IMG/VR virus record: IMGVR_UViG_3300020201_000026
Span: 1-54,968 of that record
Length of the DNA stretch: 54,968 bases
From: a virus
Direction: 5' to 3' (one strand)
Translations under genes and position numbers: made by a program
Notes under the pieces: model-generated
Told to the model about the DNA's origin: nothing
The model's database searches: none
The model's input: only the letters and a program-made list of their open reading frames with translations
Part shown: positions 1-54,968 of the stretch, in pieces
Layout of the letters: the number at the start of each line of letters is the position of its first letter
How positions within the stretch are numbered: position 1 is the stretch's first letter

Positions 1-32
1 CGCGTTTTTTTTGTTATTTGTCCTTTTTTCAT
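1..32 (-). CDS. 5' end of a gene cut by the window edge
   Basis: Reading the minus strand from 32, an ATG opens a frame that begins M-K-K-G-Q-I-T-K-K-T and runs off the window. The same residues occur at the start of the 100-aa protein at 4584-4886 (M-T-K-S-K-K-G-Q-I-T-K-K-T). It is preceded by the left-arm leader (ATATTTTATTAA, then CCCTTTAAAC, then A-rich), as for the other minus-strand genes. This is therefore the start of a paralogue and shows that the left arm continues beyond this window. Function unknown. Confidence 0.6.
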   Translation of the reverse strand, partial: MKKGQITKKT

Positions 33-61
33 TTGTTTGGTTTAAAGGGTTAATAAAATAT

Positions 62-517
62 CTATGAAAGATACGGGTTTACGAACAAGCTACTAAAAGT
101 AACATATGACCCGTTTTCTAACCTAAACACGACTATATCGTCTTTTACAGTTAAAAATGTCGCTTTCATTTCAACAATTTTATTCCACACGCTGTCAATC
201 ATCTCAAGCGTAGGAAAATACTTGAAAGACAACAAGTGCTTTTGTCCGTTTTGTTCGCACAAGTCCCATTCAACATCGTATTTGTGGGCATGTTGAATCT
301 TCAACACTTCCCACGAATCGCTGTGTGCCTTGTCGGTCATTCCTCTGGTGTATCTTCCAAACGGAATCAAAACTTGGGTTATTGTGTTTGCCTTAGTGTT
401 GTCATAATTTATTTCAATGACCCCATAAGGTTTTTTGTAGTGAAGTCCTCTAATGGTTATTTTTGGACAGGTTCTTTCTCCGTCCAACACCCATTTTGAA
501 CTTAATATGTTTGTCAT
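62..517 (-). CDS. Hypothetical protein, 151 aa
   Basis: I do not recognise this protein. It is a soluble-looking 151-aa polypeptide with alternating beta-type segments and no signal peptide or membrane segment. The start at 517 is supported by the left-arm leader (ATTTAAACCAATTAAAAA before ATG). The gap upstream holds a pseudoknot (542-568) and two strong hairpins, so translation or mRNA stability may be controlled by structure. The stop codon lies about 30 bp from the truncated gene at the window edge. Probably an early accessory protein, judged by position only. Confidence 0.75.
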   Translation of the reverse strand: MTNILSSKWVLDGERTCPKITIRGLHYKKPYGVIEINYDNTKANTITQVLIPFGRYTRGMTDKAHSDSWEVLKIQHAHKYDVEWDLCEQNGQKHLLSFKYFPTLEMIDSVWNKIVEMKATFLTVKDDIVVFRLENGSYVTFSSLFVNPYLS

Positions 518-541
518 TTTTTAATTGGTTTAAATGTAAAT

Positions 542-568
542 AAGCAGTTTACACTCTTGCTTAGGAGT
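542..568 (-). ncRNA. Pseudoknot element, copy 3 (leader of the 151-aa gene)
   Basis: On the minus strand ACTC (568-565) pairs with GAGT (556-553) around a TAAGCA loop. AAGCA of that loop can pair with TGCTT (546-542), giving an H-type pseudoknot. The loop and TGCTT are identical to the two longer copies at 8795-8821 and 9134-9160, while stem 1 differs (ACTC/GAGT against AGTCC/GGACT), a compensatory change. The closing pair is a C-A mismatch here. It lies 24 nt before the ATG of the downstream gene. Confidence 0.5.
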
Positions 569-569
569 T

Positions 570-637
570 GTTTTAAACCTCTTTATAAAAGCGGTTTAAA
601 ACGTAATAGGTGAGGACAATACTATACTACCTATTAC
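570..637 (-). other. Two strong hairpins between the 111-aa and 151-aa genes
   Basis: 570-602 is a perfect 10-bp inverted repeat (GTTTTAAACC/GGTTTAAAAC, 13-nt loop). 603-637 is a perfect 9-bp inverted repeat (GTAATAGGT/ACCTATTAC) that overlaps the last codons of the upstream gene. They could stabilise the mRNA end or attenuate transcription. No long T run follows, so a classical terminator is not shown. Confidence 0.55.
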
Positions 638-962
638 TGTATTTTCTCCAATTGTATAGTTGTGGGGCAAGTAAGTGGTAGCAATATTTAGCCACCGCCC
701 AAGTGTCTTTTTTCCAATTGTATTTTTCTTTGTCAAGTAATCTTGAACAGAACTGAGCTACATAACAGGAGTTTTCCTCCCAATCAAAGCAGTTGTTTTC
801 AATCTGCCAAGCTATTAAATCATAGCTTGAATGTGCATACAACCACGCGTATTGTTGCCCGTGTTCAATGAACGCTAAGTGGACATTTAACTTTCCATTT
901 TCAAATCGCAATCGCCATTCATCACAAGGCACTGTTGTTAGGTTTTCTAATTCAATTATCAT
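627..962 (-). CDS. Hypothetical protein with W/C-rich repeats, 111 aa
   Basis: Not recognised. The C-terminal half contains roughly 20-residue imperfect repeats of the type F/Y-x-W-x(4-6)-A/Y-V-A-x-F/Y-C-x-x-L-L, unusually rich in Trp, Tyr and Cys. The segment N-G-K-L-N-V faintly resembles F-G-K-L-N-V in the 128-aa protein at 9747-10133, so the two might be distant relatives. The start at 962 follows a TTTTATTAA leader. No signal peptide or membrane segment is seen. Confidence 0.75.
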   Translation of the reverse strand: MIIELENLTTVPCDEWRLRFENGKLNVHLAFIEHGQQYAWLYAHSSYDLIAWQIENNCFDWEENSCYVAQFCSRLLDKEKYNWKKDTWAVAKYCYHLLAPQLYNWRKYSNR

Positions 963-993
963 GTTTTTGTTTTTTGGGTTAAAAATTAATAAA

Positions 994-1021
994 ATAGGGC
1001 TTACTTAAAAGCAAACCCTAT
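994..1021 (-). terminator. Hairpin with U-rich tail after the helicase gene
   Basis: On the minus strand ATAGGG pairs with CCCTAT and the stem extends to 12 pairs (two of them G-U) around a TTTA loop. It is followed directly by TTTTATTAA. It begins three bases after the helicase stop. The shape is that of an intrinsic terminator or attenuator, and the tail merges with the leader of the next gene. A close relative sits at 3929-3951. Confidence 0.6.
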
Positions 1022-1024
1022 CAG

Positions 1025-3844
1025 TTATCCTAACATTGCCTGACGAAGCATCACTGCTAAATCAGATTCAGACTCTGTTTCGTCTTTTCTGTCTTCAATT
1101 AGTTGGTTAAGCAACCTGACAGCTTGCACGTGAAATACATACATACTCAAAGAGCTATCAAACTCCTTTAACACGTCTTCAAGGGCTTCACAAAGAAGGC
1201 TTTGTTTTGCGGTTAAAGAGCGGTAGTCTATCTCATCAAGATATGCGTTTATCTCACCAATGGAGTGTTCAAACTCTTGGCAATAGTAGAAGTCTAACGC
1301 CATAGTTTTTAAACTCTCCTTTTCTGACTCAGCAATATCCCTTTGGTCAGTCTTTCTCCAGTAAAAGGCATCTTTTTCTTGTGCTATGTACTTATACACA
1401 TCAGCACTTAACAAAGAATTGTACTCCACTGTAAAAGAGTCAATTAGTTCTTCAACAGACAACTTGAAATCTACTTTTACGCAGGCTTTGTAGCTGTTTA
1501 TCACTAATCTTTCTTTTTCTATTTCCTCCTGCTTTTTTTCATTAGCGACATAGTCGTAATACAGCTGAGATAACTCAGTGTGAGACAGAACACCTTGTCC
1601 TTTATAACAATAAAAGACAACAACCCCTCCTAATTCTAAAGGAAGAGTGAGAAAGTTAGACAAAGAACTAACTGCAAGCAATATCCTTTCTGCTGAGTAT
1701 GACACAGAACTACCTTTGTAGCTGTCTGGTAGTATCTCGTTAACAAAGGAGTAGTGCTTTTTAATATCCTCAATAGATTTCTCTAAAGATTCAATTATCA
1801 GCTCTTTTTGTGATTCTACACTGGCAAAAGTAGGCACAGTTTTAATAACTAATACCACTTTATCTTCTCCTAACAATTCAAGTTTGGTATTAACCACTTT
1901 GATTTGGGATTGATAGTTAGGTAAATAGATACTGCTCACTGCTTTTGCGTGAATCTCCTCTGTTGTTAAAGGAGTAGAAATCCTCATTTCAGCGTTGCCC
2001 ATTGCATATACCGTAACAGTTTCACTATCAGCGTTAAACACTCTTTCTTTAGTGAATAAAGAAGGGTCAAGCTTGTAAACAAGCGCAACTACTGCCTCGT
2101 TAAAATACGTAACGTTAGTAAGAAAAGTAGCTCTTCCAATACTTGTTACTGTACCTGTTGTGTAGGAGAAATAACTCCCTTCAGAAGCAGCCGACACTTT
2201 CGTATCAAATGCTACCCTGTATGCTTTACAGCCTTTAGCTGCAACCACAACAACGGAACACAATTGCTCAGTTACTTGCTGAGTGTCTGTCATATACCCT
2301 AATTGGCTTAGAATAATAGACAGCTTTCTGTATCCCTCAAGGGCTTCTTGCTCCGCCATATAAAAAGTCATTGACTCTTTTGCTTGGCGTACTTCTTTGT
2401 TGTTCTTTTTAGCCACGATGCTGTCGTACAACTTTATATTGGCGTAAGAAGTAGACACAAACTTTGAAAAAAACTTGTTAGTTTTATCTTCGTCTGCTTT
2501 TTTGTCTATGACTGTTCCAAATTTAGTGTACGCCTCAATGGCAAGAAACTTTGCAACTTCTTTGGCGATGCCAAGTTCCATTGCATAATAGAGAATTAGA
2601 GCTTGGTTATACTCTAACATCGTCAATAGAGGAGCAATCCTTTTACCTTTTACAGTAAAACTATTGTTGCTTTCTATTACGTCATTTGCACGAAGCTCTT
2701 CAAGAACCTCGTTGTACTCCATTTGGTTATATGGAGTTATCAGATTTTCGTTATCTACACCTTGTGATAAAGTGTTAACAACAAACTCTCTTGCGTCCAA
2801 CAAGTCAATGGCTCTTAATGGATACTGTTGACGAGAATCGTAAGAACCTATAAGAGTGTATTTGTAAGGCATAGAACCTTGTTCAAGTTGCATTCTTCCA
2901 ATACGCCCAGCAGCTTGCGCCACCTCAGCTTTTGAAACGCTGTAAGTAGTCAATTGCTTGACTCCTTTAACGTTTACCATATGTCGTATTTGACCTAAGT
3001 CAATCACAGACTTTATCCATTTAGGATACGTTAAGCCTGTACGACCTATGTTAGTTGCAATGATAACAGCTTGTCCTTCTTTATGCTGGAGATAAGCCAT
3101 ACGGTCTTTACTGTCCATTTCACCGTGCATAAGATACACAGTTACTTTAGATGAAGCCTTAGTCGCATATGCTTCAACAATAGCTTGTACTTCAGCTATC
3201 TCCTTCTTTCCAGGACAGATAACTATGAAGTTGTACCCTTCTTCAAGTCTTGTATTGACAGTTGAAGTTAGGTTTTGAGAAGTTATCACACTCCCAAACA
3301 CAGGCGAGCCTTCTACACTGAAGCTTGTAGTAGTAGCTTCCACTACATTACAGTTTAGATAAGAAGCAAACATTGTACCTTGCACAGTCGCAGACATAAT
3401 CAAGACTTTACAGCCTAATTCTCTTGCTTTGTACAAGTTGATAATAGTGTTAAGCTCTAATTCGTGAGCTTCATCTATTACCACTAAAGTAGATGACATA
3501 TCCTCTTTGCCTAATTTAGACGTGAGGATTCCTTCGGTCATATACACAACAGAAGCATTAGCATTGCTGCTTGTACCTCTTCCTGTGATATGCCCTATCA
3601 TATCGGGTTGTCCACAGCCTTCAATAGCTGTAGCAGAGTTGCTTTCTGCTTGGCTAATGCGTGGCTGCGAGACATACACTTTGCTTATACCCTCTACGGC
3701 AGTCAGCAAGTGCAGTGGCAAGTATATGGTCTTACCTGTCCCTGTAGGACTTGTAAGAACACATCTGCCAACAGTGTTGAGCTGAGAGGCAATGCTCTCG
3801 GCATAACGAGCTATAGGCAGCTCTTTAAACCATTTTTTCTCCAT
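1025..3844 (-). CDS. DEAH-box (SF2) helicase, HrpA/HrpB-like core with long C-terminus
   Basis: An NTP-dependent helicase of the DEAH/RHA class, which in cells mostly acts on RNA. Visible motifs: I S-P-T-G-T-G-K-T (32-39), Ia Q-P-R (60-62), II D-E-A-H (124-127), III S-A-T (151-153), V A-T-N-I-G-R-T-G (263-270) and VI Q-A-A-G-R-I-G-R (310-317). The remaining 620 or so residues are not recognised; they are longer than, and visibly unlike, the usual HrpB tail. The gene is by far the largest of the left arm and lies among structured RNAs, so RNA is an attractive but unproven substrate; DNA replication or transcription is equally possible. The start at 3844 is preceded by AACCTTTAAAAACATAAAACA, the shared leader. 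Confidence 0.88.
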   Translation of the reverse strand: MEKKWFKELPIARYAESIASQLNTVGRCVLTSPTGTGKTIYLPLHLLTAVEGISKVYVSQPRISQAESNSATAIEGCGQPDMIGHITGRGTSSNANASVVYMTEGILTSKLGKEDMSSTLVVIDEAHELELNTIINLYKARELGCKVLIMSATVQGTMFASYLNCNVVEATTTSFSVEGSPVFGSVITSQNLTSTVNTRLEEGYNFIVICPGKKEIAEVQAIVEAYATKASSKVTVYLMHGEMDSKDRMAYLQHKEGQAVIIATNIGRTGLTYPKWIKSVIDLGQIRHMVNVKGVKQLTTYSVSKAEVAQAAGRIGRMQLEQGSMPYKYTLIGSYDSRQQYPLRAIDLLDAREFVVNTLSQGVDNENLITPYNQMEYNEVLEELRANDVIESNNSFTVKGKRIAPLLTMLEYNQALILYYAMELGIAKEVAKFLAIEAYTKFGTVIDKKADEDKTNKFFSKFVSTSYANIKLYDSIVAKKNNKEVRQAKESMTFYMAEQEALEGYRKLSIILSQLGYMTDTQQVTEQLCSVVVVAAKGCKAYRVAFDTKVSAASEGSYFSYTTGTVTSIGRATFLTNVTYFNEAVVALVYKLDPSLFTKERVFNADSETVTVYAMGNAEMRISTPLTTEEIHAKAVSSIYLPNYQSQIKVVNTKLELLGEDKVVLVIKTVPTFASVESQKELIIESLEKSIEDIKKHYSFVNEILPDSYKGSSVSYSAERILLAVSSLSNFLTLPLELGGVVVFYCYKGQGVLSHTELSQLYYDYVANEKKQEEIEKERLVINSYKACVKVDFKLSVEELIDSFTVEYNSLLSADVYKYIAQEKDAFYWRKTDQRDIAESEKESLKTMALDFYYCQEFEHSIGEINAYLDEIDYRSLTAKQSLLCEALEDVLKEFDSSLSMYVFHVQAVRLLNQLIEDRKDETESESDLAVMLRQAMLG

Positions 3845-3867
3845 TGTTTTATGTTTTTAAAGGTTTG

Positions 3868-3919
3868 TGAATAAGATTGGATTTGAACCAATTCTCCATA
3901 GGAGCAACCTTGCTTATTC
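3868..3919 (-). ncRNA. tRNA-like structure (acceptor stem and T-arm, no normal D or anticodon arm)
   Basis: On the minus strand GAATAAG (3919-3913) pairs perfectly with CTTATTC (3875-3869), followed by a discriminator A. The T-arm is canonical: ATTGG, loop TTCAAAT, CCAAT. Only 21 nt separate acceptor stem and T-arm instead of about 42; they contain one small hairpin, CTCC-TAT-GGAG. No CCA is encoded, as for the complete tRNA at 11709. It lies just before the helicase start, inside its leader. It is either a tRNA shrunken by deletion or a functional tRNA mimic processed by RNase P. Confidence 0.6.
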
Positions 3920-3928
3920 AATAAAAGT

Positions 3929-3951
3929 AGGGGCTACAAGAAGCAACCCCT
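3929..3951 (-). terminator. Hairpin after the Csx20-like gene
   Basis: On the minus strand AGGGG pairs with CCCCT, extended through G-U pairs to nine pairs with a TTCTT loop, followed by ACTTTTATT. It starts five bases after the stop at 3957. It resembles the hairpin at 994-1021. Two pairs are G-U only when read on the minus strand, matching the gene direction. Confidence 0.55.
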
Positions 3952-3956
3952 TATAA

Positions 3957-4379
3957 CTAAAACATCTCTCTCCACTGTACGTGTTGAAAGACCGTTGTTT
4001 TGGTAACACTCCCGTCGGGGTTTACCAGCTCAACGGACTTTCTTTCGGTGGTTGACTGAATGCACACAAGAGAGGTATGTGCGTTTTTGTAGTGGGCATA
4101 CAAGTTAGCCCACATTGTCAGGGTAGGCTCACCTGTGCAATAAAAGTGAGTTGCCTCTTCCATTATTGCTTCTGAGACTATCCTCAGAGCAAGCAACTGT
4201 ATTTCTTCTAAAGTTGCTGTTGCTGAAATGGCTGACATTTGAGCTTGCAACTCAGGGTCTACCTCTTTCAAGGTAACAATTGAGTCTTCGTGGTCTTTGC
4301 CAAATTGCGAGTTAAATCCTTCAACTTGAGACTCTGTCAAAACGTGGCTAAACGCGACAAATAACTTCTTGTTTTTCAT
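3957..4379 (-). CDS. Csx20-like CARF-fold protein, putative anti-type III CRISPR factor
   Basis: 140 aa. It starts K-L-F-V-A-F-S-H-V-L-T-E-S-Q (5-18), with a central Y-C-T-G-E (80-84), S-T-T-E-R-K-S-V-E (109-117), D-G-S-V (122-125) and V-F-Q-H-V-Q-W-R-E (130-138). This pattern (hydrophobic strand then S/N-H-x-L-T-x-x-Q, and a tail of S-T-T-x-R then D-G-S-V then F-x-H-V-x-x-R) is what I recall for the Csx20 family of small CARF-like proteins, which bind or degrade cyclic oligoadenylate messengers of type III CRISPR systems. A phage copy would quench that signal, as AcrIII-1 does. The family call rests on remembered motifs; the activity is inferred. A diverged paralogue is at 9175-9606. Confidence 0.6.
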   Translation of the reverse strand: MKNKKLFVAFSHVLTESQVEGFNSQFGKDHEDSIVTLKEVDPELQAQMSAISATATLEEIQLLALRIVSEAIMEEATHFYCTGEPTLTMWANLYAHYKNAHTSLVCIQSTTERKSVELVNPDGSVTKTTVFQHVQWREMF

Positions 4380-4430
4380 ACTTTTATTTTTAAAGGTTTT
4401 AGCAACGATGCACCTTTATCCATTTGTTTC

Positions 4431-4516
4431 GCACACCCGTCCTGTGTGCTACATCTACCTCGTAGATGAGTTTATAAAGGGTTAGATACAACCTTTATAA
4501 ACTGACTTTGCAAAGT
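4431..4516 (-). ncRNA. Four consecutive hairpins in the leader of the Csx20-like gene
   Basis: Read on plus: GCACAC/GTGTGC with 7-nt loop (4431-4449), CATCTAC/GTAGATG with 3-nt loop (4452-4468), a perfect 12-bp AGTTTATAAAGG/CCTTTATAAACT with 11-nt loop (4469-4503), and the palindrome ACTTTGCAAAGT (4505-4516). They are almost back to back, which suggests one folded RNA rather than chance. The 204-bp gap has no open frame worth reporting. Strand is assigned from the flanking genes. Confidence 0.5.
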
Positions 4517-4549
4517 TAGTGAAATAACTTCGCATTTGCAAACAAATTA

Positions 4550-4580
4550 AAAAGCCTTCCAATTAAATCGGAAGGCTTTT
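4550..4580 (-). terminator. Intrinsic terminator after the 100-aa gene
   Basis: A perfect 11-bp stem (AAAAGCCTTCC/GGAAGGCTTTT, 9-nt loop) lies three bases after the stop at 4584, with a T run when read on the minus strand. Because A and T runs flank both sides it could work in both directions. It shares its loop and upper stem style with the terminator at 9712-9737. Confidence 0.85.
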
Positions 4581-4583
4581 GGG

Positions 4584-4886
4584 TTAAAATGTTGCTAAGT
4601 AAGCTCTCCTTGCCACAGATTCATTCAAGTTTAACCATACGAGGTACTCCTCGTTGGTCATGTCTTGAATGAAGATATATTTTATGCAACTTCTTGCCCC
4701 ACGAGAGCCATAATACGCTTCTTTTACTTCACTTGTGTCTTGTAGCCAATGGCTAAGGGGAGTCTCCTTAGATGTGGAGCAATTAAGCTCCAATAAATCA
4801 CTGAGATACAATTTACCTATTGACCCACTTCTGCGAATTGGGTAATTTGTTTTTTTTGTTATTTGCCCTTTTTTTGACTTTGTCAT
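4584..4886 (-). CDS. Hypothetical protein, 100 aa
   Basis: Not recognised. The N-terminus is basic (Lys/Arg-rich over the first 20 residues) and is shared with the truncated gene at the left window edge, which suggests a small gene family with a common N-terminal tag. The rest is mixed alpha/beta with no membrane segment. The start is preceded by TTTTTTATTAA and two ATTTAAAC boxes. A strong terminator follows. Confidence 0.7.
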   Translation of the reverse strand: MTKSKKGQITKKTNYPIRRSGSIGKLYLSDLLELNCSTSKETPLSHWLQDTSEVKEAYYGSRGARSCIKYIFIQDMTNEEYLVWLNLNESVARRAYLATF

Positions 4887-4936
4887 ACGTTTAAATTGTT
4901 TAAATTGTTAATAAAAAACAGTACGTTTAAAAAACT

Positions 4937-4965
4937 CTTATCAACAGTATGTCTTGGTTGATAAG
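4937..4965 (-). other. Perfect 9-bp hairpin between the 170-aa and 100-aa genes
   Basis: CTTATCAAC pairs with GTTGATAAG around an 11-nt loop. On the minus strand it is followed after two bases by TTTTTT, so it can act as an intrinsic terminator behind the 170-aa gene. The leader of the next gene begins just after it. Confidence 0.6.
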
Positions 4966-4974
4966 AATTTTGAA

Positions 4975-5487
4975 TTATTTTGTGAGGAGAAAATGACTGT
5001 TTGCTTGTGTTTTGTATAACACAAAACAGTCATTTGCCGCTAAGGCTGTCCCTGAATTGCTCCCTTTCTCCTCAATAAAATATTGGCGAGTTTCAAAGAA
5101 CACAAGGGTATCTTCTCCTTCTTTTTGAAAGACTTGGAGCATTTGTCCTTTGTCAGTCCCTACTTGGTCTTCCCAATCCTTTCTACAAGATAAGCCCTCG
5201 TAGATATGTTGGTTTATGTGATGAAACTCACACGCCATTGGCAGTGTGATTTCTTTTCTGTTTACCAAAAATGTCTCTGGATTGATTTCAAAGGACACCT
5301 TGTATTCGTATGGACTACCCTCCGAGTAGTCGTCCTTTGCAGAAATCTCATACGGCTCTGAGTTACTCGCAAACCCAATAACTAGTTCGTCGTGATAGCT
5401 TACACTTGCCATTAAGTGCTTGCCGCCCTCAATGAGGGTCTCGCCTGTTATGGCGTTTTTTATTAAAATTTCCGTGAAGTTTGACAT
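4975..5487 (-). CDS. Hypothetical protein, 170 aa
   Basis: Not recognised. The sequence alternates short beta-type segments with acidic turns and has no signal peptide, membrane segment or catalytic motif that I can name. The start at 5487 follows ATCCAAAAACA. Its leader is unusual in carrying about seven copies of TAAACCC (5498-5545) where the other left-arm genes have the TTTTATTAA/CCTTTAAAC leader. Confidence 0.75.
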   Translation of the reverse strand: MSNFTEILIKNAITGETLIEGGKHLMASVSYHDELVIGFASNSEPYEISAKDDYSEGSPYEYKVSFEINPETFLVNRKEITLPMACEFHHINQHIYEGLSCRKDWEDQVGTDKGQMLQVFQKEGEDTLVFFETRQYFIEEKGSNSGTALAANDCFVLYKTQANSHFLLTK

Positions 5488-5497
5488 TGTTTTTGGA

Positions 5498-5545
5498 TTT
5501 AGGGTTTAGGGTTTAGGGTTTAGGGTTTAGGGTTTAGGGTTTAGG
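5498..5545. repeat. Tandem (TTTAGGG)6.9 repeat
   Basis: Six full copies and one six-base partial copy of TTTAGGG without any mismatch, 48 bp in all. The unit equals the plant-type telomere repeat, but the setting is a phage intergenic region 10 bp upstream of an ATG. Its minus-strand transcript, (UAAACCC)n, begins the leader of the 170-aa gene. A perfect array suggests slippage and possible copy-number variation. Confidence 0.95.
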
Positions 5546-5554
5546 CTACGATTA

Positions 5555-5593
5555 AGAAAAAGGCTCTTTAATTTAATTGTAGAACCCTTTTCT
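5555..5593 (-). terminator. Imperfect hairpin with T-rich end after the 123-aa gene
   Basis: On the minus strand AGAAAAGG pairs with CCTTTTTCT (one bulge) and the stem continues with U-A and U-G pairs toward an AT-rich loop. The T-rich 3' arm makes it terminator-like. The telomere-like array follows immediately. Confidence 0.45.
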
Positions 5594-5610
5594 AATTTAA
5601 TTTTAGCGCA

Positions 5611-5982
5611 CTATACTATTGAAAACCTGCTGATGTACAGGTTTTCTTCTTGGTCTTGGTCTTCGTCTTCAAGAACCCATTCGTGGGCTATGGTTTTGAT
5701 GCGTGGGAATCTTGCGATTCTTCCACACTCAACTCCAAAAACGTACAACTCAATAGTGCATTGAGCTGTCAAGTCTACTCTCAACCCACCATATTGGACG
5801 GCATACGCCCAGTTTATATTTGTTTCTAACAGAAACAAGGCAACCTCATATTGCACTTGTTCTGTGATTGGTGTGAACTTGTTAATCCCTCCATAAATGG
5901 AGTTTTTTAACTGTTCTACCATTTCTTCCTTTTCTTCTTGGTCAGCAGAGTTGTAATTTCTGCTGAATTCATAATTGTCCAT
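5611..5982 (-). CDS. Hypothetical protein, 123 aa, paralogue of the 9747-10133 product
   Basis: Not recognised. The core E-V-A-L-F-L-L-E-x(4)-W-A-Y-A-V-Q-Y-G-G-L-R-V followed by V-x-C/L-G-x-I and a R/K-F-P motif aligns with the 128-aa protein at 9747-10133 (E-I-A-F-C-L-L-K, W-A-Y-A-V-Q-F-G-K-L-N-V, K-F-P), so the two are paralogues. The C-terminus is acidic (about ten Asp/Glu). The start has the TTTTATTAAACC leader. No membrane segment. Confidence 0.75.
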   Translation of the reverse strand: MDNYEFSRNYNSADQEEKEEMVEQLKNSIYGGINKFTPITEQVQYEVALFLLETNINWAYAVQYGGLRVDLTAQCTIELYVFGVECGRIARFPRIKTIAHEWVLEDEDQDQEENLYISRFSIV

Positions 5983-6013
5983 AGTTTTTTGTTTTGTTTA
6001 ATGGTTTAATAAA

Positions 6014-6041
6014 ACAGGACTTACATCTTACGACTGCCTGT
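6014..6041 (-). other. Intergenic hairpin of the ACAGG/CCTGT family
   Basis: On the minus strand ACAGG and CCTGT flank an 18-nt loop containing GTAAGATGTAAGT, then TTTTATTAA. The same 28-nt block recurs at 6709-6736 and 7879-7906 with two or three changes. It begins shortly after a stop codon each time, so it is a repeated gene-junction module. The 5-bp stem alone is weak; conservation of the loop suggests that the loop matters. Confidence 0.55.
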
Positions 6042-6050
6042 TGTTAGTTT

Positions 6051-6680
6051 TTAGATAGACTTCAGCATTTCTGCGAGTTTCTCTAACGTTTGAAGTCTTT
6101 CCGATACTACGGATTGAGCAGCGTAGATGACGGATTTCAACGCACTTGGCAGGGAGGTTACGGCATGAGGGGTCATGTCATAGTCCCCGAATAAAACACC
6201 AAGAGCAACCTCGTAAGGGAGCTTTGTAAAGTCTTCCCCTCCAAAACCGTTAAAGATGTTAGCCAAAGATACTCGCTCCATTTCTTCTCCATTGATTTTT
6301 GCAGAGGTTACTATTTCCCCTGAAACTATCCTTTCAGCAACCGTTTTGCAAACGAATGCAAAAAGGTTGAGTTCACCTCCATAACAATCACTGTCGTCTG
6401 CCAAATGGTTTTCAATAGCAACATTATTAATGGTTATTGTTGCTACTTCTACTACGCTGTACTTTTCCCCCCAAAAACTTGCTTGTGCGAGACTTGCAAG
6501 CATGGGTTGTCCGTTAGGGTTGAATAACCCCTCTATAATAGTTTGCGACAAAACTACATCACTGTTTATTGCCGCTTGTGTCTTGGTCTTTGCCATTAAA
6601 ACAAAAGCTGTTGCTTCTGCTTCGGTGGGGAAGAAGTACTCATTTGTTTTTTGAGTACGTTGGTTTTTGATAGTGAACAT
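6051..6680 (-). CDS. Hypothetical protein, 209 aa, tandem paralogue A
   Basis: Not recognised. It shares about half of its residues with the adjacent 206-aa product: N-terminus M-F-x-I-K-N-x-R then K-T-N-E-Y-F-F, the central L-A-D-D-S and F-x-N-x-F-G-x-E-D, P-Y-x-V-A-x-G-V-L-F-G-D-Y, and the C-terminus R-L-Q-T-L-E-x-L-A-x-M-L-K-S-I. The C-terminal helix ends in a coiled-coil-like stretch. The pair arose by tandem duplication including the junction hairpin. Leader TTTTATTAACC present. Confidence 0.8.
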   Translation of the reverse strand: MFTIKNQRTQKTNEYFFPTEAEATAFVLMAKTKTQAAINSDVVLSQTIIEGLFNPNGQPMLASLAQASFWGEKYSVVEVATITINNVAIENHLADDSDCYGGELNLFAFVCKTVAERIVSGEIVTSAKINGEEMERVSLANIFNGFGGEDFTKLPYEVALGVLFGDYDMTPHAVTSLPSALKSVIYAAQSVVSERLQTLEKLAEMLKSI

Positions 6681-6708
6681 TTTTTTACTTGTTTAAAAGG
6701 TTAATAAA

Positions 6709-6736
6709 ACAGGACTTACATCTTGCGACTGCCTGT
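6709..6736 (-). other. Intergenic hairpin of the ACAGG/CCTGT family
   Basis: ACAGG/CCTGT on the minus strand with loop CAGTCGCAAGATGTAAGT, followed by TTTTATTAA. It differs from 6014-6041 at one base in the 28-nt block. It lies between the two tandem paralogues and begins three bases after a stop codon. Confidence 0.55.
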
Positions 6737-6739
6737 GTG

Positions 6740-7360
6740 TTAAATAGATTTTAGCATTTTTGCTAAATCTTCTAACGTTTGAAGTCTTTGCGATACTACT
6801 CTTTGAGCGGCGTAAAAGATTGATTCCAATGCGCTTTTCAATGCCATTGCTGGGTGAGATTTTGTTTTGTAATCTCCAAACAAAACCCCACAGGCAACGC
6901 TGTAAGGAAGCTTTGTGGGGTCTTCCTCCCCAAAGTCGTTAAAGATACTTATGAGCGAAACCCGCTCTTTTTCCTCTCCGTTCACTTGAACGGAAATGAC
7001 ACTCTCCCCCAATATTATCATTTCTTGAACTTTTTTTGAAATAAAATCAGAGAGCTTTCCCCCCAAAAATTCGCCACTGTCGTCCGCCAAGTCGTTGTCA
7101 ATGGCAACTCCATTGATAAGCACCTTTGCACTTTCAATGACTTCGTATTTTTGCTCCAAAAACGAAGCTTTTTCAAGGAACGCCGACATTGGCTTTCCAT
7201 TAGGGTGGAACACCCCTTGCACTATTTCACTCACGTCCCCTCTGTCAATGACAGATTGTGTTTTTTCTTTTGCCATTACGAGAAAAGCGGTAGCTTCTTC
7301 GGCAGTTGCAAAAAAATACTCGTTGGTCTTTCCTGACCGTTTGTTTTTTATACTAAACAT
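6740..7360 (-). CDS. Hypothetical protein, 206 aa, tandem paralogue B
   Basis: Not recognised. Paralogue of the 209-aa protein downstream; the two are alignable end to end with only small gaps. No signal peptide, no membrane segment, no named catalytic motif. The leader before 7360 is GCTATTTTATTAAGCCTTTTAAACAAAA-type. It is the first gene after the 548-bp structured gap, so its 5' leader, or an independent RNA, occupies that gap. Confidence 0.8.
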   Translation of the reverse strand: MFSIKNKRSGKTNEYFFATAEEATAFLVMAKEKTQSVIDRGDVSEIVQGVFHPNGKPMSAFLEKASFLEQKYEVIESAKVLINGVAIDNDLADDSGEFLGGKLSDFISKKVQEMIILGESVISVQVNGEEKERVSLISIFNDFGEEDPTKLPYSVACGVLFGDYKTKSHPAMALKSALESIFYAAQRVVSQRLQTLEDLAKMLKSI

Positions 7361-7444
7361 AGTGTTTTTTTGTTTAAAAGGCTTAATAAAATAGCACGTT
7401 TATCTTAAACGTACAAATAAACACTAAAACCACGAGCAATCTTG

Positions 7445-7488
7445 GCTCTCTGGTTGCAACACCAAACTCACACACGGTGAGGAACTAT
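7445..7488 (-). repeat. 44-nt dispersed repeat, copy 1
   Basis: Identical to 8571-8614 at 43 of 44 positions; the single difference (A/C) lies in a hairpin loop. It contains the 5-bp hairpin CTCAC/GTGAG and the palindrome GTTGCAAC, which could pair in trans with its second copy. No coding frame is shared, so conservation is at the RNA or DNA level. Confidence 0.8.
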
Positions 7489-7878
7489 GTGTGGTCTTAG
7501 GGTTTAAGGTAGGTTTGAGCCTATAACTTTCTTGCTGTTACACAAGCCTGCTCAAACAGGATTAAGTTTTGCTAAACTTACAAAATAACATTGGACAACT
7601 TTCATTTAGCTAAATGAAGGCTTATGTTGTCCCAATGCCTCTTATCGGTCAATTACAAAATGATAGATTCTAATTCTTGACCTTTTACAGTCCCCCGTTC
7701 ATTACTCGGGCTATTTCGGAGAATAGCAAAAAACAGACGAGGCTTATGAAGCATTTTCGTGTCTGTCTTACTCCTTACTCAGTTCTAACGTATCTATCAC
7801 AGTTAGAACATATATGCACACCTGTCTTACAGGATTCAACGCTTGCATAATGCGTTATTTATTTGTTTATGAGATAAA

Positions 7879-7906
7879 ACAGGACTTACATCTTGCGAAT
7901 GCCTGT
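7879..7906 (-). other. Intergenic hairpin of the ACAGG/CCTGT family
   Basis: Third copy of the junction module (see 6014 and 6709): ACAGG/CCTGT with loop CATTCGCAAGATGTAAGT, then TTTTAT. It directly follows the stop codon of the 174-aa gene and forms the 5' border of the 548-bp structured gap. Confidence 0.55.
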
Positions 7907-7908
7907 TG

Positions 7909-8433
7909 TTACTTGATTTGGTGGGTTTTACACCACCCTGATTTTTTTATTGCCAAAAGGCGTAAGTAATCGGAAGAGTAGGGGTTGTCATATCCTGACG
8001 ACCACTGGTCGTCATACCCTGAGGCCCAATGAGAGTTCCTCGTGAAAGAGAAACCCAATGCCAAACTCTTTAGAATCTTTAAATGTTCCTCTCTGTCAAA
8101 AGAGGTTATTACCTGTAAGCGGTCGCAATGCAGTGAGATTTCAGCCTCCAATTTGCTGGTGCAGGAGCTTCCTTTCCAGCTATGACCCCAGCTAATCATG
8201 CCACTCCATTTTTTAAATCGTTCCGCCCATTTCTTGCAGAACGGTTCCCAGCCAGTGGCTTTGGTCTTCCCAGAAACACAAACAGTCGTCCCCGACGATA
8301 GGTTGTACGTAATGGTAACCTTGTACCGCTCTTTGTTGCGGTATAAAGTTGCAATATGATATTCAATGTACGAGATTGAATTTCGTACATTGACAGTCGC
8401 TACGGGCGTTGCAAATAATTGGATTGCTATCAT
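7909..8433 (-). CDS. Hypothetical protein, 174 aa
   Basis: Not recognised. The protein is rich in Trp, Ser, Lys and aromatic residues. Near the C-terminus a short repeat, (W)-x-S-G-Y-D-x-x-Y/W, occurs two to three times (H-W-A-S-G-Y-D, W-S-S-G-Y-D, Y-S-S-D-Y). The start at 8433 follows A-rich AGAACAAAAA. Its leader is a 400-nt structured region. The Trp/Ser-rich composition would fit a small beta-rich binding protein, but nothing proves it. Confidence 0.65.
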   Translation of the reverse strand: MIAIQLFATPVATVNVRNSISYIEYHIATLYRNKERYKVTITYNLSSGTTVCVSGKTKATGWEPFCKKWAERFKKWSGMISWGHSWKGSSCTSKLEAEISLHCDRLQVITSFDREEHLKILKSLALGFSFTRNSHWASGYDDQWSSGYDNPYSSDYLRLLAIKKSGWCKTHQIK

Positions 8434-8439
8434 TTTTTG

Positions 8440-8703
8440 TTCTGCTTACTCAATGCAGAAACACTCTGTCTTTGTCCCGAACGGGAAACAGGTGTTAGCA
8501 GTTTCTCGTAAATTCTACGAGGAAGATTTAGAGTTTTCTCTCTTTTGTTATCTACCGTACAATAATCACAGCTCTCTGGTTGCAACACCAAACTCACACC
8601 CGGTGAGGAACTATACTATACACTGCAAAAATGCAACATCACACCTAAGCCGAAGCTCTCCCTTTAGATTTTTCAGGGATTAAGGTGCCAACCTCCTAAG
8701 AGG
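8440..8703 (-). ncRNA. Structured leader of the 174-aa gene
   Basis: The gap 8434-8720 has no convincing gene. Helices: TTCTGC/GCAGAA (8440-8460), CTGT..CCC/GGG..ACAG (8466-8491), CTCGTA/TACGAG (8505-8521), the 44-nt repeat (8571-8614), a three-way junction (8642-8687) and CCTC/GAGG (8692-8703). In the junction CACCT/AGGTG encloses a CCCT/AGGG hairpin and AGC-UUCG-GCU. The UUCG tetraloop exists only on the minus strand, so the RNA reads with the gene. Confidence 0.5.
8571..8614 (-). repeat. 44-nt dispersed repeat, copy 2
   Basis: Second copy of the element at 7445-7488, 43 of 44 bases identical. Flanking sequences are unrelated, so it is a mobile or duplicated module and not part of a longer duplication. 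Loop of its hairpin reads CGGGT on the minus strand, against CGTGT in copy 1. Confidence 0.8.
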
Positions 8704-8720
8704 TATTTAAATACGTCTTT

Positions 8721-8821
8721 CTTGTTCTTTCACTGTCGCATTAACCCCCGTAGGAGAAAAGACGTTGCAACAGCGAGAGGTTTTTCCTCTATCAAAGCAG
8801 TTTATAGTCCTGCTTAGGACT
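8721..8821 (-). ncRNA. Pseudoknot RNA element, copy 1 (101 nt)
   Basis: Read on minus: pseudoknot (AGTCC/GGACT; loop AAGCA with TGCTT), hairpin AGAGG/CCTCT, then stem CTGTTGC/GCGACAG enclosing CTCC-UACG-GGGG, a UNCG-capped hairpin. Copy 2 at 9058-9160 keeps all helices while changing bases on both sides: CTTC-UACG-GAAG, and AGGGG/CCTCT with a G-U. The element lies between the stop of the 61-aa gene and the leader of the 174-aa gene. No known riboswitch or ribozyme class comes to mind. Confidence 0.65.
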
Positions 8822-8835
8822 TGCTCTTATCGGGG

Positions 8836-9021
8836 TTAATCCCAATAAGAGCTATGACCCCCTTTTCCATACGCTGCCATACGACAGCCGGGATTTCTTT
8901 TTATTGCAGCCCTTGAGGTCTTTGCAGGGCTTTTCTTTTTGGGACGACAAGCTTTTCTCCTGCCCATTGCTTGACGAGGGTGAAAGTCATTCTTGTCTTC
9001 CACAATCTCGTGGATTTTCAT
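8836..9021 (-). CDS. Small basic protein, 61 aa
   Basis: Not recognised. 61 aa with a strongly basic middle (R-R-K-A-C-R-P-K-K-K-S, then K-T-S-R-A-A-I-K-R), which suggests nucleic-acid binding. The ATG at 9021 has the leader AACCTTAAAACACAAG, like other left-arm genes, and this is the main reason to believe it. It sits between the two copies of the pseudoknot element, so it could bind or depend on that RNA. Composition differs from neighbours (many Gly, Arg and Lys). Confidence 0.5.
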   Translation of the reverse strand: MKIHEIVEDKNDFHPRQAMGRRKACRPKKKSPAKTSRAAIKRNPGCRMAAYGKGGHSSYWD

Positions 9022-9057
9022 GATGTCTTGTGTTTTAAGGTTAAATAATGCACTTTT

Positions 9058-9160
9058 CTTGTTCTTTCACTGTCGCATTAACTTCCGTAGAAGAAAAAGT
9101 GCTGCAACAATTAGAGGTTTATTTCCCCTATCAAAGCAGTTTATAGTCCTGCTTAGGACT
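9058..9160 (-). ncRNA. Pseudoknot RNA element, copy 2 (103 nt)
   Basis: About four fifths identical to 8721-8821. The pseudoknot (9134-9160) and the 3' end are unchanged, while the middle varies in ways that keep the pairing: CTTC-UACG-GAAG replaces CTCC-UACG-GGGG, and UUGUUGC/GCGACAG keeps its pairing with one more G-U. It begins 14 nt after the stop of the 143-aa gene and precedes the 61-aa gene by about 40 nt. Confidence 0.65.
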
Positions 9161-9174
9161 TTTGACGATTAATC

Positions 9175-9606
9175 CTACAGGGCTTTAACCCAGTACTCCA
9201 TTGAACTTAACCATGTAACACACATCATTGGACTAAGTTCCTCCGCCAGCGATGTCCAATCAGGGGCATACTGATTGTCCCCTTTTGTGGGGTAGCCCAG
9301 TTGGGCATACCCGTACAAATATGTCCACATTTGAAGTCGCACGTCCTCAAAAGAGCAGTAAAGGTGGGTTGCCCCCACTTTTGTTGCCTCTTTCACGATT
9401 TCAAGAGCCAAAGCTTTCACTTGTACAAGTGCGAGCTTGGCACTTTCTGTGTCAAATCCTATCATGGTTGCAATTTCTGTACCCTCGTACCCTTGAGCAT
9501 CTTCATGGTGGCAACCATTGATATGGCTGCCGTACTGTAAGCGGAACATGTCCTCTTGGCGAGGGGTCAATACAGTTTGAGACGCTACGAATAATATCTT
9601 TTTCAT
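9175..9606 (-). CDS. Diverged Csx20-like paralogue, 143 aa
   Basis: Aligns with the 140-aa protein at 3957-4379 over the N-terminal two thirds: L-F-V-A-x-x-x-V-L-T-x-x-Q near the start, L-A-L-x-I-V-x-E-A, A-T-H-x-Y-C and M-W-x-x-L-Y. The C-terminal S-T-T-x-R, D-G-S-V and F-x-H-V motifs are missing and the last 40 residues are unrelated. If the first protein is a cyclic oligoadenylate binder, this one may bind another ligand or act as a partner. Followed by a pseudoknot element, preceded by a GAAA-loop element. Confidence 0.7.
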   Translation of the reverse strand: MKKILFVASQTVLTPRQEDMFRLQYGSHINGCHHEDAQGYEGTEIATMIGFDTESAKLALVQVKALALEIVKEATKVGATHLYCSFEDVRLQMWTYLYGYAQLGYPTKGDNQYAPDWTSLAEELSPMMCVTWLSSMEYWVKAL

Positions 9607-9631
9607 ATTTTTATTTATTTAAGGTTTATTT

Positions 9632-9702
9632 TCTTGCGAACCACCGCTTGCTCTATGTTTCCATAGACTTGTGAGACTCTCGTATTCCGAAGAACTTAGA
9701 GG
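9632..9702 (-). ncRNA. GAAA-loop RNA element, copy 1
   Basis: Minus strand: hairpin GTTC-UUCG-GAAT, conserved GAGTCTCACAAG, hairpin TCTATG-GAAA-CATAGA (9652-9667), then conserved GCAAGCGGTGGTTCGCAAGA. Copy 2 at 10162-10232 has the same conserved blocks but other stem bases (GTCC/GGAT; GTTACT/AGTAAT). Paired changes plus a GNRA loop show selection for structure. It forms the leader of the 143-aa gene. Confidence 0.6.
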
Positions 9703-9711
9703 TAGTTGTAA

Positions 9712-9737
9712 AAGCCCCCCAGTTAATCGGAGGGCTT
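9712..9737 (-). terminator. Intrinsic terminator after the 128-aa gene
   Basis: Minus strand AAGCCCTCC pairs with GGGGGGCTT (one U-G), 8-nt loop, followed by TTTACAAC. It begins ten bases after the stop at 9747. The U-G pair would be a C-A mismatch on the other strand, so it serves minus-strand transcription. Similar in design to the terminator at 4550-4580. Confidence 0.75.
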
Positions 9738-9746
9738 GTTGTTACT

Positions 9747-10133
9747 TTATTTGAGGAAGAATGTGTTTTCTACTACTTCGTCGCCGAAGTAATCTCGTTC
9801 GTCCCCTGTGTAAGGGACGGTTTTAGAGGTACAACCAATTGACGTTGTAGGAAACTTAATGTCCCCTAAATCCACTCCGCAAGTTGACAGCGAAACTACT
9901 CCGTTCTTTCCTATATACACGTTCAATTTGCCGAATTGAACAGCATACGCCCATTCTGGCGACGCTTTCAATAGGCAAAACGCTATTTCCCACTTGATGT
10001 CGTAGGATATTATGTCAAAATGTCCGTTTGCCATTTTCAGCGATTTGGCAAGGCTTTTAGCCATCTTGCCTCTTTCTGTAACTGTGCCGTATACGAAACG
10101 GCTTGTGTATACGTCTTTTTTTGAAACTTTCAT
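9747..10133 (-). CDS. Hypothetical protein, 128 aa, paralogue of the 5611-5982 product
   Basis: Not recognised. Shares W-A-Y-A-V-Q-F-G-K-L-N-V and G-V-D-L-G-D-I-K-F-P with the 123-aa protein at 5611-5982. The N-terminus is basic, the C-terminus carries acidic residues. No membrane segment. The ATG at 10133 follows an AT-rich leader (AAACTCAATAAATAAATAAG) and the second GAAA-loop element. Confidence 0.75.
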   Translation of the reverse strand: MKVSKKDVYTSRFVYGTVTERGKMAKSLAKSLKMANGHFDIISYDIKWEIAFCLLKASPEWAYAVQFGKLNVYIGKNGVVSLSTCGVDLGDIKFPTTSIGCTSKTVPYTGDERDYFGDEVVENTFFLK

Positions 10134-10161
10134 AATACTTATTTATTTATTGAGTTTAATT

Positions 10162-10232
10162 TCTTGCGAACTACCGCTTGCATTACTTTTCAGTAACCTT
10201 GTGAGACTCCCATATCCTACTGGACTTAGGGG
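10162..10232 (-). ncRNA. GAAA-loop RNA element, copy 2
   Basis: Paralogue of 9632-9702. Hairpins GTCC-AGTA-GGAT (10214-10225) and GTTACT-GAAA-AGTAAT (10182-10197). The outer G-U pair of the latter is valid only on the minus strand. The blocks AGTCTCACAAG and GCAAGCGGTAGTTCGCAAGAA are kept. It is the leader of the 128-aa gene. Confidence 0.6.
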
Positions 10233-10293
10233 AAACCGATTGTATATGTACCTCAACGCCGAAATCCCAATGACGGATTCGTGTGAGAAACAA

Positions 10294-10389
10294 GAAATAG
10301 TTACATACTGTATGGGTATGTAGCTATTTCATTAGTTACGTGTACGGTTAAACACGTAACATATACCCTAAACTTTTAATTTAGGGTAT
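10294..10389 (-). other. Three consecutive long hairpins
   Basis: 10294-10330: 16-bp stem (outer GAAATAG/CTATTTC, inner TACATAC/GTATGTA, two T-G pairs) with 5-nt loop. 10335-10360: perfect 9-bp GTTACGTGT/ACACGTAAC. 10363-10389: perfect 10-bp ATACCCTAAA/TTTAGGGTAT with 7-nt loop. The set begins six bases after the stop of the 10395 gene. On plus the last hairpin has a T-rich tail (TGTTTTTATTTT), so it could also stop rightward transcripts. A role in protecting or ending the first left-arm transcript is likely. Confidence 0.6.
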
Positions 10390-10394
10390 TGTTT

Positions 10395-11018
10395 TTATTT
10401 TGGCACACTTGCCGTGTTTGCTAATTTAGCTTGTTCTTTTGCTAATTTAGCTTGTTCTTTTGCCTCATCTTTGGTTTTTTCTGTGTTGTTTTCTTTTGTA
10501 ACCGCAATAGGGGCAATAAAGCCTCCTATTGCCCAAAATAGGCTCTTTGATGACTTTTCTTGCCACACTGTGTTCTCCCGTACAGTTGCAAGTTGTTCGT
10601 GGTAGCTAATACCAACCTTCATTAATGAAGGAATAGCGTTAGCAATGTTCAAATACTTTGTACCTGAACTTGTTGTAACCAAAACGGTCTCCATGTCGCA
10701 TGTTACACCCTCTAATAGGGTAGCAACATTTTTGATTGAAACGTTGATAAGTTCGTTGCCTCTTGTGAAGCAACCAACCGTGAGTGAAAGTACTGCAACC
10801 GCAGTAAAATCACTCTTAACGAGCGCGTTGTTTGCAACCTCTATGGTAGCAATTGATAGTTTCTTTTCTATCAATTTTGTGTCATACGCATTGTCTACTT
10901 CACTGTGTGTGAAGTTAGATAAGACACTGCCTTCTAAGAGGTAGTGCCTTTTAATGGGTATGATAAACTCCGACGTGGCACGTAGTGCCAAATTAGAGGG
11001 TATTAATCTATCAACCAT
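10395..11018 (-). CDS. Hypothetical protein, 207 aa
   Basis: Not recognised. Starting at 11018 (M-V-D-R-L-I-P) gives 207 aa. A longer start at 11063 adds 15 residues rich in Arg, Cys, Gln and Pro that look non-coding, but it cannot be excluded. Neither start has the usual left-arm leader. The C-terminal 40 residues are charged and contain two copies of E-Q-A-K-L-A-K/N, encoded by a perfect 21-bp tandem repeat; a moderately hydrophobic stretch (S-L-F-W-A-I-G-G-F-I-A-P-I-A-V) precedes it. It is the first gene of the left arm next to the divergent centre, so probably the earliest expressed. Confidence 0.65.
   Translation of the reverse strand: MVDRLIPSNLALRATSEFIIPIKRHYLLEGSVLSNFTHSEVDNAYDTKLIEKKLSIATIEVANNALVKSDFTAVAVLSLTVGCFTRGNELINVSIKNVATLLEGVTCDMETVLVTTSSGTKYLNIANAIPSLMKVGISYHEQLATVRENTVWQEKSSKSLFWAIGGFIAPIAVTKENNTEKTKDEAKEQAKLAKEQAKLANTASVPK
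10420..10461. repeat. Perfect 21-bp tandem duplication
   Basis: GCTAATTTAGCTTGTTCTTT plus T, twice without mismatch, inside the 3' end of the 10395 gene. It encodes the duplicated E-Q-A-K-L-A segment. Likely a recent slippage product. Confidence 0.9.
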
Positions 11019-11668
11019 TGGTATAGGGCTATTTTGTAAACGGTTGCACGGTTGCAGTCGCATATAGCCAAAGGCAGGAGGGGTGAATAGACATCAGACT
11101 CAATACTCCTTCTTAAAAAAATATTTTTTTTGCTGGGGTCAGTTGTCATTTTGCCTTGTGTGTTAGTTTGCTGTGTGTTAGTTTTACTGTAGAGGGGGGT
11201 ATTTGAGGGGGTGTTGTTTTATGTTTTTCTTTGGGTGGTTTCTTTGGCTATGGTATTATAGTTATAAGCTCTATCAAGGGGCAAGCCCCTTAAAAAGTTG
11301 TTTTTGGAGTACCTGATCCAGTCCTTTTTTGGGGAGAGTGTAGTATCTTTTGTTTAATGTGGAGATAGACACGTTCCACTACAATATAAATAAGGGTATG
11401 CTTTTACTGCAAAATGTTTATGCGGATTATCAGCCAGAGCTTCGTATCAGAACCTTATGAAAGAGGATGCGAAGATGTTTATGCCTTTAGCACTGAAGGA
11501 TTACCGCAAGAGGGGAGTTTCAACCGCCCATTTTGTTGCCCTTTTATCTTAATACCTTTCGTTGCCAAAAGGTAACCGAGAATCTAAAAAAGAATCGTTA
11601 TATATATAACTTATTTTTGACATAAAAGGTTCAGTTATTTTGAAAATAAATTAAAAATATTTTTTATT
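11019..11668. other. Divergent intergenic region between the two arms
   Basis: About 650 bp separating leftward and rightward genes. It holds GC-poor tracts, an AAGGGG/CCCCTT hairpin with a 4-nt loop near 11276-11291, the repeated decamer ATGTTTATGC (near 11414 and 11473), a small frame (11414-11575) and an A+T-rich stretch (11590-11670). Such a place would suit promoters for both arms or an origin, but I see no clear consensus for either besides the rightward promoter at 11669. I found no TAnnTTTG box on the minus strand here. Confidence 0.4.
11414..11575 (+). CDS. Possible small protein, 53 aa
   Basis: ATG at 11414 opens a 53-codon frame ending in TAA. The product (M-F-M-R-I-I-S-Q-S-F then an acidic middle and a hydrophobic P-F-I-L-I-P-F-V end) matches nothing I know. 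The leader is TTTACTGCAAA. Codon use is compatible with the phage, but the frame is short and lies in the divergent region, so it may be chance. Confidence 0.25.
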   Translation: MFMRIISQSFVSEPYERGCEDVYAFSTEGLPQEGSFNRPFCCPFILIPFVAKR

Positions 11669-11700
11669 TTTGGTAGTATCGTTTTGTTGTGTTATATTTG
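11669..11700 (+). promoter_or_regulatory. Bacteroidota-type promoter for the tRNA and right arm
   Basis: TTTG at 11669-11672, a 20-nt spacer, and TATATTTG at 11693-11700. This matches the Bacteroides primary sigma consensus (TTTG, 17-23 nt, TAnnTTTG) at every fixed position. The predicted start, about seven bases on, falls at the first base of the tRNA. Transcription may continue into the rightward operon. Confidence 0.8.
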
Positions 11701-11708
11701 CACAACAA

Positions 11709-11781
11709 GTCCTTATAGCTTAACTGGAAAAGCGTTACCCTTCTAAGGTAAGGAGTACAAGTTCAAATCTTGTTAGGGACA
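11709..11781 (+). tRNA. tRNA-Arg (anticodon TCT)
   Basis: 73 nt with all parts: acceptor GTCCTTA/TAGGGAC, D-stem GCTT/AAGC with an 8-nt loop, anticodon stem TTACC/GGTAA with loop CTTCTAA, T-stem ACAAG/CTTGT with loop TTCAAAT, discriminator A. No CCA is encoded. It reads AGA, the dominant arginine codon in the phage genes, so it likely supports late protein synthesis. It sits directly after a promoter and 15 bp before the first right-arm gene. Confidence 0.95.
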
Positions 11782-11796
11782 CTAATAGATTATAAT

Positions 11797-12552
11797 ATGA
11801 AAAGGAAGGACGATGTTTCGTTTGATGCTGTTACGCATTCCTATTTCAACACGGATACGGGAGTGGAGTACACTCCTGTTACGTCTTGGATAGCGAAGCA
11901 CAAGAGGGAGTTTGTTGCAGATGAGAGCAAGACCAGAGCAACTCAGAGGAAGCTTGGCTTAACTCACGAGGAGGTTCTTTCTATGTGGGAGGACAAGAAG
12001 AACAAGGCAGGACAGAGGGGGTCGTATATCCACAACACTATTGAGGACTACTTGGTTTCTGGTAGGGTAGACATGGGGTATAATCCTTTAAACAAGGACA
12101 TACCTTTTACTTATTTAAAAATGCTTAGAAGGAAAAGAGCTAAACTGTGGATAGAGGATATGCTCTGGTACAAGCAGAGGGGGATAGCTGGTCAGAGTGA
12201 TTTGGTGTTGGAGTACAAGAGGCACGTTGAAATAACAGACTGGAAGACCAATGAGAAAGAAACGGAGGCACTATCAAAAGTAATGTGGTACACTGAGAAC
12301 TTCAAGGAGTTGTTTGTAGACCTTCCCCAGACTTCTTTAAACGAGTATGTTATACAGCTTGTGTTATATGGCATAATGGCGAGTTATTATTACGGCAAGC
12401 CTTGTAGGAAGCATACGGTGGTACACATCTTTAACGGGTATAGGGAGATACACCTTGACAAGTTGAAAATGGAATACTACAATGGGCGAGGGCAAAAGAT
12501 AAAAACAACAGTGGTAGCATACGTCAAGAAGAAACTAAAACCTTTATTTTAA
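11797..12552 (+). CDS. PD-(D/E)XK nuclease of the RecB/Cas4 type
   Basis: 251 aa. Motifs: G-S-Y-I-H-N-T-I-E (75-83), with the His and Glu typical of this family, then G-Q-S-D (132-135), D-W-K-T (148-151) and Q-x-x-x-Y (187-191). They supply the metal-binding D, D-x-K and Q. Related nucleases occur next to the late block of crAss-like phages and may act in recombination, end processing or host DNA breakdown. The ATG at 11797 (after AGATTATAAT) is preferred to an upstream TTG at 11770, which lies inside the tRNA. First gene of the rightward operon. Confidence 0.85.
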   Translation: MKRKDDVSFDAVTHSYFNTDTGVEYTPVTSWIAKHKREFVADESKTRATQRKLGLTHEEVLSMWEDKKNKAGQRGSYIHNTIEDYLVSGRVDMGYNPLNKDIPFTYLKMLRRKRAKLWIEDMLWYKQRGIAGQSDLVLEYKRHVEITDWKTNEKETEALSKVMWYTENFKELFVDLPQTSLNEYVIQLVLYGIMASYYYGKPCRKHTVVHIFNGYREIHLDKLKMEYYNGRGQKIKTTVVAYVKKKLKPLF

Positions 12553-12554
12553 AA

Positions 12555-12761
12555 ATGACAGAAGAAAACAAAACAGAAGATATGCAAGAGGAGTACCAGT
12601 TTAACTGGAAAGTTGCTTCTTTGCCTAAGCCTATTGGCAAGATACAAAAGAACAAGTTAGAAATTGCAAGATTGAAAAACACAATACTTAAACAGAGCAA
12701 GGTTATACAAACGCTTTGGGATTATAGGAAGGCGACACAAAACAAAACAAAACAAATATGA
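12555..12761 (+). CDS. Small coiled-coil protein, 68 aa
   Basis: Not recognised. Acidic N-terminus, then a Lys-rich helix with heptad-like spacing (I-x-x-L-K-x-x-I-L). The ATG follows the nuclease stop by two bases and its end overlaps the next gene by four (ATGA), so the three are probably translationally coupled. Possibly an accessory of the flanking enzymes. Confidence 0.7.
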   Translation: MTEENKTEDMQEEYQFNWKVASLPKPIGKIQKNKLEIARLKNTILKQSKVIQTLWDYRKATQNKTKQI

Positions 12762-13780
12762 CTCACCCAAAAGAAATAAACAAGCAGGTATTAGAGTCTT
12801 GGCTAAACGGTTATAAAGGCATGCTGACGGTGTTAGCTAAGAACATACTGTATCACTACGACATAGAAGACACAGGAGACAATCGGGAATACCTCCGAAA
12901 GAGATTGTCTGCTATTAGGCATAGCCCAGTGTTTTCCCCTCCTTTTGAAGGGGAGGTTACAGGATTCACAGAGCCTTTCTTAGCTGCTGTTGCTTCTTCC
13001 CCTGTTGCCCCTGTATTGACTTCTATTCAAGCCTCTGAGATAATAGAGCGTTTGAATAGGGAGTCTTACAGAAGAGAGTTGAAGGTCATATATTTAGTAA
13101 TAGGGGACATACACGCCCCTTTTACTTCTCCTTTTTACTTTAAGCATTGTCAGGAGGTAAAAGAGAAGTACACTATTATAGGGGACGCTTTGTACGGAAA
13201 GCACAACTGGCGATTGCGGATTGTGTTTATAGGGGACATCATTGACGGGCAGGCTATCAGTATGCACGACCACAACCCCAACCTTCAATCGGCAGGGGAC
13301 GAGATGACAGAAGCAAAGGCATCTCTCCACAAGTGGACAACCGAGTTCCCTGTTGCTTATGTAACAGAGGGCAATCACGACTCCTTGTATAAAAGGCAAG
13401 TGTCAAAAGCTGGACTACCACAAGAGGCATTCTCAGGGCTTTCCCGTATGTTGGGCTTGCCTAAAGACTGGCTAATAACAGATGAGCTTATAGACTCTCA
13501 GTACAACATAGTGTTTACGCACGGTACGAAACTAAGCAAATCAACTATCGCGGTAGCTGCTATGAAACGCCAGTACAGTCATGTATGCGGACACCAGCAC
13601 AGCATTTGCAACATAAGCTATATAACTGAAAAGCTGTTTACTTCGTTTGTAGGGTGTGGCATAGACTTCTCTTCCTCCGCGTTTGACTATGCCAAAGGGG
13701 GTGCTAACAATCCTATTTTGAGTTGTCTGGTTATTGTGGACGGCGTACCTGTTTTAGAAACTATGCGAGTAGTAGAGTAA
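12758..13780 (+). CDS. Calcineurin-like metallophosphoesterase, 340 aa
   Basis: All family motifs are present: G-D-I-H (116-119), G-D-I-I-D (159-163), G-N-H-D (205-208), a His at 255 (T-H-G) and G-H-Q-H (278-281). These bind two metals that hydrolyse phosphodiester or phosphomonoester bonds. The first 110 residues are an extra, unrecognised domain. Placed after the nuclease, it may take part in DNA end processing, or it may remove phosphates from a nucleotide signal; the sequence does not decide. Linked to both neighbours by ATGA and TAATG overlaps. Confidence 0.88.
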   Translation: MTHPKEINKQVLESWLNGYKGMLTVLAKNILYHYDIEDTGDNREYLRKRLSAIRHSPVFSPPFEGEVTGFTEPFLAAVASSPVAPVLTSIQASEIIERLNRESYRRELKVIYLVIGDIHAPFTSPFYFKHCQEVKEKYTIIGDALYGKHNWRLRIVFIGDIIDGQAISMHDHNPNLQSAGDEMTEAKASLHKWTTEFPVAYVTEGNHDSLYKRQVSKAGLPQEAFSGLSRMLGLPKDWLITDELIDSQYNIVFTHGTKLSKSTIAVAAMKRQYSHVCGHQHSICNISYITEKLFTSFVGCGIDFSSSAFDYAKGGANNPILSCLVIVDGVPVLETMRVVE

Positions 13781-14118
13781 TGGGAACAGAGGGGGTTCTT
13801 ACCATAGAGAACAAGCAGGGGGGACAAAGGAAGTGGGAGGCTTACATTGTTACGGCTAACTACTATGTGGGAGAGCTGAATCTAAACCTTGTAAACTTCC
13901 CATTGTTGTATGGTATTTCGCGAGAGGAGGTCATAGACAAAACAATAGACAGGCTTGTGGTGTTAAAGAAGGAAATAGCTATGCTGACGGCGGTTTGTAA
14001 AACAAAAAAGAAAACAATACAGCAAGAGGAAAGGTTAAAAGAGCGAGTCTTGCAACGTAATATAAAAAAACAACTAAGAAAAAATGAAAACAACACAGGC
14101 ATTTCTAAACAGCTTTAA
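13780..14118 (+). CDS. Hypothetical protein, 112 aa
   Basis: Not recognised. The start at 13780 is chosen because its ATG overlaps the TAA of the preceding gene (TAATG). Upstream frame extension to 13723 would overlap the phosphoesterase by 58 bp. The C-terminal half is a Lys/Arg-rich helix with coiled-coil character (K-K-K-T-I-Q-Q-E-E-R-L-K-E-R-V). It overlaps the next gene by 35 bp. Confidence 0.7.
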   Translation: MGTEGVLTIENKQGGQRKWEAYIVTANYYVGELNLNLVNFPLLYGISREEVIDKTIDRLVVLKKEIAMLTAVCKTKKKTIQQEERLKERVLQRNIKKQLRKNENNTGISKQL

Positions 14119-14779
14119 CAGCCCTATCACGCCTCTTGTAGTAGACGGTGTAATGGGAGCTAAGTCCAATGAGCAGCTCGGCATAGCCTTAAACAAGCTT
14201 TCTATTGAGTTTAGCAAAAGGGGCTGGGTATGGGACAAGGCGTTCAACTTTATTGGAATAAGAACAGACAACATATTTGACGACACTTTTGCGGATTGGT
14301 TTGTGCTTACTATTGGCACAACGCTTGTGGCTGTTCCTGCCTCTACTGTGGCAGGCGTTACCTCTATATGGAAGTATATGAGCTTGTGGGTCAATGGCAG
14401 GCAGGGCGTAGGCACAATAGCAGAGAACATACAAATTGACTACCTGCTTGTAGAGCCAAGAGGGGACGTTTGGACGGGTTGGACGGGCAATCAAGGCTTT
14501 CTTTACCAAGACAAGGCGATAGCAAAAGTGTATAGAGGGGCAATTAAAGACGGGAACAAGTGGTACACTGACAGGACTAACCCTGAAACGAACAATGTTG
14601 GCTCTGGCTTCAATGTTCACACGTGGGCAGGCTTTAGCCTATGGCAAGTAAGAAACCTAAGCGAGGGCTGCCAAGTAACAAGGGCTGAGTTTTGGGAGAT
14701 TATCTTCCCTTTGTTTGTGAAATACGCAAGGGTCGTATCTGGTAGTAAGAGAATCACGTATAGCCTAATCCAGTTGTGA
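14084..14779 (+). CDS. Putative endolysin, L,D-transpeptidase-like catalytic motif
   Basis: 231 aa. The N-terminal region resembles phage lysins of the type F-x-I-G-I-R-T-D-N then F-D-D. The C-terminal part has V-Y-R-G (149-152), F-N-V-H (176-179) and S-E-G-C-Q-V (193-198). This His followed by S-x-G-C resembles the L,D-transpeptidase/YkuD active site and a group of phage lysins with N-I-H and S-A-G-C-Q. No signal peptide, so export would need a holin; candidates lie at 20038 and 20382. A peptidoglycan role is likely; the exact bond is unknown. Confidence 0.55.
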   Translation: MKTTQAFLNSFNSPITPLVVDGVMGAKSNEQLGIALNKLSIEFSKRGWVWDKAFNFIGIRTDNIFDDTFADWFVLTIGTTLVAVPASTVAGVTSIWKYMSLWVNGRQGVGTIAENIQIDYLLVEPRGDVWTGWTGNQGFLYQDKAIAKVYRGAIKDGNKWYTDRTNPETNNVGSGFNVHTWAGFSLWQVRNLSEGCQVTRAEFWEIIFPLFVKYARVVSGSKRITYSLIQL

Positions 14780-14832
14780 GAGTATAGACAAGGCAGTTAT
14801 CAAAGACGTATCAGAAAAAAAAATAAAATTTT

Positions 14833-15066
14833 ATGATTGACATATCCAACATCGTTGAGGGCTGGTACAACACAATAAACAAAGCTGGACTTTCTTTAGA
14901 CAAACAAAGGATAGCAGAGGACAGAATAAAAACTTGTGAAGAGTGCGAGTACATGAGGATAGGGGTGTTTTACACTGACTGTGCCTTGTGTGGTTGCAAG
15001 CTACCTCAAAAGACGTATAGCTACAAGAAATCAAACGTATGCCCAGAAAACAAATGGAAAGAGTAA
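14833..15066 (+). CDS. Small zinc-ribbon protein, 77 aa
   Basis: Cysteines at 35, 38, 50, 53, 55 and 70 in the order C-x-x-C, C-x-x-C-x-C, C-P. This is a widespread phage family of small zinc-binding proteins with a C-G-C-K-L core and a final C-P-x-x-K-W. It is usually found near terminase genes, as here. Function unknown; nucleic-acid or protein binding is likely. A 53-bp spacer with an A run (AGAAAAAAAAATAAAATTTT-type) precedes the ATG. Confidence 0.7.
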   Translation: MIDISNIVEGWYNTINKAGLSLDKQRIAEDRIKTCEECEYMRIGVFYTDCALCGCKLPQKTYSYKKSNVCPENKWKE

Positions 15067-15074
15067 GATAAAAT

Positions 15075-15548
15075 ATGATAGATTACATAAATGAAAAAGT
15101 GCAGATAGTACCGCAAGGAAAGCATTTCTTTAAGGACGTTCCTAAGAAAGAGCTACCAGACTTGTTGTACTATTTGTACCATTATTATAGCCCCAACAGC
15201 ATATATGTTGGAATGATGCCCAGCGAGAGGAAAGAAGAAATATTAAAAACAACCTCGCTTGACCTTGAAAAGCACAAGGCGTTTGTTAAGAGCTACGAAG
15301 AAGTTACTATGTCCCCGACAGAGAAGCTGGCTATGGCTATAAACGAAAGAATAGAAAAGATAATGCTTGAAGTCAGAACCTCAGAAGTGGATATCAAGGA
15401 CTTAGAAAAAGAGGGCAAGAATCTAAAAGCCTTAACGGAGATATTTAAACTACAAGACCTACTATCAGACAGACTGTCAAAAGAAAACAGGCAAGTAGAA
15501 GGAAAAGGGGCAAAAGCAATAGGCTACTTTGAGAATATAATACTATAA
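15075..15548 (+). CDS. Possible terminase small subunit, 157 aa
   Basis: No recognisable domain. It sits one base before the large terminase gene, is helical and contains a charged coiled coil in the C-terminal half (E-R-I-E-K-I-M-L-E-V and L-K-A-L-T-E-I-F-K-L-Q-D-L-L). Position, size and predicted helices suit a DNA-recognition subunit; the call is positional. Confidence 0.45.
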   Translation: MIDYINEKVQIVPQGKHFFKDVPKKELPDLLYYLYHYYSPNSIYVGMMPSERKEEILKTTSLDLEKHKAFVKSYEEVTMSPTEKLAMAINERIEKIMLEVRTSEVDIKDLEKEGKNLKALTEIFKLQDLLSDRLSKENRQVEGKGAKAIGYFENIIL

Positions 15549-15549
15549 T

Positions 15550-17412
15550 ATGTGGAGGAATACAAAAGCATTTAGCCCTGTCGCGACAGGCAAAGAGAAA
15601 TGTGATGCTCACGGCTTGTCGCAGGAAATGAGAGAGTGGGTGTTTATACAAGTGGAAAGATTTAAAAACGGCTTCATTGTAGACGGGCAACGCATAACAG
15701 GAGCGCACTACTTCTTTTTAAACTTCTTCATGTTGATAGACAAGAAGACAAGCAAGTACAGATACCCCACCTTTCTGGACTTTCAAGCCGACTTCTTTTT
15801 AGAAATAGAAAGAGCGAGAACAGAGCATAAGGGGATAGTTTGTGTTAAAAGAAGACAGATAGGTTTTTCAGAGCTTATGGCGGCGATAGCTGTATTAGAG
15901 CTGTGGTTCAAAGAGAGTCCGCAGATAGTTTTGGCAACAGACGGGGCAGAACAGTTAAAGCCTTTGTGGGAAAAGATAGAACAAGGGATAAACACTTTAA
16001 ACAAAGGCATATTTGCAAAGAATCTAAGGGTAAACACTAAAGAGAGGAAGCAAATGGGCTATCAAAAGAAAGGAAGCTCGGTTTGGTTAGGCAACAGTGG
16101 GGAGATAAACAGAGTAAACTATACAAAAGGAAACATAGGGGACGGGGTAGGCAAGTCGCCAAGCCTGTTGATATGTGATGAAGCAGGAAAGGCAGAGGGG
16201 CTGGTAGACTTTTACTCTATTATGCGACCTGCTATTACAGATAACCTGTCTAACACGATGACAGGGCTGCCTATTATACTTGGAGCTACTGTAGACATGA
16301 CTAAATCGGCAGACCTTAGAGAAATGTTTTACAACCCAGAGGCATACAATATGCTTTCTTACGAGTTTGACGGGCTTACTAAGCCGATAGGCTACTTTGT
16401 AGAGGGCTGGAAGATGAGAGTCATAGACGCAGAAGGAAACAGCCTTAAAGAACCTGCTTTAAAGCTTATACATGCAGAAAGAGAAAAGATACAAAACGGG
16501 ACTAAGGACGAAAGGGCATTAGTCAAAGAAATATCACAGTACCCCTTGTCTCCTGCGGAAGCATTCTTAGACAACGGGGTAAATATATTTAACGGCTACA
16601 AGCTGAAAGTCCAAATAGACGCTTTGATGATGTCGGAAATCACCTTGCGGACAGGGGACATTGAGTTTATGGACAACACGTGGCAGTTTATACAAAACAA
16701 AAACGGCAGATTCACCATTTACGAAGACCCAGAGTACATCTTAGACGAAAAGGGGAACATGGCAATTCCTGAAGGAATGTATATAGGAGGGGCAGACCCT
16801 ATCCACCAAGAGTTAGGGACATCACAAGGGGCTATCTACATTCACAAGCTATACAACGACAAGGCTAAGACTACTTGCGACTTGCCTGTAGCAGAATATT
16901 TGTTTAGACCTACTAACCCAGCTGTTTTTGCTGACGACTGTTTAAAACTGTCGTACTACTACAATGCGACAATGATGGTTGAGCCAACCACCTATATTGT
17001 AAAAGACTACTTCAACAGCAAGAATCAAATGGGACGATTAGCGAATGTCCCTCGTGTGGTAACAACGGATATAAGCAAGGGCAGCCAGACAAAATACGGT
17101 TGTCCTGTTAATGCCTCTACCAAGCCCTACGTTATAGGCTTAGTGGCAAAGTACATAGACGAGAACGTAGAAAAGATAGTGTTCCCACGACTCTTAGATG
17201 AGATGATACGCTATACTTCTGACGGCAACTTTGACTTAATAATGGCTTTTGCGCAAGCACTGGCATATAGAGCAGACTTGTGGGACTGGAAGCCTAAAAC
17301 ACAACGGGAACAAATAACTGAGTTTAACCGTTTCATACGGACAAGGGACGGCAGGATAATACGAGAAGCCGTTTCAAAAGCAGTGTCCCCAACAAGCGAG
17401 TTATATGGATAG
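15550..17412 (+). CDS. terL: Terminase large subunit
   Basis: 620 aa, the ATP-driven DNA packaging motor and nuclease. Walker A-like K-R-R-Q-I-G-F-S (100-107), Walker B L-L-I-C-D-E-A-G (206-213), and in the nuclease domain G-G-A-D-P (413-417) with a conserved Asp at 416. It acts at the portal vertex during head filling. Stop is TAG. It overlaps the portal gene by 8 bp. Confidence 0.92.
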   Translation: MWRNTKAFSPVATGKEKCDAHGLSQEMREWVFIQVERFKNGFIVDGQRITGAHYFFLNFFMLIDKKTSKYRYPTFLDFQADFFLEIERARTEHKGIVCVKRRQIGFSELMAAIAVLELWFKESPQIVLATDGAEQLKPLWEKIEQGINTLNKGIFAKNLRVNTKERKQMGYQKKGSSVWLGNSGEINRVNYTKGNIGDGVGKSPSLLICDEAGKAEGLVDFYSIMRPAITDNLSNTMTGLPIILGATVDMTKSADLREMFYNPEAYNMLSYEFDGLTKPIGYFVEGWKMRVIDAEGNSLKEPALKLIHAEREKIQNGTKDERALVKEISQYPLSPAEAFLDNGVNIFNGYKLKVQIDALMMSEITLRTGDIEFMDNTWQFIQNKNGRFTIYEDPEYILDEKGNMAIPEGMYIGGADPIHQELGTSQGAIYIHKLYNDKAKTTCDLPVAEYLFRPTNPAVFADDCLKLSYYYNATMMVEPTTYIVKDYFNSKNQMGRLANVPRVVTTDISKGSQTKYGCPVNASTKPYVIGLVAKYIDENVEKIVFPRLLDEMIRYTSDGNFDLIMAFAQALAYRADLWDWKPKTQREQITEFNRFIRTRDGRIIREAVSKAVSPTSELYG

Positions 17413-19705
17413 CAAAATATACACCAGCCAAAGCCCTGACTACAACAGAACAAGAACGGCGAACGGAAAAGACTTTATAGAAAGGTTTAGTCCTTTTTCA
17501 GAAAACAAAAACAAAGAATGGTACATGTATTGGGCTAATATGTATATAAGTGCCTTTAGCTCTACTCAGTCCCGTTATGAAGACGAGGCATATAAAAAAT
17601 ACAGGGGCATTAGACAGGCATCTGACTTTGAATACATAACCAAGTCTTTTGGGGCAGCTATGCCCGTACCAGACATACCCCACGTCCCCTTAATTAGCCG
17701 ATTCATAAATCACTTGCGGTCTACAAACGACCTCCGTCCTCTTGTGTTTAATATAAAGTACAATGACGTAGACGCAGTACAGGCGAAAGACAAAGAGATG
17801 ACGGAAAGAGTGGCAAAACAGCTAATGGGAGAAATAATGCAGTCTGTGGACAAGCAGATGCAGGAAGGGGGAGAAATAAAACAAGAAGAAAACAACCAAG
17901 CACTACAAGAAAAAACAAAAGAGATATTAAAACAGATACCTGATTTCAGAACAGTGCAGGAAAAAGCAGCCCAAAAAACAATGGATTTGGCAATTGAGCG
18001 GCTCAATCTTAGGGACAAGTGGTCTACCGCCTTCTTAGACAAGCTGGTAACAGGAAAGCAGTATTACAGATGCAAGCTAAACAGAAAAGGGGAACTACCC
18101 CAATTTGACATTATAAACACAGGCGACATTGCCTTTAGTGCAGATAATGTAGATAGTCTAAACGAATCAACGTTTGTAGTCCACAGGCACTGGCTTGGAG
18201 TGCAGGAGGTGTATGCTAAATACGGTCATTTGCTAAACGCAGAAGAGAAATCCAGACTAAACAGATATGCCTACACTTATACCTCCGACAGCAGAGATAA
18301 AAGGCAACAGCCCTCAGAGTTCAGCGAAATAAACTCTAATGACTTTGGCTATACAGGCTCACAGTCTTCAAACGGGGGAATAGAAATACACGAAGTGGAG
18401 TGGAAGGCAGTGAAAAAGATAGCTGTAACAGAGCTAAACGGAAAATACGAAATACTAAGAGAGGACAGCATATTGACAGACAAAGAGGAAGTCAAATACA
18501 AGTACTTTCAAGAACTGCACACTTGCGTTCGTCTTGACGGAAACATATACCTCAAGTACGGGACAGTGGAATATGCAAGAAGAGACCCTAACAACATATC
18601 AAAGTGTCTTCTTTCTTTTAACGGGCGACTGTATAATAATAGAAACAACCCCCCTCTTTCTATGGTAAGAGAGTTAGGCGACTTACAAGACAGATATGAC
18701 ATCTTGTGGTACAAGCTGTTAGAGATGATTTTGCTAAGTGGCAACAAGGGGATAACTATGATTAAAGAGCTTATACCAAATGGGGACTTGGACGACTGGA
18801 TGTATTGGAGGAAGTTAGGTGTAATGCAACTAAGCATTGCAGGAGAAGGAGTCCACAAAGAACTGATAAACCAAATAGGGCAAGTGATACAGCCTTATGA
18901 CGACAGCCTTTCTCAAAACGGAATACAATCAATCATTGCCCTTTTAAACCAAATAGAGAAGACGGTAGGGGATATATGCGGTGTCCCTCCACAGGCATTA
19001 GGGCAGACCCAGCAGTATGAAACAAAGGCAAATGTAGAAACCTCTATCACACAAGGCACAATAACAACAGAGGTTATCCACAGAGACCACAGCAACTTTG
19101 TAAGGGACAGCCTAAACGATATCCTGTATTGGTCTAAAATAGGACTCAGCGAAGGAACACTAAAAGACTATGTTCTATCTCCTGCCGAGCAGGCACTCAC
19201 AAAAGACTTGTCGTGGAACTATATAGACTACAATGTCTTTGTAACAGACAGCTTCAGAGAAGAAAAGAACCTAATGACAGCGAAGAAACTGGTACAAGAA
19301 CTTGCTATGGCGCAGGCTATTAGTTTTGGCGATGTAATCAAGTCGCTCAACTCAAACTCAATGAACGAGATAAACAACATTGTCAATTCTGCCGTTAAAG
19401 AAATGAGAGAGGCACAACAGAAAAACGCACAAGGGGAGCAACAAGCCAAACAACAAGAGCTACAAGCTAAGATGCAGTTAGAGCAAGCTAAGATGCAGCA
19501 AGACGCTCAATTAGAGCAGGCTAAGATGCAACAAGAAAAAGAGAAACACGTAACAGACAACAGCGTGAAGAAAGAAGAAACAAGCATCAAAGAAAGACTC
19601 GCAGTAGTTGAAGAGCGATATGCCGAAATAGCACAAAAGCAATTAGACGCAGACATAAGCACATCTAACGCAAAAATATCCGCCAGAAAAGGAAAAAACG
19701 AATAA
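17405..19705 (+). CDS. Portal protein
   Basis: 766 aa, directly after the terminase. The N-terminal and central parts have the mixed alpha/beta make-up of portal proteins (for example S-R-F-I-N-H-L-R-S-T-N-D, then R-E-L-G-D-L-Q-D-R-Y-D). The last 120 residues are a long Gln/Glu/Lys coiled coil with repeats of E-Q-A-K-M-Q-Q (three copies), which would form the barrel of the dodecamer. Identified mainly by position, size and architecture. Confidence 0.85.
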   Translation: MDSKIYTSQSPDYNRTRTANGKDFIERFSPFSENKNKEWYMYWANMYISAFSSTQSRYEDEAYKKYRGIRQASDFEYITKSFGAAMPVPDIPHVPLISRFINHLRSTNDLRPLVFNIKYNDVDAVQAKDKEMTERVAKQLMGEIMQSVDKQMQEGGEIKQEENNQALQEKTKEILKQIPDFRTVQEKAAQKTMDLAIERLNLRDKWSTAFLDKLVTGKQYYRCKLNRKGELPQFDIINTGDIAFSADNVDSLNESTFVVHRHWLGVQEVYAKYGHLLNAEEKSRLNRYAYTYTSDSRDKRQQPSEFSEINSNDFGYTGSQSSNGGIEIHEVEWKAVKKIAVTELNGKYEILREDSILTDKEEVKYKYFQELHTCVRLDGNIYLKYGTVEYARRDPNNISKCLLSFNGRLYNNRNNPPLSMVRELGDLQDRYDILWYKLLEMILLSGNKGITMIKELIPNGDLDDWMYWRKLGVMQLSIAGEGVHKELINQIGQVIQPYDDSLSQNGIQSIIALLNQIEKTVGDICGVPPQALGQTQQYETKANVETSITQGTITTEVIHRDHSNFVRDSLNDILYWSKIGLSEGTLKDYVLSPAEQALTKDLSWNYIDYNVFVTDSFREEKNLMTAKKLVQELAMAQAISFGDVIKSLNSNSMNEINNIVNSAVKEMREAQQKNAQGEQQAKQQELQAKMQLEQAKMQQDAQLEQAKMQQEKEKHVTDNSVKKEETSIKERLAVVEERYAEIAQKQLDADISTSNAKISARKGKNE

Positions 19706-19706
19706 T

Positions 19707-20024
19707 ATGGACAACGATACAAGATTACTTTTACGAGCAATAATAGATTTATTGTCAGTTGTTTCTCCTATAACAGGAACAGTGTCAATAAACAACTCTG
19801 CTTTAGTTTCAACCCCTACCTCAAGCTTGGTTGTTGCAGGGGGAACTGTTTCAGCTGGGAGCAACGCTGTTAATTTCACAACAAGCGTTGATTTCGTAGG
19901 AAGCATACTCGGTACTGTAAGACAGTCAAGCACCTCTTACTCTTTCTCAGCTCCTCTTAACGGGACACTGAGCAGCATTGCATACACTGTTACAGCAGGA
20001 AACATAATTATTGACAAACTATAA
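19707..20024 (+). CDS. Small Ser/Thr-rich beta protein, 105 aa
   Basis: Not recognised. Low in charged residues and rich in Ser, Thr, Val and Gly, with short beta-type repeats, as in small capsid decoration or fibre domains. It follows the portal gene by one base. A virion surface protein is a reasonable guess only. Confidence 0.65.
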   Translation: MDNDTRLLLRAIIDLLSVVSPITGTVSINNSALVSTPTSSLVVAGGTVSAGSNAVNFTTSVDFVGSILGTVRQSSTSYSFSAPLNGTLSSIAYTVTAGNIIIDKL

Positions 20025-20037
20025 TTCCTTTTTAAAA

Positions 20038-20379
20038 ATGAATACGTGGATATCTTTCCTAAATAAGCAAACTGCGTTAATAATAACGCTCATAATAGTA
20101 ACCAGTGCTATCTTGATTATGATAATAGTCTATGAGATAGACAGGGTGTTAGCTGTTAAAATGTCCCCTATGCTCCTGCCCTCTTGTATTGGTATTGCCA
20201 ATCTCTATACCTCGCAGCACATTATAAAAATAAGCAGTCGCAAGGACGCTATTGACCAGGAGTCTAAAACAAATCTCGCTGTTGAAATAGCAGAGATAAA
20301 AAGCAAAGAGAAGGAAATACAAAAAGAACTCTTAGAAATCTACAAACGCATTATAGTAATAGAAAACAAACTTTCGTAA
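20038..20379 (+). CDS. Membrane protein, holin-like, 113 aa
   Basis: One strong membrane segment (about residues 13-36, T-A-L-I-I-T-L-I-I-V) and a second weaker hydrophobic region (49-66), followed by a charged coiled coil. The ATG at 20038 is chosen over an upstream frame extension overlapping the previous gene. With the next two genes it forms a lysis-type group, so holin or antiholin is likely. Confidence 0.55.
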   Translation: MNTWISFLNKQTALIITLIIVTSAILIMIIVYEIDRVLAVKMSPMLLPSCIGIANLYTSQHIIKISSRKDAIDQESKTNLAVEIAEIKSKEKEIQKELLEIYKRIIVIENKLS

Positions 20380-20381
20380 AT

Positions 20382-20684
20382 ATGAAAAGCAATAAACTTT
20401 TTCCAAGTGTAAATTTCAGACACGCCTTTACCGTCTTACTGCTTTTTTGCTTTATGACCTTGTGCCTTATACGAGTCAAATACGACAAAGCGGTTTTGGA
20501 CATGCACATAGGGGTAATTGGCACATTGCTCACTTTGTCAGGCAGAAGGTACTTTGACGCTAAACAAATAGACAATGAAGAACCAATTGAAAATAAGGGA
20601 GGACAACCAGATGAAAAAGCTATTCCTGCTGTTAGGGCTTGTACTTGTGCTGTCCCTACTTGCGTTTGCGACACAAAGTTGTAA
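20382..20684 (+). CDS. Membrane protein, holin candidate, 100 aa
   Basis: Two hydrophobic stretches (about 15-32, A-F-T-V-L-L-L-F-C-F-M-T-L-C-L-I, and 41-55) separated by a short charged turn, then a hydrophilic tail ending in a Cys-rich C-T-C-A-V-P-T-C-V-C. Size and topology fit a class II holin. It overlaps the spanin gene by 74 bp in another frame, a common feature of lysis cassettes. Confidence 0.55.
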   Translation: MKSNKLFPSVNFRHAFTVLLLFCFMTLCLIRVKYDKAVLDMHIGVIGTLLTLSGRRYFDAKQIDNEEPIENKGGQPDEKAIPAVRACTCAVPTCVCDTKL

Positions 20685-21066
20685 AAGCCCTAAGCTCATA
20701 ACAAGGACATCTGAAACGATTATTAAAACAGACACTGTTAAAACAGAAGTCGTTAGGATAGACACTGTTAAAAGAAACGACACTGTTTTTATAAAAGAAA
20801 CAATAGAAAAAATAAAAACAATAGAAAACACAAAAACAGTGTTTGTAAAAGAGGAGTGTAAAACAAAATATGAAATAAAGTACGAGTATAAGATCATAAA
20901 AGACACTACGCGAATAAAAGCAAAAGAAAAAGCAAATATAGAAAGAACAAACGCAAAAGAAAAAGTAAAGACAACAAGGATAAACAAAAGAAACAACTGG
21001 TGGCTATGGCTACTTGTAGGAGTCGTAATAGGGTTTGTCTTAGGTAAAACAACTAAAACAAGATAA
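20611..21066 (+). CDS. Putative unimolecular spanin (lipoprotein with C-terminal TM)
   Basis: 151 aa from the ATG at 20611. N-terminal M-K-K-L-F-L-L-L-G then a hydrophobic core and Cys at 24 (T-Q-S-C-K-S), a lipoprotein signal. The middle is a Thr/Lys/Glu-rich periplasmic stalk with repeats of K-T-D-T-V-K and R-I-D-T-V-K. The end is W-W-L-W-L-L-V-G-V-V-I-G-F-V-L-G, a membrane anchor. Lipid anchor in the outer membrane and TM in the inner membrane is the layout of u-spanins such as T1 gp11, which fuse the membranes at lysis. A GGAGG lies nine bases before the ATG, rare in this phage. Confidence 0.7.
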   Translation: MKKLFLLLGLVLVLSLLAFATQSCKSPKLITRTSETIIKTDTVKTEVVRIDTVKRNDTVFIKETIEKIKTIENTKTVFVKEECKTKYEIKYEYKIIKDTTRIKAKEKANIERTNAKEKVKTTRINKRNNWWLWLLVGVVIGFVLGKTTKTR

Positions 21067-21067
21067 A

Positions 21068-22021
21068 ATGAAAGAAGAAATATCTATAGTACAAGAGGAA
21101 GACAACGAATACTTTCCAACATTAGAAGACTTGTCAAAAGAAGAAGCAGAACCCTCCACCCCTTTTAGCTTTGAGGAAGAAGAAACAACCCTCTCAGCTA
21201 AAACGGAGGCACAGCCAACCTCAAAACAAACACTTGCCCCCACTGACTTTGCCAAACACTTAGAACAAACGTTCGGCTGGGAGAACGTGCCAAAAGACAT
21301 AGACCCCGTAAAAGCAATAGGGGCAATGTCAGATATGTACGAGGAAGAGCTAAACACCCTGAGAAACCAGCTGAAAGAGGCAACTAACAATGCCCCCTCA
21401 GACGAACTGGTACAATACAATAAGGCGTTTGAAACCTTTAAGGCATTAGACAAAAAGCAAGCTGTGATAAACCACTTAATGTCTGCTGATGAACTAACAC
21501 AAGAAGAAGCAGAAGAAGAAGCAGCTGAGTTAGAACTTGAAGGCAAGCTGGAAAGAACATATACCAAGCTATACCGTACTACCGAAAAAGAGTACAAGAA
21601 GGAAGTAGAAGCAATAGACCAAACAATAGCCCGTAACCACCAACTGCGAGAGCAACAAGAAGAATTAGCGTACAAAGAAGAAATAGCCAACTTTAGCAAT
21701 ATTCTTATAGACTTTAAGTCAGAGTACCTCGCAGTAACAGATAAAGACAAATCGTTTTTAAAAGATGCCTTTTTAGAACAAGACAACGAAGGCTACTCCT
21801 TAGTAGACAAAATGCTTGATGACAAAAAGACCCTTATTGAAATGGTGATTGCCTATTACAAAATGCAGGACATAGCAGGTATGCCTGCAAGAAACAAGAA
21901 GCAAGTAGCAAGTGAAATGGTAAACAGCATGTCAAACGAACCTCTGTTTAATCAAAAGTCGTTTACAAGCACAGACGTGCTAAAAGACTACTGGCGAAAA
22001 GAAGAAGAAGAAGAATACTAA
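21068..22021 (+). CDS. Putative scaffolding protein, 317 aa
   Basis: Immediately before the capsid gene. Very acidic, helical and rich in Glu, with a Glu tract (T-Q-E-E-A-E-E-E-A-A-E-L-E-L-E-G) and an E-E-E-E-E-Y end. This composition and place are those of phage scaffolds that guide capsid assembly and are then removed. No protease domain is visible. Confidence 0.7.
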   Translation: MKEEISIVQEEDNEYFPTLEDLSKEEAEPSTPFSFEEEETTLSAKTEAQPTSKQTLAPTDFAKHLEQTFGWENVPKDIDPVKAIGAMSDMYEEELNTLRNQLKEATNNAPSDELVQYNKAFETFKALDKKQAVINHLMSADELTQEEAEEEAAELELEGKLERTYTKLYRTTEKEYKKEVEAIDQTIARNHQLREQQEELAYKEEIANFSNILIDFKSEYLAVTDKDKSFLKDAFLEQDNEGYSLVDKMLDDKKTLIEMVIAYYKMQDIAGMPARNKKQVASEMVNSMSNEPLFNQKSFTSTDVLKDYWRKEEEEEY

Positions 22022-22067
22022 ACTAAACAAAATATAACAAACACAAAACAAACACGTAATAACAGCT

Positions 22068-23516
22068 ATGAAATTAGTAAACACAAAAAACTCAATGTTT
22101 AGAGGACACGATGTAACAACTACTGTTCCATCTTTGTCTCAGATTTATGGACCAGAAGCCAAAGGCTCTCCAGGTAAGATAATTAGGTTATTTGACAAGC
22201 CTCTCCTTCAGATATTTGCAGACGCATACTCCTCCGTGCTTGGTGTTAAAAGCGGCACGGCAAAAGGCATAGCGTCAATGAAGTACGTCTACACTGTCAA
22301 AGGGACTCCCTCATTTATATCAAGAATAGCCCAAAACGTTCCGTCAAACACCAGTCTTGGTAGAAACTTCCAGCCTTTCACTGTTTGCTTAAACGAGAAC
22401 AGCTTCTTCAATAATGACATTATGTACTTGCAAAACAGACAACAATTGCAGGTAGTAAGAGGCAATGGGGTAGAGCTTTCAGCTGGAAAATGGCAGTACA
22501 CCGTTATTCTTGTGGGGAACAATCCTGAAGAAGTAGTAGATTTTAATTTTCTACAAGCTAACAACACTGTTTCAAAGTTAGGCAATGCCCAACCAGAGCT
22601 TTCTCGTGAAGGGTACATGTCCCAACGTTCAAACGAGGAATCCCGTGTCAATTACTTACGCAAAATGCGAGTAGGCAGAGACTGGTCAGGAGATGCTGCT
22701 ATGGCTAAGTTTGCTGTATGCGACACAATAGACGGCAAGTCTACCCCTGTTATGTGGATGACAGGTCTTGAGAAAGACATGCTTGAAGACCTCATGCTAC
22801 AAAAGGAGATGGCGTTGTTGTTTGGCAAGGCTAATGTAGACCCAGAAACAGACAGGGTGTTTGGTTTAAATGGCTTTTCAGAAGAAACCATTATGGGGGA
22901 CGGTGTTTGGGAAGCTATCCGCAAAGAGGGCATTAATGAAATGTACACTGTCTTTACAGAAGGCTTGTTACGCGACATACTCGGTTCTGTGTTACAGAGA
23001 AACCCTATGAAGGCAATAGGAGACGTGAATATTGTCATGATGACTGGTTTTGACGGTTTGGCTCAGTTTGACAGTGCGATGAGAAACATACTCAAAGAGT
23101 ACACTATTACAAGCGACCACATCGTTACAAAGAAAGGCGACAACATAGAAATAGGAGCTAACTTCACAACATACAAGTATATGGGGGCTAAGTTCACTGT
23201 GGTTCGCAATCCAATATTTGACGATGTTCAGCTGGTGGCAGACCGTTTGACTCCAAGTGGCAGACCAAGTAGAAGTTCAACTTTCCTTGTTCTTGACATG
23301 AGTTCTTATGACGGCGTTCCCAACATTCAATTGCTAACCAAAGAGGGCTGCAACTTGATAACAGGTTACCAACTTGGCTTTGGTGGAAAGAACGGAAAAA
23401 CATCAGGTGAATATTCAACCCCTGTTCAAGGAGCAAGAATGGACATGATGACTTATGCAGGAGTGGTAGTTCACGTACCAGAAACCTGTATGATTCTTGA
23501 AAAGTCGTTTATTTAA
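22068..23516 (+). CDS. Major capsid protein (HK97 fold expected)
   Basis: 482 aa, close to the size of crAss-like capsid proteins, placed after the scaffold gene and behind a 46-bp A-rich leader (TAATAACAGCT before ATG), the largest spacer in this part of the operon. The first residues M-K-L-V-N-T-K-N and mixed alpha/beta composition with long hydrophobic strands near the C-terminus are consistent with the fold. Called on position and size; the fold cannot be read directly. Confidence 0.8.
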   Translation: MKLVNTKNSMFRGHDVTTTVPSLSQIYGPEAKGSPGKIIRLFDKPLLQIFADAYSSVLGVKSGTAKGIASMKYVYTVKGTPSFISRIAQNVPSNTSLGRNFQPFTVCLNENSFFNNDIMYLQNRQQLQVVRGNGVELSAGKWQYTVILVGNNPEEVVDFNFLQANNTVSKLGNAQPELSREGYMSQRSNEESRVNYLRKMRVGRDWSGDAAMAKFAVCDTIDGKSTPVMWMTGLEKDMLEDLMLQKEMALLFGKANVDPETDRVFGLNGFSEETIMGDGVWEAIRKEGINEMYTVFTEGLLRDILGSVLQRNPMKAIGDVNIVMMTGFDGLAQFDSAMRNILKEYTITSDHIVTKKGDNIEIGANFTTYKYMGAKFTVVRNPIFDDVQLVADRLTPSGRPSRSSTFLVLDMSSYDGVPNIQLLTKEGCNLITGYQLGFGGKNGKTSGEYSTPVQGARMDMMTYAGVVVHVPETCMILEKSFI

Positions 23517-23548
23517 TTTTACCACCCCCAAATAAAACAATTAAAAAC

Positions 23549-24265
23549 ATGGATATAGTAATTAAGCCCACCGACACAAAGATAAAAGCTGTCTACACGA
23601 TTGTAGTCCCAATAGACCCCCACACAAAAAACATGTGGGTAGAAGACGAGGATATGCAAAAGAACTTCATTGAGAAATACAACATTGACCACAGCACAAA
23701 ACAATCGTTCCTGCCTTTTATGGTGATAAGCAAAAGCAACGAGCGACTAAGCTATTGGTTAAAAGTAGCTAAGAAGGTAGGCATACTCCGAGAAGCCAAA
23801 GACCAACACCTATCTACTCCTTTTGAAATACAGGACTTAGAGGAACAGTCTGCAAGAATTGTAGAAGCAACAGACTCTAAATACAGAGCTATTGCCGCAG
23901 TAGCAGCATTGTCTCACGGAAAGATGATAGAGCTTTCTAAGCTTCTTGGCTTTGACGGGAAGTCAGTTTCAGTAGACACTCTAAAGCGTCAGCTGTATGA
24001 GATTTGCGAAACGACTCCTTCTCGTGTGCCTGATAGAAACTACGAGGTTGTGCTAAAACTATTAGACGACAAGGACTACAATGTCAAGTTGCTTGTAGCC
24101 GAGCTTATATTTAGTGCGGTTATTACGGGCAAAGACGGCAAGTACATGTACAAAGAGACGTATCTCGGTAGTAGCAAAGAGGAATTGCTGGCGTGGGTCA
24201 AGGACAAGACAAACAAGGACGTGGTAAACTCGTTCAAAATGATGCTTAAACAAGATGTAGAGTAA
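23549..24265 (+). CDS. Virion morphogenesis protein, 238 aa
   Basis: Not recognised. Largely helical, with an N-terminal beta region. Directly downstream of the capsid gene and coupled to the next gene by TAATG. Position suggests a capsid accessory or head-closure protein. Confidence 0.65.
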   Translation: MDIVIKPTDTKIKAVYTIVVPIDPHTKNMWVEDEDMQKNFIEKYNIDHSTKQSFLPFMVISKSNERLSYWLKVAKKVGILREAKDQHLSTPFEIQDLEEQSARIVEATDSKYRAIAAVAALSHGKMIELSKLLGFDGKSVSVDTLKRQLYEICETTPSRVPDRNYEVVLKLLDDKDYNVKLLVAELIFSAVITGKDGKYMYKETYLGSSKEELLAWVKDKTNKDVVNSFKMMLKQDVE

Positions 24266-24921
24266 TGTTGATAAAGGACAGCGTTGATGTTTATAATGCC
24301 GTGTTAGTTGAATTAAACAAGGAGTACAATGCCTCATTTGAAACGTGGGACTACTTGTTTTATTTGAACAAGGCGGTGTATGAGTGGGTCAAACTAAAGT
24401 ACAAGGAGTATGAAACCACACAGAAGCGAACAGACGACTTGCAGCTTATCACAAACAGAAACTACCCTGTTGAGCTTCAATTCTTAACAGGGGCGTTGCC
24501 TGCTAATTACTTGTTTCTATTAGGAGTACGAGCAGAAGTAAAAGGCAAAAAGAAATGTGAAGAGGGGGGAAACATCAAGGAGTGTTATAAAATGACTTCG
24601 GACAGAAAAGGGTACGAGGACAGCAACTATTACGGCAAGCTTAAAAACTGGTACGAGGTTTCAAAAGATAAAATAACTATGATACCTGAAAAAGATGCAA
24701 CGATAGACACAATACTGATTGAGTACTTGGAAAAGCCTTTGACGCAAGGTCTGGACATTGACAATGTTTCTTCCCCTTCTAACGTTTTGATTACTTTGTT
24801 AGAGAAGGAGTACATTGCTATTGAAATAATAAAAATAACCGCCTTGATGTTTTTAGAAAGCATAGAGCAGCAAAGAACACAAGGGCATTTACAACTAAAT
24901 AACCAATTCTTAACAAACTAA
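24265..24921 (+). CDS. Putative head-tail connector protein, 218 aa
   Basis: Not recognised by motif. The N-terminal helices (V-Y-N-A-V-L-V-E-L-N-K-E-Y, then W-D-Y-L-F-Y-L-N-K-A-V-Y-E-W) resemble adaptor or ring proteins that dock under the portal. A Cys-containing loop (K-K-C-E-E-G-G-N-I-K-E-C) is unusual. Position in the neck region supports the guess. Confidence 0.55.
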   Translation: MLIKDSVDVYNAVLVELNKEYNASFETWDYLFYLNKAVYEWVKLKYKEYETTQKRTDDLQLITNRNYPVELQFLTGALPANYLFLLGVRAEVKGKKKCEEGGNIKECYKMTSDRKGYEDSNYYGKLKNWYEVSKDKITMIPEKDATIDTILIEYLEKPLTQGLDIDNVSSPSNVLITLLEKEYIAIEIIKITALMFLESIEQQRTQGHLQLNNQFLTN

Positions 24922-24925
24922 AAAC

Positions 24926-25891
24926 ATGTCATTTAAGATAAGAAAAACAATACTTGTAGCAAACACAAATGCTGACGTAAAAATATTAGAAGACAACATT
25001 GTTGATGAGGCAACAACCCCTTTGTTTAACGGGTTTGCCAATATAAATGCTTCTATTCAAATACAACCTTGTTCTACTATTATCAAACAAGGACAAATTG
25101 TGTCCTTACGTAGGACTTTAGTAGGGTCTACCTCAACAACGATTGCTGGCGCAAATGCCCCTAACTATTCTGTAGATGCTCTTGCGACTTCGTTTGTTAA
25201 TTTTAAAAACGAAACAGTTGTCCCTGTAACAAACACTGTGAGAAGAGCCGCCCCTCACATACTTGCTGCCATTTTGACAACGACAGGACTTGTGGCAGGT
25301 CTTCCTTACAAAATGCGACTGTCGTATAGGTCTCTTGACAGAAACCAAGTGGATATGCAAAGAGGCTGGAAGACAATAGGAACAAACGACATATTTAGAG
25401 CTAATATGTCAGATGCCAGTGTTTTTGCTACCAGAATTTCGTTGTTACTTAGCGCATTAGTCAAAAACAACCCAGAGTTAAAAGCAAACGTATACCCACA
25501 AGGGAGCATAGTATTCGTTGAAGGGCTAACGGCAGGCGTGGAGTTTTTCCTTTCTTTATCAGATGACGGGGACAACCTATACCAGAATGTCCCAGTTACC
25601 TATTCAGAAATTTCCAAAGCGTTTATGGGGGTTAATGATGCAGACTATATTCGCACATACATACAAACAAGAGAGGGAATGTATAACTTAAACAATGGCG
25701 ATACAAGATTCCTCCCTATCAACGGGGCGTACTACAACTCTTACCACATTGTATATCGTGTTGAGTCAGGCACAAACGAACATCAAATGGACACTATCAA
25801 TGCAGAACAATCGCATCTTATGGAGATAGTGTTATATGTAAATCAAGCAGCAACAGCAACAACAGCCGCACTCGGGGCTATGTTTGCGTAA
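24926..25891 (+). CDS. Structural protein, 321 aa (tail or capsid auxiliary)
   Basis: Not recognised. Low Lys, rich in Thr, Ala, Asn and Val, with beta-type alternation, as in tail tube or capsid auxiliary proteins. Ends with an Ala/Thr-rich stretch (A-A-T-A-T-T-A-A-L-G-A). It is followed by a good terminator, so it may be made in larger amounts than the genes behind it. Confidence 0.65.
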   Translation: MSFKIRKTILVANTNADVKILEDNIVDEATTPLFNGFANINASIQIQPCSTIIKQGQIVSLRRTLVGSTSTTIAGANAPNYSVDALATSFVNFKNETVVPVTNTVRRAAPHILAAILTTTGLVAGLPYKMRLSYRSLDRNQVDMQRGWKTIGTNDIFRANMSDASVFATRISLLLSALVKNNPELKANVYPQGSIVFVEGLTAGVEFFLSLSDDGDNLYQNVPVTYSEISKAFMGVNDADYIRTYIQTREGMYNLNNGDTRFLPINGAYYNSYHIVYRVESGTNEHQMDTINAEQSHLMEIVLYVNQAATATTAALGAMFA

Positions 25892-25918
25892 CTATTTGGG
25901 GGTTTATTTCGTTGAATG

Positions 25919-25947
25919 TGGAGTACGTTGTACTCCATTTTCATTTT
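25919..25947 (+). terminator. Intrinsic terminator inside the structural operon
   Basis: Perfect 8-bp stem TGGAGTAC/GTACTCCA with a 3-nt loop, followed by TTTTCATTTT. It lies 28 bp after the stop of the 321-aa gene, in the only larger spacer after the capsid gene. Partial termination here would give more head than tail mRNA. Confidence 0.75.
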
Positions 25948-25953
25948 ATACAC

Positions 25954-26625
25954 ATGACTCTTTTGCAGATAGCCTCCCTTATTCGTAACCAAATAAGCCC
26001 GTTTATTACTAATGCCAACATAGATATAAACATGTTGAAGGACGAGATAATAAACACAAGAAACAGGCTTGTTTACGAGTATGACTTAAAGAAGCAGTTG
26101 CTATCCCCAGAGCAGTTGTATGTTGAGATAAACTGCATTCCCGTAGTGTGCAAAGACATAAGTGAGTGTTGCGACATAGACAGTGATGAGAAAGTTTTAG
26201 TTGCGGAAATACCAGAGCTAATGCAGATTAGCTCTATACCAAACCTTAGGTATGTAGGAACAATAGACAGGTCTACCCCGTTCAACCTTATAAAAGGGAA
26301 CGCCTACCTTTATAGGAAGTTTGCAAAGTGGACTTCCAAAATGAAAGCCGTGTGGCACAGAGAAGCTAAGAAGCAACTTGTTCTTTACAACTACAACACC
26401 TCTATCCCTCCTAAGTACATTACGGTAGAGCTTATCCCTAAAAACGAGCAGGAGATACTAAAGTACGAGTGCGCTTGTATAAACGAGGAAGATGTAGAGT
26501 TCAAATGTCCAGACTACCTTATATCAGTAATTACAGAAAAGCTATTAGCACAATACATGAGTCAATATCAAATGGGACACTTGCAAGCAAACACTCAGTC
26601 TGAAATAATAGGATTAAAACAATGA
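25954..26625 (+). CDS. Neck/tail protein, 223 aa
   Basis: Not recognised. The ATG at 25954 (M-T-L-L-Q-I-A-S-L-I-R) is preferred to a TTG at 25912, because the latter would put coding sequence across the terminator stem. Contains several Cys in the middle (C-I-P-V-V-C-K, E-C-C-D). Helical C-terminus. Overlaps the next gene by four bases. Confidence 0.65.
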   Translation: MTLLQIASLIRNQISPFITNANIDINMLKDEIINTRNRLVYEYDLKKQLLSPEQLYVEINCIPVVCKDISECCDIDSDEKVLVAEIPELMQISSIPNLRYVGTIDRSTPFNLIKGNAYLYRKFAKWTSKMKAVWHREAKKQLVLYNYNTSIPPKYITVELIPKNEQEILKYECACINEEDVEFKCPDYLISVITEKLLAQYMSQYQMGHLQANTQSEIIGLKQ

Positions 26626-27281
26626 GGTTAAAACGAAAGGGCATTTCCACAAACAACTTACGGTTATACAAGTACGAACACTATAGTCCTGAAACAGGCA
26701 TAAGCGTAGTAGCAATACGGTATGACTGTGAAGACCTGTTTGTTCTTTTGAAAAGCAAGGTCAAGGACTATATAAAAGAGAGTTATGTAAATGAGTGGAA
26801 CAAAACAAAAAAGAAAAAGAAAGACACAGCATACACCGCCGTCTACACAAAAGTAATACAGAGGTATTTTGAATGGTTAATAGAAAAGTGCATAGAAGGA
26901 CACAGCGTTGCTTTGTTCAACAATCCAAACCTGATAGCCAAAGTAACCCGTTACGTCCCTACAAGCGTTGAAAACACAAGGGTTGAGCAACTTAGAAAAG
27001 AGGCACTGTTGTTAGCAGCAAAGAAGAATATGGAAATAACCTTTGTGGAAACAGAAGACTTCTTTCTAAACAAATACAGGATATCCTTGTTAAAGACAAG
27101 CAAAGAGAACAGTCTTCACTACGTAGAAGCAGGCTACTTCATACGCCTGCCAAACAAGCAAAACAAAGAGTTAGAAAAACAGATAACCAAAAACCCAGAA
27201 GTATATGGAGATATCGCAGTACAGTTTTCAGGACAACTTAAATCTACCAAGAATCTTAGACTCTTTACGAAGAGACTTTGA
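26622..27281 (+). CDS. Hypothetical virion-region protein, 219 aa
   Basis: Not recognised. Basic (Lys/Arg-rich, with K-K-K-K-K at about 65-70), mixed alpha/beta. Starts in an ATGA overlap and ends inside the next gene (77-bp overlap). Position among neck and tail genes suggests a ring or adaptor component. Confidence 0.65.
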   Translation: MRLKRKGISTNNLRLYKYEHYSPETGISVVAIRYDCEDLFVLLKSKVKDYIKESYVNEWNKTKKKKKDTAYTAVYTKVIQRYFEWLIEKCIEGHSVALFNNPNLIAKVTRYVPTSVENTRVEQLRKEALLLAAKKNMEITFVETEDFFLNKYRISLLKTSKENSLHYVEAGYFIRLPNKQNKELEKQITKNPEVYGDIAVQFSGQLKSTKNLRLFTKRL

Positions 27282-27807
27282 CATAGACGCTCCTTTAGAC
27301 TACGTTATAGAACAAGTAGGACAGTGCCTTAGACTAATAGGAAAGAAGGCGTTCCTTTTAGAAACATCAACTATGTGTGTTGTTAATGGGCAAATAAAAC
27401 TACCCTGCTATGTGGACAGAGTAGACATGGTAAGATTGAAAAACCAAAGCATTCCTTTTAGGTTTAAAGGGACAAGCACTGTTACATTCAACAGTATCTT
27501 CAACAAAGAGGAAGTAGAAGTAACATACTACGTTTATCAAAACGACGAGAACGGATTCCCTTTAATAGCTACAGAAGAGGAGTATTATGCCTGTTACCAC
27601 TGGGTCTTGTACCAGCATTTCCTACGTTTGTTTGCCAAAGGACTGGGACAAGAAGACAAGCTACAGTACTTTGAAAACTTGAAGAACCGATACATATTAC
27701 AAGCAAAAGCGGTAATGACCAACAGCGAGCTACAAGGAGTAGTGGACATACTTTACAGCACTTATAACAGGACACAGAGATATGGAAACAGCCCAAAACA
27801 CCGCTAA
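27205..27807 (+). CDS. Putative tail ring/adaptor protein, 200 aa
   Basis: Not identified by motif. Layout resembles T7 gp11-like/crAss ring proteins: helical N-terminus, a beta core (Q-I-K-L-P-C-Y-V-D-R-V-D-M-V-R, then P-F-R-F-K-G) and a long helical end (Y-Y-A-C-Y-H-W-V-L-Y-Q-H-F-L-R-L-F). It directly precedes the nozzle gene, as such ring proteins usually do. Confidence 0.6.
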   Translation: MEISQYSFQDNLNLPRILDSLRRDFDIDAPLDYVIEQVGQCLRLIGKKAFLLETSTMCVVNGQIKLPCYVDRVDMVRLKNQSIPFRFKGTSTVTFNSIFNKEEVEVTYYVYQNDENGFPLIATEEEYYACYHWVLYQHFLRLFAKGLGQEDKLQYFENLKNRYILQAKAVMTNSELQGVVDILYSTYNRTQRYGNSPKHR

Positions 27808-30800
27808 TAAAGGACTGTCAATGGACTTAGACGAGTACATAAGTCTAAATGACACTTTGACTTTTGCACAAAACCTACGCCTGCTGTCTCAGTCAGACAA
27901 CAGCTACGTTATGCAGAACTTAGAAGGCAACGAGGAGTCCTTTGTGCTAACACGAGGGTTTCAGCCAATTGGGGTGGTAACAGACAACAGAGTGTCATAC
28001 ATTATATCCCATAACCCAACAACGAGACAAGGAGAAATAGGGACATACCCCTCCCCTAACTTCGGCACGAGGATATACGAAGAGGACTTTGATGTCAGTC
28101 CCTTTTACGAGTTTGACTTGTTCCCTGACAACCACCGCTATTACTATGCGGCGTACCTTGTAGGAGTGGGATACCCTGTTTCAATGGTGAACGAGTATCA
28201 CCCTCTGATGACGATGAAGTACGGGAGTAACAACAGATACCCTTTGAGAAGCAAGCTGTTTAACTTTAACCTGAACAATCCTATCGCAAATGAGATTGTA
28301 GCCAAGCTGTCGTATGACTACTCCTATGGTTTGTATTTCACAGACAACCTAAACCCTATCCGTAGTGTGAACGGCAGTGTGGTATATAAAGACGGGGCTT
28401 ACTCTATTAACGCTCGCACATACACAGAGCAGGACTTTTCAACTGAGCTGAACCTAATACTCAACACTTTAAAATACACCTCCATAGCTCTACAAGACGT
28501 TGCGGCAGGAGGACGGTTGAAGTTTGGGAACTACATATACTATTTAAAGTACAAGACGCAAGACTCTAACACTACCTCTGTCATAGCACAGTCTTCGTTA
28601 GTCAGTGTTTTTAGAACTACGACAGGAGGAAGTAACGGCAATGTTTCATATGGAGGAAGTTCTGTTATAGGACAGAACTCTTCATTGGGTCAGTCTTTTA
28701 CAGACATAACAACGCCTAATCAAGTCATACTGTTTGTATCAGATATAGACCCCTCCTACACTTCTTTTAGGCTTATAGTAGAGTACAGTACAGGGGACGA
28801 CATAGCTACACAGGAGTTTTATGAAATAGACCAAGACTTTCCTATCACAAGCACAACCCAATACATTTCTCACACTGGCTTTGAGAACACTCTTGCTGTT
28901 TCAACTACTTCTATAAGCAGTGCGTACTACTCTTCCTTTTTAGCTAAGTCAATTACTCAATTAGACGGAAGGCTGTTTGCCACAAACATAAAGATAACCT
29001 CTCAGAACCACGCCTTATACACTAAGTTTGCAAACGCTTTTGTGTTAGAAGCAGTTGAAGTTTCAGCAGGGACACCTACTATAATGGCAGGGGACGTTTT
29101 AAACTATAGCCAAACGGGCTACCACAAGCCTCTAACCATATACAATAGCTTGGGCTATTGGTGGGAGGAGACATATGCTTTTGGAATAGTCTTTAAGCTC
29201 AAAGACGGAAGTGAAACCCAAGCCTACTTCCCAACAGGATACGACTACTTATCAACCACTCCTTTAACCAGCGTTAATAAAAAAGGAATAATAAGAACCC
29301 CTAAGAAGCCTGAGACGCTTGAGCTAACCACTGTGCGAATAGATGTTAGGTTAGAGTCCACTATGTTTGGCAATCTGACAATAGCAGAGAAAAACGAACT
29401 AAAAGAAAACATAATAGGCTGCAAGATAGTAAGAGCAGATAGAAACAGAGACGCAATAGCACAAGGGGTAGTCTGTACTACTTCTTCTGTGCCAGCAGGC
29501 GACTACAGTGTTACAGAACTAAGCTGGTTAGGGGTTGTTAGTTGGGGTAGCTCCCTTGACAAGAACAACAGCAATCAGTGGACTACTTATCAAAACGCAA
29601 CAGACAGAAGAGTAATCCCTGCTCCAAGAGGACACACAGAAACAGAATGGAGAAGACACTCTGGGAACAGTGCAAAGTCCTCACAGGTAGGTTCTTATAT
29701 GAACATCTTAAAAGACGAACGCAGGTATGCCTTCTATTCCCCTGACTGCGACTTAAACAGGACTACAAGGAGCAGGTTAAACGATGTAACTTTGTCCGTA
29801 GTGCCAAAACACAGGTATCTTTCTGGGCGATACTCTAAACAAACTAACAGCTCATTTAGAACTGACTTTTTGTATTTTCCTTCTTCAATATACAATGAAA
29901 ACACCCCCGTCAAAAAAAACTGCAAGAGCTGGATAGTAGACACAGGAAGAGATATAACAGGAGGTTTATTTGCAAGCAACTTAAACTATCTGTCTAACTC
30001 TGTTGTAACAGGAAACAACAACAACTCAACGGCTTTAATCCACGTCAATCACGTTTTTGAAGGCTATGTAGGGCTTGTGCTTTCGGAAGACACTTTTCAA
30101 GGCAACCAGTTTGGGTTAAGGGACTTTGTGTTTCAGGACGGAGGAAATGAAAACCAGAGAGTAATCCAGTCTTTGACAATGGAACAAGACAGCACTTCCT
30201 CTCCTGACTTCACAGTTGTAAATATTTACGACACGGAACAACGGGCTAACTATCTTTCTCTCTACCCACAAGTAAACCTGCTACAATACAAGAGTGTTAC
30301 ACAAGGTTCGCTTTTTGATTGGAAAACCATATTGTTAGGGGCATTGCCCACAATACAATGTTTTAGAGGAGACTGCTTTGTAGGAGAGTTCTTTAAAAGA
30401 ATGTGGTATTGTAAAACAGGGGAAGGCTACACAGGAGTCGTTTTACAGATAATAACAGAAAACAACTCAAACCCTTACCTAAGAAACAGTGAGCTGGTAG
30501 ATATAAATGAGGGGCAACGAGTCGCCTTGCCAGAGGTTGAAATAGACAACAACAACTTAGTAGCGGCTACTACCAACTTTGCAAACGCGGATTGGAGATT
30601 AGACAGCCCTGTCAATGGGCAGTTGCTTTTGTTTACTCGCTACAACAAATCACCAGAAAGCAGAGGCTACAACAAAGGCTATAGCCACGTGTTGGGGGAA
30701 CAAAGAACTACGGCATTTGACACAACCCTGCCGTCAGTTAGCAACCACTTCCCTACCAGAGTGATATATAGCGAACAGCAAGTTGGATTGTCCTTCACAG

Positions 30801-31852
30801 ACTTTTACAGGCAGATAGGACTGCTAAACACACAAGACTACCCTATTGAACTTGGGGAAGCTTCGGATATATGCTCCTTAGGCTTTAGCCTGTACCTGAC
30901 ACAGGAGTTTGGGGTGTCTAAGCTCCCTTATAAAGAAAGAGTCCCTATATCAACAGAAGGACAGGTGTTTGTAAGTGGAACGGGAGTACTCACTCCATAC
31001 AGTCAGCTGCTTTCTAAAATAGGCTCACAGCACACTCACTCAGTTATTTCAACAGACAATGCTATATACGGTATAGATGTCAATAGAAGAAAGCTATGGG
31101 CTATTGTAGGGGACACAGTGAAGGCTATTTCCGATGATGTTGTAAGCTCCTTTCTCAGAAGCAACGAAGGCACAGACAGAATAGGAGGATACAATTTTCT
31201 AAGGGACTTAGAAGGGAGATACCACGTAAGAACTGTCTGGGACAAAAGGCAAAACGAGGTTATGTTTGTTTTCTACAGAAGCACCGTCCCTTTGTCAAAC
31301 TACATGGATACCTTCACTCTCTGTTACAGCGAAAAGCTACAAGTGTTTATGTCTTATTACACTTATAGCCCTTCTATTATGTGGAACGTCAGTGATGTGT
31401 TGTTCTCTTTTCCTTCTTCGGAAGTTAAACAGTACGATAAATTAGAAGGGTACAAGCACAATGGAGGAGGCTACAACAACTTCTACGGGGGAAGCCTGCC
31501 TACTATAATGGAGATAGTAGTGAACGACAATGTGGCATACAGCAAAGTGTTTGACAATCACTCTGTGATAGGAAACAACATCTACCCTACGGAAATAGAG
31601 TGGAACACTGAAAACCAAACGGCGAAAAGGGATATCTCGTGGTTGCTAAAAAGGAAAAGAGTAAGGCAAGAGGAGAATCGCGTTTCAATAGTCATAGGCA
31701 GTAGCGACACAGACAAAGGGGAAGACTACAACCATAGCCGAGTCAATTCTCGTATAAGAGATAAATACGTAAAGGTGAGGTTCACATACAACGCAATAAA
31801 AAAACTAAGAGTACAATCGTTTCTAACTAAATACAGAATGTCAAATGTGTAA
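27782..31852 (+). CDS. Tail stabilisation/nozzle protein
   Basis: 1,356 aa. The N-terminus N-K-G-L-S-M-D-L-D, followed by L-R-L-L, N-L-E-G-N-E-E-S, G-F-Q-P-I-G-V-V and I-I-S-H-N-P-T-T-R-Q-G-E-I-G-T, matches the start of crAss-like stabilisation proteins (K-G-L-N-x-D, then I-G and N-x-T-T-x-x-E-I-G). These form the tail nozzle, comparable to P22 gp10 or T7 gp12. The remainder is beta-rich, Asn/Ser/Thr-rich. It overlaps neighbours by 26 and 8 bp. Confidence 0.8.
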   Translation: METAQNTANKGLSMDLDEYISLNDTLTFAQNLRLLSQSDNSYVMQNLEGNEESFVLTRGFQPIGVVTDNRVSYIISHNPTTRQGEIGTYPSPNFGTRIYEEDFDVSPFYEFDLFPDNHRYYYAAYLVGVGYPVSMVNEYHPLMTMKYGSNNRYPLRSKLFNFNLNNPIANEIVAKLSYDYSYGLYFTDNLNPIRSVNGSVVYKDGAYSINARTYTEQDFSTELNLILNTLKYTSIALQDVAAGGRLKFGNYIYYLKYKTQDSNTTSVIAQSSLVSVFRTTTGGSNGNVSYGGSSVIGQNSSLGQSFTDITTPNQVILFVSDIDPSYTSFRLIVEYSTGDDIATQEFYEIDQDFPITSTTQYISHTGFENTLAVSTTSISSAYYSSFLAKSITQLDGRLFATNIKITSQNHALYTKFANAFVLEAVEVSAGTPTIMAGDVLNYSQTGYHKPLTIYNSLGYWWEETYAFGIVFKLKDGSETQAYFPTGYDYLSTTPLTSVNKKGIIRTPKKPETLELTTVRIDVRLESTMFGNLTIAEKNELKENIIGCKIVRADRNRDAIAQGVVCTTSSVPAGDYSVTELSWLGVVSWGSSLDKNNSNQWTTYQNATDRRVIPAPRGHTETEWRRHSGNSAKSSQVGSYMNILKDERRYAFYSPDCDLNRTTRSRLNDVTLSVVPKHRYLSGRYSKQTNSSFRTDFLYFPSSIYNENTPVKKNCKSWIVDTGRDITGGLFASNLNYLSNSVVTGNNNNSTALIHVNHVFEGYVGLVLSEDTFQGNQFGLRDFVFQDGGNENQRVIQSLTMEQDSTSSPDFTVVNIYDTEQRANYLSLYPQVNLLQYKSVTQGSLFDWKTILLGALPTIQCFRGDCFVGEFFKRMWYCKTGEGYTGVVLQIITENNSNPYLRNSELVDINEGQRVALPEVEIDNNNLVAATTNFANADWRLDSPVNGQLLLFTRYNKSPESRGYNKGYSHVLGEQRTTAFDTTLPSVSNHFPTRVIYSEQQVGLSFTDFYRQIGLLNTQDYPIELGEASDICSLGFSLYLTQEFGVSKLPYKERVPISTEGQVFVSGTGVLTPYSQLLSKIGSQHTHSVISTDNAIYGIDVNRRKLWAIVGDTVKAISDDVVSSFLRSNEGTDRIGGYNFLRDLEGRYHVRTVWDKRQNEVMFVFYRSTVPLSNYMDTFTLCYSEKLQVFMSYYTYSPSIMWNVSDVLFSFPSSEVKQYDKLEGYKHNGGGYNNFYGGSLPTIMEIVVNDNVAYSKVFDNHSVIGNNIYPTEIEWNTENQTAKRDISWLLKRKRVRQEENRVSIVIGSSDTDKGEDYNHSRVNSRIRDKYVKVRFTYNAIKKLRVQSFLTKYRMSNV

Positions 31853-32879
31853 AGAATGTGATAAAAAAAGACTTGTCAGACAACGCGTCTTTCAAAAAGG
31901 GGGGTCTGTTTCTACAATGGGCTACAAAGACAACTCCCCGTATAGAAACGCCCCTTCTCTGATGATAGATAGCCCGAACGGCACAATAACAATGGACGGG
32001 GTATCCAAAGACCTAATAGGCATAGACGAGTACGGGAATAGGAAAGTGATGAAGGCTAATAGTGGGGAGTACCGTTTTAAAGGCAGCAAGGTAAAGGAAA
32101 TACCAATCGCTCAGGCAGGCGGAGAGCTAAGTGAGGGAATGTCTGGAAACCTATTAGGAGGAATACAAGGAGGCGTAGGTCTATTGTCAGACGGGGTGGA
32201 CTACCTTTCTAACAAGAACACAATGAACAATCCGCAAAAAGGAAAGTCGCTTGGCTCTATGATAGGCGGAGGCTTAGGATTAGCCTCAATGGCTTTTGGC
32301 GTCCCTCCAACAGTAGGAATGGCGATAGGCAGCAAGTTAGGAGGGGCAGTAGGCGGAGTAGTAGGAAACAAAATATTAGAAAAACCAGTATTACAAACAG
32401 TAAACACAGTAGGAATCCCAAAAGCTAAAACAGGAGGCTTATTAAACCAAAGAAACATGAACTTCAGAGAAAAGTACAACGACTACCAAAGCGGTGGGGC
32501 ATTGACAAAGAATTATCAAGGCGGCGGCTTAGTGTCAGGAGAAGGGGCTATGCCTCATAGTCAGGGGGGTGTTCCCACTGTAGACGAAACAGGACAGCAA
32601 ATAGCAGAAGTAGAAGGGGGAGAACGCATCTTCTCAGTAGAGGACACTGCCCAAATTGAACAGATGGTTCAAGAATACAGCCAGACAAATTCACCAGAGC
32701 TGGCTCAACAAGGCTGGGACTTTGTGGTACAGGCTATTATGAAACAGGAGCAGGTGAATCCTTCTGAAACGGGGGTAGCAGGAGATACCTCTATGCAACA
32801 ACCGATGATGGAGAAAGGCGGAAAGTTCTTGTCTAAAAAAGGGCTATTTAACTATTGGAAAAACGATGACGAAGAATAA
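31845..32879 (+). CDS. crAss-type virion protein with Gly-rich hydrophobic core, 344 aa
   Basis: N-terminal zinc-like C-K-E-C, then F-Q-K-G-G (17-21), Y-R-F-K-G and E-I-P-x-A-Q, followed by a Gly-rich hydrophobic region (about 115-175, G-G-G-L-G-L-A-S-M-A-F-G) and E-V-E-G-G-E-R-I-F-S. This modular pattern (F-Q-x-G-G, then V-E-G-G-E) is common in virion proteins of crAss-like phages. A membrane-active or ejected role is possible. Confidence 0.65.
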   Translation: MCKECDKKRLVRQRVFQKGGSVSTMGYKDNSPYRNAPSLMIDSPNGTITMDGVSKDLIGIDEYGNRKVMKANSGEYRFKGSKVKEIPIAQAGGELSEGMSGNLLGGIQGGVGLLSDGVDYLSNKNTMNNPQKGKSLGSMIGGGLGLASMAFGVPPTVGMAIGSKLGGAVGGVVGNKILEKPVLQTVNTVGIPKAKTGGLLNQRNMNFREKYNDYQSGGALTKNYQGGGLVSGEGAMPHSQGGVPTVDETGQQIAEVEGGERIFSVEDTAQIEQMVQEYSQTNSPELAQQGWDFVVQAIMKQEQVNPSETGVAGDTSMQQPMMEKGGKFLSKKGLFNYWKNDDEE

Positions 32880-34128
32880 AATAAAAAACCCGTTTAAGAA
32901 GCTACAGAGCGGAGCAAGGATACCCCTCCAAACATTCCCTCTTTTAAAGCCAAGAGGGATTGCTCCTTTTACAGAAGGCAGTCTTGCCGCAAAAACAATG
33001 GGAGAGAAAGCATCAAGGATTAGCTCAGGCACTCTTGAACCTTTTCCTTTTATGAAAGTGGAAGACAGTCTTGCCCCAGAAACAATGCAAAAGAAAGCAT
33101 TAGCGATTAACCCACTTACCCCTGTTCCTGTTCCTGTAAAAGACCCAACAAAAGCACGAATGGTCTATGACAAAGTAACAGGCAGGTTAAAAAGAGTATT
33201 TGACGGAGCAACCGCTGGAGCAACTGGAATGGACAAGGTCTTTGCTGTTACAAACCTTGTGAATATGGGCAAGGGCTATTTGGGAAGAGGACTAAAGCCT
33301 CCTGCCAGAAGCCTTCAAGACAGACAAGACATAATAGGAAGCACGCAGGGTATGAACCAGTATGCCAAAGATAGTGCCTTGCAAGGAATGAGCAACCAAG
33401 CCAACACACAAGCTAACAACAATAGAAGCATTGACAATAGAATGAACATAGCCTCCACAATGGGGACACAAGAGGGGCTTAACAACAGTGCCACACAGCT
33501 AAATGCTCAGGACAGTCAGATGTATGACCAAAGCAGAAACACCCAGCTGCAAGCACGGCAAGGGGAAAACATGAGAATGTTAAGCACAAGTCAGAAGTTC
33601 CAGCAAGGACTACAAGACGAGGCTATGACCAATTACAAAAACCAACAAGCCGCTTCCCAACAAGCAATAAATCAAGGACAGCAAAATATGTTTTTGCAAA
33701 GCAGAGACATACAAGCCAAGAAAGAACAGGAAAAAGCAATGATTTACCAATCTGCCGTAGGACAAGTTCAAAAAAACGTAAAAGTAAACCCGACAGCAGA
33801 CGGCAAATTCACTGTTTCCCACTATGACCAATCAGGAAAACTTGTTGTCTCCCCTGTTTTTAACAGCATGTACGAAGCCAGTATCTTTGCCTCCAGTGAA
33901 AAAGCATCTTCTTCTATAGACAAAGCAATAGCTGAACAAATGGAAAAGATTAGAAAAGGAATAGCTGGTTTTTCCAACGGAGGAAAGATGACGCAGTCTC
34001 ATGCTAAGAACCCCTTTTCGTACATGGAAAAATACAACGTCAAACTAATGGACATAACCAAGAACTGGGGAGCGATTAATATGAAAAACAGAAACAAAAT
34101 ATCCTTAAACTTTAAAAAACAACTGTGA
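32866..34128 (+). CDS. Gln/Asn-rich internal virion protein, 420 aa
   Basis: Not recognised. Begins with K-N-P-F-K-K-L-Q-S-G-A-R, has a Gln/Asn-rich helical middle (about 150-290, N-Q-A-N-T-Q-A-N-N-N, Q-Q-A-A-S-Q-Q) and a later G-F-S-N-G-G-K-M. Low complexity and position suggest an internal (cargo) protein ejected with the DNA. Overlaps both neighbours. Confidence 0.65.
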   Translation: MTKNKIKNPFKKLQSGARIPLQTFPLLKPRGIAPFTEGSLAAKTMGEKASRISSGTLEPFPFMKVEDSLAPETMQKKALAINPLTPVPVPVKDPTKARMVYDKVTGRLKRVFDGATAGATGMDKVFAVTNLVNMGKGYLGRGLKPPARSLQDRQDIIGSTQGMNQYAKDSALQGMSNQANTQANNNRSIDNRMNIASTMGTQEGLNNSATQLNAQDSQMYDQSRNTQLQARQGENMRMLSTSQKFQQGLQDEAMTNYKNQQAASQQAINQGQQNMFLQSRDIQAKKEQEKAMIYQSAVGQVQKNVKVNPTADGKFTVSHYDQSGKLVVSPVFNSMYEASIFASSEKASSSIDKAIAEQMEKIRKGIAGFSNGGKMTQSHAKNPFSYMEKYNVKLMDITKNWGAINMKNRNKISLNFKKQL

Positions 34129-34352
34129 TATTAAACACGACAACAGGCGGCTTCATAGACTGGCTGAAAGAAAAAGACGAGCCTTTATGTATAAACACAA
34201 AGGCTCTTTCTATTATATACAAAACCAGAAAGCCGTTTGCCCGTATTATAAAAGACCAGCACGACTTTTTAATACGCAAGGTATGCACTGTAAAGAGAGA
34301 CTTGTATAAGTTTGAACAAGACTACATAGACCAATTAAACAAGAACACATGA
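34125..34352 (+). CDS. Small protein with GTG start, 75 aa
   Basis: Not recognised. There is no ATG early in the frame; GTG at 34125 overlaps the preceding TGA (GTGA), and the end overlaps the next ATG (ATGA), so coupled translation on both sides supports it. Basic, helical, no membrane segment. Confidence 0.6.
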   Translation: MILNTTTGGFIDWLKEKDEPLCINTKALSIIYKTRKPFARIIKDQHDFLIRKVCTVKRDLYKFEQDYIDQLNKNT

Positions 34353-36535
34353 GCAAGAAGATAAAAATGTTCCAGCGAGGAGGACTCTTAAACAGAATAG
34401 GAAGAGGCGTGTCTACTGTTGGCAACTACGTAGGGGATAATGTCAAAGGGGCGTTTGGACAAGGCATCATAGGAAACGATAGAAACAACTATGACTATGC
34501 CAACACTGCCGATAGAGCAACCTCTTATGACGGCTTGCAATACGTGCCACAAGCTCCTGTCTCCCCTTTCTTAGCAGCGTATCAAAGCAGATACAGTGCA
34601 AAAAACTTTTATGACCCAGCTAAACACACTATGGACACTTCCGCTTTTGAGAAAGACCTCAAAACATACCATATTGACAAAGAAGGGTGGATGAGCAGAA
34701 AGGAAGCGGCAACAGCAGAAATAGCAGCGTATATTGCATTACACAACACAGACGAACAAATGATGGCTCAACTGCCAATGTTTATTGTGCAACAGAAAGA
34801 CAAGCTCACAAGGGACACACAAGGGTTAGTAAACACTTATGATGAAAACCAAACAGCATATAAAAAATATGTAAGTGAAGGAAAGCACGGGATACAATAC
34901 CGCGACAATGGAGAAAGCTATTTCACAAGAACAGAGAAGCAATTGGTAAACGGAGTAGAAAAAAATGTTAGAATAGTAAGACCACAGTCAGAAATATTAA
35001 ATCGTTTAGGAAGCCTAAGTGGCTGGAAGGCAGCAACTCCAAGAGACCTACAGGAAAGCTACGAGTACATAAACCCAGAAAACCCTCTTCACTCCAAAAA
35101 GATGATGGTCAATCTTAACGACAGAGACACTGCCCTTACGAGAATGCAAGCCTACTTTAAAGATGCAGAAACAAACAGCAAAGCAGAAGCTATAGCAGGG
35201 TCATACCGCCAAGCAAACATAGGGGGATACAACTCAGACATGGTTATATTCCATAACACTTCTTCAAAAGTAATAAATGAAAACAACTTCAAACAAATAG
35301 AAGAGGCAACTAAAGAAATAAACCAATTAGACCCTGTTATTAGAGACGGGTTAATGAGTGCTTTTTACTCAGAGATGAAAGCTATAATAAATGTCCCAGT
35401 GTATGACAAAGACGGAAATGCAATAACAACAGAAGAGAACGGAGTAAAAGGAGTAAAACTTCAAGCAACAAAGATTGAAGACATGAACAATGCTCAGTTG
35501 GCATTTGCCCAAAGTGCGTATATAGCAAATGCTATAATCAGAAGAGCAGCAGTTAATACAACGGAGAAAACCGACCAAAACAAAAGTTCTTCCGTAAATA
35601 TGGCAGCCATTGTTCACGGGGCTGGAAGTGGAGCAGCGTTATTAGAAAAACAAAAAAGGGATAGAGTAACAGACCTTTCAGACATGGTTGAAAACGGGCA
35701 AAAAGTACGAACTGCCGACACTATCGCCGCAAGATTGTTTGGGCAAGATTTTACAAAAAGATTTGGAGAAAACTCTGTGTGGCAAGTTAAAAAACCCTTA
35801 CTCAAAAGTGCCTCAACGGGGGCAACAATAACGGAAGATATAATTGGAAGCGCAGCAATAACATGGGACGGGACTATACTTAACAAAAACGGGATTAAAC
35901 TTGTATTAACGAAAGACGGAAAAAGAGTAGAAGGCAATGACATAACTAAAAACGTGCATCGTTTGGGGCAAAATATTATGACTACTACTGTTTATACAGA
36001 CGAATCAGGAGAGGAAATAAACTATAGCGACAAGATGTATGCTGTAATTCAAGCGGCTATAAGCGGAAATGAAAAAGCGAGAGAGGCATTGAAAGAACAT
36101 GGTATTAAAACACAACAAATAACAGGAATGGAAGTTTACGCTTTAAAGATGGGAGAAATAGGGACAACCATAAAAGGAGGGGTAATTATACCAAACAGTT
36201 CTACTGAAGGGCAAGAAATACTAAAACAACAGTTAGCCCTACACTCCTATTTAGGACCTACTCACGCATCAGTTGTAGCTCTTAAAGGGGCATTGACAGG
36301 AGACAGTGGTTCTACAGTTGTGCTTACAAGAGATTTCTTAACAGGAAAAACTCCCCCTTTATCTACCTATTTTGGAAGTGGTACTCTGTTTACCGACAAC
36401 AACAACGCAACTCTATACCCCACTGAAGAACAAGGAGTTATTCCTAAACGACAAGAGGGAGGAACAATACAACAACAAATCACTCTGCAACAACAAAACA
36501 CCCTGCCAGATATAACCTTAGACGATTTATACTAA
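34349..36535 (+). CDS. crAss-type virion protein, 728 aa
   Basis: Starts M-S-K-K-I-K-M-F-Q-R-G-G, the same F-Q-x-G-G tag as the 344-aa protein. Long helical middle; the C-terminus is Gln-rich (I-Q-Q-Q-I-T-L-Q-Q-Q-N). No enzyme motif seen. Likely part of the ejected cargo complex with the giants that follow. TAATG overlap with the next gene. Confidence 0.65.
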   Translation: MSKKIKMFQRGGLLNRIGRGVSTVGNYVGDNVKGAFGQGIIGNDRNNYDYANTADRATSYDGLQYVPQAPVSPFLAAYQSRYSAKNFYDPAKHTMDTSAFEKDLKTYHIDKEGWMSRKEAATAEIAAYIALHNTDEQMMAQLPMFIVQQKDKLTRDTQGLVNTYDENQTAYKKYVSEGKHGIQYRDNGESYFTRTEKQLVNGVEKNVRIVRPQSEILNRLGSLSGWKAATPRDLQESYEYINPENPLHSKKMMVNLNDRDTALTRMQAYFKDAETNSKAEAIAGSYRQANIGGYNSDMVIFHNTSSKVINENNFKQIEEATKEINQLDPVIRDGLMSAFYSEMKAIINVPVYDKDGNAITTEENGVKGVKLQATKIEDMNNAQLAFAQSAYIANAIIRRAAVNTTEKTDQNKSSSVNMAAIVHGAGSGAALLEKQKRDRVTDLSDMVENGQKVRTADTIAARLFGQDFTKRFGENSVWQVKKPLLKSASTGATITEDIIGSAAITWDGTILNKNGIKLVLTKDGKRVEGNDITKNVHRLGQNIMTTTVYTDESGEEINYSDKMYAVIQAAISGNEKAREALKEHGIKTQQITGMEVYALKMGEIGTTIKGGVIIPNSSTEGQEILKQQLALHSYLGPTHASVVALKGALTGDSGSTVVLTRDFLTGKTPPLSTYFGSGTLFTDNNNATLYPTEEQGVIPKRQEGGTIQQQITLQQQNTLPDITLDDLY

Positions 36536-39500
36536 TGGACGAATTAAAACTACCATACAACGTTAATGCTTTTAAAGGCGGAGATGAACAACCAATGATT
36601 CCTGTTCTTCCCGATACACCAGCATACGCAAATACCTTTGCCCCTGCAATAGAAGAAGAACAAAAGAACAAACACGATGTCCTAAGACAAGAATCACTAA
36701 ATGTAAATAGAAGTGTAGGATATGACGGGTCATACAAAGGCACTATATACTCCGACACAATGCGCAAAAGGCTGGAGGAAAGAGACGGAATGATAGGCTC
36801 TTTTATCTATCCAGATGCTTTAAAGACACCAGACTACGACTTCCGAATAGAAGACATAGAAAAATACTGGGCAAAAAAGGAGATACAAGACAAGTTCAAA
36901 AAGGAAGACGGCACAACAGATAGAAAAGCATTTGACAAATATTTTTTTGAAGTTCAGAAAACAATTAAAGGGTTACAAGACTTTCGTAGGTTTCAAGACG
37001 TAGTTCAAGAGTACGACCCTCTCAAAAACCTAACAGAAAGAGACTTAGAAGCAAGAAAAAGGTTTATGCCTACCCTTGTGCGTAAAACAAGCTACCGAGA
37101 TGAAAGTCTAACGCTACAACACCAACTGCTAAACGAAGGCAAGATAGTAGACCTAAAAGGAAAACCAGTAGCGTATAACGGAAACTACTTTGGGGCATCA
37201 GACAAAGGAGTTTCTTATTCTGAGTTAGTAGGCAGAGGCTTTCACGTAGCAGTACAAGACGGTGAGAAAGTATTAAAAGAAGGAGCTTGGGGAAAAGACT
37301 TAAGTTTAGAAGACCGACTCGGCTACTGGGGTGTTTCAAGAATGGACAAAGCAGACTGGGCAGACGCAACATACATTATAGGAGGGGTCTTTAACGGGCT
37401 TTTGTCTACTGTATCTAACGTAACCCAAATTGCACAAATAGCCTCTGAAGTAGTAGGGGCTTCTATGCGTTTGACAGGCATGAGCAAGGACAACGCAGAG
37501 TATGTGTCAGGCTACAACATGTTCACAGGGACTAACAACTTTGTAGAACGCGTTATGGTAAACAAGTACGAAGGAAATGACGGCAATCTAAGACACTACG
37601 GGGACATAATAGGGAATGCCACAGGACAGCTGGGGGGTATGTTTCTTACAGGAGGACTTGGTATAGGAACTTGGGCAGCAGCTAAAACACTTATGGCAAC
37701 TCGCAGCGCAGCTAAAATGGCACTGTTGGCTACTAACCTCATTAAACCTTCTACTGGTCCAGCGGTTGTAAACTTATTAAGGTCTGCTAATCCTTTATAC
37801 CAACGAGTTGGGCTTGCTCTTAATCTCGGGGTATTAGGGGCAAACCAAACAATGGACGCAATGAGGCATAGCGGCATAGACATAAAGTACAGAGGACCAA
37901 TGGGGATTGCAGCACTATCTGTCTTTGGCGTATTAGCACAAGTAGATGACTTTCTAATTGGCAAGAACTCTACACAATACTTTCTTAGCAAAGTGGGATT
38001 GTTAAACACTCCTGCTGTATTAGCTAAGAGCTTGGTGGATATGGTTACCCCTCTTAAAGGAGTATTGAACACTATGACAGAAAGAGAAGCCTCTAAGCTG
38101 TTTGTTTCATTAAGTGAAAAAGCGTACCAAAAAGTTATCCGCAGCCTTACAGGGAATGCAGGAGTTGGACAAGCAGTAAAAGAAACTTTCCAAGAGCTTA
38201 TGGAGGAAGGAGCAGACAAAGCACTGTTAAACTTATACAATCAACTTCCCGAGAAAACATACGGCAAAGTAAGAAAAGAACACGCAGCGGTCAAGTTTCA
38301 AAACTTTGTTGACGCAGCTGTTGGTGGTGCTGCTGGTGGTGCTATTTCTGGGACAGCCCAACGAATGATTCAAGGAGACACCTCTAAAGAAGGCGAGACA
38401 GTCTTAGATGTCATTGTAGACGAGTCTTCGTACAAGAAGACTATGGCTATGTTAGTGGAACAAGCTGACGACACTAACAGAAGCAAGAAATGGTTGTTTT
38501 CTTCTATTGACATAGATGACAAAGGGGAGTTGATTAAAAAAGGGGCATTGACAAAGTCTGCCAACGCAACAACAGCTGACTTGATGATACACAATATGAA
38601 AGTATTGAAAAAGACGTGGACGGCTTTTAAGACTACATACAAGGACAAAACAAAAAGCTATCAGGCGATGTCAAAAGAGTTTAAGGAGTTAATAGCCCAA
38701 AACCCTGACGACACCAATTTATTTAGCTTTTTAGCAGGCAAGAAGTTTAAAGACCAGTTGTCTAAGGTTAAAATAGGCGAAGAAGATGAAACCGCAAATA
38801 AGGAGATACAAGAAGGATTGAACACTATACTTGTAGACGATGCTGATAGTATAAAAAGAGAGTTCTTTGACAAAATGTTTTACTTAGCAAAAGGAGGGGA
38901 CACTACCTACTATGACGAGTATAACAGACTGAATGTTGATGTTATCACAAGAAACTTCAACAATATGCAAGAAAGGGTCGCTACTCTTCCTGCTATAACC
39001 GACCTTAATTCTACCCTTGACTTCTTAAATCAAACAGAAGGAGTAGCAGAAAAAGGACAAATAGAAAAAGCTACTTCTTTCATTGAACAAACGAATAAAC
39101 AGCTTTTAGAAGGAAGACAAACACTAACAGAGGAATCCGCCCTGAACAATACTCTCTCAGAAACAGTGGAAAACACTAAAGCAAAGGTAGAAGGGACATT
39201 AGGGAATGACGAAGAAGCAGACATAAACCCGTTTTTAGAAGATATTTTTTCAGCAGTAGATAAGTATTCCCATTTCTTAGCGTCAGAAGTTAGAAGGGCA
39301 ATTGAAGAAGAAGACATAGATGCAAAACTAAGTGTGATAGCATTAGTTGAAGATTTTTCGGCAAACAAAAAAATAGCTTTGGAAGCCCAAGTACAAGACG
39401 CTACTGAACAAGAACAAAAGCTGGCGGCTTACGGGAATAAGCTAAAGTCTTTAAAAGACATAACAGACCAATCGGTTATGGCAGATGTAAACAAAGAAAT

Positions 39501-42126
39501 ATACTTCTCCCCTATTGAGATAGACGGAGTACGATTTAACATAAAAGACATTGAAGCCAAAGCAAGCGAAGATGTTCAAGATAAAGACTTTGGAATATCC
39601 GAATATGCCGAAATGGAACAGGCGTTTCAGACATATAGGGCAATTAAACAACACCAGATACTCTACAACAACCTAACAGGAGCTAAAGTAAATGAATACC
39701 TAAAAGGGAATAAGACAGATTTAGTGCCTGCTATAACAGAAGAACAAGCAAAAGAATACACGGCATACCTTGCGAAAGTAGAAACAGACTTAGCCAAGCT
39801 AAAAGCGTTGGCAATAAGCAATGAAAGCAGTTTTGTTAAAAACAACTTTAACAGTTCAATAGGTGTGTTTTCAGATAAGCTCAGTAGAATCTCACGTATC
39901 ACTTTTGTAGACCCAAAAACAGAAGAGGATATAAAAGAGATACAATCTCAATTAGGGGCATACATAGATGCTACAGCAGCGTTAGACCACATGGACGATG
40001 TTTTAGTTGACGAGCTTTCTAAAATAGAAGCAGGGTTGTTTACAGCTATTTCAGCGATAGAAGAGTCAATATTTAAAAGCTACAAAACCAACACTGCTGA
40101 AGTAGACACCGCCCTAAAAAACATTGCCGTTAGGTTAGCTCAGGCTGACTCAGCTTCAGCCGCAGAAGAAAGAGACGCTAAGATAGAAGAGCTGCGTACT
40201 TTCAACTACCTGCATCAGATAGCTACAGTAAGCACAACGGAAACCAACAAACAACTTTGGCTGGCTATTGCCGAGTTAAACAAAATAGACAAGTACTTCT
40301 TTCCTTCTTTTGAGCAAATATACGCTTTACAAAGAATGTATATGAGTATTTCCGCTTCTCAAAAAGGGCAAGAAATGCTAATTGCAAACGGGGTAACAGA
40401 AGTAGCTAACACGGTGATTATCCTAAATGGCTTTAATGGAACAGGCAAAACTAAAACAATGTCTTTGTTTAAGACAATGGTTAATGGAAAGCTCAAGTAC
40501 TTTGCTCATAGTGAAAAACAAAACGAAAATCTTTCTAAACTGACAGCTGGAAAAGGTAGCTTTCTGTTTTCAGAGAAAGGTAAAAAAAACGACTACACTA
40601 TTGTCCCAAGCACAGACCCCACTGACACAGACAGTATTACCCCTACGGAAGAGTCAAAACTAAATAAAGCTTTATCAGGGTTGAAAAAAGGCGACGTGTT
40701 AGTTGTAGACGAGTACACTATGTCTGCAACAAAAGGGTTGAAGATGATATTAAAAGAGGCAAAGGACATCGGGTTTCATGTTGTGTTGATAGGCGACACT
40801 GGGCAAGCTACTACAAATGCTACCAGTTACACCCCAAGAGGCAATCTCACAAACGTTTTTGCTTTGACAGACTCTACTGTCCCTTTGAAGCTACAACAAA
40901 GGGGGGGCATTGTTACAATACGAAAGGCAACGGACTACTTCAGGGGACTGCAAGCGGTGTTAGAAACCCAGAAAGGCGTTGTGGAGGCAGAGCAAGTGGA
41001 TAAGATGCAGGAGCTAATTGAGAAGCTGCCTCCTTTTTATTATCAGGAACACACTGTGGAGGGTTTCACAGAAGGCATTTCGGTAGTAAGCACATTAGAA
41101 GAAGCAGAAGCACTTGTGAAAGGTAGAGAGGTTATTAAAATAGGGCATAGGGCAAGTGGGGACACTATGAGTGTTATGACGGCTCAAGGGTCTGAGGCGG
41201 AAGTAGTAATAATTGACTTGGGTACTTCTTTGACGAATGGAGAAATAAATGTTTTAGATTCAATCCCCTTTTACTTTTCTGTATCAGAACACTTTAAAAA
41301 GCTACTGTCTGCTTCTGGCAGGGCAAAGACGCATTTGATTATTATACAACCTGCTAATGACTTGTTGCAGGGCAAGTTCAAAAAGGTATCTGGGAAGGTT
41401 TCTGAGTTTAGTGAAAAGGAAGAAACGAGAAAGACCTTACACGAAAAGGGGACTTCGGCATTTGAGTCTTACAATACAGTTCCTGTTGTTTCTGCTACAC
41501 CTGTTGTTGCTCCTGTTGTTTCTGCTACACCTGTTGTTGATACAGATACTGATACAGATACAGATACAGATACTGAAGCTGATACTGAAGCTGATACTGA
41601 AGCTGATGCCTCTAACAACAATTTGTTTTTGGCAGGAGTGAGGCAACTGTTAGACGCGTATAAAGGGCGCATTACCTACCCTGTTACAGACTTCGTTATA
41701 AACGTAGACAACACGGTTACTATTATGCTTAGAGGATTAGAAGAACAAACAATAGATATAAACGCCTCTTTTATTGAGGCGTTAAGAAAGACCACTGAGG
41801 TTATCTCCTGTTCTTTATTGACAACAGAAGGAGGGCTTGATTCCAAGACGGCAGTAGAAGTCTACACTGATTTAACTGGAAACACAATAATCATAGGAGC
41901 AGACGGGACTATAGACGCAAACAGTGATATGTACTATGTAATAAACAACATCGCACACACACATGAAAACGGAGGCTTTAGAGAAGTGTTAGATGCTGAC
42001 GGAAAAGCTTTTGAAATAGACGACACCGCAACGGACAACTATGACAAAATTGCAAAATGCACGGTTGTTGGAACAAAACCCCCAGAAGGAAAAGGAAACA
42101 GAAACGAAAGCAAATTAAAACTATAA
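36535..42126 (+). CDS. Giant virion protein with SF1 helicase domain, 1,863 aa
   Basis: The first 1,280 residues are helical, with Gly/Ala-rich hydrophobic stretches (about 280-480 and 590-620) suited to membrane passage. A complete SF1 helicase follows: I G-F-N-G-T-G-K-T (1299-1306), II V-V-D-E-Y (D1392, E1393), III G-D-T-G-Q (1420-1424), V T-A-Q-G-S-E (1549-1554) and VI S-A-S-G-R-A-K-T-H (from 1592), closest to the RecD/TraI/Dda group. Then come a Val/Thr/Pro linker, a D-T repeat and a C-terminal domain. It is probably ejected with the DNA and may unwind it or move it into the cell. Confidence 0.8.
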   Translation: MDELKLPYNVNAFKGGDEQPMIPVLPDTPAYANTFAPAIEEEQKNKHDVLRQESLNVNRSVGYDGSYKGTIYSDTMRKRLEERDGMIGSFIYPDALKTPDYDFRIEDIEKYWAKKEIQDKFKKEDGTTDRKAFDKYFFEVQKTIKGLQDFRRFQDVVQEYDPLKNLTERDLEARKRFMPTLVRKTSYRDESLTLQHQLLNEGKIVDLKGKPVAYNGNYFGASDKGVSYSELVGRGFHVAVQDGEKVLKEGAWGKDLSLEDRLGYWGVSRMDKADWADATYIIGGVFNGLLSTVSNVTQIAQIASEVVGASMRLTGMSKDNAEYVSGYNMFTGTNNFVERVMVNKYEGNDGNLRHYGDIIGNATGQLGGMFLTGGLGIGTWAAAKTLMATRSAAKMALLATNLIKPSTGPAVVNLLRSANPLYQRVGLALNLGVLGANQTMDAMRHSGIDIKYRGPMGIAALSVFGVLAQVDDFLIGKNSTQYFLSKVGLLNTPAVLAKSLVDMVTPLKGVLNTMTEREASKLFVSLSEKAYQKVIRSLTGNAGVGQAVKETFQELMEEGADKALLNLYNQLPEKTYGKVRKEHAAVKFQNFVDAAVGGAAGGAISGTAQRMIQGDTSKEGETVLDVIVDESSYKKTMAMLVEQADDTNRSKKWLFSSIDIDDKGELIKKGALTKSANATTADLMIHNMKVLKKTWTAFKTTYKDKTKSYQAMSKEFKELIAQNPDDTNLFSFLAGKKFKDQLSKVKIGEEDETANKEIQEGLNTILVDDADSIKREFFDKMFYLAKGGDTTYYDEYNRLNVDVITRNFNNMQERVATLPAITDLNSTLDFLNQTEGVAEKGQIEKATSFIEQTNKQLLEGRQTLTEESALNNTLSETVENTKAKVEGTLGNDEEADINPFLEDIFSAVDKYSHFLASEVRRAIEEEDIDAKLSVIALVEDFSANKKIALEAQVQDATEQEQKLAAYGNKLKSLKDITDQSVMADVNKEIYFSPIEIDGVRFNIKDIEAKASEDVQDKDFGISEYAEMEQAFQTYRAIKQHQILYNNLTGAKVNEYLKGNKTDLVPAITEEQAKEYTAYLAKVETDLAKLKALAISNESSFVKNNFNSSIGVFSDKLSRISRITFVDPKTEEDIKEIQSQLGAYIDATAALDHMDDVLVDELSKIEAGLFTAISAIEESIFKSYKTNTAEVDTALKNIAVRLAQADSASAAEERDAKIEELRTFNYLHQIATVSTTETNKQLWLAIAELNKIDKYFFPSFEQIYALQRMYMSISASQKGQEMLIANGVTEVANTVIILNGFNGTGKTKTMSLFKTMVNGKLKYFAHSEKQNENLSKLTAGKGSFLFSEKGKKNDYTIVPSTDPTDTDSITPTEESKLNKALSGLKKGDVLVVDEYTMSATKGLKMILKEAKDIGFHVVLIGDTGQATTNATSYTPRGNLTNVFALTDSTVPLKLQQRGGIVTIRKATDYFRGLQAVLETQKGVVEAEQVDKMQELIEKLPPFYYQEHTVEGFTEGISVVSTLEEAEALVKGREVIKIGHRASGDTMSVMTAQGSEAEVVIIDLGTSLTNGEINVLDSIPFYFSVSEHFKKLLSASGRAKTHLIIIQPANDLLQGKFKKVSGKVSEFSEKEETRKTLHEKGTSAFESYNTVPVVSATPVVAPVVSATPVVDTDTDTDTDTDTEADTEADTEADASNNNLFLAGVRQLLDAYKGRITYPVTDFVINVDNTVTIMLRGLEEQTIDINASFIEALRKTTEVISCSLLTTEGGLDSKTAVEVYTDLTGNTIIIGADGTIDANSDMYYVINNIAHTHENGGFREVLDADGKAFEIDDTATDNYDKIAKCTVVGTKPPEGKGNRNESKLKL
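41481..41607. repeat. In-frame tandem repeats encoding a flexible linker
   Basis: A 30-bp unit (encoding P-V-V-S-A-T-P-V-V plus A/D) occurs twice (41481-41510 and 41511-41539), followed by GATACN-type repeats encoding D-T-D-T and three copies of a 12-bp unit encoding D-T-E-A (41569-41604). They join the helicase to the C-terminal domain. Copy number probably varies between strains. Confidence 0.9.
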
Positions 42127-42129
42127 AAA

Positions 42130-44664
42130 ATGGCTAATTGTAGCATAAAACCACAAGTCCAAGAAAGTATTAAAAGAGCAACACACGTAAAAAACATCTT
42201 AGAAGGACAGATAGCGTCAGACAGTGTAGATTTTACAAACCTGCTTATCGCTTTTGCCGCTTACGGGTTTCCCTCATTAGAAGGTCGCGTGAAGATAGAG
42301 TCAAAATACGCAAGTTCTTTTTACTTACCTGGAATGATAGACGATATACAAGTCTCAACAGGGGCAACTTTTGCAAAGGTTAAAGATTTCCTCAATAGCG
42401 AAGACCCAAGAGCGATAAAACTCCTTGAAAAATCAGATGCTTTTTACGACCACCTTAAAGCTTTCAACAACAAGGACGACATAGAGTTGTTTGAGAAGAT
42501 AAAGAACTGGATAGCTTTAAACCGCACAGGGGTTACAACCATTGTCCCTGTTGATTATGCAGACGCAGATATCATAGTGCAGCAACCACTTGATTTTACA
42601 AGCAGAGTGCAAATGATGAGCCACATCATAGACACTATTGAAGACTCTACTTTAAGAGCTAAGGCAGCAGTGTTCCTTGACTATATAAGCACAGGGAACA
42701 TTAATGCCCTAATAGACAAGGAACAAGCCACAGGCACTGACTTTGTAAGTAAACTGTCTAATGCTGTGAAGAACCAAACAAGAGTCCCCGTACAAGTGAG
42801 AACAGAGCTTGTTATGGAAGGAGGCATTACAGTTGCTAAACACAAGGTGTATATGGGAGATGAGCTAATAGGAACATTACAAGACCCTGCTCTGTTTCAA
42901 CACGCTAACACCAATGAACTCAAACAGACACACGACAAGGCTGTAGAGATGTGGGGACTTGAACACGTAGAAAAAAGATTAGCTGCGTTTGGCAATGCTA
43001 TTGCTGAATTACACCGAATCAAAACAGTCAGCTTGGAATTAGTCGGCTTAGGCAAAGGTAACTTCACACACAACAAAAAGAATACTTTTTTAACAGGTAT
43101 CACATTGTCAAGTCTTCAAACAGACGAATACAAAAGCAATTTGCCTGCTAACCTTGAAATAGGAAAAAAAGTACTAATAGACTGGTCTAAGTGGCGAATG
43201 ATAGCTGGAATAAAGATGTCCCAAAAAGAACGAAAAGAGCTATCTGGATTTGTTGAAAAAATAGGGGGCATAACTGAGTTAATGAACGCGACAGAAACTA
43301 CAGTACAAGATGTAGACATTGCTCTTTTAAAAAAGTACCAGCAGTACTACGAAGAAAACAAATCATACCTAAAGCCCTTTGTGGTTTATTCTTTTACAGG
43401 GCAGGACTTAGAACCCCCTACTATTACTCCTAACCAGTTAGTTTCTCAGTACTACGAAAACTTGTTGGAGTTTATGGATAAAAGAGGGCGGATAATGTTA
43501 GACACTCCGTCTTTTACTTTTTCCGAGCTAATGAAAAAGTTTAGCACGAACTCCCCTATTAAACAGTATATTGACGAGTTGCAAGAAAGCGATAAGGAAG
43601 TAGATAAAAACGTGAACAGAGCCAAGTTAGGCTTTGCGTTTGTTTCTTCAGCAAGCACCCACAAGACATTAGAGACAATGCAATCACTGGTAACCAGTAA
43701 CCGTATAAAGGTTTTCAATACTGACAAAGACGGGGTACATAGAAACTCTTTTGCAGTAGCTATGACAGCAGACGTAAATGGCGATTCTTCAAGCCCAAAG
43801 TCAATCTTGGAAATGCTTAAGGAAACAATAAAAGAAGGTAACTTTGACAGTAAACTTGGTCATTCATCAATTGGAGGAATCCTTAGTTCAGACGGTGCTT
43901 TTAGTCTAAAACAGGACGATGAGATATTAACCCATCTTTTTTCTTTTCTACCGCTGGTAAAAGTAGGTAAAAAATACAAACACGCTTTAGACTATTTGTT
44001 TCAAGAACTTGCTGATTTCAATGAAGACTATAAGAAGTTTTCTAATGAAACACTCAAAGGGGGCAAAAACATAACGGATTATTTGTTCAGTAAAAGGGCA
44101 TCTCCTGCAAACATAATCAACAGAATGGTCGTTATGAAAGTAGGGGGCAAAGAAACAAGCAACCCTATCTATGACGAGCAAGGGGTGTTTGTTACAGTAG
44201 CCAGAAGGATAGGAACAAAGGCAGAGGAAATATTTGAGATAGAAAAGGCTTTAAAACGGAACAATAAAGACGTTGAAATGAGGTATCAAGCTAATGCTCT
44301 TTTACAAAAGGACAGTGGCAAAGCGGCTATAAAAAACCAAAACAGTGTAGGGGGCTTTGCTATTGTGGAAAGTGCCAAAATGGCTAAGTTAGGAATAGAG
44401 TACACTGTTCCGTCAATCCCTACTGAACCAAACATTTTATTAAGCGTTAAAGAGAGTAACCCTGTGGCGGCTGAAAGAACTACAATGGAAACTTTTCAAA
44501 ACATAGTAGCCCACAAAGAGGTGTCTTCTACAATAAAAAAAGCAGTACAAGTATATATAGATATAAACGACACATCTCCTAAAGCTATTGCAGACGTTGA
44601 CGAACTTCTTTTAGAGGAGTTTGAAGACAGAGACCAAATCCCCCCACTTTGTAACGTTACATAA
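42130..44664 (+). CDS. Giant-block virion protein, 844 aa
   Basis: Not recognised. Helical and acidic, without signal peptide or clear catalytic motif. Lies between the helicase giant and the polymerase giant, three bases after the first and overlapping the second by one (TAATG). In other crAss-like phages this block encodes proteins co-ejected with the RNA polymerase; this may be a polymerase partner or scaffold. Confidence 0.65.
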   Translation: MANCSIKPQVQESIKRATHVKNILEGQIASDSVDFTNLLIAFAAYGFPSLEGRVKIESKYASSFYLPGMIDDIQVSTGATFAKVKDFLNSEDPRAIKLLEKSDAFYDHLKAFNNKDDIELFEKIKNWIALNRTGVTTIVPVDYADADIIVQQPLDFTSRVQMMSHIIDTIEDSTLRAKAAVFLDYISTGNINALIDKEQATGTDFVSKLSNAVKNQTRVPVQVRTELVMEGGITVAKHKVYMGDELIGTLQDPALFQHANTNELKQTHDKAVEMWGLEHVEKRLAAFGNAIAELHRIKTVSLELVGLGKGNFTHNKKNTFLTGITLSSLQTDEYKSNLPANLEIGKKVLIDWSKWRMIAGIKMSQKERKELSGFVEKIGGITELMNATETTVQDVDIALLKKYQQYYEENKSYLKPFVVYSFTGQDLEPPTITPNQLVSQYYENLLEFMDKRGRIMLDTPSFTFSELMKKFSTNSPIKQYIDELQESDKEVDKNVNRAKLGFAFVSSASTHKTLETMQSLVTSNRIKVFNTDKDGVHRNSFAVAMTADVNGDSSSPKSILEMLKETIKEGNFDSKLGHSSIGGILSSDGAFSLKQDDEILTHLFSFLPLVKVGKKYKHALDYLFQELADFNEDYKKFSNETLKGGKNITDYLFSKRASPANIINRMVVMKVGGKETSNPIYDEQGVFVTVARRIGTKAEEIFEIEKALKRNNKDVEMRYQANALLQKDSGKAAIKNQNSVGGFAIVESAKMAKLGIEYTVPSIPTEPNILLSVKESNPVAAERTTMETFQNIVAHKEVSSTIKKAVQVYIDINDTSPKAIADVDELLLEEFEDRDQIPPLCNVT

Positions 44665-47600
44665 TGAGTAAAATATCCTTTAACAACTGCAGCACCACTG
44701 CTCAAAAAATGGAGTTTTTAGAACAAGAAGGCAAAGCAACAAATACTCAGAACAGGGCAGTAATGCAAGAATACGTTGCTAAATACCACCCTGTAACGGT
44801 GTTGAAAACTACAGAGGCATATAAAAGCACTGTTACTGACGACCCTACAAATGCCCTTTTGTATTTTCCTAAAACAGATAACCCTGTTATAGAAGGAAAA
44901 GGACTGTCCATATACGAAGATGAAAATGGACTGTATATGTATGGTTATTCTAAAGAGATTGCAGACGCTAATGAGGCAGTTAAAAAAGACCCTGAAAAGG
45001 TTTATTTTAGCAACCTCCTAATGGAATCAGACATACTTACAGAAGGAGTAGTAAAAGAGATTAAAGAACAGTTCGTCCCTTTAAAAATAGGGGAAGAAGT
45101 AGACAAGAGACCTGTTAGCGAAGTAGTATATGAGATATCCGAAAAAGAACTAAACAACTATACCCAAACTGAAATATCTGGTTTTATACAACGCTTTAGA
45201 ACAGAAGTGTTTGACAGTGTTTTCAGATACAAAATAGGAAAATGGGAAGAGTTATACCGACTCAAAAAAGAAATCATAGACAAAGCCAAAGAAGGAATAA
45301 ATGACGATACAAAAAGCACACACTATTTTGTGTTTATGTCTAAGTACTTTGACATATTCTTAGAAAACGAGTTCAAAGATGTGTTCACAGTAGATAGAGA
45401 GAAGCAGGATTACAAAATAGCAGTTACAATAGAAGAAACCGAAACAGAAATAGACGAAGACGAAGAAGGAGACCACGAGTATTCAAAAAACCAACTGTTT
45501 GTTGAGAGCAATAAACCACTAAAAGTAACTGGTTTTATGAAGATACTCTTTGGTGCTTTGAAAGGGACAGACGGCAAAAGGTACACTTACCCTAACTATG
45601 TCATCGCTTTATCCGAACTACAAGCTACTACCCTAAAAGAGTTTAGAGAGAAGGTAGATGCCTCGCATAGCCCTGAAATAAAAATCATTAAAGAGTACCT
45701 GTACGGACTTAAAGGGATAATAGCGTCTTCTACAACAACACCAAACCCTCTAATAAAAGATGCCTTCTCTCCTATCGCCTCTAATATAGAAACAGCCCTG
45801 CAACAAATAGCAACTTCTAACAAGCCACAAATACACGCCAACATAATAAAGAAAGACAAAACAGAACAAGGCTTAGAGGTACTCTCTGTGTTTAGAACAC
45901 AAGGGCAAAAAGAAAGACTAAACTCTATTGTAAGTATTGTAAATGACAAAGACGTGCTTGCCCTTTTAAGAGCGCATACTGGGCTAAAGAAAAAGGCAGA
46001 AGACACTACAAAGACTGCTGAAGAACAAGCGGTAGCAAAAGAGCTATACAAAGAATCTATTGTCAATCTATCAAAAGTGTTAGGTATAATAAACAGCCCT
46101 GACGCAACAGTGTTGATAAATGAAATATCAGCTAAAGCAAGTAGTTCAAAAGATGACAACCCACAGAGGTTTAGCAGAAGCATCTCACAAGACAGCGACC
46201 TCATAACACTTATACAACAAGGTGAGGCTTTGCAAGCTAACAATACACTGACAGTTAGTGTAGACGGCAAGCAGGTATCTGTCTTACAGAGAAGCAATCA
46301 GCTAAACACATTGCCTGCTGTTTCAACAGAGTATGGAAAAACAGACACCTTCTCAGTAGGCACAGTTGTAGAAACAAACAGGTTCAAAGACGGCGACTTA
46401 GCAAGAGGGGTAGTCAGAATAGACAATACCGCATATCTACAGTCAGGGTACGTTTTAAACGGGTTCAAAATATCGTATGCTGGGTTCACTGATTTAGAAA
46501 TGCTGAAGACAGCGTTAGAGATGTTTAACAAAGGAAGAAACATTGCCCAAACTTCCTTTTTAATACAGACCATAACACAATCTGACCAATCAACTCCTGT
46601 TGCTACTCAAATTAGTTTTGGCTCAAGATTCTTTGAAAATGTGTCTTTAAACTTTAAAGATGAAAACGGAAAACCAATAGCGTTTGACAGTAGCAACAAT
46701 GCTCACTGGATAAAAGTCCTTAACCAACGCACTTTCAAAAACGAGTTAAACTATTGGGGACACACATTGCGTAACATGTTTGCCCACATAGGATTACCCC
46801 CATACATAACTCTATCTGAAATGGTAGAAGAGCTAAGTAAAGAAACGGCTATCCCAGAAGGAATATCTGTCAATCAACTCCAAGCCAGATTAGGTAGAAA
46901 CTACATAAGTGTTTCTAAAGACGGAAAAACATTTAGTCTTAACCCCGACTTAAAAAAATACCTCAACGCTCTTGACACACAAGAAGGGTTTACTTCTGAG
47001 TTAGACAAGATGTGGGAGGAAACCCTGTTAGTAATCAAAGACAGGTATGCCGCTGGTGTTTTTAGTGCCGATGAAACTGACCAGTTAAAACTAATGCACT
47101 ATCTACACGCTTATACAGACCGCGTGATTAACCCATTGCTGGTAGGCGATATGTTCTCCTATAAAGGCAACAACGTGTTTAAGAAGGTGGTAGACAGGTT
47201 TAAGAGGAGCAAGCAGTCAGGAGGCATAGGGTTAGCTGAAACAGCTTTCGGATTAGGAGAAACAGTTAGCACAATTGCCCTCACCTCCTTTTCAAGCAGC
47301 AAGTTGTTCAAAAACGATTTGCCTGATAGCAACACTGACACACGGATACATGATGTTTTTGGCAACGAGGTAAAAGACTTCAAGGCAGTAGACGGACAGT
47401 CTTTTATGTCCCCTTTACAAGCACGATTAATGAGAGAGTCATTCGGTGGGGACTTGCAAGACTACTTCAAGAACGGGCTTGACACTAAGACACTGATAAC
47501 AGGAATGCTGGGCAACCACACAATCAATATAAAAGACTCAACCCTGACTATCTCCCCAAACATTTACCGCATATCAACGCCTGTGCAGAAGGCAATATAC

Positions 47601-50600
47601 AGACTAATGTATAGCCGAACATACGCAACAGACTTAACCGATATACAATCCTCTATTGACTTTGTTGTAGACAAAGTAATAAAAGACCATGACAAAAGAC
47701 AAGGGCTTAAAACGCACCTTTCAGAAAACCCAACCCACAACAACGCTTGGGAGTTATTGCGTAGCATCAACATAGGCTTAGGAAACAATAACACGAGCAA
47801 TGAAATACTACAGGAGTCAGAAGACTTGCTGTATTACCTCACTATTGTCTTTTATCTTCAAGGTGGCAAATACAGCGACATCAAAGAGAAGTTTTTCAGC
47901 AGTGTTTCTAACATAGAAAACATTAAAGCCAACAACGGCATAGAGCTAAAGCCAATAGACGACTCTTTTGTATTTGAAGACGGCAATATTGCTATAAACA
48001 ATGCGACATTTGACGACTATCAGTATTCTCAAATACCAACTAAGAACATAAAGATACAGTTAAATGCCAATCACGACATAGCGCACTCTGCTATAACCCT
48101 AATGACACAAGCGGTAAATGTGATGGGTATTCAAGGGAGAGTAGAAAAGGGCAAGAAGATGAAGGAAATAATCAAACGCCTTACAGACACAATAGTAGTG
48201 GACATACCGCTACTCAAAGACATACCTGAAGAAGAGCTAAACGAAGAGTTAACAAAAATACTGTTACAAACTATTGAGGATAAAGACAACCTCATGCAGA
48301 AGAATGAGATATTAGCATCAGAAGACGGTAGCATAGTTTTTCTGCCATACTACTCCAATCTTTTAAGCAACAAGCTAAACACATATATAAACAAAGCAAT
48401 TAAGCCTAAGATAAAAGGGGACTTGTTTGTGCTTAGACAAGGCACTAATATGATACAGGTTTATGACTGGCAAGTTGCTACAACAGGGGAAACACAGTCT
48501 GGGCTATATGACGAGTACCAAAGTGCAATGTCAAAAGGACACGTGATAGTAGGAAAACCTCGTACATTGAAAAACGACGGCATCTTATACAAAGGGAAAG
48601 ACATTAGATTCCCTAACAAATACAACGAAGAAGAAAAAGACACCATAACAGAAAGAGCATCTGAGATATTACAAGGGGTAGCCTCAAAGACAATAGACGA
48701 ACAAGTGTGGTTAGACTTTATAGACGAAAACAGCAGTGTTTTTACTGTAAGACCGTTTGAAGTAGTTTTACCAAACAACTACAGGAAGGAACTTCCATTT
48801 GTGCAACAGCTCGGATTAAACGCTTCACAAGCTGAAATAAAGCAGTGGTATGATAAAGCAGGCAAAGAAGAAGACAACACGGAACTCGCTCATAAAAAGT
48901 ATTTAGAACTGCAATCTATAAAAGAAGTTATAGTAAACAGGATACCTACAACAGGTCTTCACTCTTCTGGGTACTCTAAAATAGTAGGCTTCCACAATGA
49001 CAACTCCAACACTATCTTTATACCAGACGGCATAATGTATATACAAGGCTCGGATTTGGATATTGACAAAGGAGTAACTGTTTTACGCGACCTTAAAACA
49101 AAAGACAAAACAGGCAACGATAAACAAAGCATAAAAGAAGCTAACAGCATATTAGACACCTTTATAGATGTGTTGTCTAAACCTCGTAGCTACAACGAGG
49201 CACACACTCCTGTAACAACCAACGAGATGGACGAGGTTAAGACAGACCTAATGGAGGAATTGTCAGATGAAGACAAAAGGTTTATGAACTTTAACCCGTA
49301 CAGAACCTTTATGGATATGATAGCTGGCAACTGGCTAAACGGTGGAGGCAAGACACAAGTAGGGGTATATGCTAACTCTCAAAAAGTATATAACAACGTG
49401 TTTTATGTTTGCAGCACTCTAATTGAAGAGGCATATTTCGCAGCAAAAAGCGTTTCTTTTTATGGACAATCTGCCGAGTGGATAAGAACAGAGGGAAGAA
49501 AATGGGTACTTGCAAACCACTCTGACGCAAAAATAAAACAAGTATTTAATTTGTTTCCTGCTATTACATTTCAAAGCCCTATATTAGTAGAAGCAACAGA
49601 CGGAGGCAAGGCAAACACAATAGGCAATATCTTTCAACCACGCAGTAAAAATCAAGTTTGGGCAAGTCAGTCAGGGGCAAGTAACTCCGCAATGGACAAT
49701 GCAAAAGACCCTAAGTTAGCAATAATAGGTAGCACGTCAGTAACCTCTCCCCTAATAGGAGCGGCTATGATGCTTGGAGGAGAAGACAGCTCTCCTATTC
49801 ACTATTCGTTTTTAAAGTTTTTTGCTGACCCTATTACCAAAGCTATTGTCAAGAACAAAGGGCAAGCCACTGATAAAATGACAGCTGAGTTTGAAAAAGA
49901 CCCAGCCTCTAAAGGGCTTGTTGCCAAGTACTTAAAGGACTACAAGGCTTTAGAAAAGTGGGCGGAGTTTTCTAACGGGCTTGCTAAACTGTTAAAGATA
50001 AATCAGGGCGCACCGTTTCAAACAGTAGACCTCTTGATATTTCAAGACGACTATGATACAGCAATGCAGGCTAAAGACGGCAGAATAAAAATAGTAATGG
50101 ACAACTTACCAGAGTTTTCTAACTATTTTAAAGTAATGAATAGTAACACAAAGTCAAAGTCCAAGCTGTTCAAAGATGTAGCTTTGATAATGGAGTATTT
50201 TAGAACAGATAAAAACATAATAGCCTCTCAAAAAACAAATACTGATGACGAGGCTGAAACAATAAACGTCAACAAGTCAGCAAGGACAAGAGACCATTAC
50301 AAAAGCATATCAAAAGCAGTGTCGTATTTGCTTTTAGCATCAAGCAGAGTAAACATAGCCATTGATTACAATGGAAAAAAGGAAGTCTTTGAAATAAATA
50401 GCAAAGAAGTTTTGGACTATCAAGGAAACACAGTAGGGTCAAAGGCACTTGAAGACTTTGGCAGAAGGTTTCCTAAAATGATAAAATGGTATTTAACCAC
50501 AAACTCATCGTTATATCCTACCTTATACGACAAAGTCAAATTAGACGAGGACGTAATAGGCAAGGACGAAACAGTAGCCAAAGCAGAGATAAAGTACTCA

Positions 50601-53600
50601 AGCACATTAGACTACAAGACACAGTTAGCTCTTCAAGAGGAGTTTCAAAAGATGCCTCTTGAGTGGCAAGACGCATTGTATATGTACTCTGCTATGAAAG
50701 ACGGCGAGTCTTTTGGCAAACACACCTTCACTTCTATTTTCGGGGGCAGCGTGCAACGTCAAAGAACTATAGACGCTATACGCAGATTTGACATTCGCAA
50801 AGTTCCTGACGACTACATGATGGACGCAATAAGAAAGATAAGCAAAGGAGGGTTTCGGCTTGTGTTTAACACTCAGCCAGCGGTAAACGCAAGTGTTGTC
50901 AGCATAGACTCCTCTCTTTCAAAAAACGAAATGGCAACAACAGAAGCCAAAACAAAGATGAAAGGGCTTGTAGGAGCTTTGTTTACAAAACTGTTTGACT
51001 TCCTAAACGCAAAAGGAGTGGTAGTCCATTCTGGAAACAGTGAAACGTTAAAAGCCGTCTTTATAGCAAAGGGGGGGACGGAAGCAATGTACAATAACTA
51101 CGCCTCTTCTGCAAAAGGGTTTACTTTTAAAAATGAAATTTATATAAACCCTTTTGAAGATAGCGAAAATGTGCTTTTAACAAGAGCGCACGAGTACGCC
51201 CACATATTTTTACAAATGCTAAAGCACGGAGGCAAAGAAGCTAATGCCAGCTATGTCAAGCTATTAGAACAAGTGAAAGAGGCAAGAGGGGAGTTCAAAG
51301 AGTCAATAGACAAGGTCAATGCGTTGTATGAAGGGGAGTTAGAAGAAACCTCAGAAGACTATTGGGAAGAGGTTCTGGTTCAAGAGTTAGAAAGAATAGC
51401 CAAACTTGAAATTGAGAAGAAGCCTGTTGAAATAACCCCTTCTATACAAGACGCAAGAAAGTCAATATGGCAAGCCATAAGAGCCTTTTTCACGTTTGAC
51501 TTTAGCTTCAACACGGTTAAGGCAAACAGAAAAGGGGTAAGTGCAGAAGAAACCCTTCTTTCTATTGTGAAGTCGTTACACAGATACATAGGCGAAAGCA
51601 CAAAGGAAACTTCTCTGAGAGAGCAATACCCGTTAAAAAGCCTGACCAAGACGGAAACAGAAAAGGTTCGCCAAAGCAAACAAGACACAGAACGCCCTAT
51701 TGGTAGGTTTACTAATCAAGACACTCTTACTCCTAACTATGACTATGTTCTTTTAAGAGAGAGGTACATGAAAGACCTAAACCCAAAACTCAACGCGGCA
51801 CTGATAAAAAAATTAGAAGCAAACAAAACTCCTGAGAGCATTAGGATAATCTTAGAAAACGCAGGACTGATATCTTCTGCTCCTACTGTGTTAGCTCTCT
51901 CTTTGTTTGATGCTCAAAACCTAAAAGAAAAAGACCAGCACAGGGTTAATAGAATATTCCAACATTCTTCTAAGCTACAAGTTGAAAGAAGAGAAATACG
52001 CGAAAGCCCTGACCCAAGATTTAAGGACGTGTTGTATGCTGTTAAAACAGTAAACGGCGTAGAATACATAGACTTGATAGGGTGTTTGTCTGTTGTACCT
52101 TTAACTAAGACGCACGGTTCTTTGACTAAGTTTAGTTCATTCACCAGCTTCTTTCAAAACAACATAAGAGATGCAAAGATGTTAGAGCTTGCTATCTTTG
52201 CCTTGTACTTAAAGACCAAGTATCCAAAAGCTGTGTTTGGAACTATGAAGGTAGCCCAAATTGCAAACAACTTGGACAAAGCGGAAGACGTGCATATAAA
52301 AGATGCCAATCAAGTGATACGTGAGTTCCAGAGAATGGGCAAAGACAACAAGGACAAGTACACAGCAGACTTCTTAGCCACTTTAAAAGACAAAGACTTA
52401 ATAGAAGCTATTCAGAGTATAGACTTGGTGGCTTCCAACTACCTTGAAATATACAAGCAGGAGTTTGCTGCAATGGGGGCAAACTTAGAAAAGACAGACG
52501 ACAAAGTTGCCTTTGTTAGAAAACGCAAGTCGGAAATAAGAAACACGACTGTTGGATTTTCAACAAACGAGGAGTACATTTTATTGTCGCGACTTGAATC
52601 AGAGCTTATCGGCTTAGACATGCAAGGCAACAAGGTGATTGACAAGATAAGTCGCTGGCTTAAGTCCTCTTCTGATTTTACAAACGAGATAGTGCAGTAT
52701 GTTCAGAACTTGACTAAGAAGGCTTTTGACAATATAGCGAAAGAGTATTGGAGCGGATTTAGAAAAGTGTCTGATTTGAAAACAGCAGCATTGATTGTGG
52801 CTCTTAGAAAAGCCTTGCCCGAGTTGCAGTACGGAACAATCAAAGGCTACCGTGAGTACTACAAGCACTTGTGGGAGACGGATACTAATGGAATAAAAAC
52901 AGGCAGATTGATAAACCCTGTAACCTCTCCTACTGTCAATCCCTCGTTGTGGAGTAGCAAGTGGAGTCATTTGCTAAAAGACAAAGACATTATAGGCTAC
53001 ATTGAATGGTACAAGGACACTTTGGCAGAATACAAAACAAAGATGTACCAAAGAGAAGAAGGCATAAACAGGTCTCCTATAAGCCTACTTGGGGACGAGT
53101 ACTTTATACCTTTGGTCAATGCCAAATGGTCGCAGCAGCTGTTCCAAAACGGAAAGATAGTAAAAGCTTTTAACGAAGTTACAGCTGTAATAAACGACTA
53201 TGATAGAATTTCAGGGAAGCAGTTGCTCACGGACAACTTAGACAAAGACTTATACAATCACTTTGTTTCTCAGTCTTTAAGCAAAGACATTTACTTTAAC
53301 AGGATAGGGCTACAGCGATTAGGGGACAACACCTATGCAGTACAAGAGGGCGGCAAGGTCAAGAACGAAAGTACAGAGATACACTTGGAGAACTTGTTGA
53401 ACTTGTTCGTTATGACAGAAATGAAGCAGTCCCATTTGAAGGAAGTCGCAGAAGTCTATGACACTGTCCTGACTATCTTAAAAGCAGAAAACAACCCAGA
53501 CCTTGACTACTCTATAAGATTCTTTACAGACCAGTACCAGAGGGTTATTCTGAACCATAAGAACTTAGACAACGGGTTGTTTGATAAAATAACCTCTGCT

Positions 53601-54956
53601 TTGGGGTCAGTGGCGACATATTTCGGCATTGGCTTCAACATGACAACAGCAGTACACCAAATGGCACAAGGGCAGTGGAACTTGTGGAACAATGCCTTTT
53701 CTGGTGTTATGGGAGTAGACAATGCGGTTAGCATGAAGGCTTGTGCAAAAGCATTTGGCATAATGACTACGGCGACAGGAGGAAACATTGCAGGCACTAT
53801 CTTTAAGATAGGCGGCTACAACGGGCAAAACACCAAGACAGTAGAGAAAGTTGAAGCCTTGTCTAAACATTTCAGATTGTTGGACATGGACTATAGCAGG
53901 ATAACAGGAAACCAGTATTCGCTGACAGGGAACTTTGCTTCTGACTTACCTTTCATAGGACTGAACGCAGGGGATTACTTTAACAAAATGCAGTACTTTA
54001 TTGCAAAAATGATTGACGATGGTTCTTGGGACGCGTACAATATGACTAAGGTTAATAAAGACGGCAAAAAAGTAAAAGACTCGGAGGAAGGAATTTACAC
54101 GTTGTTTTATGACGAAAGCAAAGACAGACGGCTAAAAGAAAACCCTTTGTTTAGGGCATACCTTGTTGAGCAGGGATTAGAAGTAGACGGGAAGCTAACA
54201 GACGGCTACTCTTATGAAATGGCTAACAAGATAAGAAGGCTCTCTGACATATTGTTTGGCACGTTTTCTAAAGAAGACCAGAACAATCTTAACTCGTATG
54301 CGTTTTTTAGATTGATACTTGCTTTTAGAAGGTGGGTTGTCCCTAAGATAATGCGGTATTGGAACGGGAGAACCTTTGACAATAAGGAACTCGGCAACCT
54401 TGTAAACAAAGACGGCAAAATGGTTTGGGAAGGCACGTTTAGTGAAGGTATATTTATGTCTATTGGCTCTTGGATGTATAACATCAACAAGGCGTTCAAG
54501 CAAGACGGAATGGGCATATCTGTTTTCCCCAAAGCGTGGGGCGAGCTAAACAAAACTCAGCAAGACAACATTTACAGAGGGGCTACGGACTTAGTTATGT
54601 TTATTGCTCTTGTTTCTATGATGATGTTAGCAGAGCCTGACCCAGAGGAAAGAAGTAGAAGAAGGGGGATATGGAAAAAGATATATGACCTAACAGCAGA
54701 TTTCACTATTGCGAATGACCCGAGTCAGGTTTTGGCAATTATAAAATCTCCTATCACGTTGGTTACCTATTTAGAGAGGCTGCTTTCTATTTTCACGCTT
54801 GGGCTTTTTACGGGAATAGAAGGGGCGACAGGGTTTGATATTTTGACAGACCGACAAGTTAAACAGAGATTAAAAGGAGTACGTGATTTTGGGGGGTTGT
54901 TTGTACCACTCTACAAAGACTACAGGTACTGGGAAGAAATGATGGACGATAAATAA
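44664..54956 (+). CDS. Giant virion RNA polymerase with metallopeptidase domain, 3,430 aa
   Basis: A D-L-D-I-D motif (1464-1468) in G-S-D-L-D-I-D-K matches the catalytic D-x-D-x-D of crAss-like single-chain RNA polymerases (phi14:2 gp66 has D-F-D-I-D). The three Asp bind the catalytic metal in the double-psi barrel. About 700 residues on, R-A-H-E-Y-A-H (H2176, E2177, H2180) is a zinc-metallopeptidase HExxH, with a later W-x-E-V-L-V-Q-E-L that could give the third ligand. The C-terminal 500 residues are hydrophobic in parts (one TM-like stretch near 3310) and resemble ends of polyvalent phage proteins. Probably packaged and ejected to transcribe early genes; the peptidase may cut it into pieces. 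Confidence 0.85.
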   Translation: MSKISFNNCSTTAQKMEFLEQEGKATNTQNRAVMQEYVAKYHPVTVLKTTEAYKSTVTDDPTNALLYFPKTDNPVIEGKGLSIYEDENGLYMYGYSKEIADANEAVKKDPEKVYFSNLLMESDILTEGVVKEIKEQFVPLKIGEEVDKRPVSEVVYEISEKELNNYTQTEISGFIQRFRTEVFDSVFRYKIGKWEELYRLKKEIIDKAKEGINDDTKSTHYFVFMSKYFDIFLENEFKDVFTVDREKQDYKIAVTIEETETEIDEDEEGDHEYSKNQLFVESNKPLKVTGFMKILFGALKGTDGKRYTYPNYVIALSELQATTLKEFREKVDASHSPEIKIIKEYLYGLKGIIASSTTTPNPLIKDAFSPIASNIETALQQIATSNKPQIHANIIKKDKTEQGLEVLSVFRTQGQKERLNSIVSIVNDKDVLALLRAHTGLKKKAEDTTKTAEEQAVAKELYKESIVNLSKVLGIINSPDATVLINEISAKASSSKDDNPQRFSRSISQDSDLITLIQQGEALQANNTLTVSVDGKQVSVLQRSNQLNTLPAVSTEYGKTDTFSVGTVVETNRFKDGDLARGVVRIDNTAYLQSGYVLNGFKISYAGFTDLEMLKTALEMFNKGRNIAQTSFLIQTITQSDQSTPVATQISFGSRFFENVSLNFKDENGKPIAFDSSNNAHWIKVLNQRTFKNELNYWGHTLRNMFAHIGLPPYITLSEMVEELSKETAIPEGISVNQLQARLGRNYISVSKDGKTFSLNPDLKKYLNALDTQEGFTSELDKMWEETLLVIKDRYAAGVFSADETDQLKLMHYLHAYTDRVINPLLVGDMFSYKGNNVFKKVVDRFKRSKQSGGIGLAETAFGLGETVSTIALTSFSSSKLFKNDLPDSNTDTRIHDVFGNEVKDFKAVDGQSFMSPLQARLMRESFGGDLQDYFKNGLDTKTLITGMLGNHTINIKDSTLTISPNIYRISTPVQKAIYRLMYSRTYATDLTDIQSSIDFVVDKVIKDHDKRQGLKTHLSENPTHNNAWELLRSINIGLGNNNTSNEILQESEDLLYYLTIVFYLQGGKYSDIKEKFFSSVSNIENIKANNGIELKPIDDSFVFEDGNIAINNATFDDYQYSQIPTKNIKIQLNANHDIAHSAITLMTQAVNVMGIQGRVEKGKKMKEIIKRLTDTIVVDIPLLKDIPEEELNEELTKILLQTIEDKDNLMQKNEILASEDGSIVFLPYYSNLLSNKLNTYINKAIKPKIKGDLFVLRQGTNMIQVYDWQVATTGETQSGLYDEYQSAMSKGHVIVGKPRTLKNDGILYKGKDIRFPNKYNEEEKDTITERASEILQGVASKTIDEQVWLDFIDENSSVFTVRPFEVVLPNNYRKELPFVQQLGLNASQAEIKQWYDKAGKEEDNTELAHKKYLELQSIKEVIVNRIPTTGLHSSGYSKIVGFHNDNSNTIFIPDGIMYIQGSDLDIDKGVTVLRDLKTKDKTGNDKQSIKEANSILDTFIDVLSKPRSYNEAHTPVTTNEMDEVKTDLMEELSDEDKRFMNFNPYRTFMDMIAGNWLNGGGKTQVGVYANSQKVYNNVFYVCSTLIEEAYFAAKSVSFYGQSAEWIRTEGRKWVLANHSDAKIKQVFNLFPAITFQSPILVEATDGGKANTIGNIFQPRSKNQVWASQSGASNSAMDNAKDPKLAIIGSTSVTSPLIGAAMMLGGEDSSPIHYSFLKFFADPITKAIVKNKGQATDKMTAEFEKDPASKGLVAKYLKDYKALEKWAEFSNGLAKLLKINQGAPFQTVDLLIFQDDYDTAMQAKDGRIKIVMDNLPEFSNYFKVMNSNTKSKSKLFKDVALIMEYFRTDKNIIASQKTNTDDEAETINVNKSARTRDHYKSISKAVSYLLLASSRVNIAIDYNGKKEVFEINSKEVLDYQGNTVGSKALEDFGRRFPKMIKWYLTTNSSLYPTLYDKVKLDEDVIGKDETVAKAEIKYSSTLDYKTQLALQEEFQKMPLEWQDALYMYSAMKDGESFGKHTFTSIFGGSVQRQRTIDAIRRFDIRKVPDDYMMDAIRKISKGGFRLVFNTQPAVNASVVSIDSSLSKNEMATTEAKTKMKGLVGALFTKLFDFLNAKGVVVHSGNSETLKAVFIAKGGTEAMYNNYASSAKGFTFKNEIYINPFEDSENVLLTRAHEYAHIFLQMLKHGGKEANASYVKLLEQVKEARGEFKESIDKVNALYEGELEETSEDYWEEVLVQELERIAKLEIEKKPVEITPSIQDARKSIWQAIRAFFTFDFSFNTVKANRKGVSAEETLLSIVKSLHRYIGESTKETSLREQYPLKSLTKTETEKVRQSKQDTERPIGRFTNQDTLTPNYDYVLLRERYMKDLNPKLNAALIKKLEANKTPESIRIILENAGLISSAPTVLALSLFDAQNLKEKDQHRVNRIFQHSSKLQVERREIRESPDPRFKDVLYAVKTVNGVEYIDLIGCLSVVPLTKTHGSLTKFSSFTSFFQNNIRDAKMLELAIFALYLKTKYPKAVFGTMKVAQIANNLDKAEDVHIKDANQVIREFQRMGKDNKDKYTADFLATLKDKDLIEAIQSIDLVASNYLEIYKQEFAAMGANLEKTDDKVAFVRKRKSEIRNTTVGFSTNEEYILLSRLESELIGLDMQGNKVIDKISRWLKSSSDFTNEIVQYVQNLTKKAFDNIAKEYWSGFRKVSDLKTAALIVALRKALPELQYGTIKGYREYYKHLWETDTNGIKTGRLINPVTSPTVNPSLWSSKWSHLLKDKDIIGYIEWYKDTLAEYKTKMYQREEGINRSPISLLGDEYFIPLVNAKWSQQLFQNGKIVKAFNEVTAVINDYDRISGKQLLTDNLDKDLYNHFVSQSLSKDIYFNRIGLQRLGDNTYAVQEGGKVKNESTEIHLENLLNLFVMTEMKQSHLKEVAEVYDTVLTILKAENNPDLDYSIRFFTDQYQRVILNHKNLDNGLFDKITSALGSVATYFGIGFNMTTAVHQMAQGQWNLWNNAFSGVMGVDNAVSMKACAKAFGIMTTATGGNIAGTIFKIGGYNGQNTKTVEKVEALSKHFRLLDMDYSRITGNQYSLTGNFASDLPFIGLNAGDYFNKMQYFIAKMIDDGSWDAYNMTKVNKDGKKVKDSEEGIYTLFYDESKDRRLKENPLFRAYLVEQGLEVDGKLTDGYSYEMANKIRRLSDILFGTFSKEDQNNLNSYAFFRLILAFRRWVVPKIMRYWNGRTFDNKELGNLVNKDGKMVWEGTFSEGIFMSIGSWMYNINKAFKQDGMGISVFPKAWGELNKTQQDNIYRGATDLVMFIALVSMMMLAEPDPEERSRRRGIWKKIYDLTADFTIANDPSQVLAIIKSPITLVTYLERLLSIFTLGLFTGIEGATGFDILTDRQVKQRLKGVRDFGGLFVPLYKDYRYWEEMMDDK

Positions 54957-54968
54957 ATAAACAATAAA

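Follow-up and report, generated by a model that had tools for sequence, protein, structure and literature searches.

The gene at positions 3957–4379 (minus strand) of a virus record from IMG/VR probably encodes a phage-borne, divergent ring nuclease of the Csx20 family, which would cleave cA4 and act as an anti-type III CRISPR protein. The window, that is the whole stretch of DNA that was analysed, is this record at its full length of 54,968 bases. The open reading frame has an ATG start and encodes 140 amino acids, and its candidacy comes from the NF040559 and PADLOC profiles, alignment and an AlphaFold2 (AF2) model. The four motifs on which the first-pass annotation had based its Csx20 proposal are all present, as SHVLT (residues 11–15), STTER (109–113), DGSV (122–125) and FQHVQWR (131–137). 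Among 18 aligned sequences, the near-invariant positions (at least 90% conserved) are H12, which is the motif-I histidine, R113, S115, D122, G123, K127, F131 and H133. The protein retains 8 out of 8 of these, as well as Q18 and V125, which are invariant across the 18. Its C-terminus reads HVQWREMF, where Csx20 has HVxFR.

The NCBIfam model CAS_Csx20 (NF040559) matches the protein at E 3.2e-10, over residues 6–138 and profile positions 1–123 of 124. Two PADLOC Csx20 models match it at E 3.8e-11 and 1.7e-9, so that both the NCBIfam and the PADLOC Csx20 models cover it end to end. No model for it was found in Pfam or PHROGs. A profile hidden Markov model (HMM) was also made from four Csx20 sequences of viral contigs and a fifth from a proven type III locus, none of them the 3957–4379 protein itself. 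The sole match of this HMM among the 502 open reading frames of the window is 3957–4379 (E 2.8e-19, about 64.5–64.9 bits). The Csx20 identity is thus borne out by full-length profiles, by relatives and by near-invariant residues. The NF040559 score of 40.4 bits lies under the NCBI equivalog cut-off of 70 bits and, judged by its sequence, the protein is therefore a divergent homologue in a phage branch of Csx20 rather than an equivalog.

Single-protein scans with the 3957–4379 protein gave no match at E 0.01 in phages and none in viral_contigs or genome_contigs; its relatives surfaced by relaxed E-value searches and by motif-pattern searches. The pattern searches with the C-terminal motifs returned 27 stretches, most of them encoding Csx20-like proteins, while L014, L018, L024 and L028 were taken as chance matches. 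Two close relatives are on viral contigs: L035 shares 54% identity with the protein along its entire length, and L036 about 61–66% outside its extra segments. The L036 contig (130 kb) carries a crAss-like capsid gene, while the L035 contig (37.8 kb) was searched for a crAss-like terminase and capsid and neither was found. The Csx20-like gene is therefore common to viral contigs that may not be close kin. The nearest annotated relative is the csx20 gene on a plasmid of Persicobacter psychrovividus, a member of the Bacteroidota (tblastn, E 6e-3, 99% of the query). RAMP genes and an adjoining csx2 effector accompany this csx20 in its type III locus, where a Cas10 palm domain was confirmed as well. 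When used as a query, the Persicobacter Csx20 had no match in genome_contigs. The identity of the 3957–4379 protein to Csx20 of CRISPR loci is about 26–28%.

In the tree, the clade of the window protein groups with the Csx20 set, apart from a more remote LNLTQH phage family (95/88), although several long branches leave the fine placement unsure. The LNLTQH set (L010, L012, L013, L015, L017, L019, L020, L022, L023, L026, L027, L029, L030 and L031) consists of small phage and plasmid proteins that start with (L)NLTQH and end with DG[ST]VxKxxxFxH, and that are hypothetical where annotated. Phage RM378 gene 2 and a gene on an Azotobacter plasmid (L012, at 3695–4090) are among its members. The alignments link Csx20 to these further proteins: in the mixed alignment, 16 out of 18 members match NF040559 at E <0.01, and an HMM made from LNLTQH proteins alone recovers the Csx20 proteins, so that the profile similarity is reciprocal. 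The sequences of this set suggest that it possibly comprises undescribed signal-degrading anti-defence proteins. Csx20-like genes, unannotated or labelled 'hypothetical', are likewise found in the large Fusobacterium phages JD-Fnp7 (L007), JD-Fnp6 (L008) and JD-Fnp4 (L011). NF040559 matches those of JD-Fnp7 and JD-Fnp6 at E 4e-11 and 7e-11, and all three are remote from 3957–4379.

The record is that of a crAss-like phage. Its terminase matches those of crAss-like phages and of phages of Bacteroides, Flavobacterium and Cellulophaga, with a best identity of about 27% across most of the terminase, and its capsid protein resembles the major head proteins of crAss-like phages. The gene at 3957–4379 is therefore encoded by a mobile element. 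These matches also suggest that the phage host is most likely a member of the Bacteroidota. No Cas10 palm domain was found on the record, nor on ten related viral contigs, several of which are fragments. PADLOC was applied to 14 further proteins from the first 14 kb and gave no credible cas gene among them, its hits being limited to weak cross-matches of helicase and nuclease models. The first-pass statement that there are no other cas genes in view therefore holds for these scans, and the possibility that 3957–4379 belongs to a type III CRISPR system carried by the phage is rejected, as no Cas10 was found on the record. This absence is expected of a phage anti-CRISPR, and it therefore counts against the name 'CRISPR-associated' rather than against homology.

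The AF2 model of the protein has a pLDDT of 92.4 and a pTM of 0.84. Along with its full-length alignment, near-invariant residues and length, the protein shares with Csx20 (NF040559) a predicted Rossmann-like core and C-terminal beta hairpin. Foldseek gave no significant match to this model in the PDB. VIA-align matched it to the Cap5 SAVED, Cam1 CARF, Csm6 CARF, AcrIII-2 SAVED and Cap4 SAVED domains at Z 5.9–6.5, spanning residues 1–140 or 2–140. Unrelated Rossmann folds reach the same level, with racemases at Z 6.8 across most of the core, so that the model is consistent with a CARF/SAVED fold but the comparison does not prove it by itself. Crn1, the reported best match of another Csx20 model, is absent from the VIA list, which excludes nothing. 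An unnamed viral model, A0A5Q2WBQ4, matches well (TM 0.76–0.82, E 2.2e-8).

When type III systems detect phage RNA, their Cas10 produces the second messenger cA4. We infer the ligand, the cleavage, the dimer and the anti-CRISPR role of the 3957–4379 protein. Two subunits would form a CARF-like dimer that binds cA4. H12, in the loop after strand 1, and the C-terminal hairpin (R113, D122-G123, K127, F131 and H133) would hold the cA4 ring and cut it to linear products. With cA4 gone, the effectors that depend on it (Csx1/Csm6 and others) would stay inactive, and the infected cell, probably of the Bacteroidota, would avoid shutdown. One cellular Csx20 has been shown to degrade cA4, and to act on cA3 when the enzyme is at high concentration, but not on cA6 (PMC12409355). 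Given this published activity and a phage that lacks Cas10, an anti-type III role through the removal of cyclic oligoadenylates is the best inference. The viral ring nucleases AcrIII-1 and AcrIII-2 serve as anti-CRISPRs (PMC12409355, PMC12751052), and by analogy an anti-CRISPR use would be the simplest reading of a lone ring nuclease in this phage, as the first-pass annotation had it. The well-studied type III system of Bacteroides fragilis signals with SAM-AMP and not with a cyclic oligoadenylate (PMC10600005). As a non-cyclic molecule, SAM-AMP is an unlikely substrate, and the enzyme would be useless against such a system.

An unrelated small phage protein with a chance resemblance to the Csx20 motifs can be set aside as extremely improbable. 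The sole point in its favour is the NF040559 score under the equivalog cut-off, whereas the best of 2000 shuffled 3957–4379 proteins reached 14.1 bits with the HMM that matches the real protein at E 2.8e-19, and full-length relatives bearing the same motifs are present on other viral contigs. This explanation is refuted by the profile and shuffle tests.

The first-pass annotation had left open whether cyclic oligoadenylates would be removed or sequestered. Binding without cleavage has precedents, as the related CARF protein Csx15 includes non-enzymatic members (PMC13148439) and phage sponges are known for other signals (PMC11722364). Such a sponge is nevertheless an improbable role for 3957–4379. 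The motif-I histidine, which is catalytic in Csx15 and required there for cleavage (PMC13148439), is kept, the Csx20 that was assayed is an active enzyme (PMC12409355), and the type III signal is abundant, for which reason sponging is thought ineffective (PMC13148439). Because this histidine is retained, removal is better supported than sequestration for the protein. Likewise, the low identity to Csx20 of CRISPR loci means that the ligand specificity could differ from theirs, and a homologue aimed at another nucleotide signal, such as the cA3 of CBASS or another defence messenger, has to be considered. The divergence of the sequence is in keeping with this, as is the cleavage of cA3 by cellular Csx20 at high enzyme concentration (PMC12409355). 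The nucleotide cA3 is a signal that CBASS also uses. A target other than cA4 is quite improbable, however, in light of the preference for cA4 of the sole characterised family member and of the Bacteroidota homologue that adjoins csx2 in a type III locus. Cleavage of cA4 against type III immunity is therefore the reading preferred here.

A diverged Csx20-like paralogue of 143 amino acids, absent from the first-pass annotation, is located at 9175–9606 (minus strand) and was recognised by its similarity to 3957–4379 and by an AF2 model. The two are 38% identical over query residues 4–98 (E 1.3e-9 in a genome search; E 4e-13 in a BLASTP pair). The paralogue starts with LFVASQTVLT where 3957–4379 has LFVAFSHVLT, and the motif-I histidine has been lost. 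It keeps the N-terminal core, while the C-terminal R/DG/K/F/H motif residues are gone, so that, judged by its sequence, none of the presumed catalytic residues is left. NF040559 does not match it. The AF2 model, made from a shallow alignment, is confident only for most of residues 1–103 and predicts no structure for the C-terminus. In the tree its branch is very long, at 6.4 changes per column. A search of five related contigs gave no counterpart of its own, the only match being the Csx20 of L036, and a frame-shifted remnant of the C-terminal motifs was sought by eye and not seen. The paralogue may be a duplicate in decay, or it may serve as a sponge or as a partner subunit; sequestration is at most conceivable for this copy. 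A two-part strategy, in which an active ring nuclease at 3957–4379 would be accompanied by a dead but folded 9175–9606 acting as a sponge, decoy or regulatory partner, is rather unlikely. No third Csx20 copy was found among the 502 open reading frames of the window with the Csx20 HMM.

Both genes lie in the left arm (1–11,700), a minus-strand block of mostly small genes around one DEAD-box helicase, for which no relative was found in viral_contigs. The leader of the Csx20-like gene (4380–4510, minus strand) has several hairpins predicted by RNA folding. The fold of 4377–4510 has an energy of -35.4 kcal/mol (z -4.08), and 0 out of 200 shuffles were as good. In L035, too, a strong hairpin lies in the leader (z -2.76), with no obvious sequence similarity to 4377–4510. 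A hairpin resembling an intrinsic terminator, with a stem of 14 pairs and a T-rich tail behind it, closes the upstream unit at 4550–4580 (minus strand), and the Csx20-like gene is therefore probably on its own transcript. A second terminator-like hairpin directly follows its stop codon at 3929–3951 (minus strand; 9-pair stem and T-rich tail); this one is weak, as shuffles average 1.5 such sites.

Repeats that are 63–98% alike are present in the intergenic gaps of the left arm, mostly in gene leaders. Copies are present at 965–1021, 5985–6041, 6680–6736, 7362–7418 and 7850–7906, and as the pairs 9605–9702 with 10135–10232, 8718–8822 with 9055–9161, and 7438–7488 with 8564–8614. Rfam found only the tRNA in the left arm and had no match to the repeats. 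The genes at 6051–6680 and 6740–7360 (minus strand) are tandem duplicates with 59% identity, and those at 5611–5982 and 9747–10133 (minus strand) are diverged paralogues with 34% identity over 77 residues. The latter gene adjoins the diverged Csx20 copy and shares its leader repeat. A short tandem TTTAGGG run is located between two left-arm genes at 5492–5548, and a tRNA-Arg (TCT) at 11709–11782 (plus strand) marks the switch from the minus-strand to the plus-strand gene block. These surroundings leave the verdict on 3957–4379 unchanged.

Csx20 (NF040559) is a cA4 ring nuclease of type III loci, whereas 3957–4379 is in a phage without Cas10. Phage-encoded Csx20 is already known, being present in four of 28,114 phage genomes (PMC12409355), and these cases have in common with 3957–4379 the family, the location on a phage genome and the proposed anti-CRISPR logic. 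AcrIII-1 (viral Crn2, DUF1874) and AcrIII-2 (a viral SAVED ring nuclease) are also virus-borne cA4 degraders that block type III immunity. AcrIII-1 differs in having a fold that is not of the CARF type (PMC12830947), and AcrIII-2 is a SAVED domain; neither is among the sequence relatives of 3957–4379. Csx15 is a relative within the CARF superfamily, with a catalytic or binding histidine in motif I as in 3957–4379. It belongs to a different subfamily, which is filament-forming, is sometimes a sponge and is not reported in phages.

The crAss-like phages are dominant in many gut communities. No description of a ring nuclease in a crAss-like phage was found in the partial body of literature that was searched. 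If the proposed activity is correct, the crAss-like phages would gain a concrete candidate counter-measure to type III cyclic-oligoadenylate signalling. It would also predict that cA4-type systems operate in the hosts of this phage group, in addition to the SAM-AMP type known from Bacteroides fragilis.

Follow-up and report, generated by a model that had tools for sequence, protein, structure and literature searches.

Why should a phage genome carry two closely similar structured RNA elements on either side of one small basic gene, and are these a peculiarity of a single virus or part of something more widespread? The window, by which we mean the whole stretch of DNA analyzed, is the 54,968-base record of a crAss-like phage. 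Its major head protein shares about 25% identity with the counterpart in crAss-like phages and is also matched by Flavobacterium phages. The plus strand carries the terminase and portal genes, and the two elements (E1 and E2) sit among small genes on the minus strand.

The twin elements and their fold

E2 (9160-9050, minus strand) and E1 (8821-8713, minus strand) each comprise three parts, namely a 27-nt pseudoknot, an A-rich-loop hairpin, and a second domain; their limits extend slightly beyond the 8721-9160 of a preliminary description, which had placed two elements around the small gene. In E2, the H-type pseudoknot (module 1, 9134..9160) is formed by stems S1 (9160-9156/9149-9145) and S2 (9154-9150/9138-9134), and is followed by the hairpin AGGGG-AAAUAAA-CCUCU (9113..9129) and the second domain (module 2, 9050..9111). 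The two-copy alignment places the E1 pseudoknot at 8795..8821 and, together with folding, as for the E2 hairpin, its hairpin AGAGG-AAAAA-CCUCU at 8776..8790; module 2 of E1 spans 8713..8774.

Within module 2, a UACG-capped stem (9093-9082 in E2, 8756-8745 in E1) reads CUCC/GGGG in one copy and CUUC/GAAG in the other, and is enclosed by a longer 8-bp stem, helix b (9102-9095/9057-9050 and 8765-8758/8720-8713). There is an additional 9-bp helix a in the UGUUGCA/UGCGACA region (9111-9103/9077-9069 and 8774-8766/8740-8732), and because helix b encloses both the UACG hairpin and half of helix a, the second domain is pseudoknotted as well. The preliminary description had named the first pseudoknot, the A-rich-loop hairpin, and the UNCG-capped stem within a longer stem, all of which were found, but it had missed helix a and with it the second pseudoknot.

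The differences between the copies preserve pairing, as had been claimed. In the two-row alignment, 36 of 36 pairs are formed in both elements and 14 of the 15 substitutions fall in paired columns, with two-sided changes in five pairs and compatible one-sided changes in four. Pairing falls to 40-46% when partner strands are shifted by one to three columns, and when the 13 substitutions of module 2 are placed at random, all 21 of its pairs are kept in 0 of 100,000 trials. Shuffling of the 3' letters gave 16/500, which with two rows is a weak control. Minimum-energy folding, a method that cannot draw pseudoknots, backs parts of the fold (z of -3.3 and -2.4).

Each element is thus a composite of two modules, a widespread pseudoknot and a domain private to this phage. 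The fold proposed earlier stands, but its restriction to one genome does not hold for module 1, which recurs with covariation in hundreds of phage copies; for module 2, further copies with covariation were found in no other phage. A search of the window for additional long copies returned E1 and E2 only, and BLAST of the E1/E2 region against phages gave no match. UNCG loops are also a feature of the STAXI motif. That motif is pseudoknot-based and occurs near phage-like genes (PMC2864571), so that E1 and E2 resemble it in pseudoknot, loop, and phage setting; STAXI, however, forms tandem repeats near DNA-binding genes, whereas E1 and E2 have no Rfam match. A ToxI-like toxin-antitoxin RNA was considered and rejected, as no tandem repeats were seen and no neighboring protein had a toxin match.

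The gene between the elements (8836..9021, minus strand) encodes a basic protein of 61 aa (MKIHEIVEDKND...GGHSSYWD). Its earlier nomination as a binding partner is unsupported: searches with Pfam, PHROG, and tblastn against phages returned no homologue, and in many phages with the pseudoknot no such protein was found. It cannot be the general partner of module 1. Its location between E1 and E2 is instead consistent with the general rule set out below, that the pseudoknot lies behind stop codons: the 61-aa ORF has its stop codon 14 nt ahead of E1, and a 143-aa gene (ORF 9606..9175) has its own 14 nt ahead of E2. A third copy in the window, consisting of module 1 alone (542..568, minus strand), lies between ORFs 962..627 and 517..62, 58 nt behind a stop codon and 24 nt ahead of a start codon. 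As a separate observation, the loop region of a 12-bp hairpin at 8822-8852 (minus strand, fold z -4.3) contains the stop codon of the 61-aa ORF, and E1 begins directly after this hairpin.

A pseudoknot family shared by unrelated phages

Module 1 can be written as S1-CU-RRRYA-N-S1'-N-UAAAC-URYYY. For the family, we accepted sequences of the form S1(3-4 bp)-CU-RRRYA-N-S1'-N-NAAAC-URYYY in which both stems are paired, a definition that takes in E1, E2, and the third window copy. The exact pattern matched 55 stretches in viral contigs, and a scan with S1 unconstrained gave at least 120 matches. Removal of near-identical flanks left 327 non-redundant copies, in phages of Bacteroidota, cyanobacteria, Bacillota, Proteobacteria, and Mycobacterium, although related phages still inflate this count. 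As the copies were gathered with fixed DNA patterns, their frequencies carry a bias and the counts should be read as minimum values.

The 327-copy list was filtered for paired stems; covariation should therefore be judged from scans that left the tested stem free. In such scans, S1 is paired at 4/4 positions in 269/332 sites, and the outer S2 pairs are formed in 273/279, with many pair types. Among 154 sites found with S1 free, 130 also show at least three of four S1 pairs together with a varied S2 pair. Relaxed scanning returned AAG/CUU, GAG/CUC, GGG/CCC, AGG/CCU, and GAA/UUC as S2 variants; S1 varies freely, the loop letters CU and AAAC are invariant, and the flanks are poor in G. A backwards pattern gave no match in 20 records that contain 41 matches to the forward pattern, and reversed loci gave one. 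The fold of module 1 is real, both stems covary, and it is common to hundreds of unrelated phages.

Carriers include Synechococcus phages S-CRM01 and S-SM2, Nostoc phage NMeng1, Microcystis phage LMM01, Methylophilales phage Melnitz, Roseobacter phage CRP-6, Moraxella phage Mcat1, Mycobacterium phage Labelle, crAss phages, about 90 Staphylococcus phage records, and Lactobacillus and Streptococcus phages. One 53-kb phage record holds as many as eight copies.

The module 1 family has no match in the Rfam library searched. With Rfam 15, no covariance model matched module 1 or module 2 at its gathering score, and with E values up to 10 the best hit was a weak piece of a group II model (18.4 bits vs 49). 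A literature search found no description of such a pseudoknot family; as subscription papers and large lists of candidate RNAs fell outside it, a prior description is possible.

In bacterial genomes, the exact pattern matched three times in 84,980 species, and in Bacteroidota chromosomes the pattern was not above its backwards control. There is a chromosomal subfamily in some Bacillota (GTCCTGGGYANGAC..TAAACTRCCY; L405-L408, L410, L411, L413, and L414), in which a conserved mini-ORF like MLRKRYMLRPVAHCKEGC has the pseudoknot directly behind its stop or overlapping it. A terminator often follows, the neighboring gene is not constant, and these loci had no match in Pfam, NCBIfam, or Rfam; mini-ORF and pseudoknot together may form a stand-alone mini-gene.

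Placement behind stop codons

The position of module 1 follows stop codons. Counted from mechanically called same-strand ORFs of at least 70 codons, 130 of the 327 copies start 5-9 nt behind the stop of a clear long ORF, with a mode at 5 nt (5 nt, n=53; 6, n=29; 7, n=18; 8, n=13; 9, n=17), and a single copy lies at 3 nt or less. The remainder, more than half, are found with short ORFs, other RNAs, or uncertain gene calls. Compared with comparable non-overlapping genes, UGA is underrepresented as the stop before the pseudoknot (8/170 vs 121/564; odds ratio 0.17-0.18, p=4e-8).

Such spacing brings the ribosome to mind, since frameshift and readthrough pseudoknots likewise have a spacer of 5-9 nt. 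A pseudoknot at the mRNA entrance while the A site is occupied by the stop codon could act on the terminating or post-termination ribosome by blocking run-on into the following structure or gene, or by slowing release, which would suit both the sharp lower limit of 5 nt and the avoidance of UGA, the leakiest stop. The family also resembles the readthrough and -1 frameshift pseudoknots of the murine leukemia virus type in being H-type and lying a few nucleotides past the A-site (stop) codon, within about 8 nt. The resemblance ends there: frames extended more than 40 codons past the stop are no more frequent than elsewhere (11.8% vs 11.3%), there is no strict frame rule, and the weak stop UGA is avoided, so we rejected readthrough or frameshifting as a coding function. 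Some copies lie behind tRNAs, where there is no ribosome, and the 5-nt limit could be purely steric. We regard an action on the ribosome as unlikely.

Could module 1 serve the gene that follows? If the spacer were cut, the knot would be left at the 5' terminus of the downstream RNA, where it could guard against 5'-to-3' decay or control translation. In keeping with this, 224/327 copies lie between co-directional genes, scaffold and capsid genes come next in Staphylococcus, Lactobacillus, and Streptococcus phages, and the third window copy is close ahead of a start codon. The spacing, however, is tight upstream and loose downstream, the distance to the next ATG being broadly distributed. It is also the upstream genes that recur in divergent phages (DUF932 in 22/216, ribonucleotide reductase in 8/216), whereas downstream neighbors vary, and the hammerheads and tRNAs that stand directly behind some copies would sever the pseudoknot from the next gene. 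A role as a 5' element is quite unlikely.

A close phage comparison is the gp32-binding pseudoknot of the T2/T4 gene 32 mRNA, located in the 5' leader with about 67 nt between it and the start codon (PMC3014915). Both are small phage pseudoknots of the H type, in which loop 1 is short and the stems are coaxial. Module 1 differs in that it occurs in unrelated phages, where it lies behind the stop codons of many genes at a loose distance from the next start, and the family as a whole does not share the leader position of gene 32.

RNA companions and a proposed role at mRNA 3' ends

Other RNAs accompany module 1. tRNA genes, mainly tRNA-Asp, begin 4-14 nt behind 17 pseudoknots, and type III hammerheads would cleave about 5-8 nt behind the pseudoknot in L027 (two pseudoknots, one hammerhead each), L049, L054, and L227, and about 20 nt behind it in L013 and L046; the L013 hammerhead scores 42.4 bits in Rfam (E 1.6e-8), just below the threshold of 48.5. 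Terminators follow some copies. Module 1 itself was rejected as an intrinsic terminator, for its U-run is not consistent and it also occurs 4 nt ahead of tRNAs. Two further observations concern its surroundings: divergent DUF932/PHROG_1221 genes (L330, L119, L096, L103, and others) have the pseudoknot behind them 22 times, often with tRNA-Asp directly next, and at L128:8952-9754 a pseudoknot lies about 170 nt ahead of a ROOL RNA.

A cut by a hammerhead or at a tRNA behind the pseudoknot would leave it 3'-terminal on the upstream RNA. Taken together, the tight upstream spacing, these companions, and the recurrent upstream genes suggest that module 1 is a 3' element belonging to the gene before it. 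From these sequences, we tentatively prefer the reading that module 1 defines the 3' end of the message upstream and protects it, perhaps as an exonuclease stop, and regard this as nearly an even bet. Module 1 would be placed as near the stop codon as the terminating ribosome permits, and the RNA would be cut downstream by a hammerhead, by RNase P at a tRNA, by another nuclease, or ended by a terminator plus trimming. The pseudoknot would then be near the 3' terminus, where a tight fold and a short tail may hinder 3'-to-5' exonucleases, and genes within one long phage transcript could thereby decay at different rates.

Parts of this scheme resemble known systems. REP hairpins shield upstream mRNA from 3' exonucleases, and module 1 resembles REP/BIME elements and T7 RNase III sites as a multi-copy structured RNA behind stop codons in operons; it differs in being a pseudoknot rather than a palindrome, phage-borne, and at a near-fixed spacing from the stop codon. 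Viral exoribonuclease-resistant RNAs are compact pseudoknots that halt exonucleases, although the known ones stop 5'-to-3' enzymes and the position of module 1 would point to 3'-to-5' ones. Perreault et al. 2011 (PMC3088659) proposed that phage hammerheads divide long transcripts into gene-length mRNAs; several hammerheads lie directly behind module 1, which is nevertheless a separate element, usually without a ribozyme.

Some observations fit 3'-end protection poorly. In the window itself, the three copies start 14, 14, and 58 nt past their stop codons, and more than half of all copies fall outside the 5-9 nt class. Protection of an mRNA does not account for two pseudoknots that sit 1-2 nt after tRNA genes, and the Staphylococcus and Lactobacillus sites just ahead of scaffold and capsid genes would also suit a 5' role. 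The tRNAs on either side, the multiple copies within operons, and the invariant CU and AAAC letters beside a freely varying S1 would equally suit a recognition site at which a host or phage nuclease, or another protein, processes polycistronic RNA, as at the T7 RNase III sites. Yet the carriers were not found to share any one protein, the 61-aa protein being no candidate, and with hosts from cyanobacteria to Mycobacterium the recognizing factor would need to be universal; we think a recognition site improbable.

A structured RNA that stands at a near-fixed distance from the stop codon in hundreds of phages, with no counterpart in the Rfam library searched, would amount to a testable rule that these phages share in expressing their genes. 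This could account for unequal protein amounts from operon-long phage transcripts, and it connects phage hammerheads and tRNA processing with mRNA 3' ends. Should module 1 stop exonucleases, as we infer, it would also be a portable RNA part.

The second domain

Module 2 occupies the slot behind module 1 that a hammerhead or tRNA holds in other phages, and from this place we infer, with low confidence, a phage-specific companion in 3'-end formation. A self-cleaving ribozyme, or another 3'-end former, would be compatible with 3'-end protection by module 1. Its strand order, a5-b5-hairpin-a3-b3, is the P1-P2-P3-P1'-P2' order of the nested pseudoknot in HDV-like ribozymes, and helix b has four two-sided changes between E1 and E2. 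Against this, module 2 lacks the three-helix CUGANGA/GAAA core of a hammerhead, its 4-nt linker and UACG loop are unlike P3/P1.1 of HDV, and no Rfam ribozyme matched even at E=10, so both identities were rejected.

Relatives were also sought. Scans of viral contigs with exact and with relaxed DNA patterns turned up chance matches only, mostly in coding sequence, the module 2 architecture was not convincingly present behind any of the 327 pseudoknots, and a terminase search returned only one near-identical contig, without the E1/E2 region. We hold a ribozyme or other 3'-end former here to be a long shot. That the 27-nt pseudoknot is a general 3' cap stopping 3'-to-5' decay across phyla and, at the same time, module 2 a new self-cleaving, end-making ribozyme is a conjunction we consider very improbable.

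Other repeats in the window

The window contains several further repeats. A hairpin ACAGG..CCUGU followed by UUUUAUUAA occurs on the minus strand at 5985-6041, 6680-6736, and 7850-7906, with weaker copies at 7362-7418 and 965-1021; three of the copies start about 3-10 nt past a stop codon, a placement like that of the pseudoknot elsewhere. A 51-nt leader repeat (7438-7488 and 8564-8614, minus strand) is intergenic and 92% identical between its copies, the second of which lies behind E1, and short tandem TTTAGGG repeats occupy the intergenic stretch 5491-5545. A twin leader element (9605-9702 and 10135-10232, minus strand) lies just ahead of start codons; its copies are 71% identical, and a GAAA-capped stem that reads CUAUG/CAUAG in one becomes UUACU/AGUAA in the other.

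Follow-up and report, generated by a model that had tools for sequence, protein, structure and literature searches.

We analyzed a 54,968-bp IMG/VR record (IMGVR_UViG_3300020201_000026) from an uncultured crAss-like phage; the whole of this stretch is referred to here as the window. The contig belongs to Crassvirales: the Crassvirus major capsid protein (MCP), muzzle, TerL, portal, and a DxDxD polymerase giant were all found. TerL and portal are of the crAss type, the nearest named phages by MCP and TerL are only about 27 to 28% identical, and by sequence the phage is a member of a deep-branching crAss-like lineage. Scans with MCP, TerL, and portal returned nothing beyond a near-identical 13-kb fragment. 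This sister fragment (L002, 13.4 kb, from another assembly) is 99.5% identical to window positions 13845 to 27050, which supports the sequence of that stretch, and it ends before the genes of interest here. It differs from the window by an insertion of roughly 130 to 200 bp just after the capsid gene, with partial repeats of the MCP end. Elsewhere in the window are a perfect (TTTAGGG)x6.9 tandem repeat between ORFs at 5498 to 5545 (TTTAGGG is the plant-telomere unit) and a calcineurin-like phosphoesterase at 12758 to 13780, near a tRNA-Arg at 11709. The structural and cargo genes on which the analysis draws are as follows.

22068 to 23516, plus strand: Crassvirus major capsid protein (Pfam Crass_capsid, E=3.5e-45)
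27782 to 31852, plus strand: Crassvirus muzzle protein (Pfam crAss_MUZ, E=9.5e-45)
34349 to 36535, plus strand: P0002, a 728-aa cargo-type protein placed in the gene order as PhicrAss001 gp45/gp46
36535 to 42126, plus strand: P0001, a predicted helicase-bearing cargo protein of 1863 aa; intact ORF with an ATG start and homologous giants in 15 relatives
42130 to 44664, plus strand: P0003, 844 aa, the positional counterpart of the C-terminal ~1000 aa of the relatives' 2.7 to 3.2 kaa giant
44664 to 54956, plus strand: P0004, the virion RNA polymerase giant of 3430 aa, with DxDxD at residue 1464 and a zincin-like HExxH at residue 2176

The P0001 gene thus lies between a cargo gene, P0002, and the polymerase giant block. 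The P0002 stop overlaps the P0001 start (TAATG), and P0003 and P0004 overlap likewise, an arrangement suggestive of a single operon with translational coupling. P0004 is 30% identical to cr118_1 gp14 around the DxDxD motif (E=1e-7), and this motif lies 8.6 kb downstream of the Walker A motif of P0001, in agreement with the co-location of helicase and virion polymerase genes proposed in an earlier, sequence-only reading of the window. Within P0001 we mapped the following features, all on the plus strand.

36853 to 38346: N-terminal cargo module, residues 107 to 604, defined by hhalign against the N-termini of 15 relatives; conserved E550/E554/E557 and GGxxGG at 597 to 602
40252 to 41454: SF1 helicase domain, residues ~1240 to 1640 (AAA_30, E=1e-13; A2/A3 profiles; fold search)
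40429 to 40452: motif I (Walker A), GFNGTGKT, residues 1299 to 1306, with K1305; G and K invariant in 16/16
Residues 1324 to 1333: motif Ia-like segment
40702 to 40716: motif II (Walker B), VVDEY, residues 1390 to 1394, with D1392/E1393; invariant in 16/16
40789 to 40806: motif III, IGDTGQ, residues 1419 to 1424, with Q1424; G and Q invariant
40891 to 40908: motif IV region, LQQRGG, with R1456; R invariant in helicase alignment A3
41179 to 41202: motif V, TAQGSEAE, residues 1549 to 1556, with G1552/E1554; G and E invariant
41308 to 41328: motif VI, SASGRAK, residues 1592 to 1598, with R1596 (arginine finger); R invariant
41481 to 41607: low-complexity linker 3' of the helicase, with tandem repeats VPVVSAT and DTDTEAD (TRF and translation)

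The sequence-only reading had listed SF1 motifs in order within P0001, and this held: motifs I to VI were all found, in the correct order, between residues 1299 and 1598. Pfam AAA_30 covers residues 1278 to 1425 above the family cut-off (E=1e-13). Across P0001 and the 15 relatives described below, 13 helicase positions are invariant in 16/16 sequences, the catalytic residues among them, and these residues are kept even though the 16 helicases share only 15 to 20% identity. The description of the helicase as embedded was also accurate, as about 220 further residues follow it, beginning with the tandem-repeat linkers. A profile of the cargo-helicase family searched against the PDB matched Upf1/NAM7 best (E=1.4e-14), spanning both RecA-like domains; further matches were RecD (2.7e-8), SMUBP2, PIF1, nsp13, and Dda (4e-4), and we took matches to p97 and DEAD-box proteins as generic RecA/P-loop matches. 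Because of the AAA_30 match, the invariant catalytic residues, and the family profile match to Upf1/NAM7, we do not attribute the motifs to chance.

An AlphaFold model of the helicase, built from 14 sequences, was modest (pLDDT 51.7, pTM 0.52), with its second domain at low confidence. Foldseek with this model returned DSH9, RecD2, RecD, and Pif1 (E to 8e-8). A second structural comparison with the same modest model gave DSH9 (Z 17.1, rmsd 4.1, 269 aligned), Dda (Z 14.2 to 14.6), HelD (Z 14.2), and RecD2 (Z 13.4). HelD is an RNA-polymerase-bound SF1 protein; we set this match aside as functional evidence, as it stands among many SF1 matches. The outcome that had been named as refuting the assignment, a fold search that fails to return SF1 helicases, did not occur. 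We conclude from these comparisons that P0001 carries a predicted SF1 helicase domain with a complete motif set.

Searches with single proteins found no relatives: tblastn of P0001, or of P0004 residues 1 to 2076, against 50,697 phage records gave no match, nor did IMG/VR scans with P0001 or its helicase or a scan of the genome collection with P0004. The entry point was instead an alignment of just two sequences, P0004 and cr118_1 gp14, in the region of the polymerase DxDxD, which recovered 41 crAss-like loci from IMG/VR. A profile of the embedded helicase, run on the whole records of these 41 loci, matched strongly in 14 (of which G015 and G016, with the same family scores, are possibly one virus). 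We fetched 13 regions and read each with whichever code opens it (TGA as W or TAG as Q). All 13 contain one ORF of 2.7 to 3.2 kaa with a P-loop at residue ~1460 to 1750, and all 13 show the same order of a cargo-size ORF (~610 to 640 aa where complete), the helicase giant, and a giant with GSDxDID; intervening ORFs precede the last of these in L088 (a small one) and L084 (1858 aa). Two GenBank phage records share the arrangement, MT835470 with one 2967-aa ORF and MT835492 with a split one (1540 + 1555 aa). In total, homologs of the helicase-bearing protein occur in 13 IMG/VR and two GenBank records, as a single ORF in 14 and split in MT835492, always with the helicase at the equivalent position. 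A recognizable Crass capsid gene is present in seven helicase-bearing records besides the window, though one of the seven matches scores under the family cut-off. Walker A and DxDxD lie about 9.5 to 11 kb apart in the relatives checked.

In the window, the counterpart of the relatives' giant appears to be divided into two proteins, with the break following the helicase (1863 + 844 aa). We considered P0003 as the detached C-terminus, which its size and place fit; hhalign similarity to the relatives' C-termini is absent, so the equivalence is positional only.

Profile comparison aligned the P0001 helicase over its full length with those of the relatives (prob 97, E=1.1e-10). The N-terminal module gave a separate match (P0001 107 to 604 against relatives 38 to 620, prob 90, E=1.6e-6), with P0001 1003 to 1201 against relatives 1250 to 1449 as a second, weak collinear stretch, and reversed P0001 and other window proteins, run as controls in the same hhalign comparison, gave no match. 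The N-terminus and helicase of P0001 are therefore homologous to the relatives' giant in the same order. In a maximum-likelihood tree, a branch with support 100/100 separates the 16 cargo helicases from the replicative and polymerase-fused SF1 helicases, and the window helicase, itself long-branched, sits at the margin of the cargo side; L090 and L092 are near-identical in this tree. The tree left out L031 and L032, which by sequence resemble other P-loop ATPases and whose inclusion had scattered a first tree, and the short row L030. Taken alone, the first RecA domain of the window helicase is slightly closer to the polymerase-fused type (5.7e-10) than to the cargo type (5.2e-8), but the full-length helicase match together with the N-terminal match tips the balance to the cargo-helicase family. 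On the fusion, the emphasis of the sequence-only reading was misplaced. Given the same arrangement in 15 relatives, and a helicase in the cr118_1 gp14 giant considered next, we conclude from sequence comparison that the predicted helicase–cargo fusion is neither unique to this phage nor recent.

A second kind of fusion joins a helicase to the polymerase chain itself. In cr118_1 gp14 (4946 aa, "exonuclease V" in RefSeq), a DxDxD motif, a zincin-like motif, and a Dda-like helicase lie in one chain, and the RefSeq name is explained by the fused Dda/RecD-like helicase. This protein matches phrog_325 (E=5.8e-83); P0001 has no match to phrog_325 at E<=0.01. Similar fusions occur in a 98,826-bp IMG record and three further records, making five phages with cr118_1, and in one of these records the helicase is N-terminal to the polymerase motif. 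In the tree these helicases group with stand-alone SF1 helicases that are probably replicative, suggesting repeated capture; with a different, Dda/RecD-like helicase on the polymerase chain of five phages, helicases appear to have joined the block more than once. Scans of PhicrAss001, phi14:2, and DAC15 with AAA_30 gave no match at all, p-crAssphage has AAA_30 only in a stand-alone helicase, and most single-chain polymerase giants surveyed are without a helicase. The absence of a helicase from the block of many crAss-like phages argues that none is needed for virion polymerase function generally. The HExxH zincin-like motif shifts among cargo giants between phages, as the helicase does (P0004, window 51189 to 51209; PhicrAss001 gp47, residue 2157; cr118_1 gp14, residue 1734). 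At one further locus (L100, in G041), ORF 8301 to 18044 encodes a 3247-aa cargo giant with a zincin-like motif and an extra Walker A-like GTSGSGKS at residue 1313, adjoining a 1674-aa ORF that combines DxDxD with a fused helicase.

The N-terminal part of P0001 had been read as an internal virion protein. Its conserved columns comprise a glutamate cluster (E550/E554/E557) and the GGxxGG patch. The N-termini of other crAss giants, gp47 of PhicrAss001 and cr118_1 gp14 included, form a set that is partly BLAST-linked (gp47 to L049, E=8e-7, and to L060, E=5e-5), and the profile of this set matched the N-termini of the helicase-bearing giants (prob 82, E=1e-5, 329 columns); a reversed control gave no match. 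Compared directly, P0001 and the gp47-containing set gave no significant match. P0001 thus reaches a proven virion protein indirectly, via two remote steps through its relatives. Mass spectrometry of PhicrAss001 virions detected gp45, gp46, gp47, gp49, and gp50, and the PhicrAss001 genes run muzzle gp44, gp45, gp46, gp47, and polymerase genes (PMC10172136). The gene order of the window, which we also compared with cr118_1 and 13 IMG/VR loci, is the same. The cargo-module homology and gene order uphold the earlier reading in part, with the direct comparison to the gp47 set falling short of significance, and we conclude from gene order and remote homology that P0001 is probably a gp47-type virion cargo protein, packed and injected with the phage DNA.

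Alternatively, P0001 might be a late replication or packaging helicase that is merely located in the structural operon and is not injected. We consider this very unlikely. Its cargo status is predicted, and stand-alone SF1 helicases do serve replication in other crAss genomes; however, the covalent fusion to the cargo N-terminus is conserved, the homology chain leads to a proven virion protein, the gene is tightly linked to that of the virion polymerase, and the tree separates cargo helicases from stand-alone ones. Moreover, MT835470 and MT835492, which have the fused form, also encode a stand-alone SF1 helicase elsewhere.

The further suggestion that P0001 is of a membrane-penetrating type is at best tentative. 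Hydrophobicity analysis gave one marginal segment (457 to 475, Kyte–Doolittle mean 1.68), to be set beside the GGxxGG patch; the relatives' giants have weak hydrophobic segments near 250 to 290, and the N-terminal structure model of P0001 (pLDDT 36) was too poor for a fold search. A 344-aa protein encoded directly after the muzzle gene (31845 to 32879) has a weak glycine-zipper match (E=3e-4) and may be a better channel-protein candidate than P0001. These observations bear on the possibility that the helicase is a genome-entry motor, with the N-terminal module anchored at the channel and ATP hydrolysis reeling DNA into the cytoplasm. Such a role would suit a motor joined to a cargo module that conserves the glycine-rich GGxxGG patch and has relatives believed to leave before the DNA (PMC10172136). 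For P23-45, whose polymerase is fused to the tape measure, enzyme-coupled entry has been proposed (PMC10770324). Still, P0001 has no convincing membrane segment, and cr118_1-like phages carry the helicase at the distal end of the polymerase chain. SF1 helicases also usually track on single strands, whereas the DNA entering the cell is duplex, and we regard an entry motor as unlikely.

Multidomain giants that are injected and contain helicases are already known among polyvalent proteins (PMC5512222), and the zincin-like motif in the partner giant P0004 could be read in the same light, with the helicase as an injected counter-defense or DNA-protection factor against host nucleases or restriction. 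We judge this quite unlikely: Pfam scans found no LPD domain or other polyvalent-protein signature, and the constant pairing is with a polymerase gene rather than with effector domains.

The reading that we favor, by a little over even odds, is that P0001 is a gp47-type cargo protein with a working SF1 motor that acts on entering DNA together with the virion polymerase; packaging, ejection, ATPase or translocase activity, and the partnership are all predictions. In this proposal P0001 would probably be produced late, packed in the head alongside P0004, the virion RNA polymerase giant, and ejected into the host ahead of the DNA or together with it. Moving along the phage DNA as it arrives, the motor would then assist the co-injected polymerase in its first round of transcription, by opening or clearing DNA or by removing roadblocks or transcript hybrids; it might also draw DNA in. 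That helicases joined this block repeatedly speaks against an accident and for a function tied to the injected polymerase or to the incoming DNA. From the recurrence of the arrangement in over a dozen distant relatives, we suggest that injecting a helicase beside their own RNA polymerase is routine for these phages. More tentatively, at slightly less than an even chance, we propose that one crAss branch (large-genome, often recoded phages, plus the window lineage) injects an ancestrally fused helicase within a transcription machine packed in advance, and that other lineages rebuilt the partnership by fusing replicative-type helicases directly to the virion polymerase.

crAss-like phages are among the commonest gut viruses, and labels such as "RNA polymerase subunit" or "hypothetical" on their giants hide an enzyme. 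None of four tested giants of the helicase-bearing cargo kind had a match in PHROGs, one tested relative giant had none in NCBIfam, and P0001 had only a short partial TraA match in NCBIfam; routine annotation will therefore miss the helicase. That crAss virion cargo carries an injected enzyme is known; what appears to be new here is that the enzyme would be a helicase. The text of the literature we found, figures apart, holds no description of the embedded helicase of crAss cargo giants. In Yutin et al. 2021 (PMC7886860), the crAss cargo block consists of several large multidomain proteins, a figure legend lists an SF1 helicase among crAss genes, and Fig. 3 marks conserved domains, so prior notice is possible. 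The finding touches on how crAss virion RNA polymerases start on DNA whose entry into the cell is not yet complete; a conserved helicase, packed beforehand and adjacent or fused to the polymerase, would be a concrete, testable partner.

Among known systems, the closest is the "RNA polymerase-associated" virion cargo protein gp47 of PhicrAss001, which, like P0001, lies between C1/C2-type cargo and polymerase genes and has an N-terminal module related to that of P0001 through intermediates. It differs in having no helicase and in carrying HExxH near its own C-terminus; the window has this motif in P0004, its polymerase giant. The cr118_1 gp14 and Suoliviridae-type giants share with P0001 the SF1 helicase on a crAss cargo-block giant, but in gp14 the helicase is of the Dda/RecD type (phrog_325) and sits on the DxDxD chain itself, whereas the P0001 helicase is in a separate protein. 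The polyvalent proteins (for example phage P1 DarB, a methylase–SF2 helicase) are likewise giants with a helicase and predicted delivery to the host; they combine an SF2/SNF2 helicase with methylase and LPD domains (PMC5512222), whereas the LPD domains of Iyer 2017 have no Pfam match in the window and a single catalytic domain is recognized. With the SF1B enzymes Dda, RecD2, DSH9, and Upf1, the P0001 helicase has in common the motifs and a probable two-domain core at about 20% identity or less, but these are free enzymes, whereas the P0001 motor would be housed inside a cargo protein. Finally, the tape-measure-fused RNA polymerase gp96 of P23-45 and the N4 virion RNA polymerase are injected enzymes on a large virion protein, as proposed here for P0001; there the enzyme is a polymerase, where in P0001 it is a predicted helicase (PMC10770324).

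Follow-up and report, generated by a model that had tools for sequence, protein, structure and literature searches.

Does a virus that joins an RNA polymerase and a metallopeptidase motif in one very long reading frame eject a polyprotein that frees its polymerase by cutting itself? The question is raised by an open reading frame on the plus strand (44664–54956; ATG start, TAA stop) of the IMG/VR virus record IMGVR_UViG_3300020201_000026, whose whole stretch of 54,968 bases is called the window here. ORF calling, motifs and profiles divide its 3,430-aa product, hereafter the giant chain, into a predicted crAss-like virion RNA polymerase (RNAP), a zincin-like domain and a C-terminal cargo module. 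The first-pass annotation, made from the letters, had placed DLDID at residues 1464–1468 and HEYAH at residues 2176–2180 of this frame; both are there, and they are the sole D.D.D and the sole HE..H match in the chain. Composition-preserving shuffles of the giant chain contain D.D.D in 59%, HE..H in 3.6% and G.D.D.DK in 0.5% of cases, chance rates that make motif-only evidence weak, and the case for both motifs therefore rests on homology.

Searched directly with the giant chain, Pfam, PHROGs and PDB sequences yielded no useful match, and relatives were reached only through the DLDID block and through profiles. No close relative came up when IMG/VR was scanned with single proteins, and the sole near-identical contig (L004/L105) spans the capsid and terminase genes, so that no independent assembly of the giant ORF was seen. 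A HAD_SAK_1 match in Pfam at residues 2755–2801 (E 0.011) lay below the cut-off and was set aside.

The window comes from a divergent crAss-like phage

The capsid gene (22068–23516) matches the Crassvirus major capsid protein family PF23898 in Pfam (E 3.5e-45), and the terminase (TerL) matches Crassvirales at 26–28% identity. Judged from these two genes, the source genome is that of a divergent crAss-like phage of the Crassvirales. No replication-block polymerase or primase was recognised in the 54,968-base record, from which we infer that the genome is probably incomplete.

The giant chain carries a predicted two-barrel RNA polymerase

DLDID (49053–49067, plus strand) lies within the catalytic barrel motif RIPTTGLHSSGYSKIVGF...GSDLDIDK (residues 1426–1469; 48939–49070, plus strand). 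Its context, RIPTTG..S...IVGF...GSDLDIDK, aligns with 14 crAss-like RNAPs and includes seven invariant columns, the three Asp among them, while a tblastn search of all phage records with this region returned crAss-like RNAP chains at 33% identity (E 6e-4). Using the catalytic barrel block as query, we fetched 80 IMG/VR loci and built profiles from these and from named phages, leaving the giant chain out. Such profiles match its residues 899–1488 (E 4e-23) and 1493–1763 (E 5e-13), with E values scaled to a search space of a million sequences (Z=1e6).

An AlphaFold model of residues 764–1963, computed from a 55-row alignment, has a mean pLDDT of 58.8 and a pTM of 0.66. The top Foldseek match of this model is the phi14:2 RNAP (PDB 6VR4, E 2.5e-13), and VIA aligns it to 6VR4 with a Z of 15.7 over 773 residues; QDE-1, P32 gp64 and P74 gp62 rank next, and the first ten VIA rows hold only two-barrel single-chain RNAPs. 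The match to QDE-1 and P23-45-type RNAPs covers most of the model. By model, Foldseek, VIA and profiles, the polymerase region extends over residues 764–1901 (46953–50366, plus strand), structurally aligned to phi14:2 gp66 760–1818. The first-pass annotation had taken DLDID as the mark of a crAss-like virion RNAP and had suggested a search for two double-psi barrels near residue 1464. Motif context, profiles and the 6VR4 fold match all bear this identification out, the barrels being recovered through a match of the whole, low-confidence model. On the polymerase tree the giant chain forms a long branch (2.82 changes per column), and alignment and model together identify it as a very divergent crAss-like two-barrel virion RNAP. 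An N4-type (Schitoviridae) vRNAP identity was ruled out, the polymerase being two-barrel by profile and by Foldseek.

Separately, Gln995 (47646–47648) occupies a position of the first-barrel region at which almost all relatives have a lysine (K-x-S); this may be an error of the alignment, which is weak there, or a real change in the active site.

The additional length corresponds to a neighbouring gene fused in frame

Residues 3163–3380 of the giant chain are homologous to phi14:2 g065 and crAss001 gp49 (BLASTP E 1.7e-7 and 3e-9 in a small local set). The same module gave an E of 1e-6 by tblastn against all phage records, and a profile built without the giant chain covers residues 2954–3425 (E 4e-42). 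BLASTP, tblastn and profile thereby delimit the C-terminal cargo module at residues 2954–3425 (53523–54938, plus strand), its presumed role being judged from position and homology. In phi14:2 and crAss001, g065 and gp49 are separate genes that adjoin the polymerase gene, and the two phi14:2 products add up to 3,601 aa (g066, 2,180 aa; g065, 1,421 aa). The giant chain had been described as over a thousand residues longer than phi14:2 gp66, which is correct (3,430 versus 2,180 aa); by homology, the extra thousand or so residues are the neighbouring g065-type gene, fused in frame.

The idea that length or fusion sets the giant chain apart finds no support. Fusion of RNAP and C-terminal module is usual in Intestiviridae (crAss002, 4,245 aa; cr271_1, 4,620 aa) and the longest crAss-like RNAP chains have about 6,000 aa (PMC10136315), so that the length of the giant chain is not unusual, and its arrangement is shared by 11 of 25 non-redundant fused chains, itself included. 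The giant chain is thus ordinary for its kind among crAss-like phages.

A predicted zincin-like domain lies between polymerase and cargo module

Profile, model and VIA place a zincin-like domain at residues 2109–2290 (50988–51533, plus strand). Motif search and alignment locate its HExxH motif, HEYAH, at 51189–51203 (plus strand). The sequence of this region alone had no match in PDB or Pfam, and a zincin profile grown from phi14:2-like seeds did not find the giant chain. The downstream-zincin profile that did so, again built without the giant chain, took HEFGH-type relatives as seeds and needed two rounds; it matches residues 2149–2298 with an E of about 2e-6 (Z=1e6). The H, E and H of HExxH are invariant in 29 alignment rows, these rows having been chosen for HExxH. 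Further along, Glu2236 (51369–51371, plus strand), which lies in SEDYWEEVLVQEL, aligns with KEVLVTAIG of relatives and is probably the third zinc ligand, as predicted from alignment and model.

In a model of residues 2076–2326 the core reaches a pLDDT of 85–93, the strands, the HExxH helix and the Glu helix follow in the expected order, and Glu2236 sits in the helix after the HExxH helix. Foldseek returned no significant PDB match for this model. The top VIA rows are zincins, namely the protease domain of lethal factor (Z 8.2, borderline), PPEP-2 (Z 5.9), N4 vRNAP residues 2124–2351 (Z 5.0) and IrrE (Z 4.4). Compared with PDB sequences, the zincin alignment profile matches 9sfn, an 'Internal virion protein' (E 1.5e-9), 8vb2, a 'Tetrameric ejection protein' (E 2.4e-6), and N4 vRNAP (E 0.003), matches which place the domain among phage ejection-protein zincins. 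The earlier view of the HEYAH region as a metallopeptidase in the same chain as the polymerase is hence supported for a predicted zincin-like domain, by the profile match and by the top VIA rows.

A second, different zincin (GTxYHEAFH...) is found upstream of the polymerase in many relatives; the window has no HExxH upstream of its polymerase. Some chains (L027, L028, L030, L031, L060 and others), up to about 6,000 residues long, carry both zincins, one of the HEAFH/HEIFH kind upstream and the other downstream. We also observed EExxH variants in RNAP chains, at L037:3539–3737 (EELIH), L080:4127–4299 (EETAH) and L102:3651–3853 (EEIVH); these domains would be either inactive or altered in their metal site.

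Gene boundaries move around the zincin

Among crAss-like relatives the order polymerase, zincin, cargo module is constant, and the gene boundary falls before the zincin, after it or nowhere. The same parts, joined or separate, are present in dozens of related phages, and many IMG/VR relatives have an HExxH between DxDxD and the C-terminal module. Where the genes are split, the zincin closes the RNAP chain in 10 loci and opens the C chain in 9.

A zincin meant to free the polymerase should track fusion. Considering all loci with the C-terminal module in view, a downstream HExxH is present in 14/29 fused and 19/46 split loci (p = 0.64), and after removal of near-duplicates in 11/25 and 18/40 respectively (Fisher p = 1), the loci being phylogenetically non-independent in both counts; in one of the 40 split rows, L088, the C chain is truncated. 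The downstream zincin is lacking from nearly half of the fused chains, and in three (L037, L080 and L102) a zincin-like domain persists in which EExxH replaces HExxH. Mapped onto a tree of 65 polymerases, fusion shows a minimum of 6 changes and the zincin a minimum of 8, and an independent-pair comparison, which has low power, found no association between the two. The fused sister pair L083/L087, scanned for a conserved linker motif, yielded no outstanding stretch. The near-equal proportions (11/25 versus 18/40) and the EExxH versions thus give no support to self-cleavage as the purpose of the domain. The release of the polymerase by self-cleavage, as first proposed, is not supported, the zincin being equally common where the polymerase is already a separate protein. 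Nor would it be new: zincin-like domains in N4-type virion polymerases were described by Iyer et al. in 2017, with autoproteolysis proposed either in the head or after injection (PMC5512222).

Comparison with known ejected polymerases

The closest characterised layout is that of phi14:2, where g066 (gp66, PDB 6VR4) and g065 give the same succession of two-barrel RNAP, zincin motif and homologous C-terminal module, with HEIMH at residue 245 of g065, just after the polymerase gene. In phi14:2 these are two genes, the products of which are both virion proteins by MS/MS (record annotation), whereas the giant chain is a single chain; sequence identity is low and matches are significant in parts only. 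The RNAP homologue of crAss001 is a virion protein as well (PMC10172136). Other crAss-like phages resemble the giant chain in joining RNAP and C-terminal module in one chain (crAss002 and the IMG/VR loci L025, L027, L030, L031, L060, L083, L087 and L100). In these IMG/VR loci an HExxH domain lies between the two, as in the giant chain, while the fused chains of Intestiviridae are without it; several IMG/VR fused chains differ in carrying an additional upstream zincin. A zincin of the transcription block had already been annotated in ctbg_1 (AXH74541, 'RNAP associated protein fused to zincin protease'), and crAss001 gp47 has HEAFH. In contrast to the zincin of the giant chain, this type sits on a separate chain, upstream of the polymerase, and in another sequence context.

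Outside the crAss-like phages, N4 vRNAP (gp50, 3,500 aa) is a single ejected chain of similar length in which the polymerase is followed by an HExxH domain and by a large helical domain. A 2025 preprint places these at residues 1007–2102, 2124–2375 and from there to 3500 (PMC12633501). The likeness is one of layout only, since the N4 polymerase is T7-like and single-subunit and is unrelated to the two-barrel RNAP of the giant chain. The polyvalent proteins of Iyer et al. (2017) are likewise large, injected and multidomain, with zincin-like MPTase domains for which autoproteolysis was proposed; the text on them does not mention crAss phages (PMC5512222). The giant chain adds a very divergent lineage to the crAss-like virion polymerases, and the comparison shows a zincin that holds its place between polymerase and cargo module however the gene boundaries move. 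The same layout recurs in N4 vRNAP with an unrelated polymerase, and two solved ejection proteins without a polymerase label match the same zincin profile.

A predicted ejection chain and the possible roles of its zincin

We consider it probable that the giant chain is the catalytic virion RNAP of a divergent crAss-like phage and that an in-frame fusion links it to the cargo protein adjoining it in relatives, with a zincin-like domain between them, the latter parts forming a predicted ejection or packing tail. Homology demonstrates the crassvirus origin, the two-barrel RNAP, the zincin-like domain with intact HExxH and Glu, and the C-terminal module. Like its phi14:2 and crAss001 homologues, the giant chain would be packed in the virion. 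By analogy with phi14:2, crAss001 and N4, it would then unfold and thread through the tail, entering the host together with the DNA or before it, and its polymerase would refold in the cell and transcribe early genes. The zincin and the C-terminal module may act as an ejection or packing tail, possibly restraining the polymerase, in a role like that of the C-terminal domain of N4 vRNAP, the C-terminal part of which inhibits transcription (PMC12633501). Within the ejection machinery the zincin is probably a general component.

The zincin is perhaps an active peptidase whose main role lies elsewhere than in releasing the polymerase from its chain, and it could cut one of the other cargo proteins, a protein of the host envelope or a defence factor at the site of entry. 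We regard this as a real, if unsettled, possibility: the motif is intact, related zincins occur in ejection proteins without a polymerase label (9sfn, 8vb2) and effector action is listed as an alternative in PMC5512222, yet the domain has no known substrate and is absent from many crassviruses. It is similarly conceivable that the domain is mainly structural, serving packing, threading or the keeping of the polymerase in an inactive state, and that some lineages have weakened or lost its catalysis. The EExxH versions in L037, L080 and L102 point that way, as do the contact of N4 C1 with the RNAP and the autoinhibition of transcription by the N4 CTD (PMC12633501); however, most downstream copies found keep HExxH, and this suggests that catalysis or metal binding is selected for.

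Freeing the polymerase is not likely to be the main role of the zincin. A polyprotein whose own zincin severs the RNAP from the cargo module, either in the head or once ejected, is made imaginable by the presence of both domains in one chain with HExxH and Glu intact, and by the proposal of autoproteolysis for zincin-bearing polyvalent proteins, of which P1 DdrB is processed (PMC5512222). Since the halves are separate genes in phi14:2 and many relatives, a cut would recreate those products. We nonetheless judge such a polyprotein unlikely: besides the equal frequency of the zincin in split and fused loci, the EExxH chains and the underpowered independent pairs, Intestiviridae fuse RNAP and C-terminal module without a downstream zincin, and N4 vRNAP is packaged unprocessed (PMC5512222) and, as a recombinant protein, was studied at full length (PMC12633501). 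That an active zincin cleaves the chain it belongs to while ejection proceeds or afterwards, with fused phages then delivering the same separate polymerase and cargo as split phages, seems to us equally unlikely. Finally, HEYAH as a chance motif in an unrelated helical stretch, which the lack of a Foldseek match and the 3.6% of shuffles with HExxH would allow, is very improbable in view of the profile match obtained without the giant chain, the conserved position between RNAP and C-terminal module, the third Glu aligned with relatives and the zincins in the top VIA rows.

Other genes in the window

Upstream of the giant ORF, and in the same block, lies an 844-aa gene (42130–44664, plus strand), the stop of which overlaps the start of the giant ORF by one base (TAATG). 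Before it, a 1,863-aa gene of the transcription block (36535–42126, plus strand) encodes an SF1 helicase-like ATPase domain at residues 1278–1425 (40366–40809; Pfam AAA_30, E 1e-13). The C-terminal end of the L065 RNAP chain also reads like an SF1 helicase motif (VALSRA), so that the helicase seems mobile in position among these phages. Near the end of the 1,863-aa protein an acidic repeat, DTDTDTDTDTDTEADTEADTEADA (around 41533–41612, plus strand), produces several spurious D.D.D matches.

The leftward block holds a 939-aa DEAD/DEAH-box helicase (1025–3844, minus strand; PF00270, E 6e-9; PF00271, E 1e-8). It also holds two adjacent genes of 209 and 206 aa (6051–6680 and 6740–7360, minus strand), which have the look of a tandem duplication with a similar start, MFxIKNxRxxKTNEYFF; the 209-aa gene has no Pfam match. 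Between the tail and cargo genes, a 344-aa protein (31845–32879, plus strand) gives a weak glycine-zipper match (PF13488), below the cut-off. A single tRNA gene, tRNA-Arg (tct), is located at 11709–11782 (plus strand), between the leftward and rightward blocks.
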